From Spartobacteria bacterium (GTDB lineage: Bacteria > Verrucomicrobiota > Verrucomicrobiia > Chthoniobacterales > UBA10450): DNA of 64,000 nt. A program made the position numbers and the translations under genes. The notes beneath the pieces are model-generated. The model was not told where the DNA came from, did no database searches, and worked only from the letters and a program-made list of their open reading frames with translations. This document shows positions 1-64,000 of the stretch, piece after piece; within the stretch, counting starts at the first letter, position 1; each line of letters starts with the position of its first letter. The stretch lies in contig PNAA01000041.1 in assembly GCA_003169975.1 (NCBI GenBank), forward strand, positions 62,657 to 126,656. The letters run 5' to 3'.

Positions 1-184
1 TGTTGATTCGAGTCTCGATCGCCTGCGCGCGACGTTCGCGCTTCAGGCCGTGCGGAACGTGAAAATCGTCCAGCGGCAAAATCGTCCGCGGATCGGGTGA
101 GAACCACCGGGTCTCGCCGTCCTCCATCGCCATCGGGAAAACTCCCAGCCGGTAGGCCTGCAGCAAAAGATCAGGTTCGATCAT
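1..184 (-). CDS. aat: Leucyl/phenylalanyl-tRNA--protein transferase, N-terminal part (runs off the window edge)
   Basis: Reading the reverse strand from the ATG at 184 gives 61 codons that continue past position 1. The residues LLQAYRLGVFPMA, then a WFSPDPR motif and ILPLDDFHVP, match the N-terminal domain of Aat, the N-end-rule enzyme that transfers Leu or Phe from charged tRNA to proteins with N-terminal Lys or Arg so that ClpS/ClpAP can degrade them. The start is placed at the ATG directly before IEPDLLLQAY, which is where family members begin. It is transcribed divergently from the lipoprotein-guaA pair. Only the start of the gene is visible, so intactness cannot be judged. Confidence 0.8.
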   Translation of the reverse strand, partial: MIEPDLLLQAYRLGVFPMAMEDGETRWFSPDPRTILPLDDFHVPHGLKRERRAQAIETRIN

Positions 185-274
185 CGGCCATTGGTTTCGC
201 TATGATTCGACCCGAAGTCCATCAGCGCGTTCGTCATTTTCTTGCAAAGCTTCCGCCGCCTCTTACATTTCCCG

Positions 275-460
275 ATGAAACCCCTGTTGAGCCTCGCTCT
301 TGTCCTGATCCTGAGTGGATGCGCGGAGGACACGCCCCCCGCGCAGGAAGTGCGCGACCAATTTGAACGCGGCCTTTCCGGGCAGGGCCACATCGTCCCG
401 ATCGATCGCCCGGATGATCCGGCCACGCGTCCGACCTCCACCTTTCCCGACTCCAACTGA
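275..460 (+). CDS. Small predicted lipoprotein, 61 aa
   Basis: ATG-started reading frame with a short basic N-terminus, a hydrophobic run ([10 protein letters not shown]) and a lipobox LSGC at residues 12-15, so it should be cleaved by signal peptidase II and lipidated on Cys15. The mature part is short, polar and proline-rich with no domain I recognise. It ends one base before the GTG of guaA, so the two are probably co-transcribed. An upstream TTG in the same frame would add 11 residues before the signal peptide, which is less likely. The function is unknown; the lipobox makes it more than a random frame. Confidence 0.6.
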
Positions 461-461
461 C

Positions 462-2045
462 GTGAAGACGCCGTCACATTCGCGAATTCTCATTCTCGAT
501 TTCGGCTCGCAATACACGCAGGTCATCGCGCGGCGGGTGCGCGAGTGCCAGGTCTTTTCGGAGATCGTGCGCTGCGACATCACGGCAGCGGAAATCGAGC
601 GACTGGCGCCGAAGGGAATCATTCTCTCGGGCGGACCGGCGAGCGTCTATGAAAAAGGCGCGCCGCAAATCGATCCCGACATCTTCTCGTTAGGCACGCC
701 CGTTCTGGGCATCTGCTACGGGATGCAATTGATGGCGCGCCATCTCGGGGGCGAGGTGGAGTTCAGCCCGCAGCGCGAGTACGGTGCCGGAGTCCTGCAC
801 ATCGACAAGGGCACCCCGCTCTTCGACGGGCTCGGCGAGCAGATGGACATCTGGAACAGCCATGGCGACAAGCTCGCCGCCCTGCCCGACGGCTTCCACG
901 TCGTCGCGCATACGGAGAATTCCGCCTTCGCGGCGATCGAAGACACCGAGCGCCACCTCTACGCCCTTCAGTTTCACCCCGAAGTGTCGCACACCCCGCA
1001 CGGGAACGAGATCATCGAGAATTTCCTCTTCCGCGTCTGCCATTGCGCGATGGATTGGACGATGGGCTCGTTCATCGACGAGGCCTGTGAACGCGTTCGC
1101 CAGCAGGTGGGTGACCAGAAAGTCGTGCTCGGGCTGAGCGGCGGGGTCGATTCCTCGGTCGCGGCGGCGCTCCTGCACAAGGCGATCGGCGACCAGCTCA
1201 CCTGCATCTTCGTCAACAACGGACTGCTGCGCGAAAACGAAGCCGAGACGGTGCAACGCATCTTCGGCGAGAATTTCCAGATCAAGCTCAAATACGTCGA
1301 CGCCTCGGAGCGTTTCCTCCGGCTGCTCGAAGGCGTGACCGATCCCGAGACGAAACGCAAGGTGATCGGCGGCGAGTTCGTTAGGGTGTTCGAGCAGGCG
1401 ACGGAAGAATTGCTCGCCCAGGATCACGCCGACGAGCGCCCGCACGCCGGCTATCGCTTTCTCGCCCAGGGCACCCTTTACCCCGACGTGATCGAGAGCG
1501 TGGCGATCGGCGGTAACCCTGCCTCGCTCATCAAAAGCCATCACAATGTCGGCGGGCTCCCCGAGAAAATGAACTTCGAGCTGGTCGAGCCGCTGCGGGA
1601 GCTCTTCAAAGACGAAGTACGCCAGGCCGGCCTGCAGCTTGGCCTGCCTAACGAAATCGTGCATCGTCAGCCCTTCCCCGGTCCAGGGCTCGCCGTCCGG
1701 ATCTTGGGCGAGGTGACGCCCGAGCGGCTCCGCATTTTACGCGACGCCGATACGATCGTGGTCAGCGAAATGAAGGCGAGCGACTGGTATTACCGCGTCT
1801 GGCAATCCTTCGCCGTCCTCCTCCCGGTGCGTTCGGTCGGCGTGATGGGCGACCAGCGCACCTACGAAAACACCATCGCGCTGCGGATTGTCGAGAGCCA
1901 GGACGGGATGACGGCCGATTGGGTGCGAATGCCCTATGAAATCCTCGCCCGCATCTCGAGCCGGATCGTGAATGAAGTGAAAGGCGTCAACCGCGTCTGC
2001 TTCGACATCTCGACCAAACCGCCGAGCACGATCGAGTGGGAATGA
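462..2045 (+). CDS. guaA: GMP synthase (glutamine-hydrolysing)
   Basis: Converts XMP to GMP using ATP and glutamine-derived ammonia, the last step of guanine nucleotide synthesis, in the cytoplasm. The 527 aa length is typical. The N-terminal class I amidotransferase carries the nucleophile in GICYGMQ (about residue 84) and the HPEVSHT His/Glu pair (about 172). The ATP-pyrophosphatase P-loop SGGVDSS lies near 226-232, and the C-terminal dimerisation domain ends in KPPSTIEWE, the usual GMP synthase ending. The GTG at 462 is chosen because the conserved [11 protein letters not shown] begins seven residues later; a further upstream start would add about 49 unconserved residues overlapping the lipoprotein gene. 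Two copies of the GCCTAACGA motif and one 8-mer lie inside it. Confidence 0.97.
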
Positions 2046-2085
2046 TGGCGCGGGCGACTTCGAGCGCCAGGAGCTGATATCCATT

Positions 2086-2624
2086 GTGGAGAAGGAAATC
2101 ACCGCCATTCTGCGCCGCGCTTCCGAACGCGGGTTGCCCAGTTTGCTGATCGGGGCCAACGCCCTGATCGCTTTCGGTTACATTCGTAACACGATCGATC
2201 TCGATCTCCTCGTTCCCGAGCACGATCGAACCCGCTGGCTGGATTTGTTAGGCACGCTCGGTTACCGGCTTTTCAATGGTAGCGACGCCTTTGCCCAGTT
2301 TGAATCTGCCGAGCGGACCGGAACGCCGGTCGATCTGATGTTCGTCGACCAATCGACCTGGGAAAAACTGACCCAAGGCGCGCCAACCCTGCTGCCGCGT
2401 CCCGAATATCTGGTCGCCCTGAAACTGCACGCCGCCTCCAGCCCGACGCGCAGCAAGCCGGAGCTTGATCGGGAAGATATCCGGCAAATCATCCAAACCT
2501 GTGGACTCGATCCTGAGGAAGATTCTTTTCGCGCGTTATTCTGCGCTACGGTGGAGAAAATGCATTCGACCGAATTAAAAAACTCCGCCAGGACCCCCCT
2601 CGCCCTAGACCTGAATCTGCCTGA
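2086..2624 (+). pseudogene. Nucleotidyltransferase-fold protein, frameshifted near its C-terminus
   Basis: The GTG start at 2086 gives a protein with GANALIAFGYIRNT followed by IDLDLLV, the G-x-x then D-x-D pattern of minimal nucleotidyltransferase-fold proteins (AbiEii/MNT-like), and later a conserved RPEYLVALKLHA helix. After about residue 148 (nt 2530) the frame stops looking like the family. In the +3 frame the text continues as LRYGGENAFDRIKKL, the ending expected of these proteins, stopping at 2624. One small indel near 2530-2545 would restore it. The uncorrected frame runs to 2715. The target is unknown; homologues are often toxin-like or antibiotic-modifying. A sequencing error is the alternative explanation. 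Confidence 0.55.
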
Positions 2625-2780
2625 GTTCGATCGTCCACTTGCGGCGCATCGGCTCCCCGCGATGTCGTGGTCCGATCCCTGCGACACTTCGCGCCGGCGC
2701 GCGCCCGCTACATGAGGGAATTCGATTCACCGGAAAAACGGCTGCGAGACAAGACCCCGAAGCGGTTCGAGTTGACGTAA
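2560..2780 (+). pseudogene. Small broken reading frame overlapping the nucleotidyltransferase end
   Basis: An ATG at 2560 opens a frame containing LDLNLPEFDRPL. Around 2640-2650 the protein-like signal moves to another frame, which reads ARYMREFDSPEKRLRDKT and stops at 2780. The two halves together would make a roughly 70-residue protein encoded just after, and overlapping, the nucleotidyltransferase, as for a small partner gene. I do not recognise the family, and the joining frameshift is inferred only from composition. It may instead be unrelated coding shadow. Confidence 0.25.
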
Positions 2781-2821
2781 GAGAAAGCGGTCTCGCTCGG
2801 AGAGCGACGACCAGCCTCATA

Positions 2822-3733
2822 ATGATCCACGTTCTCGATACTCGGCATCTCGACCGGCCTGGGATCATTGCCGTGACGGCGCTCGAGACCGACGACGGGA
2901 TCGCGCTTTTCGACACCGGCGCGGCGGCGACTTTCGAGAATATTTCCGGCGCGATGCGCGCGGCGGGCTTCGCGCCTAACGACGTCCGCCACGTGTTCCT
3001 CAGCCACATTCACCTCGATCATGCGGGTGCCGCCTGGCAGTTCGCCGAGCTGGGAGCAATCGTCCACGTCCATCCGCGCGGCGCCCCCCACCTGATTGAT
3101 CCCACCCGCCTGATGGAATCGGCCACTCGTATTTTTGGCGATGAGATGCAGCGGCTCTGGGGAGAAATGCGCCGGATTCCCGAAGAGCAGGTTCAAGTCA
3201 CGGATGACAACATCGCGATCCGTGCCGGTCAGTATGAAGTGCGCTCCGTCGCCACTCCCGGGCACGCTTCGCACCACAATGTCTATCATTGGGACGACCA
3301 CCTCTTTGGCGGCGATGTCGCCGGGGTGCGCCTCGACGGCGGACCGCCCGTGCCGCCATTTGTTCCGCCGGAGTTGCAGGTGGAATCGTGGCTCGAATCG
3401 ATCGAGCGGATGCGTGCGCTCGGGGCGACGCGTCTTTACCTGCCGCATTTCGGTTTGGTCGAGGGCGATCTGGGCGGGCACTTCGACGCGCTCTCCGAAC
3501 GCGTGCAACGCTGGGCCGCCTGGTTTCGCGACGAACTGCGCAAAGGGCGGAGTGAATCCGAGCTCATCCCGGACTTCGCGCAATGCGAAGCGCAGGACAT
3601 TCTCGAATCGGGCGCGGCGGTGGAACGGGTGGCGGATTACGAACGCGCGGACCCAAGTTTCATGGCGGTGACGGCGTCGATCCGTTACTGGCAAAAATAT
3701 CACCCCGAAGCGATCGGAATTGGACAGGATTAA
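2822..3733 (+). CDS. Metallo-beta-lactamase-fold hydrolase, 303 aa
   Basis: The start ATG at 2822 precedes IHVLDTRHLDRPGIIAV, the first beta strands of the fold. The zinc-binding signature SHIHLDHAG sits at about residues 60-68, a GHASHH motif near 150 and an LFGGDV Asp motif near 160, so both metal sites look intact. The glyoxalase II-like arrangement suggests hydrolysis of a thioester, ester or lactone, but the substrate cannot be read from sequence. The last codons, Gly-Gln-Asp-stop, come from the left arm of an inverted repeat (3722-3793). The gene is convergent with the TolB/TPR gene. One GCCTAACGA copy (2974) encodes Pro-Asn-Asp. Confidence 0.85.
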   Translation: MIHVLDTRHLDRPGIIAVTALETDDGIALFDTGAAATFENISGAMRAAGFAPNDVRHVFLSHIHLDHAGAAWQFAELGAIVHVHPRGAPHLIDPTRLMESATRIFGDEMQRLWGEMRRIPEEQVQVTDDNIAIRAGQYEVRSVATPGHASHHNVYHWDDHLFGGDVAGVRLDGGPPVPPFVPPELQVESWLESIERMRALGATRLYLPHFGLVEGDLGGHFDALSERVQRWAAWFRDELRKGRSESELIPDFAQCEAQDILESGAAVERVADYERADPSFMAVTASIRYWQKYHPEAIGIGQD

Positions 3734-3793
3734 CAGGATTGAACTGGATTAAGAGACGAAGAAAAAATCCGAATAATCCCGTTAATCCTGTCT
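3722..3793. repeat. Inverted repeat, GACAGGATTAAC family, copy 1
   Basis: GACAGGATTAAC (3723-3734) is matched in inverse by GTTAATCCTGTC (3781-3792), around an AT-rich centre. A related element lies at 42168-42262. Both sit between convergent genes, so a bidirectional terminator role is plausible, and each also supplies the stop codon of one flanking gene. Confidence 0.8.
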
Positions 3794-3810
3794 CGATTTT
3801 CCCAGCCTGA

Positions 3811-5746
3811 TTAGCCGGACGTCAGGAGTTCCTGAAACCGTCGATCGCCCCGTAGCGGATCCCATTCCGGCTCGACGCGGAGCGTGCCGGGCGTCGGACC
3901 GCCGGTCTGCCTAACGAGCGTTTCCAGCGCGGCCAGAGCTTGCTCACGTCGCCCGAGCTGCGCGTAGATCGCCGCCAGGTTGGTCGCGAGGAGCGGGCCA
4001 TCGAGCGCGTCCGCAGAAATCGGCAGCAGTTGCACGGCGCGCTCGCCGGTGGCGATCGCCTCTTCTGCCCGTCCGAGCATTGTGTCGATCAGCGCCCGAA
4101 TGATGAGAACCTTCGGATCGTTAGGCGATTCGACCGCTTCGGCCAGCACCGCCTCTTTGGCGGCCGTGAAGGCGCGGGCGGCCTCCTCTTCTTTCCGGTG
4201 ACCGCGAGCAATCAGGCCGACATACCAGTCCCGCGGCACGGTGTAATCATCGAGCGCGCCGACAAATCCGCACAAGCCGACGTCGTTATACTTGCACTCG
4301 GTACAGGTCCCGAGGCGCCGCTCGGCCGCGTCGTAATCGCGTTCCATCAAAGCCAGCCGCACCGCGATCGTCGTGACCGCGCCGCCCGGGTCGAACCCCT
4401 TCGGAACCCGCCCCAATGCCTCACGCAACGGCGCCGTGTCACCGCGCTTCCGGAGGGAAAGTTCCGCTCGCGCCAGGGGAATCATATGCGCCTCCGGAGA
4501 AATCGCGGCGGTTTCGGCCAGCACCTGATCCGCCTCTGCATAACGCCTCAAATAAGTAAGCGTCTCGGAAAGATTCCAGAGAGCAGAAATATTCCGCGGA
4601 TCGAGTTGCCGCGCGCGTTCCAAGTGGAGAACCGCTTCCTCCCAGCGTCCGCGCCGGCGCTCGATCATGCCGAGGGCGCTGGCCACATCGGATTCGTTAG
4701 GCAAAGCGCGTTGCGCGAGGGTCAGCTCGCGAATCGCCGACTCGTAATCGCGCGAGGAATAATAGTGATAGAAAGCGAGCGCGAGATGCCCTTCGCCGAG
4801 GTCCGGTCGCAAGCGCAGAGCCGTCTCCGCCGCCTCTTTCGATTTCGCCAGACGTTCCCAGCTCTTGTCGTAGCCAAACCAGAAGAGTTCGCCGTGAATG
4901 CGTGAAGTAAGATAATGGGCGAGGGCAAACTGCGGATCGCGGGCCAACGCCTGCGCGAGCAAGGGCAGCGCTTTCTCACCGTTCTCGTGCGGATCGCCAA
5001 TCCCGCTCCAGCGAAAGAGGTCGCGCGCCTGGAGGTAGATGTCGTAGGCCTCGAGGCTCGTCGTCGGCGGCACCTGCAAACCGGCCTTCTCCCGCGGCGA
5101 GAGATTGGCCTGTAGTGCCCTAACGATGCGCTCGGCCAGCTCACTTTGGATTGGCAAAGAGATCCGTCAGTTCCCGATCGAAACTCTCCGCCCAGATATG
5201 CGCGTCGGTGCAGGCATTGATGAGTTGCACGTTGACCCGCACCCGGTTGCCCGCCCGCCGCACCGTGCCTTCGAGGACATGCGCGACACCGAGCGCTTCG
5301 CCGATCTCGCGCAAGTTGCGTGTGCCGGTCCGGTATTGCTGCACCGAGGTCCGGCTGATGACTTTCAGGTCGGCGATCCGCGCGAAGCTGGAAAGAATGT
5401 CATCGTGCACGCCATCCGCGAAGAAGGTGTTTTCGCGGTCGTCGCTCAGGTTTTCAAACGGGAGGACCGCGATGCTTTTCTCCGGAATCGAAGCGACAGG
5501 CGCGGGCGCGGCGTCCTCGGTTCGTTTGATGCCCGAGGGCGTGATGTCGTACGCCCAGGACAAAAGCAAAGCGACCGGAAAACCGAGAACGAGCGCGAGG
5601 ACGACCAGCCTAACGATCCAGTTCGGGGTTTCGAAAAAGGGAAATACCTGGGTAGCGACCTGGATCAAGACCCAGGCGACCACGACGTAAGCCACGGCGA
5701 CGCGATAGACTTTTCGTCGCTTCAGCTCGACGAAAAACTGCTTCAC
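3811..5746 (-). pseudogene. Membrane-anchored TolB-like/TPR protein split by a one-base frameshift
   Basis: Starting from GTG at 5746 (KQFFVELKRRKVYRVAVAY, a common start for this family), the protein has two membrane segments (AYVVVAWVLIQVATQVF and LVVLALVLGFPVALLLSW), then a FlgO/TolB-like domain with SIAVLPFENLSDD and FFADGVHDDIL. The frame ends at 5141 with DLFANPK-stop. In the next frame the text resumes at once as IQSELAERIVRAL, then several tetratricopeptide repeats, to a stop at 3811. Removing one T from the TT at 5151-5152 joins DLFA to IQSELAER exactly. Homologues are cyclase- or winged-helix-linked sensory proteins with TPR tails. Either the gene is dead or the base is a sequencing error. 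Confidence 0.8.
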
Positions 5747-5833
5747 CGCCGCGCCGCGGAAAGGTGCGCTCGGTTGGAGTAGGGCCACAGGATGGTTATG
5801 CCGCGAGATCGGGCGAGCGGCAAGGATCGGAAA

Positions 5834-8800
5834 CTAGGCCAGCAATTCCGCGAGGTCGGCGGTCGTTAGGCCGGTTATGAGCGGTTCTTCGTTCTCGAGC
5901 AGCGCGCTGGCCAGCTCGCGTTTCCGTTTTTGGAGATGAAGAATTTTTTCCTCGACCGTGTCGCGGGCGATCAACTTGTAGGCGGTGACGACCCGCGTCT
6001 GGCCGATGCGATGCGCGCGATCGGTCGCCTGCGCTTCGACTGCCGCGTTCCACCACGGGTCGAAATGGATAACGGTGTCGGCGGCCGCGAGGTTTAAGCC
6101 GACGCCGCCGGCCTTGAGGCTGATAAGGAAGACCGGGATCGTTTCATCCTCGTGGAAACGGTCGACCTGTTGTTGCCGATCCTTCGTGAGGCCGGCGAGA
6201 TAACAATGAGCGGTGCCGCTCGCCGCGAGCCGTTCCCGGACGAGATCGAGCATTTTGACAAATTGACTGAAGACGAGCACGCGATGTCCGCCGTCGATGA
6301 TTTCTCCCAGTAATTCGTCGAGCAAATCGAGCTTGGCCGAGGTTTCCGTCTGTTCGTTAGGCGGCCCTCCGAGCAGGCGTAAATCACAACAGGTCTGGCG
6401 CAGCCGGAGCAGTCCGGTCAGCATCTGCATGCGCTTTGCTCCTTCGCTTCCGTCACCGGTCGCGATCCCCTGTTGGATCCCGCGCAGGAGCGCGTTGTAG
6501 GTCGCGCGCTGGGTTGGCCCCAGCTCGCATGGGATGACCTGCTCGATTTTTTCGGGCAGCTCGCGCGCGACCTCGGCTTTGCGCCGGCGGAGGAGAAACG
6601 GCCGCAGCCGTCGGGCCAGACGGCGCTGCAGGGCCGGCTCCGACCCGCTCGCCAGCGGTTTCTCGTAGCGCTCGCGGAAATCGTTGCGGCTCCCGAGATA
6701 ACGAGGCGCGACAAAATTCATCAGCGACCAGAGATCGCGGACTGAGTTTTCCATCGGGGTGCCAGTAAGAACGAAACGCTGGCGAGCCTTGAGGCTGAAA
6801 GCCGCCTGGGCGTTTTGCGTGTCGGGATTCTTGATGTGCTGCGCTTCGTCGAGCACGACGGTGCCGAGCGCCAGGTCCTGGTAGAATTCAGCATCGCGCC
6901 GGAGAAGGCCGTAACTCGTTAGGCCAATGTCGTAGCCCGGGAGGCGCGCGATTTTTTCAGCGCGATCCGTCCCTTCGATCAGCAGCACGTTCAATTCCGG
7001 AGTGAATCGTTCCGCCTCGCGCTGCCAGTTGGCGAGGAGCGAAGTCGGGCAAACAATCAGGGCCGGACCATGGCCGCGATGCAGGCGCAGAAAAGCGAGG
7101 GTCTGCACGGTTTTGCCCAGGCCCATTTCGTCCGCCAGGATGCCGCCGAGATTTTGCGCGGCTAGCCCCGTGAGCCAGGCGACGCCGGTGAGTTGATAGT
7201 CGCGCAATTGCCGGCCCAGCGGCCCGAGTTGCCCGGCGACGCCACGGACGTCGCCGCTGCGCAAAGCCTTGGCCGCGTCGATTAATTTCGCTCCGATTTC
7301 CTCCGCCGTATTCGTTAGGTAAGCGGCCTGGATCTTCTGCAGCCGGTAAACGCCCGGCTGGCTCTGGCGCGGATCGGCGTCGCGCAGCACTTGTTCGAAG
7401 TCGTCGAGCGCATCCGGATTCAGGACCGCGATCTTCCCGTTCTTCAGCCGCGTTTGGTTCTGGCCGGAACGCAGGAGCCGTTGCACCTCGGCCGCCGGGA
7501 TCCCCTCGCCCGCCCCAGTCGCGACCGAGTATTTCAGCTCGAACCAATCCTCGCCGGAGCGCACGATCTCGATCGTCGGTGACACGGGTTCCAGCTCTTT
7601 GCTCGCCCTTTCCAGTCGTGGCGCGATCGAGATTTTCCAAGCGGACGGGAGCGCCGGAAAGTCGAAGGCAAAGAAGCGAACCACGTGGAGCGCGTCCCGC
7701 ATCTCGTGGCTCTCGACGCCGCGCGCAAAGCCGGCGCTCTCCAGGCACTGAAGAGCGGCCTGTTCCGCGGCGAGGTCGCGCACGAGAAGGCGATTCCCTT
7801 CCGCCGGGTCGCGCAGAACAAAGGGCTTTGCCGGCTCCGACGCCGGCGGAAACGGCAACCGGTCACCGTAACGGCATCGGAGTGTGGCGCGCAGTTGCTG
7901 CAAGGATCCGTCGATCTGCAGGGTAAAGTGCGGCTCTGCTTTCGCCACGGCCGGGAGCGAAAGGTCCCCGGGCAGCTCCACCTCCGCGGTCTCGCGCCAG
8001 CGCGGAAGTTCGAGCGCGAAGAAGGCATCGGCGCGCTCGCCCTGGAAACGCCACGGCTCCCGGAGGACATTCGTTAGGCGCGGCGGCAAATCGCTCCCGA
8101 TCTCGAGAAAATCAGCGCCGCGCAGGAGCCAGGCAATGGCTCCGGCGGCGAGGAACATCTCGTCATCGCCCAGTTTTGCCGCCAGCTCGAATTCGTTGCC
8201 CGCGCGACGAAAGACAATCCGCGGCCGGTAACGTTCCGACGAAACGCGGGCCGGTTTCGCTTTGCCGAAACCGAGCCGGGGATGTCCGCGCAACAGCGGC
8301 AACAAACCGAGAAAGACGGACGCGCTCAGCATGTTCAGACCGGCCGCGGCTCCGCCTAACGAACCCGCGAGATATTCGACGATGGCCAGATCGTGATCGT
8401 CGCCCGCGAAAAGCTTCGCGCGCGGCAGCGCATCGAGCATCAGGCGGCGCCCGTCGAACTCCGCCTCGACGCAGACCATCACCTCCCCTTTCGCCCACGC
8501 GGCGCGAAAATTCGGCGGCAGAATGAAATGAAGCGCGACCGGAGTGGCCCCCGGTGCGTCCTGCCCGACCAGAAGCGGCACGGCGGGGGACGGCGCCTCG
8601 TTAGGCGGAGTCGGCGGCAACGCGGCGGCCGGTGCGAGACAGGCGAGCCCGACCGCAAGCGAATGCGCGCAGATCTTTCCCCACTCGCGGGATTCGCGAC
8701 AGGTGCAGATGTTCTCGAGATCGTTCGCCGCGCGCACGCGCAGACCCGCGCGATAGCGCTTTTGTCCCTCGCACACTTCGCCCGCCAGCAGCGGCGGCTC

Positions 8801-8902
8801 GTAGCCCGCTCCCGACACCTGGCCCGCTTGGACCAGTGCGCGCGCCGCTTTCATCGCCTGCCAGCCGCCGGCGCCGGACAAGAGCTTCTCGGTGATGGCC
8901 AC
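5834..8902 (-). CDS. SWIM zinc-finger SNF2-family DNA helicase, about 1,022 aa
   Basis: An ATP-driven double-stranded DNA translocase of the bacterial SNF2/HepA-like group. The N-terminus has a SWIM zinc finger (CTCRESREWGKICAH, about residues 45-60), followed by a long family-specific region. The helicase core shows motif I DEMGLGKT (about 587), DEAQ box VVLDEAQHIKN (about 682), motif III LTGTPMEN (about 712), FSQFVKMLDL (about 880) and motif VI DRAHRIGQT (about 965). The GTG at 8902 was chosen because the conserved ITEKLL helix follows; a GTG at 8917 is an alternative. It is divergent from rarD across about 100 bp. The reading frame is intact over 3 kb, unlike its neighbours, and holds six exact GCCTAACGA/TCGTTAGGC copies plus one 8-mer. 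Confidence 0.92.
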   Translation of the reverse strand: MAITEKLLSGAGGWQAMKAARALVQAGQVSGAGYEPPLLAGEVCEGQKRYRAGLRVRAANDLENICTCRESREWGKICAHSLAVGLACLAPAAALPPTPPNEAPSPAVPLLVGQDAPGATPVALHFILPPNFRAAWAKGEVMVCVEAEFDGRRLMLDALPRAKLFAGDDHDLAIVEYLAGSLGGAAAGLNMLSASVFLGLLPLLRGHPRLGFGKAKPARVSSERYRPRIVFRRAGNEFELAAKLGDDEMFLAAGAIAWLLRGADFLEIGSDLPPRLTNVLREPWRFQGERADAFFALELPRWRETAEVELPGDLSLPAVAKAEPHFTLQIDGSLQQLRATLRCRYGDRLPFPPASEPAKPFVLRDPAEGNRLLVRDLAAEQAALQCLESAGFARGVESHEMRDALHVVRFFAFDFPALPSAWKISIAPRLERASKELEPVSPTIEIVRSGEDWFELKYSVATGAGEGIPAAEVQRLLRSGQNQTRLKNGKIAVLNPDALDDFEQVLRDADPRQSQPGVYRLQKIQAAYLTNTAEEIGAKLIDAAKALRSGDVRGVAGQLGPLGRQLRDYQLTGVAWLTGLAAQNLGGILADEMGLGKTVQTLAFLRLHRGHGPALIVCPTSLLANWQREAERFTPELNVLLIEGTDRAEKIARLPGYDIGLTSYGLLRRDAEFYQDLALGTVVLDEAQHIKNPDTQNAQAAFSLKARQRFVLTGTPMENSVRDLWSLMNFVAPRYLGSRNDFRERYEKPLASGSEPALQRRLARRLRPFLLRRRKAEVARELPEKIEQVIPCELGPTQRATYNALLRGIQQGIATGDGSEGAKRMQMLTGLLRLRQTCCDLRLLGGPPNEQTETSAKLDLLDELLGEIIDGGHRVLVFSQFVKMLDLVRERLAASGTAHCYLAGLTKDRQQQVDRFHEDETIPVFLISLKAGGVGLNLAAADTVIHFDPWWNAAVEAQATDRAHRIGQTRVVTAYKLIARDTVEEKILHLQKRKRELASALLENEEPLITGLTTADLAELLA

Positions 8903-9004
8903 GGGGATGGAATTCACAGCGGAGTGTCCGTGCGACGACTGGCCGGCGCAATCGAGCCCGCCCGGTTTGCCCGTGGCGGCATTCCGTGAAATAGGAGCCG
9001 CGCC

Positions 9005-9928
9005 ATGAAAGCATCGGGCTCGCCGCACGAAACCTCCGCGCTCATTGCCGGCGTGGCCGCGTTCGTCACCTGGGGATTGGTGCCCGTCTATTGGAAGCTG
9101 CTTCGCTTCGTTCCCGCGACCGAAATTCTCGCGCACCGCTTCGTCTGGACTTGTGTGTTCATGGTCCTGCTCCTGAGCTGGCAAGGGCGCTGGCCGGAAG
9201 TGCTCGCCAACGTGCGCTCGCGCCGGACCGCGTTGTATTGCGCCGGGAGCGGATTCGCCATCGCGATCAACTGGTTCGTTTTCATCTGGGCGGTGAACGC
9301 CGGACACGTGCTCGAGACGAGCCTCGGATATTTCATGTCGCCCCTCGTCAACGTGCTCCTCGGCGCGATCTTCCTGCGCGAGCGCCTGACGCGGCCCCAG
9401 CTCATCTCGGTGCTGCTCGCGAGCGGCGCGGTCGGTTATCTGACCTTCGGTTTCGGGCGCCTGCCCTGGGTGGCTCTCACTCTCTGCTCGTCGTTTGGGT
9501 TGTACGGGCTTTTGCGCAAAGTGTCGGGCGCTGCGTCCATCCCGGGGCTTTTCCTCGAGACCACGGTTCTCTTCCCGCTTGCGCTCGGTTTCCTGTTCTA
9601 TCTCGGACGGACGCACGCGCTGCATTTCAGCGTGGCGGCGCCGGGCGTCTCGCTGCTCTTGATCAGCACCGGCATCGTGACTGGTGCGCCCCTGCTCTGG
9701 TTCGCCTACGCGGCACGCCACCTTCGCCTAACGACGATCGGCTTTCTCCAATACCTCTCGCCGAGCTGCACTTTTTTCCTCGGCGTCTTCGCTTTTCATG
9801 AGCCGTTTCGTCGCGCGCAGATGGTCACCTTCGGGCTCATCTGGATCGCGCTCGCCATTTTCACGGCGGATGCCGTGACGCGCTGGCGCTCGATCAAGAC
9901 GGGAACATTGCGACCGGTCGAGCTGTAG
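9005..9928 (+). CDS. rarD: RarD-type EamA-family membrane transporter
   Basis: A 307 aa, very hydrophobic protein with about ten membrane helices in two halves. The N-terminus (FVTWGLVPVYWKLLRFVPATEILAHR) is the hallmark of RarD, the chloramphenicol-sensitive protein family, a subgroup of the drug/metabolite transporter superfamily; the C-terminal half has GAPLLWFAYAARHLRLTTIGFLQY. The transported compound is unknown. The ATG start follows a short divergent intergenic region shared with the SNF2 gene. Its stop codon TAG lies in the first bases of the following REP-like element (CTGTAGACG), so the last Leu-stop is repeat-derived. Confidence 0.9.
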   Translation: MKASGSPHETSALIAGVAAFVTWGLVPVYWKLLRFVPATEILAHRFVWTCVFMVLLLSWQGRWPEVLANVRSRRTALYCAGSGFAIAINWFVFIWAVNAGHVLETSLGYFMSPLVNVLLGAIFLRERLTRPQLISVLLASGAVGYLTFGFGRLPWVALTLCSSFGLYGLLRKVSGAASIPGLFLETTVLFPLALGFLFYLGRTHALHFSVAAPGVSLLLISTGIVTGAPLLWFAYAARHLRLTTIGFLQYLSPSCTFFLGVFAFHEPFRRAQMVTFGLIWIALAIFTADAVTRWRSIKTGTLRPVEL

Positions 9929-10030
9929 ACGCTTCGCTGTGCGAAGCGCGGGAGAAGCCGCGCCCGAGAGAAAGGCGCAGGGGAACCATCATATCGAGAG
10001 TCGCGCCTCCCACAGGGAGGCGTCTACAGC
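9923..10030. repeat. REP-like element, GTAGACG family, copy 1
   Basis: CTGTAGACG (9923-9931) and the inverse CGTCTACAG (10021-10029) bound the element. Just inside the left end is the hairpin GCTTCGCTGTGCGAAGC. Related copies lie at 28981-29063 and 32170-32315. The left end provides the rarD stop codon. Confidence 0.75.
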
Positions 10031-10061
10031 CGCAGAGCGGTTCTGTGGTATGCTCGCCGCG

Positions 10062-10586
10062 ATGTGGACCGAAGATGACTTTCAATACGCGATCGAGAAC
10101 ACGGAAGTGATCCTCGCGCCGGAGGGGAAGATCGCGACCTTCGGCCACACCAGTTTCCGGTTTTATCTGATCAGCGAGCTGATGGACCAGGTGAACGAAG
10201 TGCGGGTGCGCGATGGGCGGATTCACGCCGAGCGTCCACAGATTCTCACGGCGAACCATTACTCGCGGCTCCTGCTCGAGGGTTTCGGCGAAAAGGCCGA
10301 ACGCTACATCGAGCAGTTGCGCGCGCACGCGCAGAAGTTCGCGGTGGTGCGCTACGGATTCCAATTCCGCAAAACCGACGTCATGGAAAAAACGGTGCGC
10401 GCTTCGCTGGCCTCGGTCATCGAGCAAACGAAGGCGCAGGTGGAGCGATCGGACGAACCGCTCAGCGCCGTGATTCAAGGCGTCGACGACGCCTGGGAAG
10501 TCTGCCTGCTCAAATTCACGATCGATCTCATCGAACGCTCGTCCGGCGGCAATCTCGGAGACTTTCGACGCCGGGGATTGATGTAA
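10062..10586 (+). CDS. Conserved hypothetical protein, about 174 aa
   Basis: The frame starts at ATG 10062 (MWTEDDFQYAIENTEVI) or at an in-frame ATG four codons earlier (10050). The protein is mixed alpha/beta and soluble, with FGHTSFRFYLISELMDQVNEV early and a helical C-terminal half (VMEKTVRASLASVIEQTK, WEVCLLKFTIDLIERS). There is no signal peptide or membrane segment, and I do not recognise a family or active-site motif. A decayed fragment of a second copy, matching the part around LSAVIQGVDDAWEVCLL, lies about 1.4 kb downstream at 11938-12014, so the gene was once duplicated here and at least one copy is under no selection. Confidence 0.75.
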   Translation: MWTEDDFQYAIENTEVILAPEGKIATFGHTSFRFYLISELMDQVNEVRVRDGRIHAERPQILTANHYSRLLLEGFGEKAERYIEQLRAHAQKFAVVRYGFQFRKTDVMEKTVRASLASVIEQTKAQVERSDEPLSAVIQGVDDAWEVCLLKFTIDLIERSSGGNLGDFRRRGLM

Positions 10587-10700
10587 AGGGCCGCAGCTTA
10601 TTCTGGCCGCCAAAGGCTGCCGCTTCGCTACCCGGCCGAGTAACTGTTTCGTTACGTTTGGCCGATTGATTATCATGTCCCGACGAAGGACGATCTCGCC

Positions 10701-11927
10701 ATGAAAGAAACACATCCGCTCCTTTTGGTTGATCCCGTTTCGCGTGTCGCCACACCCGTCGTCAACACCGGGTCCAGACTGCTCCTGGCCGGTGTCATCC
10801 TTTGCTGCGCCATTTGCTTTCCGGCCAGCATCCGGGCGGGTGAAACGAGACAGAGACCTGCGGTCGGCGTTACCGGAGTGATCGTTCAAAGCAGGTTCGG
10901 CGGGCAGATCTTTGGCTACGACATCGACGCGACCGGGACGGAAGGCGTTTTGTGCGAGGCACAGACGCTGCAGGGCGGCCTCGTCCTCGCGGCAGTCGAG
11001 ACATTCGATCAAAGCACCGGCCGGATTCTCAAGGTCCTCGCCAAAAGCATGGATCAAGGCAGTGACTTCATCACCCTGGGCGTGATTGGCAACTCAGTGG
11101 GCTTGGTCGAACGCGAGCATGTGAAGGCTTTGTTCAAAGTCATCCGCACCTTCTCGGTGATCAATCCGCTCGACACCAACCGGTTCAACGCGGTCTGGAC
11201 TCCGCCGGTCGGAACGGGTCACCTCGTTGAGGAGGTCAGCCGCAATCAAGGGACACCCAATGTCGCGGTCTGGGCGGAAGACATCACCAGTAATTTTCAA
11301 CCGTTCGTGTTCAGCTCAAATGTCGCGGCTAATACCTTTGGGCTGGTGGTAACTATCACTGATCAGGATTTCACCTCCGGCGGCAACCCCGGGCTGGCCT
11401 ATGACCCCGTGAATAACCGTGCCATCCTCGGGCACGCCACCCTCGGCAATCCTTTTGTTCCCGGCAAAATCGCCACTGTTAATCTCGCCACTGGCGTTTT
11501 CACCAAGTTCACCGGGGTCGGGCTCGGTGATGTCAATGGCATGGCCTACGATCCGGTGACTGGCACTGCCTGCACGACGAGCGAAATCGACTTTAGCGTG
11601 GAGTTCTACAATATCGCCACCCAAACTGGATTCGCTGAAACGCTCCCGGGCGCGCAGAATCAATTCTACAGCGGGGCCGACGTGGAGTTCGATCCGGTGA
11701 ACCGGCTCTTCCTCGTGGCCCAGCCTAACTCGAGCACGGCGTCGAGCGGCAGCAGCATTCACGTCTACGATGTTTCCGGCAACCTGATCGAGTCGATCAA
11801 TGGCTTGAGTTTCTCGAATGCCTTTAATGTCGTCGCGGCGCACATCGCCCTGAACCCAGGTAAGCGCCTGGGCTTTATCGACGGCCCGGACGCGGGCGTG
11901 ACGCAGGTTCAATCGTTCACCTATTGA
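10701..11927 (+). CDS. Secreted beta-propeller-like protein, 408 aa
   Basis: Starts at ATG 10701. A hydrophobic segment LLLAGVILCCAICFPASIRAG (about residues 29-49) acts as a signal peptide ahead of an extracytoplasmic domain of beta-rich repeats: PGLAYDPVNNRAILGH, VNGMAYDPVTGTACTT and GADVEFDPVNRLFLVAQ share an 'x-YDP-V-x-R' pattern, as in strand-rich WD/NHL-type propellers. No enzymatic motif is visible. It lies between an intact hypothetical gene and a fragment of a second copy of that gene. No GCCTAACGA motif is present anywhere between 9,735 and 15,526, which could mean the stretch was acquired later. Function unknown. Confidence 0.75.
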   Translation: MKETHPLLLVDPVSRVATPVVNTGSRLLLAGVILCCAICFPASIRAGETRQRPAVGVTGVIVQSRFGGQIFGYDIDATGTEGVLCEAQTLQGGLVLAAVETFDQSTGRILKVLAKSMDQGSDFITLGVIGNSVGLVEREHVKALFKVIRTFSVINPLDTNRFNAVWTPPVGTGHLVEEVSRNQGTPNVAVWAEDITSNFQPFVFSSNVAANTFGLVVTITDQDFTSGGNPGLAYDPVNNRAILGHATLGNPFVPGKIATVNLATGVFTKFTGVGLGDVNGMAYDPVTGTACTTSEIDFSVEFYNIATQTGFAETLPGAQNQFYSGADVEFDPVNRLFLVAQPNSSTASSGSSIHVYDVSGNLIESINGLSFSNAFNVVAAHIALNPGKRLGFIDGPDAGVTQVQSFTY

Positions 11928-11937
11928 AACGCCGGTC

Positions 11938-12014
11938 GAGCGCGCCGGAGAGTCGCTCAGCGCGGTGATTTCAAGGCGTCGAGGACGCTGGGAGGTTTGC
12001 CTGCTCAGGTTCTA
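11938..12014 (+). pseudogene. Remnant of a second copy of the 10062-10586 gene
   Basis: The sequence here aligns with 10443-10519 of the upstream gene across about 77 bases, sharing blocks such as CTCAGCGC, GTGATT, CAAGGCGTCGA and TGCCTGCTCA, with scattered substitutions, one inserted T and one deleted base. Translated in patches it reads ESLSAVI and WEVCLLRFY, like LSAVI and WEVCLLKFT in the intact gene. The indels and lack of flanking homology show a decayed paralogue. Confidence 0.7.
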
Positions 12015-12113
12015 CGCGCATCAAAGGCAATTGGGAGTGGGTCAGCCTTGCAGTGCCGTCTGGCTCCATTCAGCGTTCCTCCAGCCCCGCGCCGCCACGG
12101 CGACGGATTCATC

Positions 12114-14043
12114 TTACTCAGCTGCCGCTCCGGTGCGCCCGCCGAGATTCGCGATCGCGGCGATGAGCTCCTGCGGTTCGACCGGTTTTGAGAGATGAAC
12201 CTGATAACCGGCCGGCATGGCGCGGGTGCGATCCTCCGAGCGCGCGAAGGCGGTGAGCGCGATGGCGGGAATCTTCGCGCTTGGCGCCGAGCGCGCCCGC
12301 AGCTCGCGCATCATCTCAAGACCGTGTTTATCCGGCATGCCGATGTCGCTGACGATGACATCGAGCGGTTGTTCGCTCACGAGCCGCAAACCGTCGGCCG
12401 CCGAGGAAGCGAGCACCACCTCGGCTTTGCACTCCTTCAATAGCCGGCGCACCAATTCGAGCGAGTCGTGCTCATCGTCCACCACCAAGACGCGCACGCC
12501 ATTCAATCGCACATTCACCGACCAACCATCGTGCTGGCTCGCGGAGGGATGGACACGGACTGAGTCGCTCTGCCGGAGCAATGTCAAAGGCAGCGCGACC
12601 GTAAAGGCGGAGCCCTTGCCACGGCCTTCGCTTTCCACCCGCACACTGCCACCATGGAGTTCGACCAGATTCCTCACGATCGATAGCCCCAGACCGAGGC
12701 CGCCGTGGCGCCGCGTCTGCGAGGGGTCCTGCTGCCGGAAACGATCGAAGACATAAGGCAGGAATTCCGGCGAAATCCCTTCGCCGTTGTCGCTCACGAC
12801 GATTTCCACATGCGAGTTCACCCGCTTCAGGACGACGCTCACTCTCCCGCCTTTGGGAGTGAACTTGATCGCGTTGGCGAGCAGATTCCAAAGAACCTGC
12901 TGCAGCCGCGCCGGATCGCCGGAGATCGGTTCCACCGGGTCGAGCACGTTTGTGATCCTGACCTGCCTGGCGGCGGCGGTGGGTCGGAGTGCGTCGACAG
13001 CCGATTCGATGACCGCGACGAGATCAGTTGGTTGGACATCGAGCCGGGTTTTACCGGAAATGATCCGGCTCATCTCAAACAGATCTTCGATGATGCGCGT
13101 CTGCGCACGCGCGTTGCGCTCGATCGTCTCGAGGCCTTCGCGCATGGTCGTCTCGTCGTCATCGCCCGCGCGCAGGAGTTGGGCCCAGCCGAGGATGGCG
13201 TTGAGCGGCGTGCGCAACTCGTGGGAAACGGTGGCGAGAAACTCGTCCTTCAAGACACTGGCGCGCTCGGCCTCCGACCGCGCGGCACGCTCACTCTCAA
13301 GCAGGCGGTGGCGTTCCTCGGCGTGTTCGCGCTGCTCGGTGATATCGGTATTGGAGCCAAACCAGAGAGCGGCCTTACCGTCGGCATCGCGCAAGGGCAT
13401 GGCGCGGGAAAGAAACCAGCGGTAAGCGCCATCATGCCGACGCAGGGGAAAGGTGTGCTCCCACGGCTCGTCCGTTCGCAGCGCGTGTTTCCACGTTTTG
13501 ATGACTCCGGGCAGCAAGGCCGGATCGTGCACTTTTGCCAGCCCCAGCCGTCCATTTCCGCCAGCGCAGCCCGGTATATTCAAACCACCGTCGATTGTAC
13601 CAAAAGATGTGACCGTCCGGCCGCGCCATCCAAGTCAGTTGGGGAATATTATCCGCGAGATAACGAAAGCGCGCTTCGCTTTCGGCCGGCTTCGCGCCGA
13701 GCGCGACCGACTCGAGTCGCGCCCAGTGCGCCCGCCGAACCGCCCAGACGATCAGCACGCAGGTAAGCAGGAAGAAGCTGAGATTAAGCAACTCGCCCCG
13801 GTCGAATGCCATGGGATTCTCGCCCATCCAGAGCGGCGCGAGAAAAAACGACAGGGCCGACGTGACGACCCCGGCGGAGGTCCCGCCCCAAAGCGCGGCC
13901 ACGATGATGGCGGGGATGAAAGTCAGGAACGGAATCCCCGTTCCGACAAAGCGAAAAAGAACCGCGCGCACCAGAGCAGCGGCGAGCGCGGCGACGACTC
14001 CGATCGAAATAATGCGGAATCGTTCCCTCGTCAGGTTGGTCAC
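12114..14043 (-). pseudogene. Hybrid sensor histidine kinase with receiver domain, frameshifted in its PAS domain
   Basis: From ATG at 14043: four hydrophobic segments ([20 protein letters not shown] onward), then a PAS domain ([30 protein letters not shown]). The frame then breaks. A short piece in a second frame (MDGWGWQK) and then a third frame ([18 protein letters not shown]) continue the PAS domain, followed by HisKA with ATVSHELRTPLN, a HATPase_c domain (NLLANAIKF, DNGEGI, GLGLGLSIV) and a C-terminal receiver (VLVVDDEHD, DVIVSDIGMPD, LSKP). Two indels, near 13561-13566 and near 13530, account for the breaks. All catalytic motifs are otherwise present, so decay is recent or the indels are sequence errors. 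It would have been an inner-membrane sensor. Confidence 0.8.
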
Positions 14044-14139
14044 AGCGGTTCAGTCTCCGTCACCTTGAATCGCATGGGAACCGCCCCCAGCGCGTATCGC
14101 TAAATGGAGGGCGGCCTCGGTCGGGCGGCCGACGACCGC

Positions 14140-14170
14140 GCTAGCTGTGATGTTTCAATAGGTTGTTCAT
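14140..14170. repeat. IS left end: 6-bp target duplication plus left terminal inverted repeat
   Basis: Target copy GCTAGC (14140-14145) is followed by the 25-bp left terminal repeat (14146-14170), starting TGTGATGTTTCAATAGG. It matches the inverse of the right end at 19 of 25 positions. Confidence 0.7.
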
Positions 14171-15184
14171 GCGGGGAAGGATTTGAGAGAGTGGAGGGTG
14201 TGAAAACATCCAAAGCATCCAAACCAACCCGCACATGAACGTGCATCACAATGCGCGGCTCACGGCGCGGGGTCGAGAACGAATCGTGCGCGCCATCCTT
14301 GGCGCGCCAACTCAGCGTCAAAACCGGCGCGCTCCAGGTCGGCCTCTCCGAGCGCAGTGTGCGTAAAGGGCTGGCCCGCTTCCGCAGCGAAGGGGTGGCG
14401 GGCCTGCGCGATCGCTCATCCCGACCGCAGGAGAGTCCGCGCCAGACTCCGGCCGGCCCAAGTCGCCGTCGTCCTGGCTTTGCGCCGCTGGCGTCTGCCG
14501 GGCTTCCAGATCGCCCCCCAGAGCGCGCTCTCCCGCGCCACCGTCTCACGGCTCTTGCGCCGTCACGGTCTCGCGCGGTGGCGGGATCTCGAATCCGCTC
14601 CGCCGGTCGTGCGCTACCAGCGCCAGCTCCCGGGCGAGTTGCTCCACTTCGATATTAAGAAGTTGGGGCGCATCGTACGGCCCAGCCACCGTGTCACGCA
14701 CGATCGGCGCGATCAGGTCCGCGGGGCCGGGATGGGAATATGTCCATGTCTGCATCGACGACGCTTCCCGGCTCGCCTTTGCTCAAATCATGCCTGACGA
14801 AAGCCAACACAGTGCGCTCCTCTTCCTCGAGCGCGCTCTGGCTTACTTCGCCTCTCTGGGCATCAAAGCGCGCGCCCTGATGAGCGATAACGGCTCCTGC
14901 TATCGCTCTCATCTCTTGCGCGCCGCTGGCCAGCGTCACCGCTTGCGTCACCTCTTTACCCGACCCTACACTCCCCGCACTAATGGCAAAGCCGAACGCT
15001 TCATCCAAACTTCCTGACAGCGAATGGGCCTACGCTGCCATCTACTCCCACTCCGCCCATCGCGCCGCTCATCTCCAACCCTGGCTCCAGCGCTACAACT
15101 GCCATCGCCCGCACTCCCCCCTTCAGCACCAACCGCCCATCTCAAAACTCAATCTGACTATGAATAACCTCTTGAGCCTCCACA
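14146..15184 (+). mobile_element. Degenerate IS481-family insertion sequence, 1,039 bp
   Basis: Bounded by 25-bp imperfect terminal inverted repeats (14146-14170 and 15160-15184, 19 of 25 matches, both beginning TGTG) and flanked by GCTAGC on the left and CCTAGC on the right, a 6-bp duplication with one mismatch. IS481 itself is about this size and duplicates a 6-bp NCTAGN target, so ends, length and target agree. The single transposase frame inside is broken several times. The element contains no GCCTAACGA motif. It lies between the histidine kinase pseudogene and the GT2 gene. Confidence 0.85.
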
Positions 15185-15189
15185 CCTAG
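14235..15189 (+). pseudogene. IS481-family transposase, multiply frameshifted
   Basis: Pieces in order: MNVHHNARLTARGRERIVR (from ATG 14235), then GLSERSVRKGLARFRSEG and LRDRSSRPQ in another frame (helix-turn-helix part), then SRATVSRLLRRHGLARW and LLHFDIKKLGRI in a third frame, then YVHVCIDDASRLAFAQI, ALMSDNGSCY and TNGKAERFIQT, and finally WAYAAIYSHSAHR and YNCHRPHSPL. The DDE catalytic residues (Asp in FDIKK, Asp in MSDNG, Glu in KAERF) are recognisable, but at least four frame changes mean no functional protein. The last frame's stop TAG (15187-15189) lies outside the IS, inside the duplicated CTAG target. Confidence 0.85.
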
Positions 15190-15190
15190 C
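15160..15190. repeat. IS right end: right terminal inverted repeat plus target duplication
   Basis: Right terminal repeat 15160-15184 (ATGAATAACCTCTTGAGCC onward, ending CACA) followed by CCTAGC (15185-15190), the partner of GCTAGC on the left. Confidence 0.7.
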
Positions 15191-15233
15191 GGCGGTCGAC
15201 GGTTTCTGCAACGCCCCCAAGGCGCGTCAAGTC

Positions 15234-15944
15234 CTACGCCGTCTTCTCGTAGCGCCGCATTAGCCGAAAGAACCGGATCGTGTCGCGCACCGGGTGGATG
15301 CTACTCAGTTCGTCGGAGTAGATCGTGCTGATCGGCACGGAGGCGATTCGGAATCCCGCGCGGCTGGCGATGATGAGCATTTCGGTTTCGTAATCGAAAC
15401 GACTCGTGCCCGCGAGGAGATGGGGAACGAGCGTCCGATGGATCATGCGATAGCCGCATTGCGTATCGGGCACCTGCTGCCCGCAGAGCCGGCTGATGCG
15501 CCGGCTCACGTAGCGGTTGACCGTCCGCCTAACGAAAGGCATGTGACGCACATCGTGCATCCGGGTGCCGATGAAAAGGCTCGCCTCACTCGCCGCTGCG
15601 GCGGCGAAAAAGCGGCTGATTTCCTCCGGCAAATGCTGGCCGTCGGCGTCGAAGAGGAGGACGAATTCGATCTCTGCTTGCGCGAGCCAATGACGCAAAC
15701 CGGTCTTGATCGCCTCCCCTTTCCCGCGGTTCTCAGGGTGCATGATGACTTCGGCGCCGCCCTCGCGCGCACGCGCTGCGGTCGCGTCGCCCGAGCCATC
15801 GTCGATCACCACGACGCGATCGATTTGCGCGCAGGCGCGCTCCGCGACCCCACGCACGTGCGCCTCCTCGTGGTAGGCCGGAATGACGGCGGCGACATTG
15901 GTCCGATCCAGCGGCCGACCGGCTTTCGGCACTCCGCTCTCCAT
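15234..15944 (-). CDS. Family 2 glycosyltransferase, 236 aa
   Basis: A GT-A fold enzyme of the dolichol-phosphate mannosyltransferase/polyprenyl glycosyltransferase type. Visible features: AAVIPAYHEEAHV (strand 1 and nucleotide site), VVVIDDGSGDAT, the LLFDADGQH metal-binding DxD-type motif, and the C-terminal CGYRMIHRTL and FDYETEMLI acceptor-site motifs. No transmembrane tail, so it is probably a peripheral membrane enzyme. It acts on an activated sugar and a polyprenyl or other acceptor that cannot be specified. The ATG at 15944 begins two bases past the lipA stop, so the two are co-transcribed. One GCCTAACGA copy (15527) reads as TCGTTAGGC in the coding strand. Confidence 0.88.
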   Translation of the reverse strand: MESGVPKAGRPLDRTNVAAVIPAYHEEAHVRGVAERACAQIDRVVVIDDGSGDATAARAREGGAEVIMHPENRGKGEAIKTGLRHWLAQAEIEFVLLFDADGQHLPEEISRFFAAAAASEASLFIGTRMHDVRHMPFVRRTVNRYVSRRISRLCGQQVPDTQCGYRMIHRTLVPHLLAGTSRFDYETEMLIIASRAGFRIASVPISTIYSDELSSIHPVRDTIRFFRLMRRYEKTA

Positions 15945-15946
15945 CG

Positions 15947-16834
15947 CTAGCGGACGACCGGATGAAAATCCGCCGCGTGATAGGAGCTGCGGACAAGCGG
16001 CCCGGAGGCGACGTGAGCGAAGCCCTTGCCACGCGCGATGTCGCCGTAGAGATCGAACTGCTCCGGCGTGACGTAATCGATGACCGGGAGGTGATTCGGC
16101 GTCGGGCGCAGATATTGGCCTAACGTCAGCACCTGGCAGCCGACTTCGCGCAAGTCGTCCATCGCCTGGAAAAGTTCCGATTCCGTTTCGCCCAGACCGA
16201 GCATGACGCCGCTTTTCGTCACGATGTCGGGCGAAAGTTCCTTGGCGCGCCGCAGGACCTGGAGTGAAGTGCGGTACTTGGCGCGCGAACGAACGGCCGG
16301 CGTGAGGCGCTCGACCGTCTCCAGGTTGTGATTGAAAATTTCGGGCGCGGCATCGAGCACGAGATGGATGCACCACTCCTGCGCGTGAAAATCCGGAACG
16401 AGCACTTCGATGACGATCGACGGATCCATCGCGCGGATGGCGCGAATGGTGCGCGCGAAATGTTCGGCGCCGCCGTCCTTCAGGTCGTCGCGCGAAACGG
16501 CGGTAATGACGACATGTTTGAGTTTCAAACGGCGGACCGCTTCCGCGACGCGTTGCGGCTCGTCTTCCTCGAGGTCAAAAGGCTTCGCCGTGGTGACCGC
16601 GCAAAATCCGCAGGCGCGGGTGCAGCGCTCGCCGGCGATCATCATGGTGGCGGTACCATGGCTCCAGCATTCCCAGCGGTTCGGGCATTGCGCGCTCTCG
16701 CAAACGGTGTGCAGGCGCAGGTCGGAAATAAGCGCCTTGGTCGAAAAAAAGACAGGGTTGGAGGGCAGCCTCACCTTTATCCAGGGCGGTTTCTGCGCCT
16801 GGTGCAAGGCGGGATCGATTTTGGCGCAGGACAT
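15947..16834 (-). CDS. lipA: Lipoyl synthase
   Basis: Radical SAM enzyme that inserts two sulfurs into octanoyl groups on the lipoyl domains of E2 subunits and GcvH. The 295 aa protein has both iron-sulfur motifs: the auxiliary-cluster cysteines in CESAQCPNRWECW (about residues 45-57) and the radical SAM motif CTRACGFC (about 71-78), plus VRSSYHAA with the conserved C-terminal Ser that ligates the auxiliary cluster. The ATG at 16834 gives a normal-length N-terminus. It is the first gene of a pair with the GT2 and is divergent from the autotransporter-like gene. No lipB is visible in the window. Confidence 0.96.
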   Translation of the reverse strand: MSCAKIDPALHQAQKPPWIKVRLPSNPVFFSTKALISDLRLHTVCESAQCPNRWECWSHGTATMMIAGERCTRACGFCAVTTAKPFDLEEDEPQRVAEAVRRLKLKHVVITAVSRDDLKDGGAEHFARTIRAIRAMDPSIVIEVLVPDFHAQEWCIHLVLDAAPEIFNHNLETVERLTPAVRSRAKYRTSLQVLRRAKELSPDIVTKSGVMLGLGETESELFQAMDDLREVGCQVLTLGQYLRPTPNHLPVIDYVTPEQFDLYGDIARGKGFAHVASGPLVRSSYHAADFHPVVR

Positions 16835-17043
16835 GTCTGCGAAAAGTAGTGCAGCGTTAGAGAGTTGAAAAGCTAAAGCATGGAGAACTTCGGCACTCAG
16901 GCGGCAACTATTTTCCTTTTAAAGCAATCGGGCTCCGATACGCTCTGCTTCAAGAGTTCCCTATGGCCAACGAGAGAACATTATCAGGGCTGGAGGTGGC
17001 GAAAGCGCCTCGCTCATCTCCCACTCGAATTTCGTTGCCCTTC

Positions 17044-19417
17044 ATGCTTAGGATCAAAAGCAGAGTGGTGATTCTTGGGCTCTTATTCTTCGCCCTGACT
17101 CGCGTGGCTTTCGCGCAAACGATCTGGAACACTCAATCCGGTGACTGGTTCCAGACGGCCAACTGGTCCGACGGCGTCCCAGACTCGGCGACCGATACGC
17201 AAGTTAACAATGGCGGAACGCCTCAGGTCGCAGCCGCCGGGGCTAGCACAAACAACCTTTACCTGGGATTCGACGCCGGCGACTCTGGAAACCTGCTCGT
17301 TTCCGGGTCAGGTACTCTCCAAGCCGCCAACCTGCTGGCGGTCGGTTATACCGGGACGGGCACGATGACGGCAATCAACGGCGCGACTGTTTCCGACCTC
17401 GACGGGGGCGTCGGTGGCGTGCCGGAAAGTAACGGCACGGTCTTGATCGACGGTGTCGGCTCGACCTGGACGAACAGCGTCAGCCTCGGGGTTGGTGGAT
17501 TTGGTAACGGAACATTGACGATCTCGAATGGTGGCACGGTCATCAGTGGCATGAGTTCGATTGCTGGCAACATTCCAATCTTCGGAGGAGGCAGCGGGAG
17601 TGTGACCGTGGATGGCTCAGACGACTTTGGACAGCAGCCAAAGGCTCGGAGTCGATGGCGGCTCCCTGACCGTGCAAAATGGCGGAGCCGTGGTGAGCGA
17701 GAGCGCGTATGTGAACGGCGTCGCAGTATTGGACGGCCCGGGTTCGACCTGGACCACCGGGCAGACCTTCGTTGCTTCGAGCGACTACGGGAATCTGACA
17801 ATTCGGAACGGAGCCCTGCTCTCGAGTAACGGCCTCGCCGCGATCGGAGATACCGCCCGATCCTCTGGCTTTGTCGCGGTCGACGGTGCGGGCTCCAAAT
17901 GGGATAACGACTTCGACCAGGTCCAGCTTTATGTCGGATTTGGCTTTCCCGGCACGCTCAGCATCACCGGTGGCGGCGTCGTTTCCACCTTTGGCGCCGG
18001 AGTTGGCGTCGGGGGGGCCGGGCGGTGAACTGGTCGTCGATGGAGCCGGCTCAGCGTTCAATGTCCGCACCAACCTTTATGTCGGTGGAGCCGACTACGG
18101 CTCCGGACCGGTCGCGGGCGGGGTCGGCCTGATCCAGATCAGCAACGACGGCGCCTTAAGTAGCGCTGCGACAACAATCTTCGGGCAAGGGACGATCGTG
18201 GACGACGGCAGCCTAACGAGTGAAGGAGTGACGATCGCGCCAGGAGGATTGCTCAAAGGCAATGGTGTCCTCTCGGGAGACGTCACGAACGCGGGGGAGG
18301 TCGAGGCTGGTGATTCGATCGGCTTACTCCTGCTCGAAGGCGATTACACCCAAGCCTCCACCCGCACATTGACCGTGGAGGTCGACGGCCCTGGCTCCGG
18401 CGATCAGGGGCATTTGAGCGTTACCGGCGGCGCCACCCTCGATGGAACCTTGGAAGTTCGCTTCGGCAACAGTTTTCTTCCCCTCCAGGGTCAGGTCTTC
18501 GACCTTCTCGATGTCTCAGGTGCCGTGACCGGCTCTTTCCCGCAGATCACTTTTCCCGATCTCCGCTCCGGTTTCCAGTTCAGCGCCGGATTTGAGAACG
18601 GCGTCTACCAGATCATGGCCCTAAGCGACGGCGCGCCCGCCGCCGGTTTCCTCAATATTTCCACTCGCGCGCAGGTCGGTCCCGGCGAGGACGCGCTCAT
18701 CGCAGGCTTTATCATCATGGGCACGGTGGCGAAGAAAGTGATCATCCGCGGGCTCGGCCCTTCCCTGACGGTGAACGGCATCCCGTTGCCCGGGAGCCTC
18801 GACGATCCCACCCTCGAACTGCGCGACGGCGCTGGCGACCTGATTTCCGCCAATGACAACTGGATGGACAGCCCGCAGCGGCAGGAGATTATCGACAGCA
18901 CCATCGCGCCGACCGACGACCGCGAGGCGGCGATCGTGGCCACGCTCGCGCCCGGCAACTACACCGCGATCCTGACCGGCGTCGGGAATGGCACCGGCAT
19001 TGGCGTGGTCGAAGCTTATGATCTCGGCCCGGACGTCACCGTGAATCTCGCCAACATCTCGACGCGCGGGATTGTTGGCACGGGCGGTGATGTGATGATT
19101 GGGGGATTTATTTTGGACGACCAAAACGCGATCGTCCTGCTGCGCGCGCTCGGTCCGTCGTTGACGCAAGCGGGTATCAGCAACGCGCTGGCCGATCCGA
19201 CTCTGGAGCTGCACAACGGCAACGGCGATGTGATCGCGTTCAACAATGACTGGCAGGAAACCGACGAGGCAATCATCCGAAATACGGGGATACGCCGACT
19301 TACAGCCAGGAATCGGCGATCCTTGCAACGCTCGGGCCCGGTCAGTTCACCGCGATCGTGCGTGGCCAAGATGAAAGCACCGGCATAGGCTTGCTCGAAG
19401 TTTACAACCTGCATTAA
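17044..19417 (+). pseudogene. Large secreted autotransporter-like/beta-helix protein with three frameshifts
   Basis: ATG 17044 (or 16963) begins a signal peptide (VVILGLLFFALTRVAFAQ), then passenger-type beta-helix repeats built on phrases such as GNLLVSGSGTLQAANLLAVG and GNGTLTISNGGTV. Near 17612-17630 the repeats move to a second frame (RLGVDGGSLTVQNGG); at the G7 run 18011-18017 to a third (GGELVVDGAGSAFNV); at the G4 run 19286-19289 to a fourth (TYSQESAILATLGPGQFTAIV), ending at 19417 in LLEVYNLH. The C-terminus has two copies of a roughly 120-residue module (LNISTRAQVG... IIRGLGPSL; ANISTRGIVG... LLRALGPSL) that I know from Verrucomicrobia secreted proteins. Two of three breaks are in G runs, so slippage or sequencing error must be considered. 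Confidence 0.75.
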
Positions 19418-19577
19418 AGGCGGCCGCGGAAATCAACGCCCGATCCCCTGGCTGCAAATTCCCGCCGCTGGCAGAGATGAGGCGCGAGGAAGAATGATTG
19501 CTTCCACCGCGCAAATCTGTTTACGATGCGGCCGAACATTTTTTGCAGCGAAGTTTATCAACACCAGGAGTTAGACC

Positions 19578-20147
19578 ATGGAAGGACAAGATAACGAAAT
19601 GACACACGGGCAGGAGAACGGCGCGATCGACGAAAGCGGCAATGTCGATCGCATCCGCCACATTCTTTTCGGCTCGCAAATGCGCGATTACGACGGCCGA
19701 TTTCAGAAGCTCGAGGAACGTCTGACGCGCGAAGCGGAGGAGTTGCGCGGCGACTTGCAACGCCAACTCCAGGCGCTCGAGGCCTTCATGAAAGGTGAGG
19801 TGGAATCGATGACCAACCGCGTCAAGACCGAGCAGTCGGAACGTGGGCAGGCCTTCGAGCGCCTCGCGCGTGAGATGGCTGAAACGGCGCGCGGTCTGGA
19901 GTTGAAAATCGGCAATCTCGATAGCCAGGCCGCCAGGGATATTCGCGAGTTGCGCGAGCAGTTGCTCGAGCAATCGAAAGCGCTGAGCGCGGATTTGAAG
20001 GCGAAGCACGATCATTTGAAGGGGCAGCTCGATCACGAAGCAGGCCAGATCCGCGACGCCATGACCGGCCGCGAAGCGCTGGCCGAGATGCTGACCGAGG
20101 TCGCGCTCCGTCTGAAAAAAGAATTCCGCGTTCCAGGCACATCATAG
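19578..20147 (+). CDS. Coiled-coil protein, first gene of the five-gene GTPase operon
   Basis: 189 aa, soluble, no signal peptide or membrane segment. After an acidic N-terminus, the conserved-looking DRIRHILFGSQMRDYDGRF (about residues 24-42) leads into an almost continuous coiled coil (KLEERLTREAEELRGDLQ to about residue 170). It starts at ATG 19578 with a good purine-rich ribosome site (CAGGAG) upstream, and ends 3 bp before the next gene. I recall similar 'ILFGSQMRDYD' coiled-coil genes beside OmpA-type and GTPase genes in other phyla, but no function. It is probably a scaffold or adaptor linking the membrane protein to the GTPase; this is inference from position. Confidence 0.8.
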   Translation: MEGQDNEMTHGQENGAIDESGNVDRIRHILFGSQMRDYDGRFQKLEERLTREAEELRGDLQRQLQALEAFMKGEVESMTNRVKTEQSERGQAFERLAREMAETARGLELKIGNLDSQAARDIRELREQLLEQSKALSADLKAKHDHLKGQLDHEAGQIRDAMTGREALAEMLTEVALRLKKEFRVPGTS

Positions 20148-20150
20148 GAA

Positions 20151-22265
20151 ATGCACCCACGGATGCGTAGCGCGCAGCCGCGAAAGCCGGTGGATGACCT
20201 GGCTGAGCTGCGCCGGCTGATCAACCAGCCGGAGCGGGATAAGCTGCGCGACCTGCGCGATCGGCTCGATGACAAAGAGCAGCGTGCTCACGAGGTCGCG
20301 GCCATCCTGCCGGAAGCCGTCACCCTGAGCGGCGATCGCAGCGAAGAGCTGACGCGTGCCCTGCGGCCCGCGGTTGAGGGCTCGGTCCGCGAGTCGATCG
20401 AGAAGCGCCCCGAGGTTTTTATTGATGCGCTTCATCCGATCATCGGCTCGGTCGTTAGGCGATCGATCGCGGAAAGCCTGCGCACGCTCCTCCAATCGCT
20501 CAACCAATCACTCGAACAAAGCTTTTCCTGGCAGGGATTGAAGTGGCGCTTTGAGGCCTTGCGCACCGGCCGGAGTTTCGCGGAAGTCGTCATGCTGCGC
20601 AGCCTCGTTTATCGGGTGGAACAGATTTTTCTTATTCATCGCGAGACGAGCCTCTCGCTCCTGCACCTGAGCGCTGATCCGGCCGCCGCGCAGGACTCCG
20701 ACATGGTCGCGGGCATGTTGAGCGCGATCCAGGATTTCTCGCGCGACTCGTTCAAGACGGGGAAGGACGAGGCGTTGGAGGAGTTTCGCATCGGTGAGTT
20801 GCAGGTTTGGATTGCTCCGGGGACACACGCTTATCTCGCCGCCGCGATCCGCGGCAATCCGCCGCGCGAACTGCGGGCCGCTCTCGAGGATGCGATCGAG
20901 CGGGTGCATGTCTTGCGCGGTTCGGCATTGGCGAAGTTTAATGGCGATGCGGCGCAGTTCGAATCGCTCCGGCCGGAGCTGGAGCCGTGTCTGCGCGGGC
21001 AGTATCAGGCGAAGAAAACCTCCGCCGGCACGAACCGCGCTTGGCTTGCCCTCGCGCTCGGCGCGGGCCTGGTCGTGGCGGCCCTGATCGTCGGAATCCA
21101 AAGCGAAATGCGCTGGCAGGATTTCGTTAGGCAATTGAACGCTGCGCCGGGGATCGCGGTGACACAGGCGGAAAAAGGTTGGATCTCAAAATCGCGCGTC
21201 GCATTTCTGCGCGATCCCGAGGTGGCCGACCCGGCCGCGCTGGCGCGGGCCGCCGGGATCAATCCCAGCCGCATCCGCTTTGAGTGGAAGGATTATCTGG
21301 CGCTCGATGATGCGAGCGTCTTGCGGCGTTTCGAAAAACGGTTCGGAAAACCGGCCGGCACAAAACTTGACCTAACGAATGGCGCACTGGAGATCCGCGG
21401 AGCCGTGCCCTACGAATGGCTGGCGCGCGTGCAGCAGGACGGTATCCAATCGCCCGGCATCACCTCCATCACAGACAAGGATGTGAAAGTGACCTACGAT
21501 CCGGATTTGGCACTCGGGAGATTTCGGCGCGCGTTTTCGCCCCCGGCGGGTGTGATCGCGAAGATGGAGAACGGGACGCTTCTGGTGGCCGGCACGGCTC
21601 CGTATGAATGGCTCGCGCCGGTGCGCGAGAACGCGGCGAAACTGCCCGGGATTAGCCGGATCTCCGAAGAACATTTGCAGGTCGCTTACGACCCCAAACT
21701 CGTGCTCCAGCGTTTTAGCGATCGCTTTAGCCTGCCGGACACGGTCAACGCCACGATGAAGGACGGCATCCTCGTCCTTTCCGGCGAAGCTGCGCATGCC
21801 TGGTTGATGCGAGTGCGACCAGGTGCGCCGACGGTCCCGGGCATCAAGACGATCGACGAACGCAACTTGACCGATCTCGACCTGCGTGCGTTCCAGCAAT
21901 CGAAGTCGGTCATCGAGAGCGCGTTTGTTTATTTTCTCGTGAACAAAGATAACTTCGCCACGGAAGGATTTGCCGCGCTCTCGCGTTTGCCGGATGAAAT
22001 CCGCCGCTGCCTCACGGCGGCGACCCGCCTCGGCCTGGAGATTCAAATCGAGGTGCGCGGTTCCGCGGATGCCGTCGGCAGCGGGAAGAGGAATGCCGAA
22101 CTGAGCCAGCGTCGGGCGGAAGCGGTACGCGATTTTCTGGTCAACTGCGGTTTCGAGCCGTCCCTCTTCAAGACGATGGGCTTGGGCGCGCCTCCCGCAG
22201 CGGACCAACCAGCGCCGGAGCAAGCGGATCGCCGCACGGCGTTCAAAGTCGTCCCGAAGTCATGA
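20151..22265 (+). CDS. Membrane protein with cytoplasmic helical region, three periplasmic repeats and OmpA-like domain, 704 aa
   Basis: Residues 1-290 are soluble and helical, with repeated ILPEAV / ALRPAVEGSVRESI amphipathic elements and GLKWRFEALRTGRSFAEVVM. One membrane helix (AWLALALGAGLVVAALIVGI, about 296-316) follows. Beyond it are three repeats of about 64 residues beginning near 390, 453 and 518 (LRRFEKRFGKPAG, LGRFRRAFSPPAG, LQRFSDRFSLPDT, each with an x-YEWL- or AHAWL core), BON-like in layout. An OmpA/MotB-type domain ends the protein (IEVRGSADAVGS, NAELSQRRAEAVRDFL). A likely topology is cytoplasmic N-terminus with periplasmic peptidoglycan-binding C-terminus. Its stop overlaps the GTPase start (ATGA). 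Confidence 0.85.
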   Translation: MHPRMRSAQPRKPVDDLAELRRLINQPERDKLRDLRDRLDDKEQRAHEVAAILPEAVTLSGDRSEELTRALRPAVEGSVRESIEKRPEVFIDALHPIIGSVVRRSIAESLRTLLQSLNQSLEQSFSWQGLKWRFEALRTGRSFAEVVMLRSLVYRVEQIFLIHRETSLSLLHLSADPAAAQDSDMVAGMLSAIQDFSRDSFKTGKDEALEEFRIGELQVWIAPGTHAYLAAAIRGNPPRELRAALEDAIERVHVLRGSALAKFNGDAAQFESLRPELEPCLRGQYQAKKTSAGTNRAWLALALGAGLVVAALIVGIQSEMRWQDFVRQLNAAPGIAVTQAEKGWISKSRVAFLRDPEVADPAALARAAGINPSRIRFEWKDYLALDDASVLRRFEKRFGKPAGTKLDLTNGALEIRGAVPYEWLARVQQDGIQSPGITSITDKDVKVTYDPDLALGRFRRAFSPPAGVIAKMENGTLLVAGTAPYEWLAPVRENAAKLPGISRISEEHLQVAYDPKLVLQRFSDRFSLPDTVNATMKDGILVLSGEAAHAWLMRVRPGAPTVPGIKTIDERNLTDLDLRAFQQSKSVIESAFVYFLVNKDNFATEGFAALSRLPDEIRRCLTAATRLGLEIQIEVRGSADAVGSGKRNAELSQRRAEAVRDFLVNCGFEPSLFKTMGLGAPPAADQPAPEQADRRTAFKVVPKS

Positions 22266-22762
22266 TTCAGAATAAAGTCTGCCTGCTGGGGACTTCCGGG
22301 GTCGGCAAGACGAGCCTCGTGGCACAGTTCGTCCACAGCATGTTTTCGGATAAATACCTCACCACCGTGGGTGTGAAGATCGACAAGAAAATCGTGCAGG
22401 TGGACGGCACCGAGGTCATGTTCGTGATCTGGGACCTGGCGGGCGACGACGATTTCCAGCGGCTGCAAACCTCGTATCTGCGCGGCACGAGCGGCTACCT
22501 GCTGGTGGCGGACGGGACGCGACGGGTCACGCTCGATCAGGCGCTCGAATTGCAGAAGCGAGTGGCCGAGACCCTCGGTGCGACGCCTTTCGTGCTCGCG
22601 CTGAACAAGGCGGATCTGGCTCCGCAATGGGAAGTGGATGAGGCGCAGATCAGCGCGCTCGCCGCGCAGGATTTCACGGTCATCAAAACGAGCGCGAAGG
22701 AAGGCGCCGGCGTGGAGGAAGCCTTCGCGCACCTCGCCCGCCGGATGACGGCGTCCGCCTAA
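22262..22762 (+). CDS. Ras/Rab-like small GTPase, 166 aa
   Basis: A complete small GTPase domain: G1 GTSGVGKT (residues 10-17), switch I Thr in LTTVG (34-36), G3 WDLAGDDD (57-64), G4 NKAD (115-118) and G5 TSAK (143-146). The glutamine that follows DxAG in Ras (Gln61) is Asp62 here, so intrinsic hydrolysis may be slow or use another residue, as in the prokaryotic MglA/Rup groups. There is no C-terminal cysteine for lipidation. The ATG overlaps the upstream stop (ATGA), and the stop TAA at 22760 is part of a GCCTAACGA motif. Position between a membrane protein and kinase-like and receiver proteins suggests a molecular switch. Confidence 0.93.
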   Translation: MIQNKVCLLGTSGVGKTSLVAQFVHSMFSDKYLTTVGVKIDKKIVQVDGTEVMFVIWDLAGDDDFQRLQTSYLRGTSGYLLVADGTRRVTLDQALELQKRVAETLGATPFVLALNKADLAPQWEVDEAQISALAAQDFTVIKTSAKEGAGVEEAFAHLARRMTASA

Positions 22763-22767
22763 CGATC

Positions 22768-23883
22768 ATGCCCGACACCGCATCGCCCGCTCAATCTGTC
22801 CTCGAAGCGCTCGGCTTCGTGCTTTTCGCGCGCGAGAGCCCGGGCACTCTGCGTTTGTTAGGCAAAGCGCCCGCCTGGCTCGGCGCTCTCTGGCCCTCGC
22901 TCCGGGAAAGCGGCGGGACTCTGCCGCTCGCGGACGCCTCGCCCTTCCTGGAAAATTTCCTGGTCGACGCCGAGGAATGCTGGAGCAAAGGTGGCGGCGA
23001 GCGAGCGAAGTCGGGACCGTGGATTGAAAACGGGAGCGGCGCGGAGGTCGAGCTGGAGGCGACCGCGCTGGCCGCGAACGGCCAATCGCTCCTTCTCCTC
23101 GAACGGCTCGGCGAAGCGTTTGCGGCGAAAAAATCGGTCCTGCAACTGGCACGCGAAACGGTCATCGCGCACCAGCGATTAAATTCCGAGATTCAGAAAA
23201 AGGAAATCCTGCTGCACTGCGTGGCGGACGAGATGAGCGCCGCACTGGCCAACGCGATCACTTCGCTACGGCTGATCGAGCTGGAGGACAACGGGCCGCG
23301 CACGAAGTCGCTTCTCGGTCTCGCCACCCGCGCGACGCAGGAACAGCAAACATTGATCCACCGAATTCTCGGCGTGTTCGAGGAAGAATTGCGTGGCGTT
23401 CAGGGCCGCCCTGACCCAACGAGCGCGGGCGCGGATTGGAACACGGTCTTGCAGCGCGCGCTGGACTCGGCGCAGCCGCTCTTTGCCGAGAAAGACGTCC
23501 GTCTCGATGTCTCGGAAGCGGGGGCCGGCGCGGCGCAAATTCCGGCCGATGCCGCTCAGCTCGAGCGAGTCGTCGCAAATCTTCTCGAGAACGCGCTCGA
23601 ACGCACTCCGGCCGGCGGCACGATCGCCGTGCGGACGGAAGACGAGCCGGAGGCGCTGGTCCTGGGTGTGGAGGACAAGGGAGCCGCTATCGCACCCGAG
23701 ATTTGCGAAAATTTGTTCGTCAAATGGGATCCGTCGAAGGTCACCTCACCGGCGTCCGCGCTACGCCTGCATTTTTGCCGCATCGTGGTGGAGAACTGCG
23801 ACGGCGAAATCGGCTGCACTCCCCTCCCCGGAGGCGGCCAGCGCTTCTGGATTCGCCTCACGAAAAACCGCGCCGCCGCATGA
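22768..23883 (+). CDS. Histidine-kinase-like protein with degenerate H-box and G2 box, 371 aa
   Basis: The N-terminal 130 residues form a PAS-like sensor region without membrane segments. A dimerisation helix follows (KKEILLHCVADEMSAALANA, about residues 143-162). At the place where kinases have His-Asp/Glu it reads Ala-Asp, though a His lies three residues earlier. The HATPase_c domain has an N-box (ANLLENALERTP) and a G1 box (VEDKGAAI), but the glycine-rich G2 box is replaced by SPASALRLHFC. It may therefore bind ATP yet not phosphorylate conventionally, or use the shifted His. It ends overlapping the receiver-MBL gene (ATGA), the classical arrangement for a kinase and its cognate response regulator. 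Confidence 0.8.
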   Translation: MPDTASPAQSVLEALGFVLFARESPGTLRLLGKAPAWLGALWPSLRESGGTLPLADASPFLENFLVDAEECWSKGGGERAKSGPWIENGSGAEVELEATALAANGQSLLLLERLGEAFAAKKSVLQLARETVIAHQRLNSEIQKKEILLHCVADEMSAALANAITSLRLIELEDNGPRTKSLLGLATRATQEQQTLIHRILGVFEEELRGVQGRPDPTSAGADWNTVLQRALDSAQPLFAEKDVRLDVSEAGAGAAQIPADAAQLERVVANLLENALERTPAGGTIAVRTEDEPEALVLGVEDKGAAIAPEICENLFVKWDPSKVTSPASALRLHFCRIVVENCDGEIGCTPLPGGGQRFWIRLTKNRAAA

Positions 23884-25202
23884 AGACGCTGGTCCTGATC
23901 GACAACGACGCCCTCTCCCGCGCCTTGCTCTCCCAATGCCTCGCTGGCCAGGGTTGGAAAGTGCTCGAGGCGGAGAATGGCGCGGCCGGGCTGGACCTCG
24001 TCGTGAAGCATCAACCCACCGCGGTGGTCTGCGACCTGCGGACGCCGAAAGGCAACGGCTTCAAGATCTGCCGGCTGATTCGAGAAGATGCGCAGTTGAA
24101 CTCGACGCGCGTCGTTCTGATGGGTGTCAGCCGTTTCGCGAACGACCGCGACACGGCGTTTGCCACCGGGGCGGACGGTTATCTGGTGAAACCCATCGCC
24201 CCTGGAGAACTGCTGGCATCGCTCGAACAATGCCGGGATGACGTGCGCTCGGCGGAGAACTCAAAAACGGCTTTTGCCGGGCCGACGCGGGTGCGCTTCT
24301 GGGGCGTCCGCGGCTCGATTCCGACTCCCGGACTCCAAACCGCGCAGTTCGGCGGCAACACTTCGTGCATCGAAGTGCGGGTCGGCGATCAAGTCATCGT
24401 GCTCGATGCCGGCTCCGGCATCCGCGCACTCGGCCAGGAGCTGATGCGAGAATTCCACAACAAGCCGCTCGATATCACGATGCTGGTCACGCACACGCAC
24501 TGGGACCACATCCAGGGATTTCCGTTTTTCATTCCGGCCTACAATCCGAAAGTCAATGTCCGCATTGTAGGCTACGAAGGCGCGGTGCACGGATTGCGCG
24601 GCGCGCTTTTCGAGCAAATGCAGAGCGCGTTTTTTCCCGTCGGGCTCAATCAAATGGCGAGCCACGTCACCTTTGAAGAACTGAGCGAGATGGAGTTCGA
24701 GCTCGACGCGGTGAAAGTGCGCGCAATCTTCGCCAACCATCCTGGCATCTGCCTCGGCTACCGGCTGAGCACGCCAAGCGGCGACATCGTTTACATGCCC
24801 GACCACGAGGCCTACGAACGGCACGAAATCGAGCGGCAAAAAATCGCCGGCGAAACCTCGCCAGCGAGCCTCGATTACGCGCGCGCGCAGGATGAAAAGG
24901 TGATCGAATTCATCCGCGCGGCCGACGTCGTGATCGGCGATACGCAATACGACACGACCGAATATCCGAGCCGCCTCGGCTGGGGTCACACTTGTGCCGA
25001 TGATGCCGTCGATCTCGCCATGCGCGCTGGGGTGAAACACTTATTTTTGTTCCATCACGATCCCGATCATCACGATGACAAAATGACCGCGATGATCGCG
25101 CGCGCGGAAGAGAAGGTCGCGGCGGCGGGTTCACCGATGATGGTCAGCGCGGCGCGCGAAGGCGCGGAGTTCGTCCTCGAATGGGCGCTGCCTCGGGCCT
25201 AA
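23880..25202 (+). CDS. Receiver domain fused to a metallo-beta-lactamase-fold enzyme, 440 aa
   Basis: Residues 1-120 are a receiver domain with acidic pocket LIDND, phospho-acceptor Asp52 (VVCDLRTP) and the conserved Lys in YLVKPI. After a short linker comes an MBL domain of the RNase Z/phosphodiesterase-like group: VRFWGVRGSIPTPG, GGNTSC, DAGSGIRALG, the metal motif HTHWDH (about 204-209), a MPDHE Asp/His motif, GDTQY and HTCADDAV near the C-terminus. All metal ligands appear present. Phosphorylation would thus gate an enzyme rather than a DNA-binding output; cyclic nucleotides or RNA are candidate substrates (inference). Its stop TAA is part of GCCTAACGA at 25197. Last gene of the operon. 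Confidence 0.9.
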   Translation: MKTLVLIDNDALSRALLSQCLAGQGWKVLEAENGAAGLDLVVKHQPTAVVCDLRTPKGNGFKICRLIREDAQLNSTRVVLMGVSRFANDRDTAFATGADGYLVKPIAPGELLASLEQCRDDVRSAENSKTAFAGPTRVRFWGVRGSIPTPGLQTAQFGGNTSCIEVRVGDQVIVLDAGSGIRALGQELMREFHNKPLDITMLVTHTHWDHIQGFPFFIPAYNPKVNVRIVGYEGAVHGLRGALFEQMQSAFFPVGLNQMASHVTFEELSEMEFELDAVKVRAIFANHPGICLGYRLSTPSGDIVYMPDHEAYERHEIERQKIAGETSPASLDYARAQDEKVIEFIRAADVVIGDTQYDTTEYPSRLGWGHTCADDAVDLAMRAGVKHLFLFHHDPDHHDDKMTAMIARAEEKVAAAGSPMMVSAAREGAEFVLEWALPRA

Positions 25203-25227
25203 CGAATACTAGCGCAGCCGCGGCAGA

Positions 25228-25295
25228 GCCTGGACATGCGGAAGCATGTCCTTCCGGAGGGACGCGCTTCCGCGCGTCCAGTCTCCCGCCCGCGG
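25228..25295. repeat. Two adjacent intergenic palindromes
   Basis: Palindrome-like hairpins GGACATGCGGAAGCATGTCC (25232-25251) and GGACGCGCTTCCGCGCGTCC (25260-25279) follow the receiver-MBL operon. They could act as its terminator, or as a REP-type dispersed element. Confidence 0.65.
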
Positions 25296-25353
25296 ACGGC
25301 GATCTCGCTTCAAGTGATACACTGCACTAGGACCTATCCACCCATCCCAAGAC

Positions 25354-25458
25354 TGTCATTCTGGTCCCGCAGTCGCGGGAGAAGAATCTCTGACTATTGG
25401 GGAAGCAGGTTAGCCGGGGAAATGACGAGAGATGTTTCGCTTCGCTCAGCATGACATC
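25354..25458. repeat. Intergenic inverted repeat of the GTCATTCTG...CAGCATGACA type
   Basis: TGTCATTCTG (25354) with GAAGAATCTCTG is mirrored by AGAGATGTTTCGCTTCGCTCAGCATGACA. The layout and sequence resemble dispersed repeats I know from Acidobacteria and Verrucomicrobia intergenic regions. The arms are imperfect, as in an old copy. Confidence 0.6.
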
Positions 25459-25485
25459 TCTGCAAAAGGGGTTCCGGAATGGGTT

Positions 25486-26091
25486 CTACAGTCTCGTCCG
25501 GCCCGCGAGCGCGCGGGAAAGCGTGAGCTCATCGGCCGATTCCAACCCGCCACCGGCGGGCAAGCCATGCGCGATACGCGTCAGGGTGACGGGATATTTC
25601 TTCAAGAGCGCGACGAGGTAGTTCGTCGTCGCTTCCCCTTCCACGTCGGCCGCGAGCGCGAAAATGATCTCGCTCGGTGCTTCCTTTTCCACCCGCTCGA
25701 CCAACGAGGCGATGCGCAGGTCTTCCGGCGCAACCCGATCGAGCGGCGAAATGCGCCCGCCTAATGAGTGGTAGCGGCCGCGAAAGGCGCTCGTCTTTTC
25801 CAGCGGCAGGATGTCGGTCGGCTGCTCCACCACGCAGAGCAACTCCCGCGCACGCGAATCATCGGCGCAAATTTCGCAGAGGTCGGCGGTCGCGAAGAAG
25901 CCACACTGGAGACAGGGCCGAATGGTATCGCGCGTGCTCGCGATCGCGCGCGCGATTCCGGCGGGCTGCTCATTCCGCGCCTGCACGATCCAGAGGGCGA
26001 TGCGCTCGGCGGAGCGCGGACCGACTCCGGGCATCTGGCGCAATTGGGCAATCAACTCGCGGATTGCGACGGGATATTCGGTGCGTTTCAA
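25486..26091 (-). CDS. recR: Recombination protein RecR
   Basis: 201 aa, the normal RecR length. It has the N-terminal helix-hairpin-helix (LRQMPGVGPRSAERIAL), a four-cysteine zinc finger (CLQCGFFATADLCEIC), and a Toprim domain (LLCVVEQPTD, YHSLGGRISPL) ending in the Walker-like region LARIAHGLPAGG. With RecO it loads RecA at gaps bound by SSB; RecF is also encoded here (60621). The start is a TTG at 26091, chosen because it overlaps the upstream stop as TTGA and precedes KRTEYPVAIREL; no ATG in frame fits. It is the last gene of a three-gene overlapping minus-strand operon. Confidence 0.94.
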   Translation of the reverse strand: MKRTEYPVAIRELIAQLRQMPGVGPRSAERIALWIVQARNEQPAGIARAIASTRDTIRPCLQCGFFATADLCEICADDSRARELLCVVEQPTDILPLEKTSAFRGRYHSLGGRISPLDRVAPEDLRIASLVERVEKEAPSEIIFALAADVEGEATTNYLVALLKKYPVTLTRIAHGLPAGGGLESADELTLSRALAGRTRL

Positions 26092-27350
26092 AACGGCGCG
26101 AGCGATTCGGAGCCTGGCGCGGGTTCGGTCGCCATCTGCAGGCAAAGCGGCTCGAGGCGGCGGAGGTACCACTGGAGGGGCCGGTCCAGCTCGCCGTCTT
26201 CGCCCCGCGCCCGGGTAAATTCCGCGAAGGCTTCGTTCCAGCGGCGCTCACGAAAATAAACGATCGCGGTCCAGAAACGATCCCGGCGCGCGATTTCTTC
26301 CGGGGTCGCCTGCTCCGCGAGCGAGAGCAGTTCGTAGACTTCGAGCCGCTCGTGCGACTCGGAGCTGCGCAAAAAATCAATCGGTCGCGCGACGATTTCC
26401 TTGCCAGCCGCGCTGTAGGTCTTGGGTCCAAGCAATATTTGAGAGCCGTAAATCTGGTTCGCGCGCGCCAGCCGGCGAGCGACCTCGAGGGGTTCGCCGG
26501 AAACGACGATCTCACTGCGCGGTGAATCGTCCCGTCTCGTGGCCACGATGACACCGGAGCTGAGGCCGATGCGGAGATCGATCTTGCCTAACGAATCCGG
26601 CCTTGCGGCCGCAGCCGCGCGGAAGCTATCCCGGAAGGCGAGCGCGGCGCGGGCCGCATCGCGCGCATGCTGCTCGCTCGCGTTGGGAAAGCCAAAAAGG
26701 ACGCGTACGCCTTCACCGTCCGCGGCGTGCAGATAACCTCCATCCCGCAGGAAGCGCTCGTTCGCGCAGGCGTTGAAGTCGCGGGTCAACTGCGCGCAGA
26801 CCGCAGCCGGGAGCTCGTCGATCAGCTCGCCTTCATTGGCGATCTCGCAAAAGACAAGGCTCGCTTCGCGCGCCAACGCCTCGCCCAATTCCAGCGCCCC
26901 GTTTTCCGTCAGGCGATCAAGGTTCGCCTGGTGGAGGCGTCCCTCGAAGAGGCGCGTGGTCGCGCTGCGCCGGCGACCGGCATCCGTCGCAGTGAAGCCG
27001 CAGGCGAACGCCGTGGCGAAGCCGGCTGCGAGGATGGCGGGTAGCGGCGGCAAAGAACTTCCCGCGGCTTGCCAAACCCAGGCTGCGACAATCAATTCCA
27101 AGAAAAGCACGGCCAGGAGACCGACGCGACGCCACGTCTGGGTCACCTCCAGCATGGTCCACGCGACGGCGAAGCTGAGCGTGATGACGAAAAGAAAACT
27201 TCCAAAACTGACGGCCTCGTTAGGCGAGAGACCGATGGCTTTGCCAAAAAACGCCGCGGGACGCGCGAGGAGCCCGGTCGTCTGCAGGACGATGGCAACG
27301 GCGGCGGCGGCCGCGCCAATCCACAGTGTGGCGAGGAGCGCGCGCTTCAT
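26088..27350 (-). CDS. Membrane protein with class III nucleotide cyclase homology domain (probably degenerate), 420 aa
   Basis: Four hydrophobic segments within residues 1-125 precede a domain with the layout of class III adenylate/guanylate cyclases: LVFCEIANEGELID, then HAADGEGVRVLFGFP, ARDAARAALAF, LRIGLSSGVIV and a YGSQILLGPKTY ending. In active cyclases the two metal-binding Asp lie in F-x-D-I and G-D-x-V-x-x-x-F-G; here both positions appear to be Glu (CEI and GEG). It may be inactive or regulatory. It overlaps the ClpX-like gene upstream (ATGA) and recR downstream (TTGA). A short helical, TPR-like tail follows the cyclase domain. Confidence 0.75.
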   Translation of the reverse strand: MKRALLATLWIGAAAAAVAIVLQTTGLLARPAAFFGKAIGLSPNEAVSFGSFLFVITLSFAVAWTMLEVTQTWRRVGLLAVLFLELIVAAWVWQAAGSSLPPLPAILAAGFATAFACGFTATDAGRRRSATTRLFEGRLHQANLDRLTENGALELGEALAREASLVFCEIANEGELIDELPAAVCAQLTRDFNACANERFLRDGGYLHAADGEGVRVLFGFPNASEQHARDAARAALAFRDSFRAAAAARPDSLGKIDLRIGLSSGVIVATRRDDSPRSEIVVSGEPLEVARRLARANQIYGSQILLGPKTYSAAGKEIVARPIDFLRSSESHERLEVYELLSLAEQATPEEIARRDRFWTAIVYFRERRWNEAFAEFTRARGEDGELDRPLQWYLRRLEPLCLQMATEPAPGSESLAPF

Positions 27351-28933
27351 TTTGCCGGGCGCTCGCCCGGGCCGTAGGATTGCAGGACCAATTCACTCAA
27401 GAATTTATCCGGAGCCTCGACTGCCGTGGCATCGAGCAGGAACTGGTTTTTACCCGTGTTCTTCTTGATCAAACTGAGGCCGAACTGAAAATCCTTGAAA
27501 AGATGCGCGCAGAGATCGCTCATTTTCATCCGTTCCGCTTCAGCGCGCTCGACCAGCTGGCGCAGCGCGGAGTCGTCAAACTGCAGCTCGACACCGTGCT
27601 CGTTTGAAAAGCGATCGGCAAACGCCCGGGCCTCCTGCATGAGTGCGACTTTTTCGTGCTGTTGACCCTCGGCCATGAGCCGCTCGAGCACGCGCTGTGG
27701 TTCGCGCACCAGTTCTTCGGTCACGCGCAGCTGGCTGAGGCCGGAGCCCGCGAGGTAGTACTTGTAATCGCGGAATAATTTTTCCCAGACGGTGAGCAGG
27801 CCGCGCGCGCCGGTTTTCTCGAGTGCCGCCGCGTTCGCGATGAGGAGCAACGCTTCGTCCTCGAAACTGATCTCGATGCCATAAGCGCGGAACGCGCGCT
27901 CGTACTGCCGCAGAATGCTGCCCTCGGAATACTTCATGATCTTGTAGAGATCATCCGCGGTCAGCTCTTCGCAGACGACTCGGACCGGGAGCCGCCCGAT
28001 GAACTCCGGCTCAAAGCCGTACTCGATGAAATCCTGGGTGCCGACGTGTTTGAAAACGTCGTTGTCCAACACCTTGAGGGGCTCCGATTGAAAACCGATC
28101 TGCCCCTGCGCGAGACGGCGCGCGACCTGGGTCTTGAGACGCTCGAAGGCACCGCTGACGACAAACAGGATATGGCGGGTACTGATCGTTTCGCGCTTGG
28201 CTTTGCCGCGCTTCTGGAATTCGAAGGCGGCCTGGAGCTGTCCCTGGAGATCGTTCGCGCTCCGCAACGGCACCTCGGTTTCCTCCATTAGCTTGAGCAG
28301 CGTCGTCTGCACGCCGCGTCCGCTGACGTCACGGCCCACCATGTTGGTCGCGGAGGCGAGCTTGTCGACTTCGTCGATGTAGATGATGCCGAACTGCGCG
28401 AGCGCGACATCGCCGTCGGCTTTCTGGACCAGTTCCCGAACGAGATCTTCCACATCGCCGCCGACGTAGCCGGTCTCGCTGAACTTGGTCGCGTCGGCCT
28501 TGACGAAGGGCACCTTGATCAGCTCCGCGATATGCTTGATGAGGTAGGTCTTTCCGACGCCGGTCGGGCCGACGAGGATGACGTTCTGTTTCGCGTATTC
28601 GGTTTCCTCGGCGCGGACGGCGTCTTCGCTCTCTAGGTGGCGGAGGTAATTGACGTGGTTGTAATGGTCGCACACGGCGATCGAGAGGACCTTCTTCGCT
28701 TCGTCCTGCTTGATCACGAAACGGTCGAGGTGCGCCTTGATGTCACGCGGCAAAAACTTGAAAACGAACTCCTCACCGCTCGCTTTCGCCGGTTTCTCAT
28801 CGTCGCCGGCTTCCGCTTGTTCGGGCTGGGCAAAGGTCGCGAACGAAACTTTGTCGCCGAAGTTCGATTTCATGAACTCGGAGAGCTTGGCCTGGAGTTC
28901 TTCTGGCGTGGGAAATGGCGGGTTTTGATTCAA
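27347..28933 (-). CDS. ClpX-like AAA+ ATPase without the zinc-binding domain, 528 aa
   Basis: AAA+ core with Walker A GPTGVGKT (about residue 121), pore loop ETGYVGGDVED (about 155), Walker B IIYIDEVDK (about 186), second-region SGRGVQTTLLKLMEETEV, and sensor 2 KTGARGLLTVWE (about 376), all as in ClpX. The IGF tripeptide that docks ClpX onto ClpP is present in QGQIGFQSE. The N-terminal C4 zinc domain of ClpX is absent; instead there is a 60-residue acidic region without cysteines. The C-terminal 140 residues extend beyond ClpX. A ClpP partner with altered adaptor recognition is plausible. Its stop overlaps the cyclase-like gene (ATGA). Confidence 0.88.
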   Translation of the reverse strand: MNQNPPFPTPEELQAKLSEFMKSNFGDKVSFATFAQPEQAEAGDDEKPAKASGEEFVFKFLPRDIKAHLDRFVIKQDEAKKVLSIAVCDHYNHVNYLRHLESEDAVRAEETEYAKQNVILVGPTGVGKTYLIKHIAELIKVPFVKADATKFSETGYVGGDVEDLVRELVQKADGDVALAQFGIIYIDEVDKLASATNMVGRDVSGRGVQTTLLKLMEETEVPLRSANDLQGQLQAAFEFQKRGKAKRETISTRHILFVVSGAFERLKTQVARRLAQGQIGFQSEPLKVLDNDVFKHVGTQDFIEYGFEPEFIGRLPVRVVCEELTADDLYKIMKYSEGSILRQYERAFRAYGIEISFEDEALLLIANAAALEKTGARGLLTVWEKLFRDYKYYLAGSGLSQLRVTEELVREPQRVLERLMAEGQQHEKVALMQEARAFADRFSNEHGVELQFDDSALRQLVERAEAERMKMSDLCAHLFKDFQFGLSLIKKNTGKNQFLLDATAVEAPDKFLSELVLQSYGPGERPAK

Positions 28934-28980
28934 GAGCGAAACTTAACATTGTCGTTTGGTATGTAAAATTTGCTGCGGTG

Positions 28981-29063
28981 GTAGACGCTTCGCTCTGCGA
29001 AGCCCAGGAACCAGCCATTCGCGAGCCGAGTCACCCTCGCGTTTCGCAGAGCGAAACGTCTAC
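28981..29063. repeat. REP-like element, GTAGACG family, copy 2
   Basis: GTAGACGCTTCGCTCTGCGA (from 28981) is matched in inverse by the right end TTTCGCAGAGCGAAACGTCTAC (29042-29063). It lies in the divergent region between the ClpX-like gene and yajC, so promoters must lie around or beyond it. Confidence 0.8.
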
Positions 29064-29187
29064 AGGTCCGGCGTCGGGTCGCGCTTGCGTCCCTTGCATT
29101 TCGAGCGCAACTGTGCTCAGTGGAATGCCGCTCCGGCGGGTTGGCCGCGCCCGAGGCGCATCCGCCGCTGCGCCAACTCATTTGACC

Positions 29188-29511
29188 ATGCTCATCACCC
29201 TTCTCGCTCAGGCCCCGACCGCGACGCCCGCGGCCGCCGGGGCCAATCCGCTCGCGTCCTTCATCCCGATCATTCTGATTTTTATCATTATGTACTTTCT
29301 GCTTTTTCGGCCGCAGATGCGCCGGCAGAAGGAACAACGGAATTTGGTGGCGACGTTGAAAACCGGCGACCGGGTGGTGACCGCTTCGGGCATCCACGGG
29401 ATGATTACGAATGTGAAGGATGCGACCGTGACGGTGAAAGTCGCGGATAATGTCAAGCTCGAGATGGATAAATCCGCGGTCACCAATGTGATCAAAGCGG
29501 TGGAGGGTTAA
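29188..29511 (+). CDS. yajC: Preprotein translocase subunit YajC
   Basis: 107 aa with one membrane helix (FIPIILIFIIMYFLLFRPQ) directly followed by the YajC signature RPQMRRQKEQRNLVATLKTGD, and a small cytoplasmic beta domain (GDRVVTASGIHGMI, VADNVKLEMDKSAV). YajC associates with SecDF and YidC at the Sec translocon. The ATG at 29188 is the first that gives the usual short N-terminus. secDF begins 3 bp after the stop, the standard gene order. Confidence 0.95.
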   Translation: MLITLLAQAPTATPAAAGANPLASFIPIILIFIIMYFLLFRPQMRRQKEQRNLVATLKTGDRVVTASGIHGMITNVKDATVTVKVADNVKLEMDKSAVTNVIKAVEG

Positions 29512-29514
29512 GCG

Positions 29515-31857
29515 ATGACTCCGGCGATTACTTTTTTCATCGGGCTCGTGTTGCTCGTGCTTTTCGGTTGGTATTTCGCAACCGATTTTGGGCCGCGGAA
29601 GCGCCTGCTCGCAACCCTGCTCATGGTGCTGCTGGTCGTCTTCAGCATCATGACCATCTGGCCTCCGAGCCAGAAGGTGCAACTCGGTCTCGATATTCAG
29701 GGCGGCACTTCATTCCTCATCCGCCTGATACAGGGCGATCGGCCGATCACGAAGAACAATCTCGACCAGGCTGTCGAGGTCATCCGCAAGCGCGTCGATT
29801 ACTTCGGCGGCGGAGAGCCAGTGATCAGCCCGGTCGGCACGGATCGAATCCTGGTGCAAATCCCCGGGCTGGATCCGGCCAAGATTATCGAAGCGCGGCA
29901 GCAGCTCTCGCGGGTCGCGAAGCTCGAGTTCCGGCTGGTTTATCCGGATGACGGCGCGCGCTTGCGCGCGATCGATGCCGGCACGGAAGTCATTCCGCCG
30001 GAGTACCGGATTGAAACTTACAAGATGCAGCAGGCCGAAGGCCAGAAGCCGGTCGAGGAGCGCTTGCTGGTCAAGAAAAAGGCAGACCTTGGCGGTGACC
30101 GCGTGACCGAATCCAACGCCTACTACGGGAACGATGGGTGGACCGTGCAGCTGAAGTTCGACAGCGAAGGCGCGAAGAAATTCGGCCAGATCACTGAGGC
30201 GAATGTCGGGCACCGTTTTGCCATTGTGCTCGATGGCGTGATCCAATCGGCGCCGAGTATTCGGACCGCCATCTATGGCGGCGACGCCATCATCACCGGC
30301 CGTTTCGGCGAACAGGAAGCACGCGGCCTCGCCAGCGTGCTCGAGAATCCACTCCAGACGCCGGTCAGCGTGGAGGAAGAGCGAAGCGTCTCGCCGACGC
30401 TCGGGCTCGATTCGATTCGGGCTAGTATTTTTGCCGGTCTCCTCGGCCTCGCGATCACGCTCGTGCTCGTGATGGTTTACTACAAATTCGCCGGCCTGAT
30501 CGCGAATCTCGTTTTGATCGTGAACATCATCCTCCTGATGGGCGCGCTGACGATGTTCAACTTCGTCCTCACCCTCCCCGGCATCGCCGGCATCATCCTG
30601 ACGATCGGCCTCGCGGTCGATGCGAGCGTGCTGATCTACGAGCGATTGCGGGAAGAACTGGCACTCGGCAAATCGCTCAAGATCGCCGTCCAGACGGCTT
30701 ACGAGAAGGCGTTCTCGTCCATTCTCGACGCCAACGTCACGACCCTGATCACGGCCGCGATTCTCTTCTGGAAAGCGAGCGGCCCGATCAAAGGTTTCGC
30801 GATCTCGCTGACGCTGGGCATTCTCGCCTCGCTCTTCACGGCGCTGATCGTCGGCCGGAATCTTTTCAGCTGGTTTGTCGACACCGGAAAAGTGCAGCGC
30901 ATTTCGATGCTCCACCTCATCTCGTCCAAGAATATCAACTTCCTCGGCAAAGGCTTCATCGCCACGATGTGCTCGCTCGCCATGCTGATCGCAGGTGGGA
31001 CCGCCTTCGTCATACGTGGCGATCGCAACTTCGGGGTCGACTTCAGAGGCGGCGACCTGCTCTCGCTGAGCGCAGCGAAAACGGTGCAGGTCGCCCAGAT
31101 TCGCGAGGCGCTGAAACCGATCCACCTCGACAACGAACCGATTCAGCAATCGCTCGAGGGCAACCGGAATTTCATTACGATTCGGAGCCCGATTAATACC
31201 AGCGACCAGGTGAGCAAAGCGATCAAGGAACACATCCCGAACGGGGAATTCAAGGTGGAGCGCGAAGAACGCGTCGGCGCCCTGGTCGGCGGTGAGCTGG
31301 CGAGGAATTCGCTTTGGGCGCTGGGCCTCGGCATTTTCGGGATTCTCATTTACGTCACCTTCCGCTTCGAACTTTCCTTCGCCGTCGGCGCGATCGTCGC
31401 CCTGCTCCACGACGTCCTGATGACGGTTGGAGTCTTTTCGCTCTTGGGCCGGGAGTTGACCCTGACGATGGTCGGCGCCGTCCTCACGATCGCCGGTTAT
31501 TCGATTAACGATACGATCGTCGTTTACGATCGAATTCGCGAAGGCCTGGCCAGTGGGAGGCGCGGGTCGATCGAGCAAATCATGAACGAGAGTATCAACC
31601 AGACGCTTAGTCGCACCATCCTCACCAGTACCGTGACATTGATCCCGATCCTGTGTCTCTTCTTCTTCGGTGGCGCGGTGCTGCGCGACTTTTCGCTCGC
31701 GATCATCATCGGCGTGGTGGTCGGAACCTACTCGTCGATTTTCATCGCTTCGCCGATCGTCCTCTGGTGGACGCGCGCGCGCGGCGTCAGCGCGAGCAGT
31801 TTGCGCCGCGAAGTGACCCAAAAAAGCACGGTCACCAGCCCATCGTCGGCTTCCTAA
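29515..31857 (+). CDS. secDF: Fused protein-export proteins SecD and SecF
   Basis: 780 aa inner-membrane protein combining SecD and SecF in one chain. The SecD half has LGLDIQGGTSFLI, the P1 periplasmic domain (VISPVGTDRILVQIPG, EGAKKFGQIT), and membrane helices with LTIGLAVDASVLIYERLREE. The SecF half starts around residue 470 (FLGKGFIATM) with NFGVDFRGGDLL, GGELARNSLWALGLG and SINDTIVVYDRIREG. The Asp in VDASVLIYERLRE and in NDTIVVYDRIRE are the conserved residues for proton-driven export. It uses the proton motive force to pull secreted proteins through SecYEG. No GCCTAACGA motif occurs in this gene. Confidence 0.97.
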   Translation: MTPAITFFIGLVLLVLFGWYFATDFGPRKRLLATLLMVLLVVFSIMTIWPPSQKVQLGLDIQGGTSFLIRLIQGDRPITKNNLDQAVEVIRKRVDYFGGGEPVISPVGTDRILVQIPGLDPAKIIEARQQLSRVAKLEFRLVYPDDGARLRAIDAGTEVIPPEYRIETYKMQQAEGQKPVEERLLVKKKADLGGDRVTESNAYYGNDGWTVQLKFDSEGAKKFGQITEANVGHRFAIVLDGVIQSAPSIRTAIYGGDAIITGRFGEQEARGLASVLENPLQTPVSVEEERSVSPTLGLDSIRASIFAGLLGLAITLVLVMVYYKFAGLIANLVLIVNIILLMGALTMFNFVLTLPGIAGIILTIGLAVDASVLIYERLREELALGKSLKIAVQTAYEKAFSSILDANVTTLITAAILFWKASGPIKGFAISLTLGILASLFTALIVGRNLFSWFVDTGKVQRISMLHLISSKNINFLGKGFIATMCSLAMLIAGGTAFVIRGDRNFGVDFRGGDLLSLSAAKTVQVAQIREALKPIHLDNEPIQQSLEGNRNFITIRSPINTSDQVSKAIKEHIPNGEFKVEREERVGALVGGELARNSLWALGLGIFGILIYVTFRFELSFAVGAIVALLHDVLMTVGVFSLLGRELTLTMVGAVLTIAGYSINDTIVVYDRIREGLASGRRGSIEQIMNESINQTLSRTILTSTVTLIPILCLFFFGGAVLRDFSLAIIIGVVVGTYSSIFIASPIVLWWTRARGVSASSLRREVTQKSTVTSPSSAS

Positions 31858-31950
31858 ACCCGGAGTTGACGCTGGGGGAACCGGGCCTTAGGATCGCACG
31901 CCAGTCAGCTCGGGCTTTCTAAATTTAACAGGATCAGGAGAAATAATCGC

Positions 31951-32148
31951 ATGCCAGAAGTGATCGTTCGTAAAGGTGAACCGGTGGACCGGGCCTTGAA
32001 ACGGCTCAAGAACAAGCTGGACGCGGAAGGGATTTTGGACGAAGTGCGCCGTCTGCGCGCCTTCGAAACGCCTTCACAAAAGACCCGTCGCAAGGCGAAA
32101 GCCAATGCCAAGCGCGGGCGCGCCAAGTTCCGTTTTAATCCGTCGTAA
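31951..32148 (+). CDS. rpsU: 30S ribosomal protein bS21
   Basis: 65 aa, basic. MPEVIVRKGEPVDRALKRLK and the downstream EVRRLRAFETPSQKTRRK match bS21, which binds the small subunit near the anti-Shine-Dalgarno region. The size is normal. It stands alone after secDF (93 bp gap) with an A/G-rich stretch (AGGAGAAATA) before the ATG serving as ribosome site. It is convergent with the SUMF1-domain gene across a REP-like element. Confidence 0.96.
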   Translation: MPEVIVRKGEPVDRALKRLKNKLDAEGILDEVRRLRAFETPSQKTRRKAKANAKRGRAKFRFNPS

Positions 32149-32169
32149 ACCGTTCGCCGACAGTATTGA

Positions 32170-32315
32170 AGATGCTTCGTTCTGCGAAGCGCGAGGGTAG
32201 CCGTCCAGCTGCTCTCGTTTTTGCCCATCCTGGCAAAGACCTCCCCCCGCAGTCCACGAACATCGGCCGCCGATCAACGGTTTTCCCCGCGTTTCGCACA
32301 GCGAAACGTCTACAG
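32170..32315. repeat. REP-like element, GTAGACG family, copy 3
   Basis: Left end GATGCTTCGTTCTGCGAAGC, right end GTTTCGCACAGCGAAAC followed by GTCTACAG (to 32315). The left end has lost the exact GTAGACG. On the minus strand the right end supplies CTG-TAG, the last codon and stop of the SUMF1-domain gene. Confidence 0.75.
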
Positions 32316-33908
32316 GTCGCACTCGCAGGCAATCCGGAAGCCAAGATCGTTGCACGAGTAATTGGGGACGTTGGCGCCCCGCGTGGTCGCGCGCAGGCTG
32401 TGGAAGCGCGATTTCCAGCTTCCGCCCCGGTAGATCCGCTTCGTGCCCGAGATCGCCCCACGCGGGTTGATCTTCGGCGTTCCGCGATAACTTTCCATGA
32501 AATCGAGGCACCACTCCCAAACGTTTCCGGCCATGTCTTCCATGCCGAAAGGACTCGAACCCAGGGGATAGGCCCCGACCGGCGAGGTCTCGGCGTGGCC
32601 GTCGTCGATCTCGCGATCACTCCAGGCGAAAGTGGTGTTGCGATCGGCGAAATTCGCCAGGTTGCCGCGTCCATCGTGATTGCCCCACGGATACTTGCGA
32701 CCATCCGCCCCGCGAGCCGCATATTCCCATTCGGCTTCGCTCGGCAGCCGGTAGCGCCGGCGTTCCCGGGCACTGAGCCATTGGCAGAATTTAACGGCGT
32801 CGCCGCTGCTCACGTAGACCGCCGGATGGCGCTCGCCCGTGCCGGGCATGCGTTTGCTGGCGTGCTTCGGATCAAACATCTCATACTGCCCGTTGGTGAT
32901 CGGGTGACGGGAAAGGTAATAGCGGGTGAGCGTTACTTGCGTAATTGGCCGCTCGTTAGGCGCAGCATCGACCGTTTCACTGCCCATTTTGAAGACGCCC
33001 GACGGGACAAAGAGCATTTCAGCATCGATGCTGTTGGCGAAACTGGAATATTTGGCCCGCTCCGCCGCCACATCCATGGATGCTCCAACGACCGTTGCGG
33101 ACATAACCGCTGCCGGCGCAGCCGGCGGCAGGGCTATCTCGGGCTTCGGAGCGACGCGCGCGACCGGCTTCGCCGGCGGTAACGCGGCCTGCCCTTCGAT
33201 TTCCTCGAGGTAGCGATCAACCATGTCCTCGGCGTCGCCCGGTTCGATGCCAAGATTTTCCGCCATGTTCACGAAGGCGTCGCGTTGATCGTCTGTCATC
33301 TCATCGGAGCCCAGGCCGCTGAGCCGGAGCATGCGCATGAAATCGTCTTCCGGATTGAGCGCCGGCGGATTGTTCCCTGCGGCCGCTGTTTCCTCCACCG
33401 AGGGCGGGCCGACGCGCGCCCCCCCGCAGGCGAGCAGCTCCGCCTCGATCAACTCCGTCATTCGCTCGTCCGCCAAGCCCTGCTCCCGACCAAACTCCAA
33501 CAGGGTTTGTTCTTCCTGCGGAGTGAGGGTCTTGTCATTAAGGGCAAAAGCCAGATACTTGTTGAATTCGGCGATCGCCTGCTCTTGCGCCTGGGCAGCC
33601 AGTTCATCATCCACCTTTTGCCGGCGCTCGGGGGTGAGCAACTCGACGCGCGCTTCCGTGAGGAAGCGCGACGAGTCTTCGAGCCCGGAGCGCAACAACT
33701 GCGCGAGCGGATTGCTCGGTTGATTCTTAAGCGGCAGCTTCTTTTGCCACCACAGGACCAGATGGCGAAAACGCTCTTCGATCAGCTCGTTGCTCGGATT
33801 GGTGCTCGGATCGAGGCAGAGCCGCTCGTACAAATCCGGCGAATCGTAACGGCTCCAGCCGTCCCACTTCCTCGGATCATCCGGTAAAGGAATCGGGAAG
33901 CTGACCAT
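32310..33908 (-). CDS. SUMF1 (formylglycine-generating-like) domain protein linked to an Hsp70/GrpE pair, 532 aa
   Basis: Residues 1-110 contain DLYERLCLDPSTNPSNELIEE and FRHLVLWWQKKLP, reminiscent of a degenerate J-type or helical co-chaperone domain but without an HPD tripeptide. A proline/alanine-rich linker follows, then a SUMF1 domain from about 290 (MLFVPSGVFKMGS, ITNGQYEMF, RYRLPSEAEWEYAARG, GNVWEWCLD, YRGGSWKSRFHSLRA, NDLGFRIACE). The two catalytic cysteines of true formylglycine-generating enzymes, expected between RGGSW and LGFR, are absent. It is thus a SUMF1-fold binding domain, not a sulfatase activator. It starts 12 bp after the Hsp70-like gene, and its stop comes from a REP-like element. 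Confidence 0.8.
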   Translation of the reverse strand: MVSFPIPLPDDPRKWDGWSRYDSPDLYERLCLDPSTNPSNELIEERFRHLVLWWQKKLPLKNQPSNPLAQLLRSGLEDSSRFLTEARVELLTPERRQKVDDELAAQAQEQAIAEFNKYLAFALNDKTLTPQEEQTLLEFGREQGLADERMTELIEAELLACGGARVGPPSVEETAAAGNNPPALNPEDDFMRMLRLSGLGSDEMTDDQRDAFVNMAENLGIEPGDAEDMVDRYLEEIEGQAALPPAKPVARVAPKPEIALPPAAPAAVMSATVVGASMDVAAERAKYSSFANSIDAEMLFVPSGVFKMGSETVDAAPNERPITQVTLTRYYLSRHPITNGQYEMFDPKHASKRMPGTGERHPAVYVSSGDAVKFCQWLSARERRRYRLPSEAEWEYAARGADGRKYPWGNHDGRGNLANFADRNTTFAWSDREIDDGHAETSPVGAYPLGSSPFGMEDMAGNVWEWCLDFMESYRGTPKINPRGAISGTKRIYRGGSWKSRFHSLRATTRGANVPNYSCNDLGFRIACECDL

Positions 33909-33920
33909 CCTCGTGATCGC

Positions 33921-35483
<1,563 letters not shown>

Positions 35484-35604
35484 ATTTTTGAAAGCCTTTT
35501 TGCGCTCCTTTGACTGGGATAGCCACTCCCCCAAATGCAGTTTTCATGCCTCGGCCGCTGGTTATCGCAGAGGGTTTCGGTTTGCGCGCGCTGATCGCGC
35601 CCCC

Positions 35605-36288
35605 CTACTGGAATCGCTTGGCGATAACTTCTTCCGGACGAAGGATCCGATCGTGCCAGGTAAAGCCGGTCCTCACTCGCCTAACGATACGGCCATCTTC
35701 TTCTGCGCTTTCCGCCGCCTCGTAGCTGATGACCCGATGCAGGGTCCGATCGACCGTCTCTTTTTGCTCGATTTCATTCACCTCGAGGCGATGCAGGATT
35801 TCGAGCAGAAAATGAAGGGTGTTTTTCAGGTTGTCATGTGACTGCCCGCTCCCGCCGCCCGCGTCGGCCCCCGCGGGGAAGTCCCCGAACTGCCCGGCGA
35901 TCGCGCTCAGGTCATCGAACAAAATGAGGAGATCGCGAATGAACGGCTTCTGGAGGGACTCGCGGACGAAATTATCGCGGTAGCTGATGAGCTCTTTGTG
36001 CAGCGAATCGAACAGCTTTTGATTAACGGTCTCGGTGTCCCGAATCGCGGCGAGCTGTTCCTCGAGTTTCTGGAATTGCAGCGCCTCAAATTTCCGCGAA
36101 AACGAACCTTCCAACACTTCGATCCGCCGACTCAGGAGGTGCACCGCGCTGGTCAGCTCCGAGATCTCGCCGCCGGATGCGGTGGCGGACTGCGCGTCCT
36201 CCTGGGCCGACGGGGAGGTCGCAGCCGCCGCGCTCAGCTGCTGCATCACGACCGCAAAGTCGTCTTCGATCTCGAATGCCTGGCTCAT
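35605..36288 (-). CDS. GrpE-like nucleotide exchange factor, 227 aa
   Basis: An N-terminal acidic and alanine-rich stretch and a long coiled coil (LLSRRIEVLEGSFSRKFE onward) lead to a GrpE core: HKELISYRDNFVRESLQ, FIRDLLILFDDLSAI, then the beta-wing ending RRVRTGFTWHDRILRPEEVI, equivalent to the 'G-Y-x-L-x-x-R-x-L-R-P-A-x-V' ending of GrpE. It should release ADP from the Hsp70-like protein encoded next. It starts 7 bp after the cobA-hemD stop, so it is probably read with the haem genes. Divergence from standard GrpE suggests a dedicated partner. Confidence 0.82.
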   Translation of the reverse strand: MSQAFEIEDDFAVVMQQLSAAAATSPSAQEDAQSATASGGEISELTSAVHLLSRRIEVLEGSFSRKFEALQFQKLEEQLAAIRDTETVNQKLFDSLHKELISYRDNFVRESLQKPFIRDLLILFDDLSAIAGQFGDFPAGADAGGGSGQSHDNLKNTLHFLLEILHRLEVNEIEQKETVDRTLHRVISYEAAESAEEDGRIVRRVRTGFTWHDRILRPEEVIAKRFQ

Positions 36289-36295
36289 CCCCGGG

Positions 36296-37819
36296 TCAGT
36301 GCTTTTTGAAATAGCGGCAGATCGCCTCGATCAGCCCGGGAATATCGTGGCGAGCGGCCTCCACCCCGACGGTTAGACCGCGGTCGCGGGCGGTTTGCGA
36401 CGTGATCGGACCGATGCTCGCCACCTGCATCCCCTGCGGCCAGGGCAAACCCAGAGCGAGAAAGTTTTCGACCGTCGATGAGCTTGTAAAAGTGATCATA
36501 TCCGCGCCTTCCCCCGCCAACCGCGATCGCGCTGCCGTCCGATCGTTCGTCTCCGGCACCGTTTTGTAGGTAAAAGCAACATCGACGATGGCCCCAAGGG
36601 CGCTAAGCTCCTTTGGTAGCAGGTCCCGCGCCTCTTCCGCCCGCGCGATCAGAATCCGAAGGTTTTCCATGTCGCCCTCCTTCTTGAATGCGGCCACCAC
36701 CGCCTCGGCCACAAACTCCTCGGGCTGCAAATCCACTTTTAAGTGAAACTCGCGCACCCGCTGCGCCGTTGCCGGCCCGATGGCCGCGATCCGCGCGCCT
36801 CCGATTTCGCGCGCGTCGTCATAGAGCTTGTAAAACATCTCGAAAAACGCGCTCACGCCATTCGGACTCGTGAAGACGATCCAATCGTAGGCGTGCGCAT
36901 CCTGCACCAGCACGGCGAAGCCGCGGACATCGCTCGGCGGCTCGATGCGGATCGTCGGCAATTCGATCACCTCGGCTCCCAGATTGCGCAGGCCGTTGCT
37001 CAACGCGCCGGCTTGTTTCCGGGTGCGCGTCACGACGATTCGTTTGCCCGAAAGCGGCCGTTCTTCCTGCCACCGAAGCTCTTTGCCCAGGGAGACCACT
37101 TCGCCGAAAACGGCCACCGCCGGAGGCGCAAAATCTTCCTCCACCACCCGCTGGGCGATGTTTTGCAGCGTGCCGCGGACGACTTTCTGCCGGCCGGTCG
37201 TCCCCCAGCGCACCAGCGCGACCGGCATATCCGGCCGGGCGCCGTGGTCCATCATTTGTTGCGCGATCCCTTCGATCCGCTCCACCCCCATCAGCATCAC
37301 CTGGGTGCCGCCAAGTTTTGCCAGTGCCGCGAAATCGATCGAGCTTTCCGTTTTCTCCGGATCTTCGTGGCCGGTGAAAAACGTCACGTGCGAAGCGAGC
37401 CCGCGATGCGTTACCGGAATGCCCGCGTAAGCCGGCGCCGCGATCGCCGAGGTGACTCCCGGCACGACCTCGAAGGGAATGGACGCCGCCGCGAGCGCCT
37501 GCGCCTCTTCGCCGCCGCGGCCGAACAAGAACGGATCGCCGCCTTTCAGCCTGACGACTTGCTTTCCGGCCCGCGCTTTTTCGACCAGCAGTTGATTGAT
37601 TTCATCCTGCTTCAGGGTGTGCGCGCCGGCCTGTTTCCCGGCGTAAATTATTTCCACCGCTTCCGGCGCCCACTGCAGCATCTCCGGGTTGCAGAGGTAA
37701 TCGTAAACCACCACTTCCGCCCGCTCGATCACCTCCCTGGCGCGCAAGGTGACCAGTCCCAGATCGCCCGGTCCCGCGCCGACCAGATAGCACCGTCCCA
37801 GTTTTTTCTTATCCGCCAT
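36296..37819 (-). CDS. cobA-hemD: Fused uroporphyrinogen-III C-methyltransferase / uroporphyrinogen-III synthase
   Basis: 507 aa bifunctional enzyme. Residues 1-250 are a SUMT (CobA) domain: YLVGAGPGDLGLVTLRA, RLKGGDPFLFGRGGEE, VVPGVTSAIAAPAYAGIPVTHR and the late GTLQNI motif, methylating uroporphyrinogen III at C2 and C7 to precorrin-2. Residues about 255-507 are HemD: KRIVVTRTRKQAGALS, IVFTSPNGVSAFF, AAIGPATAQRV, ITFTSSSTVENFL and ASIGPITSQTA. The one gene thus makes uroporphyrinogen III and diverts it toward sirohaem or B12. Its ATG lies inside the last codons of hemC (11 bp overlap), implying coupled translation. Confidence 0.95.
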   Translation of the reverse strand: MADKKKLGRCYLVGAGPGDLGLVTLRAREVIERAEVVVYDYLCNPEMLQWAPEAVEIIYAGKQAGAHTLKQDEINQLLVEKARAGKQVVRLKGGDPFLFGRGGEEAQALAAASIPFEVVPGVTSAIAAPAYAGIPVTHRGLASHVTFFTGHEDPEKTESSIDFAALAKLGGTQVMLMGVERIEGIAQQMMDHGARPDMPVALVRWGTTGRQKVVRGTLQNIAQRVVEEDFAPPAVAVFGEVVSLGKELRWQEERPLSGKRIVVTRTRKQAGALSNGLRNLGAEVIELPTIRIEPPSDVRGFAVLVQDAHAYDWIVFTSPNGVSAFFEMFYKLYDDAREIGGARIAAIGPATAQRVREFHLKVDLQPEEFVAEAVVAAFKKEGDMENLRILIARAEEARDLLPKELSALGAIVDVAFTYKTVPETNDRTAARSRLAGEGADMITFTSSSTVENFLALGLPWPQGMQVASIGPITSQTARDRGLTVGVEAARHDIPGLIEAICRYFKKH

Positions 37820-38714
37820 AGAGTTGCTTCATTAATTGGGCCGCGATCGCTTCCGGATCGGCGGCTGAACCGGTTGTCGTGCCAACGTGCGGCGCACTCG
37901 TTAGTCCCTCAAAAATCTGGGCCCGCAATTCTAGTTCACCTTCGTGCCACCGTGCCTGCACGCCCACCGGCGAATCGCAGTCGCCCTCGAGCAGGCGCAG
38001 GAATTCTCGCTCGGCCCGCAGGCAAGTGAGCGTCGCTCGATCGTTCACCGCGTCGATCCATCGCCGCGTCTTCGCATCGGCGCGCCGCACTTGCAGCGCG
38101 ATCACGCCCTGGCCGCCGGCCGGGACAAAATCGTCCGGTGACAGAATTTCGCCCTCCACCGCGAGTCCGAGCCGCTCCAGACCGGCCCGCGCCAGAATAA
38201 TTCCGCTCCAGCTCTCGTTCTCGCGCAACTTGCGCAACCGGGTCGGTACGTTGCCGCGCAAATCGGCGGTTTGCAGGTCGGGCCGCTTCCAGACCAGCTG
38301 ATGCTGACGCCGGACACTGCCCGTTGCGATCACGCCGCCGGCCGGAATGCTCGCCAGGCCACCACCGGTTTTCGTGATCAGGACATCTTCCATGTTGGCG
38401 CGCGGCAGCGTCGCCCCCAGTTCCAAATCCTCGCGCCGTTCGCTCGGCAAATCCTTCGCACTATGAACCGCGACGTCGATTCGCCTAATGAGAAGGGCCT
38501 GCTCGATCTCACGCGTAAACATTCCTTTGCGCCCGGCTTTGCGGTCCGCCAACGGTTCGGTTTTCGGCCCCTGGTCGCCTCTCGTCCGGATCACCTCGAT
38601 CGCTACCTCCAGCTCGGGCCAGGCGGCCCGCAACGCCTGCTCCACCAGGCTCGTCTGCGCCAGCGCGAGATCGCTGCCGCGCGACCCGAGAATCATCCTG
38701 CCCGGCGCGCCCAC
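37809..38714 (-). CDS. hemC: Hydroxymethylbilane synthase (porphobilinogen deaminase)
   Basis: Polymerises four porphobilinogens to hydroxymethylbilane. ILGSRGSDLALAQTSLV at the N-terminus, AVHSAKDLP, TGSVRRQHQL, DLRGNVPTRLRKL and the cofactor cysteine in LLEGDCDSPVG (about residue 243) are all present. The GTG at 38714 directly follows the hemA stop and gives 301 aa; an internal ATG at 38696 (MILGSRGS) gives 295 aa and may be the real start. Overlaps cobA-hemD downstream. A variant GCCTAATGA of the common 9-mer occurs within it. Confidence 0.95.
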   Translation of the reverse strand: MGAPGRMILGSRGSDLALAQTSLVEQALRAAWPELEVAIEVIRTRGDQGPKTEPLADRKAGRKGMFTREIEQALLIRRIDVAVHSAKDLPSERREDLELGATLPRANMEDVLITKTGGGLASIPAGGVIATGSVRRQHQLVWKRPDLQTADLRGNVPTRLRKLRENESWSGIILARAGLERLGLAVEGEILSPDDFVPAGGQGVIALQVRRADAKTRRWIDAVNDRATLTCLRAEREFLRLLEGDCDSPVGVQARWHEGELELRAQIFEGLTSAPHVGTTTGSAADPEAIAAQLMKQLYGG

Positions 38715-39782
38715 TCAGCTTTCGGAAGCGCGGAGCGAAGCCTCCGGCAACTCGGCCGCGCGCCTCATCCGCTCCCGCGTCGAAACGAACCAGCCGCTAA
38801 AATCGTCGACGTGTCCCGCAATGATCTCCTCCCCGGCAGCCACCTGCTCCCGGCGCAGCGCGAGTGACTGTTGCGCGATCGATTGCAGCGAATCAATGTC
38901 GTAAAGAAACACGCCTTCCATCTCGTTCACGTCCGGCGCGACGTCGCGCGGGACCGCGATATCGATGATGAAAAGCGGTCGATCGAGGCGGTCGTGCAGG
39001 AGCGGCGCGAGATTTTCACGCGTCACGATCGGCGTGGCCGCCGCGGTGGAGGAAATCAGGATATCCACCTCGCGGCAATGCGTTTCCCAGTCCTGCATCG
39101 CCACCGCTCGTCCGCAGATTAGCGCCGCGAGCGACTCCGCGCGTTCCGCCGAACGATTCGTTACCCGGATGTCGCGCACGCCCCGCTTGGCCAAAGCCCG
39201 CGCGGTCCGTTCGCTCGCTTCGCCAGCGCCGAGCAGCAGCACCTTCCGGGTCTCGAAGTTGCCGAAAATCTGTTCCGCCAAATCAACCGCGACCGAGCCG
39301 ACCGAGACCGCGCCGCGGGTGATATCCGTCCGGGTGCGCACTTGCTTCGCGACCCGAAACGCGCGCTGGAAAAGCCTGTGCAAGTAGGGACCTGCGGCAC
39401 CGGATTCGCGCGCAGCAGCGTAGGCTTTTTTTGCCTGACCGAGGATTTCGGTCTCGCCGATGACCATCGAATCGAGCCCCGAGGCAACGCGAAACAGGTG
39501 CTGCACACATTGTTGCGCTTCGTGTCGGTAGAAGACCTCCGTTTCGTCCTCCGCCGGAGTCATCCCGGAGGCAAGCAGACAACGCACGATGCACTCGGTC
39601 GACACCGGCACCTCCGCCGCGGCATAAACTTCCACCCGATTGCAGGTCGTGAGCAAGAGCGCCTCGGTGCAGCCGGCTTCCTCGCGCAGCTTCCGATCGA
39701 CCGCAGCGTGCCCGACGAAGCGCTCGCGCGTCTCAACGGTTGCCGTGTGATGGCTGAGGCCGACGCAGAAAAGATTCTTCAC
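38715..39782 (-). CDS. hemA: Glutamyl-tRNA reductase, short form, 355 aa
   Basis: Reduces glutamyl-tRNA to glutamate-1-semialdehyde, the first committed step of haem synthesis by the C5 route. NLFCVGLSHHTATVETRE, the nucleophile Cys47 in LLTTCNRVEVYAA, and the NADPH domain (KVLLLGAGEASERTARAL, VTNRSAERAESLA, IDIAVPRDVAPDV) are clear. It is about 60 residues shorter than E. coli HemA, ending soon after the spinal helix (FSGWFVSTRERMRR), so most of the C-terminal dimerisation domain is missing. The GTG at 39782 overlaps the stop of the ccsA-like gene (GTGA); longer upstream reading frame is unconserved. Confidence 0.93.
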   Translation of the reverse strand: MKNLFCVGLSHHTATVETRERFVGHAAVDRKLREEAGCTEALLLTTCNRVEVYAAAEVPVSTECIVRCLLASGMTPAEDETEVFYRHEAQQCVQHLFRVASGLDSMVIGETEILGQAKKAYAAARESGAAGPYLHRLFQRAFRVAKQVRTRTDITRGAVSVGSVAVDLAEQIFGNFETRKVLLLGAGEASERTARALAKRGVRDIRVTNRSAERAESLAALICGRAVAMQDWETHCREVDILISSTAAATPIVTRENLAPLLHDRLDRPLFIIDIAVPRDVAPDVNEMEGVFLYDIDSLQSIAQQSLALRREQVAAGEEIIAGHVDDFSGWFVSTRERMRRAAELPEASLRASES

Positions 39783-40570
39783 AGCGTATGGGTGGACGAA
39801 AGGAACGTGATGCCCCAGAGCAACGTCAGCGCGGCGCTGAAGGCCACGACGCAGAGCGCCGCGATCCGGCGTGGCGCGGTCGTGCCCAAGTGGCGCGCGA
39901 GCAGGATGGCGGCGTAGAAAATCCACACGCCTAACGACCAGGCGACCTTGACGTAAGGCAACGGCTGGCCCGTGAAAAATCCCGCCGCGATTCCCACCGT
40001 CAGCAATACGAACCCGAGCCAGAGGAGCCGGGTGATCGCCGCGAAGAGATCGGTCAGCGGCGGGAAATGATAAAACATCGAATGAAGCTGACGCGTCTTA
40101 AGCTGACGCTCCTGCAGCAAATACATCAGGCCCGCGACGCAGGCGAGCGCGAACGCGCCGTAGGCAATGAGCGAAACCGAGGCATGCAATTCCAGCCACG
40201 GTGCGGGCGCGACCGGCATTGGATGCGGGCGATCAATCGGCGCGAGGAGTGCGAACGCCTGCAAACCGAAGACCAGCGGCGCGGTGAAAGCGCCCATCAA
40301 CGAAAGCCGGTAAGCCGACCCGATGAGCAGGTAAATGAGTGAAACCGACCAGGCCAGGAAGACGAAAACCTCGAAGAGATTGGTCAATGGACAGCGCCCG
40401 AGAGCGTGCCCCCGCACCGAAAGAAAAGCCGTCTGAAAGACGAAGCCGAGCGCGATCGCGAAGAAGTTGAAACCGACCGCGTGATAGGTCCGCGCTTTGA
40501 TCGCAACCGCAGTCCGCACCATCGCGAGAAAGAAAAATAAAGTTGAGATGATGAGGAGGGTGCGATCCAT
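39779..40570 (-). CDS. CcsA/HemX-type cytochrome c assembly membrane protein, 263 aa
   Basis: Seven to eight membrane helices with the CcsA/CcmC family layout: LTNLFEVFVFLAWSVSLIYL, a haem-binding-type His in WLELHASVSLIAYGAFALAC, LLQERQLKTRQ, and the late LLWGITFLSSTH. The WGXWXWD-type tryptophan motif is weak. Proteins like this sit upstream of hemA in many bacteria (HemX) and regulate or chaperone HemA or handle haem for cytochrome c assembly; the GTGA overlap with hemA here fits. The ATG at 40570 gives MDRTLLIISTLFFFLA. It is the first gene of the haem/chaperone operon. Confidence 0.8.
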   Translation of the reverse strand: MDRTLLIISTLFFFLAMVRTAVAIKARTYHAVGFNFFAIALGFVFQTAFLSVRGHALGRCPLTNLFEVFVFLAWSVSLIYLLIGSAYRLSLMGAFTAPLVFGLQAFALLAPIDRPHPMPVAPAPWLELHASVSLIAYGAFALACVAGLMYLLQERQLKTRQLHSMFYHFPPLTDLFAAITRLLWLGFVLLTVGIAAGFFTGQPLPYVKVAWSLGVWIFYAAILLARHLGTTAPRRIAALCVVAFSAALTLLWGITFLSSTHTL

Positions 40571-40659
40571 CGGAGGGGAGTGTAAAAGGCGGGGCGACTC
40601 TTGGCAATCAACCTTCGGCCGCAGGTCCCGGCTCGATTCTTGCTTTTTAAGGGACTGCG

Positions 40660-40866
40660 ATGAAAACGTTGGCGCGCAGAGGGAGCGGAAACGAAAACGC
40701 CGCAAGCGGAGTCCAGGGACTCCGGCGAGCGCTCGACAAGAGCTACGCGGAATTGCGCGAGCAAGCGCGCGCGGCATGGGAGCGCAAACACGCCGGTCCC
40801 GACCCGAGCGATGCCTGTGTCCACGTCCGTATCCGGCGCAGCGGGCAGCCGATGCTGGCGGTGTAA
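40660..40866 (+). CDS. Small basic hypothetical protein, 68 aa
   Basis: Starts at ATG 40660 with AAGGGA eight bases upstream as ribosome site. The product is helical and charged (LRRALDKSYAELREQARAAWER) with a short beta-like tail (DACVHVRIRRSGQPMLAV). No motif is recognised. It lies in the gap divergent from the ccsA-like operon and convergent with the next minus gene. The good ribosome site supports it, but it could be chance. Confidence 0.45.
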   Translation: MKTLARRGSGNENAASGVQGLRRALDKSYAELREQARAAWERKHAGPDPSDACVHVRIRRSGQPMLAV

Positions 40867-40912
40867 TTGATACGCCCGGGCTGCCTCCACCGTGTCCAGC
40901 GGCGGCCGATTT

Positions 40913-41419
40913 CTACTGGTGAAAGCCGATCGCCGTCGCCTCGCGGCCGACGGCGGCAATCATCCGGGCCTTAACATCCTCGAATTCTGCGGCGGTCAAC
41001 AAGCCCTGTTCGCGTAACCGCGCGAAAGTCTCAAGATCGCGCGCTGCCGAGACGCTGGCATCGACTCGGTCTGCCTCGAGATGTGCTCGTTCGATCCTGG
41101 CCGTCAAGCCGGCCACGAATTTGGCGAAGGTCGTTTCGTCGGGTCGGGCGTAAAAGAGGTTGAAAATCGCGTTGCCGGAGCAGCGGTTGAAAAAGATCAA
41201 CACGTCGCATCGGTCCCGGCAGATCTGCGCGCCGAAAACGAACATAGGAATGAGCAGAACCGCGGCTGCGCCAAAACATCGGGCGCGCGTGGAAGGGATG
41301 CTCGTCGTGAGTGCTTCCACGACACTGCCGAAAAGGATGAGCACACTCAAAATGAGGCTGATCCAATACTTGCCACCGGTGTTGCGCACCCTCGTCGGAT
41401 GAGGCGAGAGAACGCTCAA
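40913..41419 (-). CDS. Small membrane protein with SHOCT-like C-terminus
   Basis: Two membrane segments (YWISLILSVLILFGSVVEAL and GAAAVLLIPMFVFGAQIC) are followed by a cytoplasmic helix and a short C-terminal domain, FARLREQGLLTAAEFEDVKARMIA, which has the SHOCT pattern (L-x-x-L-x-x-x-G-x-x-T-x-x-E-F-x-x-x-K). Candidate starts are TTG 41419 and GTG 41389; no ATG suits, so the N-terminus is uncertain. A longer upstream frame runs over the apt promoter region and start and is unlikely. Function unknown; SHOCT domains are thought to mediate oligomerisation. Confidence 0.6.
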   Translation of the reverse strand: MSVLSPHPTRVRNTGGKYWISLILSVLILFGSVVEALTTSIPSTRARCFGAAAVLLIPMFVFGAQICRDRCDVLIFFNRCSGNAIFNLFYARPDETTFAKFVAGLTARIERAHLEADRVDASVSAARDLETFARLREQGLLTAAEFEDVKARMIAAVGREATAIGFHQ

Positions 41420-41636
41420 TGGAAAAGAAAAATCGTTTACGATGCTCGCCTGTTGAATGCTCGCCGCGACCGTTTGCCATTTTCCGAAACAGCGACGTGG
41501 CGCCTGCCCTTGAGGAAGTGGCGTTGATGGATTTCCACCCCATGAACCTGAGCAGAGGCTATGCCCCCGGGAAGATCGGCCGGAAGACGCCGCGAGTGCT
41601 CGTTGACCTTTTAATTCGAACCAGTAGCCTGCCGAC

Positions 41637-42167
41637 ATGGTTGCCGATTCGATCGATCGCTTGCGCGCGGGCATCCGCGATGTGCCTAATTTTCCGAAAC
41701 ACGGGATCGTCTTCAAGGACATCACACCCATCCTCGTCGACGCGCAGCTCTTTCGGGAATCGATCGAGGTTTTCCTCGAACGGTGCCGCACCCTACCGAT
41801 CGACAAGGTGGTCGGGATCGATGCCCGCGGCTTTCTTTTTGGGTCCGCCGTCGCATATGCGCTCGGCGTCGGCTTTGTCCCGATCCGCAAGAAGGGCAAA
41901 TTGCCGTTCAAGACGGCAAGCGCGGCCTATTCGCTCGAATACGGCGACGCCGAAATGGAAATGCATGTGGACAGCATCGAGCCCGGCGAGAAAATCGTCC
42001 TCATCGACGACCTGCTCGCGACCGGCGGAACGTCGGCCGCGGCCGCGGCGCTGATCCAAAAAGCCGGCGGGGATTTGCTCGAGGCGCAGTTCTTGATCGA
42101 GTTGGAGTTTCTCCACGGACGCGAAAAGCTCGACCCGACGCCGGTCGTTACCTTTCTGAAATTTTGA
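41637..42167 (+). CDS. apt: Adenine phosphoribosyltransferase
   Basis: Salvages adenine to AMP with PRPP. 176 aa, normal length. IRDVPNFPKHGIVFKDITPIL, VVGIDARGFLFGSAVAYALG, the KKGKLPFKT base-site loop, and the PRPP motif IVLIDDLLATGGTS are all present. Start at ATG 41637. The stop TGA at 42165 directly abuts the second GACAGGATTAAC inverted repeat, which lies between it and the convergent DUF6572-like gene. A 217-bp upstream region to the SHOCT gene contains nothing I can call. Confidence 0.96.
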   Translation: MVADSIDRLRAGIRDVPNFPKHGIVFKDITPILVDAQLFRESIEVFLERCRTLPIDKVVGIDARGFLFGSAVAYALGVGFVPIRKKGKLPFKTASAAYSLEYGDAEMEMHVDSIEPGEKIVLIDDLLATGGTSAAAAALIQKAGGDLLEAQFLIELEFLHGREKLDPTPVVTFLKF

Positions 42168-42262
42168 GACAGGATTAACAGAATTTTTGGAATTGACGAA
42201 GACTAACGAGAAACCTCCTTCGTCCGACATTTCTAATCCTGTAAAATCCTGTTAGTCCTGTC
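42168..42262. repeat. Inverted repeat, GACAGGATTAAC family, copy 2
   Basis: GACAGGATTAAC (42168-42179) and GTTAGTCCTGTC (42251-42262) are the arms, with internal AATCCTGTAAAATCCTG. Same family and same convergent-gene setting as 3722-3793. On the minus strand the right arm gives CAG-GAC-TAA, the last codons of the next gene. Confidence 0.8.
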
Positions 42263-42695
42263 CCTCCCCGCCGGCGCACCCGTCGCCGCAGTTGCCGCTG
42301 CGATCTTCCACGATCACTTCCACCCGGATTTCCTGCAGCACGAGCTGGTCGTGGATCGCATTCAGCAGGTCGAGCGCGCGGCCTAACGGCATCTCCGCGC
42401 AGCGCAGCTCGATCCGCGCATTTTTGCCGGCCAGCTCCGGATGCGCCTCCGCCAGCTCGCCATCGAGGAGGAACGAGACGTAGGCGTTGAATTTTTCCTG
42501 GAGCTGAAAAAGCTGCTCGTCGGAGCCGTCCCAAGGGCGCAACTCGAACATCACGAGCAGTACTTCGTCGGTCTTCGCGTCGTGCGCGAAAAAATCGAGC
42601 ACTCCGGTCTGCGCGAGACCGCCAGGTGGAGAGGCGGCCGTGTCGGTCGCAGACCCAGGGGACATCGCAGGCTCCGTCTCAGATTTCTCTCTCAT
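42252..42695 (-). CDS. DUF6572-like small protein
   Basis: Reads QTGVLDFFAHDAKTDEVLL, MFELRPWDGSDEQLFQLQEK, FNAYVSFLLDG, with a late VLQEIRVEVIVED strand. The 'ARPWDGSxExLFxLQEKxNxYxSFxLDG' pattern is what I remember of DUF6572, whose role is unknown. Likely start ATG 42695; ATG 42665 and a longer frame to 42734 are alternatives. The C-terminus GCAGGEGQD includes Gly-Gln-Asp-stop derived from the inverted-repeat arm, the same tail as the MBL protein at 3733. Confidence 0.7.
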   Translation of the reverse strand: MREKSETEPAMSPGSATDTAASPPGGLAQTGVLDFFAHDAKTDEVLLVMFELRPWDGSDEQLFQLQEKFNAYVSFLLDGELAEAHPELAGKNARIELRCAEMPLGRALDLLNAIHDQLVLQEIRVEVIVEDRSGNCGDGCAGGEGQD

Positions 42696-42758
42696 CGGGA
42701 GCGCGACCTTACGGAAAGCTTGGTGCTTTCGCAACGAGCCGCTAGGATAAATTGCGCC

Positions 42759-43622
42759 ATGCGAAAATCACTTCTCGCGCTCGCCGCGCTCGCCATCGTT
42801 AGGGCGCTGCCCGCTTTCGGGCAGTTTGCTCCCGGGTTCGTCACCAACAGCAGCTACTGGAACGACGGCAAAGCCGAGTTCAACATCTACGACGCGCGGA
42901 TCGTCCGCTACGGCCAGCCACGCCAGACCGAGGTGCTCCACATCTTGGTGCGCGAGCCCTTCGACCTGAAGCAAATGGTGAAGCCGGACAACTGGCAGCG
43001 TCCGAACGTGATCCAGGTGCTGAAGATGAACCAGATCCTGCACATCCCGACGGGCATCTACGTTTACCAGCAGATGCATTCCAATTTCTGGCGCGCCGAT
43101 AACGCGCGGTTGGCCAAGTTTTCCCTCACCAGCAACGACAGTTGCGGCAACGCCTACAAGGAAGCGCGGCGCGGCGGCGAGGTATTTGCCTACCAATGGC
43201 ACACCTATTGGGACGGGATGGCCGAGGGCCGGGAAAAGGTGCGGCTCCCGCCTAACGGATTCTTTTACGACGAGCTGCCGCTCCGGGTGCGGACGATCGA
43301 TTTCTCGAAGGGGAGCGGCGACTTCGCGATCCAGCTCGCCCCGACCATCATCAACTCAAAAAAAGACAATCTGGTTTGGAAGCCGGCCAAGGTGCACTTC
43401 GAATCCACCAACCGCGCGATCTACGTGACGGTCGAGCACGCGGTCGGCACCGACCGCTTCATGCTGGGCCGCGAGTTCCCGCATCTGCTGCGCGAGTGGG
43501 CGGCGGCCGATGGCAGCCGCCTGACCTTAAAACGAAGCTTAAAGATCGATTACTGGAACTACCACAACCTCGGCGACCGCAAGCGCGCGCTCCTCAATTC
43601 GCTCCCAGCGCGTCCGGACTAA
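42759..43622 (+). CDS. Exported conserved hypothetical protein, 287 aa
   Basis: The ATG at 42759 begins a signal peptide (KSLLALAALAIVRALPAFGQ). The mature protein is beta-rich: SYWNDGKAEFNIYDARIVRYG, LHILVREPFDLKQMVKPDNW, VYQQMHSNFWRADNARLAKF and an LRVRTIDFSKG-type C-terminal half, with no catalytic motif I can name. Its layout suggests a periplasmic protein of an uncharacterised conserved family. It ends CCG-GAC-TAA-CGA, one base from the common 9-mer. It precedes queF by 63 bp but the link to queuosine is unproven. Confidence 0.8.
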   Translation: MRKSLLALAALAIVRALPAFGQFAPGFVTNSSYWNDGKAEFNIYDARIVRYGQPRQTEVLHILVREPFDLKQMVKPDNWQRPNVIQVLKMNQILHIPTGIYVYQQMHSNFWRADNARLAKFSLTSNDSCGNAYKEARRGGEVFAYQWHTYWDGMAEGREKVRLPPNGFFYDELPLRVRTIDFSKGSGDFAIQLAPTIINSKKDNLVWKPAKVHFESTNRAIYVTVEHAVGTDRFMLGREFPHLLREWAAADGSRLTLKRSLKIDYWNYHNLGDRKRALLNSLPARPD

Positions 43623-43685
43623 CGAAGTGCGAACTGTCTCTCCAACTTCGGATTGAAGCGCGGCTAACGAACAGTAGCTTCCACG

Positions 43686-44111
43686 GTGGCGAAGAAGAAG
43701 ACAGGTAACAAGCGGCTCACCCTCCTCGGCCGGAGCCAGACCCGGATCCCGGCTGCGCCTTCCGCCGCGACCCTCGAGACCTTCGCCAACCCCGCGCGCC
43801 GGCCTTATTGGATCCGGTTTCACTCCGCGGACTTTACCTCGCTCTGCCCAATCACCGGCCAGGCGGACTTCGCAGAGATCACGATCGACTACGTGCCCGG
43901 CGCCCGCTGCCTCGAAACCAAATCGCTCAAGTTTTATCTCGCCTCCTATCGCAACGAGCGGGCTTTCAACGAAAACGTCACGAACCGCATTCTCGACGAT
44001 CTCGTTAGGGCATGCGCGCCGCAGAAGATGACCATTCAGGCAGAATTCGCCGCGCGCGGTGGAATCGCGCTCACCATCACCGCCAGCCACCCGGACGCGC
44101 CGGCGCGATGA
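43686..44111 (+). CDS. queF: NADPH-dependent preQ0 reductase
   Basis: Reduces the nitrile of 7-cyano-7-deazaguanine (preQ0) to preQ1 for queuosine in tRNA. 141 aa, the short unimodular type. Cys54 in [13 protein letters not shown] is the thioimide nucleophile and Asp61 the proton donor. [20 protein letters not shown] is the E(S/L)K(S)xK(L)Y motif that binds NADPH. Start GTG at 43686. The stop overlaps queC (ATGA), so the two consecutive enzymes are translationally coupled, though the order is reversed relative to the pathway. Confidence 0.95.
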
Positions 44112-44791
44112 AGCGCGTCGTCGTGCTGCTCAGCGGCGGTCTCGACTCGGCCACCGTGCTCGCGCTTTGCCGCGCCGAAAACTATGCGGCCTACGCGCTT
44201 TCTTTTCGCTATGGCCAGCGCCACGAGCGCGAGATTGCGGCGGCCACGCGGATCGCGGAGTCGTTAGGCGCGACGGAGCATCGCATCGCCGAGATCGATC
44301 TGCGGCTGTTCGGCGGATCCGCCCTGACGGCTGACATGGAAGTGCCGAAAGCGCGCTCCGAAGAAGAAATGGCCGCGGGCGTTCCGATCACCTACGTGCC
44401 GGCCAGGAACACTATCTTCCTCTCCTACGCGTTGGCCTGGGCCGAAGTGCTCGGCGCGACGGATATTTTTCTTGGCGTGAACGCGGTCGATTACAGCGGC
44501 TATCCCGATTGCCGGCCGGAGTTTATTCGCGCGTTTGAACAGCTGGCAAATCTCGCTACTCGCGCCGGCGTCGAGGGCGCACGCTTCGAAATTCACGCCC
44601 CGCTTCTCGCCCTTTCTAAGGCACAGATCATTCAACGCGGATCGGAACTCGGCGTCGATTTTTCTCTCACTCATAGCTGTTACGATCCGACTCCGGAGGG
44701 TCGCGCGTGCGGCGCCTGCGATTCCTGCCAGCTCCGGCGGGAAGGCTTTCGCGAAGCAGGTCTCGAAGATCCGATCCGTTACGCCCGATGA
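44108..44791 (+). CDS. queC: 7-cyano-7-deazaguanine synthase
   Basis: Makes preQ0 from 7-carboxy-7-deazaguanine, ammonia and ATP. 227 aa. PP-loop [67 protein letters not shown], and the zinc cluster cysteines in [19 protein letters not shown] are complete. Start ATG 44108. Its stop overlaps the start of a small membrane protein (ATGA). queD and queE are not in this window. Confidence 0.96.
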
Positions 44792-44985
44792 GTTGGCGTT
44801 CAAAGCTCGGGATGTTCGTCCTTACGCGCCAGGAGCAGCGCGCGATTGCCTTCATCGTGCTCATGCTGGTGCTCGGGCTGGGAACAAAACATTATCGTCA
44901 CACCCACGCCGGCCCACCGAACGCGTCTAACAAAATGGAGAAAGCGCTGCCCACGCCGGCAATGACGCCGGCAAAACGGCCGTAA
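44788..44985 (+). CDS. Small single-span membrane protein, 65 aa
   Basis: ATG 44788 overlaps the queC stop (ATGA). [20 protein letters not shown] gives one membrane helix, followed by a short polar tail rich in Pro and Lys. The 'LTRQEQRAI' head resembles the N-terminus of membrane-anchored ComEA-type helix-hairpin-helix proteins I have seen in Verrucomicrobia, but no hairpin domain follows. It may be a truncated relative or an unrelated small protein. Confidence 0.5.
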
Positions 44986-44986
44986 C

Positions 44987-45092
44987 ACAGCCATCCTGGC
45001 TGTTCCGTCGCGCGAGCATCCTGCCGACGCAGCGCTTCTGGACAAATCGGCCAGGCAGGATGCCCGCCTCACGAGGCAGGCTGGAAGGCTGC
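44987..45092. repeat. Intergenic palindrome cluster
   Basis: ACAGCCATCCTGGCTGT (44987-45003) is a perfect hairpin. GCATCCTGCC (45016) pairs with GGCAGGATGC (45054-45063), and GGCAGGCTGGAAGGCTG follows. It lies between convergent genes, so it may be a bidirectional terminator or a dispersed repeat. Confidence 0.65.
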
Positions 45093-45093
45093 A

Positions 45094-46095
45094 TTACAAC
45101 CCCGGGATGCGGCCGTAGCCGACGAATCGTGGCTGGCGCTCAGAAGAGGTCGCGGTCTTCGAGCCCACCCTTTTGAAATCAAACACGCTGACCCCGAATT
45201 GTTTTTCGCCGTTGTAGGTGCGGCCATCGCTCGCGCCGACCATGATTGGTTTCCCCGATTTCTTCTCCTTCCCGAGATAAATCATGGTGTGCGTAACTGG
45301 AGGATCGCGCTCGACGTCGTAGGTGCCGGTCCAGAAAAGCAGATCGCCCGGCTTGAGTTCGTCAAGTTCGAAGGAATCGAGATCGCGACTCAGGACGGCG
45401 CGAAAGTTTCCGGCTTTGCGCACCCAGACATATTGTTCGCTCGCGTCCCGTGGCACGTCGGGCACGCCGTTTTCGCGCAAGACGTAGTAGATGAATCCGG
45501 AGCAATCCATCCCGCCGCCCGCGGGATCCGCGGAGCCGTAGATGTAGCCGAGGTTGCGCTTCGTTAGGTCGAGCGCGTCCCCGAGTAGTTTTTGCACAGC
45601 TGCAGGATTCTTGTCGTAGCCTTCGATCTCGTCCGGCGAGACCGCGGCGACCCGCTTCTCGGGGCTGGGTGATTCTTCGGGAGTTGGCGTGGGTGTTTCT
45701 CTCGGACTGGGCGAAGCGCTCGGGGACGGACTCGGCGAAGATTTTTTCCGTTTTGGTTTGGGCGTTTCCTCTTCTTCGGGAGTGGGCGTGGGAGAACTCT
45801 TGTGCTTGCGCTTCGCGGTCGATTTTGGAGATGCGCTGGGGGACGGCGACGGTGTCGGACTGCTCTTTTTGGTCACGCGCTTGTGCGGCCGATGGCTGGG
45901 CGTCGGTGTCGGGGTAGCGAAGAATTTCCTGACCTTTTCGCCTAACGAAGGTTCTTCCGCGCGCGCCCCTGACGTCGGCGCGAGGGAGAAGAGAGAAAGG
46001 AGGGCGATCGCTCCAACCGCCAACCGATTCGTTAGGCGGAGAATCGAGCGCCGATCGTCCCTTGTCATCCCAGGCGAAGTCGAGCGGTCCCGCAT
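45094..46095 (-). CDS. Secreted NlpC/P60 peptidoglycan hydrolase with Pro/Ser/Thr/Lys linker, 333 aa
   Basis: Signal sequence LAVGAIALLSLFSLAPTSGARA (from ATG 46095 or 46068), then about 110 residues of low-complexity linker (TPTPTP, SPTPSPSPSASP, KPKRKKSSPSPS), then an NlpC/P60 domain: LGYIYGSADPAGGGMDCSGF with the nucleophile Cys, YYVLRENGV, LKPGDLLFWTG and VTHTMIYLG with the catalytic His. Such endopeptidases cut the peptide stems of the cell wall. The linker may span the wall. It carries two exact 9-mer copies (45940, 46029) and one 8-mer. Confidence 0.9.
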   Translation of the reverse strand: MRDRSTSPGMTRDDRRSILRLTNRLAVGAIALLSLFSLAPTSGARAEEPSLGEKVRKFFATPTPTPSHRPHKRVTKKSSPTPSPSPSASPKSTAKRKHKSSPTPTPEEEETPKPKRKKSSPSPSPSASPSPRETPTPTPEESPSPEKRVAAVSPDEIEGYDKNPAAVQKLLGDALDLTKRNLGYIYGSADPAGGGMDCSGFIYYVLRENGVPDVPRDASEQYVWVRKAGNFRAVLSRDLDSFELDELKPGDLLFWTGTYDVERDPPVTHTMIYLGKEKKSGKPIMVGASDGRTYNGEKQFGVSVFDFKRVGSKTATSSERQPRFVGYGRIPGL

Positions 46096-46157
46096 CCAGA
46101 AAGATCGATCCCGACACGGCCGGCGGATGCGTTCCTCGCAGGCGCGCGGTGCCTGGC

Positions 46158-47501
46158 CTACGGGCCGCCCGCCCCCACCTCCTGCAGGATCGCCTTGTTC
46201 ATCTTGATCCCTGCCTCCAGGTTTTCGAGCGGGAAGTTTTCGTTAGGCGAATGCGCCCGGCAATTGGGCAAGGCGAGCCCGAGAAGCAACGTCTCCACCC
46301 CGAGAATGTCGCGAAACTGCGAAACGATCGGAATGCTGCCGCCTTCGCGAATGAGCGCGACTTCCGCCTTGAAGGCCTCCTTCAGCGCGTGCTGCGCGGC
46401 CCGGCCGAAGGTCGAATGCGGGTCGGTCAAATACCAGGGGCCGCTGTGCCCATCGGTGATCTCCATTGTTACTCCCGGCGGCCGATGTTTTTCCAAATGT
46501 TTGCGCGCCAATTTCAAAATCGCGTCGCCGTCTTGGTTGGGCACGAGACGGAAAGTCAGCTTGGCCATCGCGTGGCTCGCGATCACCGTCTTCGTTCCCT
46601 TCCCCTGGTAGCCGCCGCCGATGCCGTTGATCTCCGCCGTCGGTCGCGCCCAGAGACGCTCCAGCGTGCTGAAGCCTTTCTCGCCGAAGAGCGCCGGCGC
46701 GCCGGTCTCAGCGAGAATCTCCTTGTCGCCATCGATCGGGAGCTTGCGCCAGGCCTCTCGCTCCCATTCTTCGAGCGGTTTCACGTCGTCATAGAAGCCA
46801 TCGATCGCGACGCGGCCGTTTTCGTCGTGCAAGGTGGCGAGGAGTCGCGCCAGCGCGGTGACCGAATTGGCCACTGCACCGCCGAAAACTCCCGAGTGCA
46901 AATCCATCTTCGCGCCCGTCACTTTCACTTCGCACGCCGTCACGCCGCGCAGTCCGTAGCTCAGCGTCGGAACGCCGCGCGCGATCATGCCCGTGTCGGA
47001 AACAATCGCCACGTCGCACTTCAGCGCGGCGCGATGTTCCTTCAAGAAACCGGGAAGATTGTTGCTCCCGATCTCTTCTTCGCCCTCGATGATCAGGTGC
47101 AGGTTGACGGGGAGGTCGCCGTGTTCGGCCATCACTTCCTGGATGCCAAGAATGTGGGCGAGAATCTGGCCCTTGTTGTCCGTCGCGCCCCGCGCATAAA
47201 CGTAGCCGTTTTTCAAAACGGGCTCGAACGGCGGCGAATCCCAGAGCTCGAGTGGATCGGGCGGTTGCACGTCGTAGTGCCCGTAAAGCATGACCGTTTT
47301 GCGGCCCGGTTGATGTTTGTTTTTCGCCCAGACCACCGGATGACCCGGGGTGGAAACGCGCTGCGCCTCAAGGCCGATGCCGTTCAGTTTCTCGACCAGC
47401 CAATGGGCGCATTCGCCGAGCTTTTCGGAATAGGCATCATCAGTCGAGATGCTCGGAAATCGCAGGAAAGTGTAAAAATCTTGAAGATGAGAATCGCGCA
47501 T
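46158..47501 (-). CDS. M20/M25/M40 family dipeptidase, 447 aa
   Basis: A cytoplasmic two-zinc peptidase. VMLYGHYDVQPPDPLELW with the His and Asp ligands, YVYARGATDNKGQILAH (bridging Asp), LIIEGEEEIGSNNL with the catalytic Glu and zinc Glu, and the C-terminal CRAHSPNENF with the last His are in place, and a dimerisation domain sits between. Typical for the CNDP-like dipeptidase group, likely with broad dipeptide substrates. The ATG at 47501 (MRDSHLQDFYTFL) is the natural start; a longer frame is unconserved. It is divergent from the APC permease. Confidence 0.92.
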   Translation of the reverse strand: MRDSHLQDFYTFLRFPSISTDDAYSEKLGECAHWLVEKLNGIGLEAQRVSTPGHPVVWAKNKHQPGRKTVMLYGHYDVQPPDPLELWDSPPFEPVLKNGYVYARGATDNKGQILAHILGIQEVMAEHGDLPVNLHLIIEGEEEIGSNNLPGFLKEHRAALKCDVAIVSDTGMIARGVPTLSYGLRGVTACEVKVTGAKMDLHSGVFGGAVANSVTALARLLATLHDENGRVAIDGFYDDVKPLEEWEREAWRKLPIDGDKEILAETGAPALFGEKGFSTLERLWARPTAEINGIGGGYQGKGTKTVIASHAMAKLTFRLVPNQDGDAILKLARKHLEKHRPPGVTMEITDGHSGPWYLTDPHSTFGRAAQHALKEAFKAEVALIREGGSIPIVSQFRDILGVETLLLGLALPNCRAHSPNENFPLENLEAGIKMNKAILQEVGAGGP

Positions 47502-47578
47502 GACGAAAAGTAGAACAGCTTCGCGAGACGACAACTAACGACTTGCCGGAGGGACGCGGCTCGCGCAGCCTGCGGCGC

Positions 47579-48892
47579 ATGAATGCGCCCGTCGAGCCCG
47601 GGGTGGAAAAGCAATTGATCCGCGCGCTCGGTGTCCCGAGCCTGGCGGCGAACATCGTGAACTCCACGGTGGGCGCGGGAATCTTCGCTCTGCCGGCGCT
47701 GATCGCAGCGCAGCTCGGCACAGCCGCGCCGCTCGCCTTTTTCGTCTGTGCATTGGCGATGGTCATCTTCGTCACTTCTTTCGCCCTCGCCGGAAGCCGC
47801 GTCTCCCTCACCGGCGGCATGTATGCCTACGTGGAGACCGCGTTTGGCCGCTTCGGCGGATTTATCGCCGGGGTGCTTTATTTCCTCACCGCGATCCTTG
47901 CGACCTCCGGCATCGTTAGTCTGCTCGCCGACACGATCGGCGCAATGTCTCCGCTCTTCGCCAACAGGCCCGCCCACTTTCTGGTCGTCCTCTCCGTCCT
48001 GGGATCGCTCGCCTGGATTAATATTCGCGGCGTGCAATCGGGCGCCCGCGCGGTCTGGATCGTGACGATCGTGAAGTTGATTCCGCTGTTTATCTTTGTC
48101 GGCGCGGGAATCTTTTTCGTTAGGCGAGCCGATGTTTTGACCATGTCTTGGCCGGGTGCTTCCGCCTTGGGACGCAGTGTGCTGATTCTGCTCTTTGCTT
48201 TCGTCGGGATTGAAGTCGCACTCATTCCGAGTGGCGAGGTGAAAAATCCGACCCGCACGGTCCCGCGCGCAATCTACCTCGCGCTCGGAGTCACGACCGT
48301 GCTTTACCTGCTGATCCAATTGGTCGCGCAGGGAATCCTGGGAGGCAGCCTTGGGAAGTTCTCCGCCGCGCCCCTCGCGGAAGCAGCCGCGCGGTTTCTC
48401 GGTGGCCCAGGGCGCAGCTTGCTGCTCACGGGCGCGAGCATTTCGGCTTTTGGTTTCATCACCAGCGATATCCTCAGTTCGCCAAGGATTCTCTTCGCCT
48501 TTGGACGCGATCGTTTTCTTCCGCAGGCTTTCGCGCATGTCCATCGGCGTTTCCATACCCCGGATGTCGCGATCATCGCCTATTGCACAGTCTGCGCGGT
48601 CCTCTCCCTCATCTCCTCGTTTCAGAAGCTTGCCGTTCTTTCGAATGTCGCCGTGCTAGCGCTCTATTTCCTCAGCTGCGGTGCGGCCGTTCAGTTGGTC
48701 CGACGCGATGTCCGGGCCGATGGGCCGCCGTTCGACTTTCGGGGCGCGTGGATGGTGCCATGCGTTGGAGCCGCGATTAGCCTTTTAATTCTGGCCCAGG
48801 CGAAGCGACAGGAACTGGCACTTACCGCCGCGGTGCTGGTGGTGGCGTCAGCGATTTTTTTCCTCCAAAGCAAGTTGCAGCCCAAGAGTTAA
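47579..48892 (+). CDS. APC-superfamily amino-acid/polyamine permease, 437 aa
   Basis: About twelve membrane helices. The signature SLAANIVNSTVGAGIFALPAL (helix 1 with the GxG substrate motif) and LLFAFVGIEVALIPSGEVKNPTRTVPRAI (helix 6 region) place it in the APC family of amino acid antiporters and importers. The substrate is not evident. It starts at ATG 47579, 77 bp from the divergent peptidase gene, so a peptidase-permease relation (peptide use, then amino acid movement) is possible. One TCGTTAGGC (48117) lies in frame as Phe-Val-Arg. Confidence 0.93.
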   Translation: MNAPVEPGVEKQLIRALGVPSLAANIVNSTVGAGIFALPALIAAQLGTAAPLAFFVCALAMVIFVTSFALAGSRVSLTGGMYAYVETAFGRFGGFIAGVLYFLTAILATSGIVSLLADTIGAMSPLFANRPAHFLVVLSVLGSLAWINIRGVQSGARAVWIVTIVKLIPLFIFVGAGIFFVRRADVLTMSWPGASALGRSVLILLFAFVGIEVALIPSGEVKNPTRTVPRAIYLALGVTTVLYLLIQLVAQGILGGSLGKFSAAPLAEAAARFLGGPGRSLLLTGASISAFGFITSDILSSPRILFAFGRDRFLPQAFAHVHRRFHTPDVAIIAYCTVCAVLSLISSFQKLAVLSNVAVLALYFLSCGAAVQLVRRDVRADGPPFDFRGAWMVPCVGAAISLLILAQAKRQELALTAAVLVVASAIFFLQSKLQPKS

Positions 48893-49007
48893 TCGAAGTC
48901 AGGCCACCATATCTTGTGCCCGGCCAGACCGCGCCCCCAAGATAGCGTTTATTTTCCTTGTCACCGTCGGGAGCGGGTAGTATTGCACGTCGTAGTTTTC
49001 CTACCGC

Positions 49008-52000
49008 ATGCATCTTCAATCGCTCGAGCTTTTTGGGTTCAAATCCTTTGCCGATAAGACCGTTTTCAATTTTCACGAGGGCGTCACCGCTGTCGTCGGG
49101 CCTAACGGGTGCGGCAAATCGAACGTCCTCGACGCCGTCCGCTGGGTCCTCGGCGAACAATCGGCCAAGGCCTTGCGCGGCGGCGAAATGGCCGACGTGA
49201 TTTTCAATGGCACCGATTCGCGTAAACCGGTCGGTTACGCGGAAGTTTCCCTAACGTTCACCGACTGCGCCACCGAGCTCGGCGTCGATTGGCACGACGT
49301 GCGCGTCACGCGCCGGGTTTATCGCGACGGAATATCGGAATACCTGCTCAACAAAACAGTCTGCCGACTGAAGGATATCCAGAGTCTTTTTGCCGACACC
49401 GGCGTGGGGCGCAGCGCCTACTCGATCATGGAGCAGGGCCGGATCGATCAAATCCTCAGCTCGCGTCCGGAAGATCGGCGCGCGGTGTTTGAAGAAGCCG
49501 CCGGGATCACCAAATACAAAGGGCAAAAGCGTGAGGCGCTGCGCAAGCTCGAGGCGACGGAGGCAAATCTGCTCCGGCTCGGCGACATCATTAAGGAGGT
49601 CAAACGGCAGATCGGTTCGCTCCAACGACAGGCGGGAAAAGCCCGGCGTTACCAGGCGCTGATGGCCGATCTCCAGGTGCTCGATACGCATCATTCCCGC
49701 CGGCAGCTGGATTCGCTCGAGGCCGAACTGGAGCGCTCGCGCGAAGCGACGGGGCGCTTCGAGGAACAGCAACGCACGACCGAGCGCGCGATCGAGGAAC
49801 ACGAAAATGAAGTCGCGGCGCAACGCGGCAAGCTGGAGGAAGTCGATGCGCGGATCAACGAAGCGCGGGCGGCGGTGCAGGGTCTGCAAAACCAGATCGC
49901 GTCGCAGCGCAACCGGATCGACTTCAATCGCGAACGGGCGCAGGAATTGAGCGCGTTGATCGAGCGCTACGAAATCGATGTGCAAACCGCCGAAACCAAG
50001 CGGGCGCAGCAGGAGACGGAAATCCATGACACCGACTTGCTCCTCTCCGAAACCGAACGCCTGCTCGCCGCGAAGCAAACCGAGCTGGAGCAGCTGACCG
50101 AGCGCGCGGCCGAGGTGCGACGGGAAAGAGAAGAACGCGAGCGCGAACTGCAAACTCTCGAGCTGGCGATCTCGAAGGCGGAAAACCGGCTGGCCGATCT
50201 CGAAACGGAAATCTCGGGAACGGTTGCCCGGCAAGCGGCCACCGAGCCGCGTCTCGCGGAGCTGGCGGCATCGTTAGGCGAATTCACCGGCGCGCGCGAT
50301 CTCGTCGCGACGCAACTCGCCGCCACCCGGGCCAGGGCGGATGAGCAACAAGAGGCACTCCAGGATCTGGCGGCGCAAATTCCCGCCGCGGAAGAGGAAC
50401 TCGGCCGGCAGCAACAGCGGCTGGGCGAGGCGGAGGCGGCGCTCACGACGAGCGACCGCGCGCGCGCGGAACGGCAATCGCGTCTCGAGATCCTCCAGCA
50501 GCTCAATGCCGAGGGCGAAGGCCTGACCGAAGGTTCCCAGGCGGTGCTGCGCGGGCTCGACGACCCGGCCCGCATCCTGCCGGCGTTGAGCGGGGCCCTC
50601 GCCTCGCTCATCGAGGTCGAGGAAAAATTCATCCCCGCAGTCGAAGCGGCCCTCGGGCGCAACCTGCACGCCATCGTCCTGCAAAACGGCGCGCTCGCGA
50701 CCGAGATCATCGCCACCGTTACGGCCCGGAATTTCGGGCAAACGGCGCTCATCGCCCCCGAGCTGAGCGTGGGCGCGCCGGCCGCCGCCCGCAAGCTGCC
50801 CCCGGGCGCGCTCGCCTGGGCGACGGAAAAAGTTCACGCTCCGGCCAACCTCGAACCTCTCGTTAGGCACTTGTTAGGCGAAGTCGCGCTCGTGGCCGAT
50901 CTCGAGCAGGCGCAAAAGCTGAAAAAGGAATTCCCGGCCCTCGCCTTCGCCACCCTCGCCGGCGAGCTCGTTTCCGCCAAAGGCGTCATTTTCGGCGGAC
51001 GCGTCGCAGGAGAAAACAGCTCGCTCTTTGCGCGCAAGGCGCAGATCGCCGGCCTCTCCGCGGACCATCGCGCGCTGCTTGACGAACAGCAAAATCTCCG
51101 CGCGCAACACGACGAAATTCAGCGTGAGCTCGACGCCGCGGCCGAGCGCCTGGATGAAATCCGCGAACAGGACCAAGCCGCGCGCGCTGATCATTCCGCA
51201 ACCGCGCTGCAAGTCAGCGCGCTCGAGCGCGAGTGGCACGAAGCCAGCCGCAAAGTGGACGCGCTCGGCTGGGAAAAGACGACGCTCAATCAGCAACTAA
51301 CCAGTGCCAGCGAGCGGGTCGCGCAATTGGAAAGCGAAGCGGCCGGTCAGCGGGAATTCCTCGTGGCAGGACGCGAACGCCAGGTGGCGCTGCAAACCGC
51401 CGCCGAGGCGGCACGGTTGCGCGACGAGCAACTGGTCGAGCAGCTGAGTGAATTGCGGCTCGCGGCCGCAACCGAGCGCCAGCGGCACGAAGGACTGCGC
51501 AGCCAGCGCCAGCCGATGACTGTCCGCCAGACCGAGCTCGCCGAGTTGATCGCGACGCGGCGCGCGGACATCGCAAACTATCAGGCGCGGCGCGAGCAGC
51601 AGAGTACCGAGACCGCCGCCGCCGAGCGTGGAATCGATGAAAACAGCGCGCAACTTTCAGGCGCCGAAGCCGCGGTGGCGGAAATCGCCGAGACGCGCGC
51701 GGCGCGCCTCGCGGAGGTGAATACGCTGGAGACCGATCTGCGGGCGCGCCGGAAAGGGCTCAGCGATCTGCACGACGCGCGCGGCAAGGAAGAGGTCCGC
51801 CAGACGCAGATGCAGCTCAAGGTCGAAAGCATCGCCGAGCACGTCATGCGGCGTTACCAGGTCGACCTGCGCGAGCTTGCGCCCGACAGCTATGCTTTCA
51901 CGAAAACGTTCCGTGCGCAGCTCAAGCAGCGTGGAAAATCCGAACCGGACGACGCGGAAGCCTTTGACGAAGCGCCGCTGCGCGAAATCATCGAGCAGCT

Positions 52001-52721
52001 CACCCGCCAGCTCGACGCGATGGGGCCGGTGAACCTCGATGCGGTGCATGAATACGATGAGCTGGAGGAGCGCCATGTCTTCCTCGAAACGCAAAACAAC
52101 GATCTCACCGCCGCGCGCCGCGAACTGCTCGATGTCATCACGCGCATCAACCAGACGACCGAGAAACTCTTTGCCGAAACTTTCGCCCAGGTGCGAATCA
52201 ACTTCCGCGAAATGTTTGCCGAGCTCTTCGGCGGCGGCCGCGCGGACCTGACGCTGCTCGACGAGAACGACGCGCTCAACTGCGGCATCGACATCATCGC
52301 CAAGCCGCCGGGCAAACAATTGCAAAGCGTCTCGCTCCTCTCTGGCGGCGAGCGCACCATGACCGCGGTCGCGCTCCTCTTCGCCATCTATATGGTACGT
52401 CCGTGTCCCTTCTGCATCCTCGACGAAATGGATGCGCCGCTCGATGAGTCGAACATCAATCGCTTCATCCGCGTGCTCGAGCGGTTCGTCACCCAAAGCC
52501 AGTTCATCATCATCACCCACAACAAGCGTACGATCGCGAAGGCCGACATTCTTTACGGCGTGACGATGGAAGAACGCGGGATCAGCAAACTGGTGGGCAT
52601 GCGGCTGACGGAGGAAAAATCGGAGGGAGAAACGCGGCCCGCTCGCGCCGAGGCGCCCACCGAGCAGCGGGCCCTCGAACTCGACGACGCGCCGCCGGAG
52701 AACGTCGCGCTCACTCGTTAG
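49008..52721 (+). CDS. smc: Chromosome segregation ATPase SMC, 1,237 aa
   Basis: Full-length SMC: N-terminal Walker A VVGPNGCGKSNVLDAVRWVL, the Q-loop region SYSIMEQGRIDQIL, two long coiled coils, a hinge around residues 515-680 (GLDDPARILPALSGALASLI, ARNFGQTALIAPEL), and the C-terminal signature LLSGGERTMTAVALL plus Walker B CILDEMDAPLDE. It condenses and segregates DNA with ScpA and ScpB, which are not in this window. Start ATG 49008. It contains two exact 9-mer copies (50271, 50860), and its stop TAG is in a third (52715). The Walker A codons for GPNG also give a near-match CCTAACGG. Confidence 0.97.
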   Translation: MHLQSLELFGFKSFADKTVFNFHEGVTAVVGPNGCGKSNVLDAVRWVLGEQSAKALRGGEMADVIFNGTDSRKPVGYAEVSLTFTDCATELGVDWHDVRVTRRVYRDGISEYLLNKTVCRLKDIQSLFADTGVGRSAYSIMEQGRIDQILSSRPEDRRAVFEEAAGITKYKGQKREALRKLEATEANLLRLGDIIKEVKRQIGSLQRQAGKARRYQALMADLQVLDTHHSRRQLDSLEAELERSREATGRFEEQQRTTERAIEEHENEVAAQRGKLEEVDARINEARAAVQGLQNQIASQRNRIDFNRERAQELSALIERYEIDVQTAETKRAQQETEIHDTDLLLSETERLLAAKQTELEQLTERAAEVRREREERERELQTLELAISKAENRLADLETEISGTVARQAATEPRLAELAASLGEFTGARDLVATQLAATRARADEQQEALQDLAAQIPAAEEELGRQQQRLGEAEAALTTSDRARAERQSRLEILQQLNAEGEGLTEGSQAVLRGLDDPARILPALSGALASLIEVEEKFIPAVEAALGRNLHAIVLQNGALATEIIATVTARNFGQTALIAPELSVGAPAAARKLPPGALAWATEKVHAPANLEPLVRHLLGEVALVADLEQAQKLKKEFPALAFATLAGELVSAKGVIFGGRVAGENSSLFARKAQIAGLSADHRALLDEQQNLRAQHDEIQRELDAAAERLDEIREQDQAARADHSATALQVSALEREWHEASRKVDALGWEKTTLNQQLTSASERVAQLESEAAGQREFLVAGRERQVALQTAAEAARLRDEQLVEQLSELRLAAATERQRHEGLRSQRQPMTVRQTELAELIATRRADIANYQARREQQSTETAAAERGIDENSAQLSGAEAAVAEIAETRAARLAEVNTLETDLRARRKGLSDLHDARGKEEVRQTQMQLKVESIAEHVMRRYQVDLRELAPDSYAFTKTFRAQLKQRGKSEPDDAEAFDEAPLREIIEQLTRQLDAMGPVNLDAVHEYDELEERHVFLETQNNDLTAARRELLDVITRINQTTEKLFAETFAQVRINFREMFAELFGGGRADLTLLDENDALNCGIDIIAKPPGKQLQSVSLLSGGERTMTAVALLFAIYMVRPCPFCILDEMDAPLDESNINRFIRVLERFVTQSQFIIITHNKRTIAKADILYGVTMEERGISKLVGMRLTEEKSEGETRPARAEAPTEQRALELDDAPPENVALTR

Positions 52722-52819
52722 GCGAAATTTGCGTCTCGTCCGGCAGGACCGGCTTTTTCCAGACGGTGGCGCAAATAGAGGTTCGACGGTATGATCTGGC
52801 CCTCGTTAGGCCAGCATCC

Positions 52820-53959
52820 ATGAAGAAACTTTTTCTCTTTCCGCCCCTCCTCCTGCTGGGGTTCGTTCCCGGGACGCAGGCCTATGGTCCGGACGGTCAC
52901 AAGATCATCGGCGCGATTGCCGACCAGAAACTGGCCAACACGCCGACCGGCGCGCGGGTTTCCCAACTCCTCGACGGCTACACCCTGGAAGAAGCGGCGC
53001 TCATGGCGGACACGATCAAGCAATGGGACAAGCCGGGGATTGATGATCCCAAGGTGCAAAGATACTTTTCCTCGCATCCGAAAATCGCGGAGCAGTTGCG
53101 CGCCTTCTGGCAAGCGAACCCGCCCAGGAGCGACGAAAAGTCGGCGGTCCCCTCGCATCACTGGTTTCACTACACCGACGTGCCACTGGTCGATGACGAA
53201 AAATATGCCGATGGAAAAACAGGCCGCGGCCAGTGGGACATCGTTCACATGATGCGCTATTGCATCGAAGTCCTGCAGGGAAAAAAGCCGGAGGAAAACG
53301 CGCGCAAAATCACAAAACCGATCGCGCTCATTCTGCTCGCCCATTTCGTCGGCGACATCCATCAGCCGCTGCACGTCGGCGCGCAGTATTTCGATGCGAA
53401 GGGGAATCCGGCGAACCCCGACCGGGTGAGCGGGATTTTCCCCGACGAGGGCGGCAATTCGCTCCAGCTCAAACTCGCCAACGCCGCGCCCCGGAAACGG
53501 GATCTGAAGTTCCACGGTTATTGGGACGCGGACGCGGTTCTGGCCAATCTCCCGCAGTTTCCTGACACCATGCCGAAAGAAGAGCGGCAGATGAAAATGG
53601 ACGCGGCTGAAAAGGCCCTAACGACTGATCTGGCAAAAGAGGAGCCGAAAAACTGGCAGCTGCCGCCGAGTGTGCCGGTGGCTGATTATCCGGAGGCGTG
53701 GGCGAATGAAATCCTGCCGCTGGCCCGCGAGGCGCATGCCCGGCTGCACTACCGAGACGTGAAGCCGACACTGGACCAGGAAAAAATGGTCGCAGCCGGC
53801 GAGATCGTGGAGCAGCCGGGCCCAGGCACGATTCCCTACCGCAAATGGTCAGCCGGCGTCGTGCGGGAAGAGTTGCACAAGGCCGGCTGGCGCCTCGCCG
53901 ATTTGCTGCAGCGCGCGCTTGACCCCGGGTCACCGACCCCGGCGAAAGCGGCGCCCTAA
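52820..53959 (+). CDS. Secreted S1/P1-family nuclease, 379 aa
   Basis: A signal peptide (KKLFLFPPLLLLGFVPGTQA) is followed by YGPDGHKIIGAIAD. The family normally has Trp at the mature N-terminus, where the amino group and carbonyl bind zinc; here it is Tyr. Other zinc ligands appear present: HHWFHYTDVPL, and HFVGDIHQPLHVG with the His-Asp-His set. Expected activity is 3'-nucleotidase and single-strand nuclease at the periplasm or outside. Start ATG 52820, nine bases after a TCGTTAGGC motif. Its stop TAA and the stop of the convergent protease gene share one CCTAACGA. Confidence 0.9.
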   Translation: MKKLFLFPPLLLLGFVPGTQAYGPDGHKIIGAIADQKLANTPTGARVSQLLDGYTLEEAALMADTIKQWDKPGIDDPKVQRYFSSHPKIAEQLRAFWQANPPRSDEKSAVPSHHWFHYTDVPLVDDEKYADGKTGRGQWDIVHMMRYCIEVLQGKKPEENARKITKPIALILLAHFVGDIHQPLHVGAQYFDAKGNPANPDRVSGIFPDEGGNSLQLKLANAAPRKRDLKFHGYWDADAVLANLPQFPDTMPKEERQMKMDAAEKALTTDLAKEEPKNWQLPPSVPVADYPEAWANEILPLAREAHARLHYRDVKPTLDQEKMVAAGEIVEQPGPGTIPYRKWSAGVVREELHKAGWRLADLLQRALDPGSPTPAKAAP

Positions 53960-55275
53960 CGACCAGCCGAAAGCGTCGTTCCCGCGTCGCCCGTCGGCAG
54001 ATTTGCCGCCTTCCAATCCATCGCCATCCGGATCCGGGCGCGCCCACTCGGGTGATCGAAGAAGATGAATTCCTCGACCGGACCCGGATCGAGCTTGCGA
54101 TAAGAACCCAGCTTCAACGCCACCATGGCGAAACCATCTGCCTCACGCGCGGTGTTGATTCCGAATGCGTCGGCCTCGCGCTCGGTCACTCGCACCGCCG
54201 TGTTGGCGAGCGGAGTGATGAGAAAAAAGAAGGTCGAGAAAATCAAGACGAGGAGCGGGAAGCCCGCCGGATCCGCGATGTCGCGCACTCCCCAGCGCCC
54301 GCCCCACCGCCGCACCGCCCGCTCGAAAACCGCACGCGAAACGGCGAAACCGCCAAAGATAAAAAGACCAAAATAGAGGATGAGCTTGAACGAGTGATTG
54401 AGCACGTAATGGCCCATCTCGTGAGCCATCACGGCGCGGATCTCCGGCAGCGTGCATTGTTTGAGCAGGTTGTCGTTCAGCGAAATGCGCGCGGTCCCGA
54501 AGAGTCCGGAGACATTCGCACTCACGCGATTGCTCTGGCGTGACGCATCGACCTCGAACACCTGCTGCACCGGGATTTCGTTGGCACTCGCCATCGCCAG
54601 GATCGGCTGGCTGATTTTGGAATCGGCGATGGGTTTGTAGGTATTAAACAGCGGGGCGATGAAAACCGGCGCGATCAGCATGGCAATGGCGAGGAAAAGC
54701 ACTCCCGCTCCCGTGCCCCAGAGCCACCACGTCCGCCGGGCGTGCCGGAGAACGGCGTAGAGGACGAGCAACGCGATCGTGGTCGCAATCATCGCGATCG
54801 CCAGACCGATGAGCTGTTCCCGAAACCAGGGCCCGAAGGTTTGCGTCGCCAGTTCGTAAGCGTGTTCCCGGAAATAGTCGGAGTAAACGCCTAACGGAAA
54901 GGAGAAAACGAAAACGAGCAGGACGTAGGGAACGGCATAAAGCGCGACCTGGAGCGACTGGAAGCGGGTGGTACGCTCGGCGAAAGCCCGCAGGCGAGCG
55001 GAAAGACCACTGCTTAGAAGGAAAACGGAGATCGCCGCTCCGAGCAGGAAATTCCAGAGGATCAGCCAGTAGCCTCCCTCGAAATAGGCATCCGACCGGG
55101 CTCGTTTTTCGGCCGGGACGGTGGCCAGCCAGGCGCGGGTGGCCGCGGCCGGATCGAGCTGTTTCCGCTTTTCCGGGGCAGTCGTTAGGGAAATGGAGGT
55201 AGGTTGCGCGACAGCGACCAGCGGGTTTGCGATCAGGCAACAGGCGGTAAGCAACAAGACGACGACGATTTTCAT
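53956..55275 (-). CDS. M48 (Ste24-like) membrane metalloprotease, 439 aa
   Basis: A signal-like N-terminus and about seven membrane segments surround the zinc motif MAHEMGHYVLNH (HExxH) and the third ligand in EREADAFG, as in CAAX prenyl protease 1/Ste24. The N-terminal M48_N-type region SFPLGVYSDYFREHAYE is clear. Bacterial relatives carry out membrane or envelope protein quality control, because there is no prenylation. Start ATG 55275. The gene converges on the S1/P1 nuclease with a 4-bp overlap. Internal copies of the 8-mer include 55182. Confidence 0.92.
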   Translation of the reverse strand: MKIVVVLLLTACCLIANPLVAVAQPTSISLTTAPEKRKQLDPAAATRAWLATVPAEKRARSDAYFEGGYWLILWNFLLGAAISVFLLSSGLSARLRAFAERTTRFQSLQVALYAVPYVLLVFVFSFPLGVYSDYFREHAYELATQTFGPWFREQLIGLAIAMIATTIALLVLYAVLRHARRTWWLWGTGAGVLFLAIAMLIAPVFIAPLFNTYKPIADSKISQPILAMASANEIPVQQVFEVDASRQSNRVSANVSGLFGTARISLNDNLLKQCTLPEIRAVMAHEMGHYVLNHSFKLILYFGLFIFGGFAVSRAVFERAVRRWGGRWGVRDIADPAGFPLLVLIFSTFFFLITPLANTAVRVTEREADAFGINTAREADGFAMVALKLGSYRKLDPGPVEEFIFFDHPSGRARIRMAMDWKAANLPTGDAGTTLSAGR

Positions 55276-55363
55276 CAGGTCCGAGAGATAAAGGAGTTTG
55301 CCCGGAAACAGAAGCTTGTTCCTGTCGGTCTCGACTTCCAGAGGCTCGCAGTTATCTTGTTAG

Positions 55364-55735
55364 GTGAATCGGGCGGGAAGATTTTTTCTGGCTTGGCTGG
55401 CGCTGGCGGCGTTTTGGCCCGTGGCCGACGTCGTCGCGACTACTCCGCCGCCGCCCGGTGCGGTTTACGGTGCCTACCCGACAAACTATCAGGAGATCGT
55501 GACCAATTGGTTAAGCTCCGCCCTGGTGGACCCGAAGAGTGTCAAAGTGAAATGGCTGGGCGAACCGAGACCGGGTGAGTTGCCGGTGGGAAATGGTAAA
55601 AAGGTGGCCGGCTTCCTGGTCGATTTCTCGGTCAATGCGCGAAACATTTTCGGCACCTACACCGGTTCGCAAAAGCATACCGCGCTGATTCGCGACGGCC
55701 AGGTGGTCACCGCCACCGGTTTTGTGTATCGCTAA
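55364..55735 (+). CDS. Exported hypothetical protein, 123 aa
   Basis: The GTG at 55364 begins a signal peptide (GRFFLAWLALAAFWPVADVVA), then a small domain with YPTNYQEIVTNWLSSALVDPKSVKVKWL and a C-terminal beta part (GFLVDFSVNARNIFG, TALIRDGQVVTATGFVY). The YxxxVxxWLxxxLxDPxSVK pattern is common in small exported proteins of unknown role. It is divergent from the M48 gene and ends 3 bp before the DUF1330 gene, so they are probably co-transcribed. Confidence 0.7.
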   Translation: MNRAGRFFLAWLALAAFWPVADVVATTPPPPGAVYGAYPTNYQEIVTNWLSSALVDPKSVKVKWLGEPRPGELPVGNGKKVAGFLVDFSVNARNIFGTYTGSQKHTALIRDGQVVTATGFVYR

Positions 55736-55738
55736 GAA

Positions 55739-56041
55739 ATGGAGCCTAACGAAAAGCGCGGATACGTCATCGTCGAGATAGAAGTGACCGATCCCGCCGT
55801 CTACGAAGAATATCGGCGCCAGGCCGAGGCCACGGTGGTTTCCCAAGGCGGAAAATATATCGTCCGCGGCGGCGGCGTGCAGACATTGGAGGGCGACTGG
55901 CAGCCGAAGCGACTGGTCGTGCTCGAGTTTCCGAGTGTCGCGCAAGCGCGCGCCTGGTGGGATTGCGAAGAATACCGCGCGCCCAAGAAGATCCGGCAAC
56001 GGTCGGCCGTCACCCGGATGATTCTAGTGGAAGGCGTCTGA
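55739..56041 (+). CDS. DUF1330 family protein, 100 aa
   Basis: A ferredoxin-like dimeric alpha-beta barrel. GYVIVEIEVTDPAVYEEYRRQ, GGKYIVRGGGVQTLEGDWQPKR, LVVLEFPSVAQARAWWDCEEY match DUF1330 along its full length. No catalytic role is established for the family. The second to fifth residues Glu-Pro-Asn-Glu are encoded partly by GCCTAACGA (55744), so the motif sits at the very start of the gene. It is convergent with the AsmA-like gene with 1 bp between stops. Confidence 0.9.
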   Translation: MEPNEKRGYVIVEIEVTDPAVYEEYRRQAEATVVSQGGKYIVRGGGVQTLEGDWQPKRLVVLEFPSVAQARAWWDCEEYRAPKKIRQRSAVTRMILVEGV

Positions 56042-56042
56042 G

Positions 56043-58868
56043 TTACGGCTTGGGCACCGCCAACTGGATATCGGCCGGACGGTCCGGGGACACCATTCGG
56101 AGGAACAAGGGACTCGCATCCGCCGCCTGGGGATGGACGTAGAAAGTCGTTTGGGAGACCGGATCATCCGAGGCCGGTCCTCCCGCTGCTATCGTTAGGC
56201 TAACGGCCCCGGAGCCGATCCGTCCCCTAACGAAGGCCTCCCGTAAAGACGGCAAATCCTCACTCGTCCCCTTCCCCAGGAGTCGCACGGTCGAGAGATT
56301 TGCGCCGCTGCCCGGCCGGCCCACCACTTGCACCGCGCCGGCGACCGGGGTCAGGGTGAGTCCGAAGGTCACCGGGGTGGTCGTGAGGCGCCCGCGCAGC
56401 CCAATCGGTGTCGAGTTGATTTCGAACCGCATAGGTTCAATCACCGCTTCGGTGTTTTTGAATCGGAGTTGAGCCTCAAGGCCGGTCAGTTCCGGCCACG
56501 GTGCCGGCGGTTTGAAGCGCGCCTCCAGGATCTGAGCGGCGCCGTTGATCGAGGGAGTCTCAAGCGTATTGAAAAACGCGATGCCACCGGTCACCAGTCC
56601 GCTCTCGGCGCCAAACCGTAGGTCGTTAGGCAAGGTCTCGAGAAAAAGCGCGGGGCAATCGATGGCAATCGAGAATTGACCTCCCGGCTCGATCACCGTC
56701 CCGGCGGCGAGGCGGTCTTTTTCCAGTTGCAAGGGCAGCCAGGCGCGGAGCGTCACCGGATCGGAGACACCAAAAATCGCCGTTGTTTTCACTTCGGCCC
56801 GACCATCGGCGTAATGCCCCTCGAAATCGATTGAGTTGCTCGACGCGGCCGGGCCGAGATTCTCGAGCCGCCAGCTGGTCGTTACCTGGAGAGAGTGCAG
56901 CGGACCGAAGGCGGCGAGTTTGCCGTCGACGACGCCGGTCGCGGCCGAATCCTCCCCGAGCACACTCGCGAGCTTGGCCACGTCGAGGTGATTGATCGCC
57001 AGGTCGACGTCGAATTTCTGGCCTTCATCCAGGGCCGCGAGCAGGCTGCCTGAGGCGCGCCAACGCTCGAAGCTGATGGGCAGAAAGAGCGTCCCGCCGA
57101 TCCGCGGCATCCCGTCGAGGGTTAATTCCAGCGCCTGCAACTCGACGAAATTGCTCCCGAGCATGAGGAAACTGCCTAACGACACCCGGGTGCTGGCCAG
57201 CTTGAAGGTGCGGAAAAAAACATCCTGCGGCGAGTAGGTACCGACCAGTGTCACATCGAGCGGCAGCCGCAGCGGTGCGACCGGGAGCTGCAGTCCGTGG
57301 GCAAAAAATTGCATCGTTCCGGAATGCGCGGCCAGCGTTCCGTCGCCGCTCCAGTCGAAAGTCACGCCTCCGCCAATTTTCGACTCCCGCCACGCGGCCG
57401 GCAGAAGCGGCGCGTAGGCGCCCAGATCGTTGATCGCACCGGTCAGACGTCCGGAAAAACGATGGGGAAAAGCGAGATCGATCGCGCCTTGCGCGCGGGT
57501 GAAATCTTCCGCATGCCGGACCTCCAGATTTTCCAGAGTCGCCTCCGTGCCCCTCAGCTGGAGCGAGGCGCCTAACGAATCGAGCGCGACCCCGCGAAAT
57601 TTCACTCCCTCCCCGTGCAACGCCAGCCGGCCATGCGCCTCCGGTGCGAGCGAGTCGAGTTCCCCTTCCGCCGAAAGCGCCCCGGTAAAATCGCCCGTCG
57701 TGGCTCCGAGAAATTGCGCAAAGCCGTTAAGGTCGGGGATGAAGGCGTTCAACTGCCCGCGGAAGGGCAACCGCGCCCAATCGCTCGTCTGCTTCGGCCA
57801 GGGCAGTTCGCCATTCACCGTCAGTTCGTTCCGCCGCTGGCGCACGTAGAGTTGATCGACTTCCAGCCGCCGATCGTAGTAGGTCGCGCCGAGCATCACA
57901 TTGTCGGCCCGTCGCGCCCGCCAGGCGAAGTCGGTCAGCTCGATCCAGAGCGACGCGGTCGCATCGAGAAACTCGCCCGGATTCCCGCGAAAGGTGAACT
58001 TCGAGGCGCGCACCGCGCCGGTGATCGGCTCAAGAAAACCCATTCCCTTGGAAATCTGCGCCAGCGAAAGATTGGCAGCCGAGCCCGCGACGTCGACCTC
58101 AAACTTGTCGTTTGCCCGCCCCTGAAAACTGGCGCGCAGGGTCCCGCCATAAGTATCGAGATGGAGATCGACCCCGAGGCGTCTTCTGGCCAGATGCGAC
58201 AGGTCGATGGTCAACGCCTCAAGATCGAGTCCCTCAACCAGCGGAATGCCGGCGATCGTTAGGCGATCCCCTTCCCAGGAGGTCGCGCCGCGGAGATTGC
58301 CGAACATCTGGCGCAAAACCGGCGAGCTCACCGTCACCTGGCGCGCAAGAAATTTTCCGGATTCAATCGCACTCGCAGTCAGGAAGACATCGCGAAGACC
58401 AAATGCCGTCTCCCCGGCGGCGAGATCGAAATCAAGATGCTCGATCCGGAAGTTATTCGGAAGCAGCCGCGCCAGTTTCCGCCAATCCAGCTTCTTGACC
58501 GAAGCCGCCCCGGCCGACAGACGAATGCTTCCCGCGGGATGATCCAGATTGATCGATCGCAGCAGTCGCGCGCGACGAGAAAAGATCCAGCCCCGGAAAT
58601 TGAGATCGACGACCACGCTGGCGGCCCGGAAAGAAACCTCGCGCGAGCCATCGGCGGCGCGCGCGACGCGCAGGTTGCGAATGGTGACCTCGCGCAGGAA
58701 AGGTGCGTCAACGTCGCCCATCTCGACGGACAGGCCCTGGTTCCTAGCGGCCCACCAAAACCAAAGCCGGACGCCATGAGCGACGACGACGGGCGCGAAC
58801 ACGGCGTCGAGCGCGCCGGCGAGCGGCACGATGAGAAGGAAGACAAGCAGACGTTTGCGAAACGACAT
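56043..58868 (-). CDS. AsmA/TamB-like envelope protein, 941 aa
   Basis: One N-terminal membrane helix (LLVFLLIVPLAGALDAVFAP) followed by about 880 residues of regularly alternating beta-strand phrases with no cysteines or catalytic motif (FRAASVVVDLNFRGWIF, LHLDTYGGTLRASFQG, ALSAEGELDSLAPEAHGRL, GVVDGKLAAFGPLH). Long repeated beta-groove proteins of this shape (AsmA, TamB, YhdP, Vps13-like) bridge inner and outer membranes and are thought to carry lipid. Start ATG 58868. Five exact 9-mers and one 8-mer lie within. It is 12 bp downstream of the DUF4230-like gene, its likely operon partner. Confidence 0.8.
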   Translation of the reverse strand: MSFRKRLLVFLLIVPLAGALDAVFAPVVVAHGVRLWFWWAARNQGLSVEMGDVDAPFLREVTIRNLRVARAADGSREVSFRAASVVVDLNFRGWIFSRRARLLRSINLDHPAGSIRLSAGAASVKKLDWRKLARLLPNNFRIEHLDFDLAAGETAFGLRDVFLTASAIESGKFLARQVTVSSPVLRQMFGNLRGATSWEGDRLTIAGIPLVEGLDLEALTIDLSHLARRRLGVDLHLDTYGGTLRASFQGRANDKFEVDVAGSAANLSLAQISKGMGFLEPITGAVRASKFTFRGNPGEFLDATASLWIELTDFAWRARRADNVMLGATYYDRRLEVDQLYVRQRRNELTVNGELPWPKQTSDWARLPFRGQLNAFIPDLNGFAQFLGATTGDFTGALSAEGELDSLAPEAHGRLALHGEGVKFRGVALDSLGASLQLRGTEATLENLEVRHAEDFTRAQGAIDLAFPHRFSGRLTGAINDLGAYAPLLPAAWRESKIGGGVTFDWSGDGTLAAHSGTMQFFAHGLQLPVAPLRLPLDVTLVGTYSPQDVFFRTFKLASTRVSLGSFLMLGSNFVELQALELTLDGMPRIGGTLFLPISFERWRASGSLLAALDEGQKFDVDLAINHLDVAKLASVLGEDSAATGVVDGKLAAFGPLHSLQVTTSWRLENLGPAASSNSIDFEGHYADGRAEVKTTAIFGVSDPVTLRAWLPLQLEKDRLAAGTVIEPGGQFSIAIDCPALFLETLPNDLRFGAESGLVTGGIAFFNTLETPSINGAAQILEARFKPPAPWPELTGLEAQLRFKNTEAVIEPMRFEINSTPIGLRGRLTTTPVTFGLTLTPVAGAVQVVGRPGSGANLSTVRLLGKGTSEDLPSLREAFVRGRIGSGAVSLTIAAGGPASDDPVSQTTFYVHPQAADASPLFLRMVSPDRPADIQLAVPKP

Positions 58869-58880
58869 CAGCTTGGCAGC

Positions 58881-59591
58881 CTAACGATGAACGCCCCTAC
58901 CCGCCAGGGGCGGCGCCGGAAAGATCGCGCGCACTGGTTGCGGAGGGTGAAATTTTTCCCGCAGCTCCCGGGTGAAAACCTGCTCTGCTTCCGCGGGCAG
59001 CGCAGCCGATTTCTCGCGGGCCAGTTGGGGCAGAAGAGCGAGCTCGGTCTGGATGTCGTCCGGCAAGATCCGATTCCAGAACCCGTTCTCGAGAGCGAGG
59101 ACCTCGACCTGCTGCTGCTCGACGGAGAGGATCTGGGCATGGGGCAGTTCGATCAAGATTTCGTCAGGGCGGAGGTTGACGCTAAAATTTTTTCTCAAAT
59201 CGAATCCTGCTTTGACCACGAACGTGCCGTGCAGCTTGATCCGCTTGGTGCTGCCGGCCCACGAATGTAACATTTCGTGCTCAACTTCCACCCGGCGGGC
59301 GAGGACCGAGAGTTCGGCGACCGTGGTCGTCTGCTCGAGGTAGACGCGATTGTTCACCGTCACGCGTGGTTGCAGGTGCGCGAGCGTGACGAAGGTGTCA
59401 CGCGCGTCGCGCCCGAGGCGCTCAAGCTCGGCCACGCTCTGACCGACCACGCGTCCAGGCCATCTCTGCACCCTGGAGAAGACCAAGGCGGCGAGCAGCG
59501 CGAGGATGAAAACGATGACGACGGCGGCGACGGGGCACCCCAGCCGCCGCGGTGACTTTTCGGCCGCGGGGCGGTTCGTTTGTAACTCCAT
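58881..59591 (-). CDS. DUF4230-like membrane-anchored protein, 236 aa
   Basis: ATG 59591 (MELQTNRPAAEKSP), one membrane helix (AAVVIVFILALLAALVFSRV) and an extracytoplasmic region with ELSVLARRVEVEH, KLHGTFVVKAGFDL, ILIELPHAQILSVE and an acidic helical tail. The 'W/LxGTxxVKAGFDLRK' strand is what I associate with DUF4230, whose role is unknown. Its stop TAG belongs to GCCTAACGA at 58879, read on the minus strand as CGT-TAG. The 168 bp to the divergent transglutaminase gene contain no feature I can call. Confidence 0.72.
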   Translation of the reverse strand: MELQTNRPAAEKSPRRLGCPVAAVVIVFILALLAALVFSRVQRWPGRVVGQSVAELERLGRDARDTFVTLAHLQPRVTVNNRVYLEQTTTVAELSVLARRVEVEHEMLHSWAGSTKRIKLHGTFVVKAGFDLRKNFSVNLRPDEILIELPHAQILSVEQQQVEVLALENGFWNRILPDDIQTELALLPQLAREKSAALPAEAEQVFTRELREKFHPPQPVRAIFPAPPLAGRGVHR

Positions 59592-59759
59592 CAGCCCAAA
59601 AAAGTACCGCCCCCCACGCCCGAAGGACATGAAGGGCGGCTGTTCCCCCCAGAACAATCTTTCAAATCTGAATCGGAGATACCCGACCTAACTCCGGCTT
59701 GCAAGAAAAATTTTCGCCCCCGGGTGGGAAAAAGTTCCAGCCTGTCCTAATCTTGCTCC

Positions 59760-60611
59760 GTGAAGCTCGGCGTCCGCTACGAAACTGCCTACCGCTACGC
59801 CGCGCCGGTCAGTTTTACGACCCACGAAATCCGGCTTTTTCCTCGCGTCGACGTCTTCACCCGGATGCACCGGATGAAGTTCGAGACGAACGCTGGCGCG
59901 AATGTGCGTTTTGGTCGCGACGTCTTCGACAATTGCGTCGCCGCCTGTTCCTTTGCGGCGCCGGCGACGGAGTTGCGTTTTCAACTCGAGCTCGATTTGG
60001 AGTTGGTGAAAAAGAATCCGTTCGATTTCCTGCTCACGAACGACGCGCTCAGCCTGCCTTTCTCCTACCCACCCGAGTTGCACCCAGTGCTCGCTCCCTT
60101 CCAGGAAACCGACGCCGGCCGGTCGCTCGAGATTCCGCGCTGGGAGCGACCGCAGCCCGGCGCGCCCCGACCGACCGTCGCGACCCTGGTGGAGCTAAAT
60201 GAACGGGTGCACGAATGCGTCGGCTACGAGCGGCGCGAAGAAGGACCGGCGCGCCCGCCGGAGGAGACGCTGCGCGTCGGGCGCGGCGCCTGCCGCGATG
60301 TCGCGCTCCTGCTCGCCGCGATCCTCCGCCGATGCGGGCTGGCCGCTCGCCTAACGAGTGGATATTTGCGCGAAGCGGAGTCGGATTCGCGCCGCGCCGA
60401 GGGCTCGCTGCATGCCTGGACCGAAGTTTACCTGCCCGGGGCGGGCTGGGTAGGGATGGACCCGACGAACGGCGTTTTCGCCAATCATAATTTCATCGCG
60501 GCGGCCGTCGGACTCACCCCAGGCGACGTTACGCCAATCGATGGCAGTTTTTTCCCGCGGCAGGAAAGCGGCGCGCGGATGACGAGCCGGCTGGAACTCG
60601 TCAGCCTCTAA
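59760..60611 (+). CDS. Transglutaminase-like protein, 283 aa
   Basis: The N-terminal beta domain has LGVRYETAYRYAAPVSF and THEIRLFPR, the bacterial transglutaminase-like N-terminal module; the papain-like core has the nucleophile in GRGACRDVALLLAAILRR, His in GSLHAWTEVYLPGAGWVG and Asp in MDPTNGV. The triad is complete. Such proteins occur across bacteria as cytoplasmic putative peptidases or transglutaminases without a known substrate. Start GTG 59760. It ends 9 bp before recF, suggesting a shared transcript. Confidence 0.88.
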   Translation: MKLGVRYETAYRYAAPVSFTTHEIRLFPRVDVFTRMHRMKFETNAGANVRFGRDVFDNCVAACSFAAPATELRFQLELDLELVKKNPFDFLLTNDALSLPFSYPPELHPVLAPFQETDAGRSLEIPRWERPQPGAPRPTVATLVELNERVHECVGYERREEGPARPPEETLRVGRGACRDVALLLAAILRRCGLAARLTSGYLREAESDSRRAEGSLHAWTEVYLPGAGWVGMDPTNGVFANHNFIAAAVGLTPGDVTPIDGSFFPRQESGARMTSRLELVSL

Positions 60612-60620
60612 GCGCGCCTC

Positions 60621-61676
60621 ATGCTTCGCGAACTGCAACTGCGCGATTTCCGCTGCTTCGCGTCGATCGCCGCCGAATTCTCCCCTGGCTTCAATTTCAT
60701 CGTGGGCGCGAACGGCCAGGGGAAAACGACGTTGCTCGAAGCCGCCTGCGTCCTTCTGCGTTTGCAATCGCAGCGTTCCTCGAGCCTCGCGCCCGCGGTG
60801 CGGGTCGGACAGCGGTCGTTTGTTGTTTCCGGCCATGTCGGGGAACACCGGTTGCAATTTTATTACAGAGCGCTCCGGCGGAAGGTGGCCTTCGATGGCG
60901 TCGAGCAGCGCGACCAAGCGGAGTATTTGCGTCTCGTCAGGGTGGTTTCCTTCGCCAGTCACGACCTCGAATTGATCCGCGGCCCGGCCGAAATGCGCCG
61001 TCGCTATCTGGACTTTATCGGAACGCAGGCGGAAGCACGCTACCGGCCGGTTTTGCGCGCCTACGAGCGGGCGCTGCGTTCGCGAAATGCCCTCTTGAAA
61101 TCGCCGCACCCGCGGCCGCGGGAGCTGGCCGCCTATACCGAGCCGCTGGTGCGCGCGGGAACCTCGTTGCGCGAGATGCGGGCGGCGCTCGTTAGGCGGC
61201 TGGCGCCTTTTGCGGAAGCCAGCCACCGCGCGATCTCCGGTGGCCACGAAAACCTCTCGCTCGAATACGCGCCGGGCAGCGAAGAAGATTTCGCCGCGCA
61301 ACTCGCGCGAACGCGGACGGAGGAAGAACGCCTCCGGCTCACGATCGTCGGGCCACATCGCGACGATTTGCGTCTGCAGGTCGAAGCCATGCCCGCGGCG
61401 CAGTTTGCTTCCGAGGGTCAACAGCGCACCACCGCGCTCGCCTTAAAGCTGGCCCAGGCGCAGGTTTTCGCCGAGGACACAGCCACCCCGCCGCTGCTCC
61501 TGGTCGACGACATCTTTGGCGAGCTGGATGCCGCGCGGCGAAACGCGCTGCTCGCCCATTTGCCTAACGAATCGCAAAAATTAGTGACGGCGACCGCGCT
61601 CGATTGGCGCGCGGGCGATTGGGGGGGACCGGTGCTGGAACTGACCGACGGCGAGATTCGCCGGCGCGACAAGTAA
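60621..61676 (+). CDS. recF: DNA replication and repair protein RecF
   Basis: 351 aa. Walker A GANGQGKTTLLEA, the LRDFRCF N-terminus, VGPHRDDLRL, the ABC signature ASEGQQRTTALALKLAQ and Walker B LLLVDDIFGELDAARR are all conserved. RecF binds ATP and DNA and, with RecO and RecR (25486), loads RecA at ssDNA gaps. In many genomes recF lies with dnaA-dnaN-gyrB; here neither dnaA nor dnaN is nearby. Two exact 9-mers (61189, 61562) lie in it, each in frame. Confidence 0.96.
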   Translation: MLRELQLRDFRCFASIAAEFSPGFNFIVGANGQGKTTLLEAACVLLRLQSQRSSSLAPAVRVGQRSFVVSGHVGEHRLQFYYRALRRKVAFDGVEQRDQAEYLRLVRVVSFASHDLELIRGPAEMRRRYLDFIGTQAEARYRPVLRAYERALRSRNALLKSPHPRPRELAAYTEPLVRAGTSLREMRAALVRRLAPFAEASHRAISGGHENLSLEYAPGSEEDFAAQLARTRTEEERLRLTIVGPHRDDLRLQVEAMPAAQFASEGQQRTTALALKLAQAQVFAEDTATPPLLLVDDIFGELDAARRNALLAHLPNESQKLVTATALDWRAGDWGGPVLELTDGEIRRRDK

Positions 61677-61734
61677 TCAGGACCACCTCTCAGCTGGGGC
61701 TTGCGAAGGGGCTTTCCGCGCCTTCTATTTTCCT

Positions 61735-62292
61735 ATGCGCCGCCAGGCGGGGAAGCCGCAGAACTTCACGGGGCAGTTGCTCGTCGCTCATCCCAGCATG
61801 CTCGACCCAAACTTCCGGCGCTGCGTGCTCTTCATCTCCTCGCACGATGAAAACGAGGGCGCGGTCGGTGTAATCATCAATCGTCCTTTGGATAAACATG
61901 TCTCCGAACTGGTGACCGATCCGACGCCCGCCGCGCTCGCCGACGTGCCCGTTTTTCTCGGCGGCCCGGTAGCGACGAACCAGCTGATGTTCGCCGCGTT
62001 CGACTGGAAGGGACGCGATTCGCTCAGCTTGAATCAAAACGTCGCCCTCGAGGAAGCGCATCAACTGGCGGAACGTGATGCCAGCGCGGTGAGGGCCTTT
62101 GTCGGCTATGCGGGCTGGACGGCAGGCCAACTGGAGAACGAGTTGCGCCAGAATGCGTGGGTTCTGCAAAGGCCGAATCGCGCCGCGTTGACCCCCGAGC
62201 GATTGCCCAAGCTGTGGTTCGAAATCATGCGCGGTCTCGGGCCCTGGTTCAAGATGCTCTCCGCGGCGCCGGATGATCCTTCTTTGAACTAG
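61735..62292 (+). CDS. yqgE: YqgE/AlgH family protein (UPF0301), 185 aa
   Basis: NFTGQLLVAHPSMLDPNF, VLFISSHDENEGAVGVIINRP, VFLGGPVATNQLMFAAF and GYAGWTAGQLENELRQNAW are the YqgE core. No biochemical role is firmly established for the family; AlgH was first linked to alginate regulation in Pseudomonas. ATG 61735. It stands between recF and ald on the same strand; 58 bp to recF and 34 bp to ald. Confidence 0.94.
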   Translation: MRRQAGKPQNFTGQLLVAHPSMLDPNFRRCVLFISSHDENEGAVGVIINRPLDKHVSELVTDPTPAALADVPVFLGGPVATNQLMFAAFDWKGRDSLSLNQNVALEEAHQLAERDASAVRAFVGYAGWTAGQLENELRQNAWVLQRPNRAALTPERLPKLWFEIMRGLGPWFKMLSAAPDDPSLN

Positions 62293-62326
62293 CTTCGCGC
62301 GGTTTTCGATGCGAAGCAGTGGGAAT

Positions 62327-63454
62327 ATGATCATCGGCATCCCGAAAGAGATTAAGCAGCAGGAAAACCGCGTCAGCCTGCTGCCTTCCGCGGCCTATCA
62401 ATTGAGCAAACGCGGACACACCGTGCTGGTCGAGAAAAGCGCTGGCGTTGGCACAGGTTATCCCGATTCCGATTACACGGCAGCCGGCGCGAAGATCATC
62501 GACCAGGCGCGCGACCTTTTTCGGCAGGCCGACATGATCGTGAAAGTGAAGGAACCGCTCCCGGCCGAATACGAGCTTCTGCGCAAGGGACAGATCCTCT
62601 TCACGTACCTGCATCTGGCGGCGAGTCGGTCGCTGACCGAAGCGCTTTTGAAATCCGGCGTGACGGGCGTGGCCTACGAAACGATCCAAGTAGGCAACCG
62701 CCTGCCATTGCTCGAACCGATGAGCGAGATCGCCGGGCGCATGTCGGTCGTGATGGGTGCCTATTTTCTCGCGAAACACAACGGCGGCAACGGCGTGCTG
62801 CTCGGCGGCGTGCCTGGCGTGCTCCCAGGGAAAGTGGTCGTGCTTGGCGGCGGCACCTCGGGCGTCAACGCCGCGCGAATGGCGACTGGCCTGGGCGCCG
62901 ATGTCACGATTCTGGAAGTGGATCTCGAACGGATGCGTTTCCTCGACATCACGATGCACTCGGCGCACACGCTTTACTCGAGCGAGGCGCATTTGCAGGA
63001 ATTGATGCCGTCGGTCGATCTATTGATCGGGGCCGTACTCGTCCCGGGAGCCAAGGCGCCGAAGCTGATTACGCGCGAAATGTTGCGCGAGATGCGGCCG
63101 GGCAGCGTGGTCGTCGATATCGCGATCGATCAGGGCGGCTGTGTGGAAACCTCGCGACCGACGACCCATCTCGACCCGGTCTATGTCGAGGAAGGAGTGA
63201 TTCATTACTGTGTGGCCAACATGCCCGCCGCCTACGCAAGGACCGCGACCCAGGCGCTCACGAATATCACTTACCGCTACGTCGAATTGCTCGCCGATCT
63301 CGGTTTGAAGGAAGCGTGCGAACGCCAACCGGCCTTGACCGGCGGAATCAACACGATGGATGGCCGCCTCACGCACCGCGCCGTGGCCGAAGCACACGGG
63401 ATGGAGTACGAGCCGCCTTTCCAACCCGCTCCCGGCGGCGCGTTTCCTTCCTAG
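62327..63454 (+). CDS. ald: Alanine dehydrogenase
   Basis: NAD-dependent interconversion of alanine and pyruvate plus ammonia. 375 aa, the usual size. [28 protein letters not shown]-type start, catalytic Lys in [11 protein letters not shown], His in TYLHLAAS, the Rossmann motif [17 protein letters not shown], and [16 protein letters not shown] near the C-terminus are present. The ATG at 62327 is chosen because it begins the conserved MIIGIPKE; an earlier start adds six residues. It ends with a Pro/Gly tail ([10 protein letters not shown]). Confidence 0.95.
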
Positions 63455-63569
63455 GCGCGAATTTTGCCCGAGAGGAAACTTCCATCCGAAAATAAAAATG
63501 CCGCAGAGCCGAAAACTTCGCTTGCTCCGAATCAATAGTTACCCCAACATGGCCGTTCATCCACAACCT

Positions 63570-63827
63570 ATGAAGAAATATATCTGCATTCTGGCTAGCG
63601 CCGCGCTTCTCGTGGCGTGCGAACAAAAAACCGAAACTGCGGCTCCGGCTGCATCTCCCGCCGAGACAACCTCGTCGGAGACAACCACGACCACGACCAC
63701 GACGAGCCCCGCTGAATCTCCGATGGCGACCACGGCTCCGATGGAATCATCGACTCCAATGGAAGCTACAAGCCCGGCTGCAGCCGAGGGCAGCACCACG
63801 GAGACCACGCCGGCGCCGACTCCCTAA
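63570..63827 (+). CDS. Low-complexity predicted lipoprotein, 85 aa
   Basis: MKKYICILASAALLVACEQK has a basic start, a hydrophobic core and lipobox LVAC with Cys17. The rest is almost only Thr, Ser, Ala, Pro and Glu, with a run of eight or more Thr. Such short tails may be spacers or wall-associated. An ATG at 63549 is an alternative start. It is followed by a strong hairpin terminator. The real function cannot be judged. Confidence 0.7.
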   Translation: MKKYICILASAALLVACEQKTETAAPAASPAETTSSETTTTTTTTSPAESPMATTAPMESSTPMEATSPAAAEGSTTETTPAPTP

Positions 63828-63849
63828 ACCCCGGCTTAGCTTCAACCGC

Positions 63850-63889
63850 AGAATCTTCCTGGGGGCATTTGCCCGGAGGAAGATTTTGC
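63850..63889 (+). terminator. Rho-independent-type terminator after the lipoprotein
   Basis: AATCTTCCT (63852-63860) pairs perfectly with AGGAAGATT (63877-63885), extended by GGGGGC/GCCCGG, and is followed by TTTT. It should end the ald-lipoprotein transcripts. Beyond it, to 64000, I see no gene I can support. Confidence 0.7.
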
Positions 63890-64000
63890 TGTACTCCAAC
63901 GCCAGGAGGGCGTGTCGGACCGCACGCGTCCGCTAAACATGCCGTCACGCGTGCTTCGAATCCGCTGCTACCGCGCCTGGTTTGTTCGAAGGACGCGCGC

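Follow-up and report, generated by a model that had tools for sequence, protein, structure and literature searches.

The operon at positions 19578–25202 of the window (the 64,000-nt stretch of DNA analysed, from contig C49 in a draft genome totalling 4.5 Mb) is a Verrucomicrobial form of a predicted Rup GTPase system, and its novelty lies in an added enzyme and in an unusual loss of phosphate chemistry. We infer that a wall-anchored receptor and a small GTPase control a pseudokinase/pseudo-receiver pair, which would gate an enzyme resembling class II phosphodiesterases (PDEs), and we give this reading a probability of about 0.5. Its five genes form a unit of their own whose read-out is probably enzymatic, which makes the role of bacterial Rab-like GTPases testable in vitro.

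Operon organisation and relation to the Group 1 Rup GTPases

The operon consists of five complete plus-strand open reading frames, genes A to E, all of them intact. Genes A and B are separated by 3 bp and genes C and D by 5 bp, while B/C and D/E each overlap by 4 bp (ATGA), as an earlier sequence-only reading of this DNA had described for an intact, tightly packed unit. The same reading overstated the decay of the surrounding accessory genes: recR, a cyclase-like gene and a gene for a ClpX-like ATPase lie directly downstream, all open and intact, and the left neighbour (16963–19388) is the sole flanking gene that looks frameshifted. Since the three downstream genes do not adjoin the operon in the 16 relative loci examined, flanking synteny was dropped as a functional clue. 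A sigma-70 promoter scan gave no match, and no Roadblock (MglB) gene was found beside the GTPase among the genes examined (19578–28933). The nearest Rup-bearing relatives of the window are Verrucomicrobial MAGs. The order A-B-C-D-E is kept in G022, G003, G001 (a genus-mate), G534, G533 and G438, and B-C-D-E in G496, whose contig begins within B. Preservation of the same gene order in independent genomes, the check that the sequence-only reading had proposed, argues that the operon is not a chance assembly. Within-genus dN/dS values (L013, L018 and L050 pairs) are 0.07–0.08 for C, 0.11–0.14 for D and 0.06–0.07 for E; values this low place all three genes under purifying selection, as had been surmised for the operon, and indicate that they are not dying.

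Judging from their sequences, four of the five genes (A-B-C-D) almost certainly constitute a Group 1 Rup system. Group 1 Rup was predicted by Wuichet and Sogaard-Andersen in 2014 (PMC4316618), and the operon can thus no longer be regarded as belonging to no named system, although the predicted system is uncharacterised. According to that study, Group 1 Rup GTPases lack the Gln of the G3 motif, have the eukaryotic Rab/Ras/Rho group as very close relatives, and accompany three conserved genes that encode a cytoplasmic coiled coil, a protein composed of an unknown domain, a transmembrane (TM) segment and an OmpA domain, and an output protein. The outputs are of the GGDEF/EAL type or are histidine kinases, with an invariant Gln in the N-terminal region (PMC4316618). 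Up to 2014 the Rup family had no characterised member (PMC4316618); in the open-access literature searched, we found no later characterisation of any Rup GTPase and no Group 1 member with a known function.

Gene C (22262..22762, + strand; 166 aa) encodes a Group 1 Rup small GTPase with a Ras fold (Pfam Ras, E = 4.6e-35), homologous to the Mesorhizobium, Nostoc and Hahella members, and its predicted fold agrees with the switch function first suggested for it. In the GTPase alignment its G3 motif, WDLAGDD (22430..22450, + strand), has no catalytic Gln, and the residue after the G3 Gly is E, D, R or S, never Gln, in 55/55 GTPases. A candidate for a trans-acting catalytic Gln is Gln126 of gene D (23143..23145, + strand), whose column in the output alignment is occupied by Gln in 52/52 alignable outputs while most other columns are poorly conserved; we assume that it corresponds to the Gln of the published logo (PMC4316618).

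Gene A (19578..20147, + strand) encodes a cytoplasmic coiled-coil protein of 189 aa with no Pfam match above a curated cut-off. It carries the signature LFGxQxRDY, common to Rup-linked coiled coils in other phyla, and its Nostoc and Rhizobium homologues occupy the same position in their loci. The receptor-like product of gene B (20151..22265, + strand; 704 aa) comprises a cytoplasmic domain of ~295 aa, one TM helix, periplasmic repeats of ~60 aa and a C-terminal OmpA domain. The helix (WLALALGAGLVVAALIVGI; residues 298–316, 21042..21098, + strand) is the hydropathy maximum and the single strong segment; its position divides the protein into ~295 cytoplasmic residues and a periplasmic part with the repeats and OmpA, the orientation being taken from the OmpA domain. 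The repeats (about residues 355–575, 21213..21875, + strand) appear as shifted self-similar HSPs against L013/L015/L018 and vary in number among relatives; none were detected at the DNA level. Residues 631–693 (22041..22229, + strand) form the peptidoglycan-binding OmpA domain (Pfam OmpA, 9e-11; PDB OmpA-like domains). Together these features predict a wall-facing membrane protein, as the sequence-only reading had it.

With the coiled-coil and domain-TM-OmpA genes adjoining C, a G3-Gln-less GTPase and an output protein carrying the invariant Gln, the locus has the makeup of a Group 1 Rup system. It differs from the published form in its output: there GGDEF/EAL proteins or histidine kinases are found with no fifth gene, whereas here a degenerate kinase is followed by a receiver-MBL enzyme. 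The main text of PMC4316618 mentions Verrucomicrobia once, for MglA, and mentions no metallo-type enzyme. Few genomes in the phylum of the window carry Group 1 Rup (11/213 genomes of the order; 5/388 across a spread of the phylum), and it is commoner in that of the Hahella MAG (48/398 sampled genomes). Across the sampled genomes, the partners of the output module are class III cyclase, HD (HD-GYP type), GGDEF/EAL, sigma-54 activator, HisKA_3 kinase and hybrid kinase; the cyclase, HD-only and sigma-54 outputs go beyond those described in PMC4316618. Since so many output domains are joined to one module, the module behaves as a plug-in.

Catalytic residues of the kinase-like protein and the receiver

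Gene D (22768..23883, + strand) encodes a degenerate histidine kinase, assigned by Pfam, alignment and AF2 fold, with a PAS-like N-terminal domain, a Q-helix linker, and DHp- and CA-like domains. It has a HATPase_c match (Pfam, E = 3e-15) and no Pfam HisKA match, unlike intact L054, which has one. The two AF2 models, for D and E, were built from 11 and 16 sequences (pLDDT 77 and 80). That of D contains a PAS-like domain, a long helix, and recognisable DHp and CA folds, and has DivL and WalK, among many kinases, as its fold neighbours. The N-terminus, where Pfam gave no PAS match, is read as PAS-like from predicted topology and full-length LOV-kinase matches, with VIA-align covering mainly residues 120–369. 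The Q-helix linker is 100% identical in within-genus pairs.

In the alignment of 12 D proteins, the position of the phosphoacceptor His is occupied by Asp154 (23227..23229, + strand). The ungapped DHp stretch reads LLHCVVHDM in L025 and L057 and LLHCIIHDM in L027 and L054, the active-type sisters, and LLHCVADEM in the window; seven relatives carry Glu at the His position, which is therefore Asp or Glu in 8/8 members of the clade. The GLGL of the ATP lid is likewise gone in all eight, the G2 motif of the window (23746..23781, + strand) being SPASALRLHFCR versus GxxGLGLFFCR in active-type relatives. Thus the kinase-like protein recognised by the sequence-only reading is a kinase by fold but not by catalytic residues. 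The His-loss loci form one clade in the D tree (100/99). Some His-less D proteins retain the N-box Asn and the G1 Asp, so that ATP binding may survive. Values of dN are higher in CA than in DHp, with ratios of ~1.35–6.2 in seven clade pairs and ~1.1–2.0 in active-type pairs; because the latter also show the excess, the difference is no decisive sign of relaxed constraint in the ATPase domain of D alone. The fold match DivL, a Caulobacter pseudokinase, has Tyr in place of the phosphoacceptor His; it shares the histidine-kinase fold with D but has no GTPase or MBL partner in its operon.

Gene E (23880..25202, + strand; 440 aa) encodes a pseudo-receiver joined to a class-II-PDE-like MBL domain (Pfam, alignment, AF2 fold). 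Its receiver domain matches Response_reg (Pfam, 8e-19), with D8/N9, D52, G82 and K104 at the five positions that define a canonical receiver. Asn9 (23904..23906) stands at the second metal-binding acidic position and Gly82 (24123..24125) at the Thr/Ser position, while the phosphoacceptor-type Asp52 (24033..24035) is retained (all + strand, from the alignment); Asp52 and Lys104 are invariant in 16/16 E proteins. At the acidic pair, L025/L027 carry ED and the six orphans either ED or DD, but DN, DS, ES or EN stands in exactly the eight loci with a His-less D. All nine Rup-linked relatives keep Thr/Ser, so that the window is alone among Rup-linked copies in having Gly; the orphan L096 has Ala. 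A receiver fold lacking any one of the five residues is a pseudo-receiver (PMC12632262), and the receiver of E is classed as one for this reason. A non-acidic residue occupies the second acidic position in about 80% of pseudo-receivers, and how such receivers are activated has been called a mystery (PMC12632262). Phosphorylation of the receiver, assumed in the sequence-only reading, is consequently doubtful: Asp52 and Lys104 are kept, but Asn9 and Gly82 in E, and Asp154 in D, stand where the second acid, the Thr/Ser and the phosphoacceptor His would be expected.

The acid-loss loci also form one clade (E tree, 100/100). With one loss event in each tree, the pattern, drawn from 12 D and 16 E sequences, is a clean one and not a repeated one. 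Active-type L025/L027 and the dead-looking clade of the window offer a natural before/after pair for signalling by pseudokinases and pseudo-receivers. In the genus with the active-type kinase and receiver, the genes are split between two places: C-D-E and A-B-C lie, respectively, on contigs C26 and C61 in G039 and on C79 and C47 in G497; in G498, C-D and A-B-C are accompanied by E on a contig of its own. Neither A nor B was found beside the split C-D-E loci within the flanks examined. The phosphotransfer residues are missing when receptor and output occupy a common operon and present when the two are separated; this is one contrast, which chance may explain.

The MBL domain and the origin of the fifth gene

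The MBL domain of E matches Lactamase_B_2 (Pfam, 5e-15) and carries the metal-binding motif HTHWDH (residues 205–210; 24492..24509, + strand; alignment). H205, H207, D209, H210, H287, D308, H392 and H393 are invariant in the 16 E proteins, and a predicted MBL fold with a complete metal site favours the enzymatic output that had been envisaged. The AF2 model consists of receiver and MBL domains, and its fold neighbours are YhfI, 1zkp, RNase Z, PhnP and Apyc1, and also an arylsulfatase. A sequence search of the MBL domain against the PDB gave weak matches only (best solved PDE, E = 0.004), and the NCBIfam cyclic nucleotide PDE model scored 40 of 400 bits, far under its cut-off. YhfI is a class II phosphodiesterase which prefers cAMP and cGMP (PMC9117128), and a related MBL protein reduces cAMP in mycobacteria (PMC9293780). 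These precedents and the modelled fold neighbours support phosphodiesterase chemistry for E, with no given substrate. E shares the MBL fold and the HxHxDH metal site with the class II (and atypical class II) phosphodiesterases YhfI, Rv1339 and Apyc1; these have no receiver domain, and identity in the fold alignment is ~17%.

Matches to the E profile occur in 117/213 genomes of the order, some via the MBL part only, and the genome of the window has a second receiver-MBL copy (C40:118054-119307). In the E tree the orphans fall outside a single clade (100/100) that unites the ten Rup-linked E proteins, so recruitment probably occurred once. On present sequence evidence, a clade within one Verrucomicrobial order gained its fifth gene from a common orphan receiver-MBL family, and this gene is absent from PMC4316618. 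None of the six orphan genes inspected has an adjacent kinase. By eye, 3/6 sit just downstream of an apparent membrane pyrophosphatase.

Proposed signalling by contact and the alternatives

Since D and E have each lost residues needed to pass phosphate, signalling probably proceeds by the GTPase and by protein contacts. We suggest that B, anchored to peptidoglycan, would sense the state of the envelope and, with A, set the nucleotide state or the position of C. C-GTP would then dock onto the PAS-like/Q-helix module of D, where Gln126 may complete the GTPase site of C in trans. The resulting change in the D dimer could reach the receiver of E by direct contact, with no phosphate involved, and raise or lower the phosphodiesterase activity of the MBL domain, for which a cyclic nucleotide or similar phosphodiester is the most likely substrate. 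We also propose, more tentatively and at somewhat less than even odds, that a Ras-like GTPase took over a two-component pair whose folds and mutual contact were kept and whose phosphate chemistry was lost within the same clade, GTP replacing phosphate as the switch by which the wall-anchored receptor gates a PDE. The invariance of Asp52 and Lys104 would be odd under a contact model if the site were wholly unused.

That invariance across 16 E proteins is also what might be expected of a conventional two-component system tuned by the GTPase, in which D autophosphorylates on another residue or at a non-canonical site and phospho-Asp52 turns on the MBL domain. The ancestral form probably worked in this way, as L025 and L027 keep the His, the GLGL and the acidic pair. 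For the window, however, we consider it improbable: the His site is Asp or Glu in 8/8, the G2 glycines are gone, the second acid is Asn or Ser in the same eight, and D has no HisKA match of the kind found in L054; His is missing in just 0.9% of HisKA domains (PMC12632262). Slightly less improbable, yet still unlikely, is phosphorylation of E by another kinase or a small phosphodonor, with D serving only as a brake, allosteric or phosphatase-like, that the GTPase sets. Retention of Asp52 would fit, and the orphan receiver-MBL proteins inspected, with no kinase beside them, would have to get any phosphate from a source elsewhere, but loss of the second acid should weaken metal-dependent phosphorylation by any donor, and the E protein of the window also lacks the Thr/Ser.

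The nature of the output is a separate matter, and a nuclease (RNase Z-like) or other hydrolase in place of a cyclic-nucleotide PDE, which would fit any model of the switch, is a substantial possibility, albeit the lesser one. RNase Z is the best partial NCBIfam match of E (1.4e-18, 67 bits, below the cut-off of 293), and both RNase Z and the arylsulfatase are among its fold neighbours; YhfI-type proteins nonetheless outrank RNase Z in the fold search, and other Rup outputs (class III cyclase, GGDEF/EAL, HD domain) make or break nucleotide messengers. A role in anti-phage defence or another conflict, to which patchy distribution and shifting chromosomal location might point, appears very remote, as Rup outputs elsewhere are signalling domains of ordinary kinds. 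A defence system was rejected because none of the five proteins matched a PADLOC model.

For contact-based control of E by the GTPase, the closest working analogy is found in Myxococcus, where SgmX, once acted on by MglA-GTP, binds the pseudo-receiver of FrzS (PMC12632262). There too the GTP-bound form of a small GTPase exerts contact-based control over a pseudo-receiver protein, but the GTPase is of the MglA family, SgmX is not a kinase, and the output is type IV pili. The actinobacterial conservon (CvnA-D) likewise combines a kinase and a small GTPase in one operon with no conventional DNA-binding regulator; it differs in having an MglA-family GTPase with a Roadblock partner, and neither an OmpA receptor nor an MBL enzyme.

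Genes flanking the operon

Immediately to the left of the operon lies a gene for a secreted or surface protein rich in repeats (window 16963-19388). It looks frameshifted, its ORFs at 16963-17829 and 17871-19388 lying in different frames, and a relative of the second one precedes the operon in L019/L015. On the other side, two genes away from the receiver-MBL gene, a membrane protein with a weak, sub-threshold match to the Guanylate_cyc domain is encoded at 26088-27350 (-); no counterpart of this gene adjoins the operon in the fetched relative loci (n=16).

A two-locus form and other Rup outputs

In one genus the system is divided between two loci, A-B-C and C-D-E, each with a separate copy of the GTPase gene (L016 and L017 in genome G039, L055 and L056 in G497, L057 and L058 in G498), and the intact-looking kinase and receiver are those of this genus. 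HD (HD-GYP type), class III cyclase and sigma-54 activator domains were each found fused to Rup output modules (loci L107, L108, L109-L129 and L047-L049); the consulted passages of the 2014 description (Wuichet & Sogaard-Andersen, PMC4316618) do not mention outputs of these types.

Stand-alone receiver-MBL genes

Orphan receiver-MBL proteins form a widespread family in the window's order, with examples in the window's own genome (G000, contig C40, 118054-119307) and at L095-L100. A probable membrane pyrophosphatase gene, identified by eye, adjoins three of six such orphans.

Follow-up and report, generated by a model that had tools for sequence, protein, structure and literature searches.

At one point in a 64,000-nucleotide stretch of the draft genome of a Spartobacteria bacterium, referred to here as the window, two genes that face each other end in the same short word, which raises the question of whether this word is kept as a two-way stop or whether the shared stop has some other origin. 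The word, CCTAACGA, supplies the TAA (53957-53959) of an S1/P1 nuclease gene and, on the opposite strand, the TAG (53958-53956) of a peptidase M48 gene, giving the two genes a convergent overlap of 4 bp, CTAA, at 53956-53959. A preliminary description had pointed out this double stop, and both it and the letters reported for 53950-53966 were confirmed. The features of the locus are:

52820-53959, plus strand: S1/P1 nuclease gene (Pfam, 1.4e-29), ending in a TAA within the word
53955-53962, plus strand: word CCTAACGA, TAA for the plus-strand gene and TAG for the minus-strand gene
53956-55275, minus strand: peptidase M48 gene (Pfam, 1.2e-24), ending in a TAG within the word

The nuclease open reading frame could start at a GTG at 52766 instead of at 52820. 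The two-way stop of these genes is real but incidental, and the real object of interest is not the shared stop but the word behind it: the shared stop is probably a by-product of a genome-wide word, in its extended form GCCTAACGA with CCTAACGA as its core, that appears to behave like a DNA uptake sequence.

Other genes in the window end in the same way, as the preliminary description had listed for a GTPase, a receiver-MBL, the smc and a DUF4230-like gene; these word stops are real, with the positions 22757, 25197 and 58879 given there being one base low. Its statement that an exported gene at 43622 ends in a near-match was borne out, ACTAACGA holding the TAA of that gene. The features are:

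22758-22765, plus strand: word, gives the TAA of the Ras-like GTPase gene at 22262-22762
25198-25205, plus strand: word, gives the TAA of the receiver/MBL-fold gene at 23880-25202
43618-43625, plus strand: near-match ACTAACGA, holds the TAA (43620-43622) of the gene at 42441-43622
49008-52721, plus strand: smc gene (Pfam), its stop within a minus-strand word
52715-52722, minus strand: word, gives the TAG of smc
58880-58887, plus strand: word, gives the TAG of the minus-strand DUF4230-like gene at 58881-59630

The gene at 42441-43622 had no Pfam match, and Rfam gave no match in the window. Six gene stops in the window come from five of its 55 words.

These 55 copies compare with 0.76 expected, and the window's own genome (G000; 4.47 Mb, a draft) holds 2498 copies of the word, 1278 forward and 1220 reverse, versus 165 for a control with the letters of the word reversed; over-representation of the word is about 45- to 70-fold. 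The consensus is sharp: a first sample of G000 contained 490 exact copies (10.5 expected) and 494 with one mismatch (412 expected), the latter only about 82 above background, so that exact copies outnumber above-background near-matches. The base G precedes the word in 44 of the 55 window copies. Word density along the window was uneven, with 17 copies in 1-9734 and none in 9735-15527 or 27225-32952, possibly as a result of gene constraint or of acquired DNA.

The high number of near-exact copies would suit a tiny mobile or replicating insert landing at gene ends, and the preliminary description had likewise spoken of gene ends as places where the word can insert. We regard an insert as having next to no chance of being correct, since nine of ten word sites in smc, the one gene compared, aligned without gaps in all 198 comparisons with word-poor relatives, indicating that words arise by substitution; the tenth site lies in an indel region, with gaps in 22 of 22 comparisons. 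Flanking sequence in the window copies, which also argues against an insert, shows little conservation beyond the one preceding base. Once present, the words are retained in place, aligned word sites being identical at 15 of 18 positions in G003, 14 of 18 in G005 and 9 of 14 in G002, where the background identity is 11-12% for all 8-mers and 13-21% for CTAA/TTAG 8-mers; in the more distant L002, none of four word sites was identical.

The range of the word is limited to a single family of Chthoniobacterales. Copies numbered 1795-5493 in all five genomes of the window's genus, word-rich genomes also turned up singly in two further genera (G005 and G014; counts of 2672 and 2254), and copies numbered 97-771 in 30 other genomes of the same family and 3-86 in 21 genomes from other families of the order, while among 387 genomes of the phylum the extended word GCCTAACGA exceeded 133 copies only in family members. 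The highest counts outside the family, 59-133 copies of GCCTAACGA, were seen in G239, G242 and G251 (family f18, genus g64) and in G428 (f15, g84).

Stop codons were counted with gene calls from our own hexamer model, in which starts are imprecise and stops mechanical, in samples of G000 (906,963 bp, 20%), G003 (same genus; 310,497 bp) and G014 (same family; 794,614 bp), these being three of the 37 family genomes, with G001, G002, G004 and the rest left aside. Against uniform placement in allowed positions, the comparison that the preliminary description had proposed, overlap with stops was 44- to 82-fold above random in all three samples: 52 of 527 words acted as a stop in G000 where 0.64 was expected (82-fold), 36 of 416 in G003 (0.51 expected, 71-fold), and 35 of 618 in G014 (0.79 expected, 44-fold). 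With only genes of at least 150 aa considered, 42, 26 and 27 stop words remained and the excess persisted at 42- to 85-fold. Genes ending in the word made up 54 of 775 (7.0%), 37 of 270 (13.7%) and 38 of 709 (5.4%) in the G000, G003 and G014 samples, respectively. The absence of words from stop frames inside genes (0/414, 0/284 and 0/545) follows from the way genes were called and was set aside as evidence.

An excess of this size favors the reading that selection maintains the word at gene ends for two-way termination of translation, which would guard convergent genes from read-through. We consider such selection very improbable. The uniform-placement null is misleading by itself, as the word already contains TAA/TAG, which accounts for much of the excess, and it was replaced by comparisons conditioned on the triplet and on the flanks. 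The triplet-conditioned test was run on G003 and on 826,963 bp of G000, the first sample from that genome. The share of TAA triplets lying in words was higher at stops than in noncoding DNA, as selection for stops would have it, in both G000 (29/194 versus 59/1644, p = 4e-9) and G003 (23/105 versus 97/973, p = 8e-4), and the corresponding figures for TAG were 16/210 versus 59/1397 (p = 0.035) and 14/83 versus 97/794 (p = 0.23), giving odds ratios in G000 and G003 of 4.7 and 2.5 for TAA and 1.9 and 1.5 for TAG. TAA/TAG triplets in tolerated frames within genes reached similar or higher word fractions, for example 97/786 and 123/589. Conditioned on both flanks and triplet, with small counts and scatter, the ratios of observed to expected were 23.2 and 11.0 (G000) and 24.3 and 35.1 (G003) at stops, and 19.2 and 13.1 (G000) and 49.5 and 17.5 (G003) in noncoding DNA, revealing no consistent stop-specific excess over noncoding triplets in these two genomes. 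The excess on which a useful two-way stop would depend thus shrinks with the triplet taken into account and loses consistency with the flanks, although there may be a small preference for the word at TAA stops.

The geometry of the word also speaks against a selected two-way stop. On each strand it halts a single frame, most copies are located within genes or between them, and words serving as the stop of two genes were just 2 of 52 stop words in G000, 1 of 36 in G003 and 3 of 35 in G014. Convergent gene overlaps of 4 bp that share CTAA, TTAA or CTAG are a known class, to which 53956-53959 belongs, differing in that its shared CTAA sits in a repeated word. Such 4-bp overlaps occurred in 5 of 113, 1 of 41 and 15 of 114 convergent pairs in the G000, G003 and G014 samples, and a CTAA shared within the repeated word was found in six words across all three samples together.

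Orthologous gene ends indicate that at several of these places the word is retained while its role as a stop varies. In G000 and all four same-genus relatives (G001-G004) the word terminates the M48 gene, and it likewise terminates smc in G000 and every one of the four relatives whose smc end could be read (G001, G002, G003 and G005; the smc end of G004 lies off its contig), a constancy that would favor selection for the stop; neither gene ends in the word in the more distant G014. The nuclease, by contrast, ends outside the word in four of four relatives, in TGA, TAG, TAA and TGA, which counts against the word being kept for its stops; the gene was not found in the fetched stretch of G004. 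Also against selection for the stop, four of five relatives (genera g1 and g2) have retained the word at the end of the DUF4230-like gene but terminate that gene 3-4 bp ahead of it. The word stop of the GTPase gene was kept in one of two orthologues and that of the receiver-MBL gene in neither of two, three receiver-MBL matches (identity about 45%) and the one in G014 not being counted, as paralogues or too distant. Because the word is retained in relatives regardless of whether it acts as a stop, the two-way sharing appears incidental.

A second, unrelated word also bears on gene ends. In the G014 sample, AAGATCGACA followed by A or T was found 1238 times in 794,614 bp, versus 4.4 expected, and the form AGATCGACA has 4941 copies in the G014 genome versus 89 in G000, and 249-1672 copies in 15 genomes of genera g5, g6, g9, g12, g13 and g14. 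From its letters, AGATCGACA is free of stops in every frame, and still it is concentrated in the 40 bp after G014 stop codons, with 93, 53, 65 and 30 copies in the first four 10-bp bins versus about 9; 46 TAA and 8 TAG stops in G014 share letters with it. This accumulation of a stop-free word suggests that gene ends favor such words, stop or no stop, and is a further argument against selection for termination. The first word peaks there as well, with 53 copies in G000 in the bin (25 bp) that covers the stop versus about 12 in other bins, and 54, 24 and 14 copies per bin in G003. The earlier suggestion of gene ends as sites without cost thus holds in so far as the word is tolerated there, while the notion of insertion does not.

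Within intergenic gaps of up to 300 bp, the word was densest between convergent genes and sparsest between divergent ones, with 9 copies in 6843 bp of convergent, 22 in 30,538 bp of tandem and 2 in 10,085 bp of divergent gaps in G000, and 17 in 2760 bp, 31 in 11,035 bp and 9 in 3802 bp, respectively, in G003. The high density in short convergent gaps is what would recommend the word as a component of gene-end transcription terminators, which seems quite improbable given that most copies are inside genes. Terminator hairpins formed by inverted word pairs were considered and rejected, as G000, G003 and G014 showed no excess of close inverted pairs. Close inverted pairs of some copies have been reported for known uptake words, including those of the Neisseriaceae, and the lack of an excess here is therefore also a point against the uptake reading.

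Strand polarity bears on another alternative, in which the word would serve chromosome organization, repair or recombination as a binding site resembling Chi, KOPS or a nucleoid-protein site, and would have nothing to do with uptake. Chi, KOPS and HIP1 are short words repeated genome-wide; the word described here differs in having no strand polarity in G000 and in being non-palindromic. By stretch, mostly of 20 kb in this draft genome, polarity, which for Chi and KOPS takes the form of an orientation bias along the replichore, was absent from G000 (chi-square p = 0.956; 214 switches among 443 neighbors), absent for the word in G014 (p = 0.291) as for the second word there (p = 0.697), and marginal in G003 (p = 0.036). 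An apparent restriction to plus-strand copies on contig C5, among the matches listed, was judged an artefact of listing forward matches first; C5 stretches form part of the polarity-free G000 sample. A binding site would account for a word that is dense, genome-wide and conserved in place, and the competing uptake role is itself putative. We nevertheless think a binding site unlikely, as the near-exact consensus and the finding that sister clades have different, unrelated words, with one genome carrying the two together, better fit uptake dialects.

The arrangement of those clades was seen in a tree of smc (31 rows), in which genera g1 and g2 form the clade of the first word and the second word occurs across the sister group, apart from g4 and g8, which lack it; G014 has both words. 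The tree leaves out G002, G009, G021, G024, G031, G032, G035 and G036, whose copies were partial or not fetched, and G037 and G038 are its long-branch outgroups. Elsewhere in the family the first word persists at 31-175 copies per Mb, while two outgroups have 3 and 11, a difference suggesting that the first word is older than the second.

The word seems to work like an uptake sequence and is a candidate for one. Cells with competence pili would preferentially take up and recombine DNA bearing the word, which would accumulate wherever the harm it does is small. In Neisseria such a word has a specific receptor, ComP. As it contains CTAA/TTAG, the word can lie within genes in four of the six frame-orientations only, the remaining two forcing it to be a stop. 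A gene frame running into a word would end at that word, a pre-existing TAA or TAG would need fewer changes to become a word, and two convergent frames meeting at one word would share its stop, with no function as a stop codon being necessary. In the excerpted text of the sources cited here, the spread of known uptake words is thought to come from uptake bias and recombination, limited by harm to genes (PMC7811141), and the words are said to originate by point mutation (PMC1626085); the same logic would also explain the pattern in these genomes. ComEC was found in 53 of 58 genomes, DprA in six of six and the PilT family in seven of seven, and for abundant bacteria of soil, an excerpt of PMC7305173 reports a link between recombination and ComEC loci. 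Word-poor families and relatives also carry competence genes, however, so that these genes do not discriminate, which weighs against the uptake reading.

The word has likenesses to two described systems. According to the portion of PMC3630211 consulted, the DUS of the Neisseriaceae is a short word present in thousands of copies in coding and intergenic DNA, with lineage-specific dialects, and in most of these the placement of the word is restricted by a stop codon, UGA, that appears in one frame. These traits have their counterpart here, and the differences are another word, the coexistence of an unrelated second word within the family, the lack of an inverted-pair excess, the phylum Verrucomicrobiota, and an uptake role that is putative. 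The USS of the Pasteurellaceae, as portrayed in parts of PMC1626085 and PMC7811141, has in common with the present word a strong consensus with few near-matches, an origin by point mutation, occurrence on both strands and subclade-specific types. It differs, beyond the word itself and the putative status of uptake here, in its noncoding preference: Haemophilus and Neisseria words favor noncoding DNA (PMC1626085, excerpt), and in G000 the noncoding word density per placement is below the coding density, a further point against the uptake reading.

In an excerpt of a review, sequence-tagged uptake is described for two families of bacteria, the Pasteurellaceae and Neisseriaceae (PMC5031613). We lean towards the broader view that a family of Chthoniobacterales, uncultured soil Verrucomicrobiota, evolved self-specific uptake apart from these two, using two unrelated words, GCCTAACGA and AAGATCGACA, that G014, with thousands of copies of each word, may record a switch of specificity, and that gene ends across these genomes, including the shared stop, were rewritten by this drive. 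If true, this would be a third case of sequence-tagged uptake, in another phylum, implying that the trait evolved more often; recombination in these uncultured bacteria would be chiefly among kin, and a family with two words would open the evolution of specificity to study. The finding would also show how such a drive reshapes stop codons, with 5.4-13.7% of sampled genes ending in the word. Open-access literature searched for the word and its reverse complement held no relevant report among the matches listed, as judged by title and the start of the abstract, which is not proof of novelty.

Further short words were encountered along the way. The G014 sample contains 173 copies of CCTAACAA beside its 618 of CCTAACGA, and the former is a possible dialect variant of the word. 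On L027, a contig of a Chthoniobacter flavus MAG, GGGCTGGA occurs 22 times in 15.5 kb (1.15 expected), perhaps reflecting a repeat-rich gene. In 71 kb of three related contigs (L002, L003 and L057), AGGGACCT was found in 14 copies, versus 0.57 expected.
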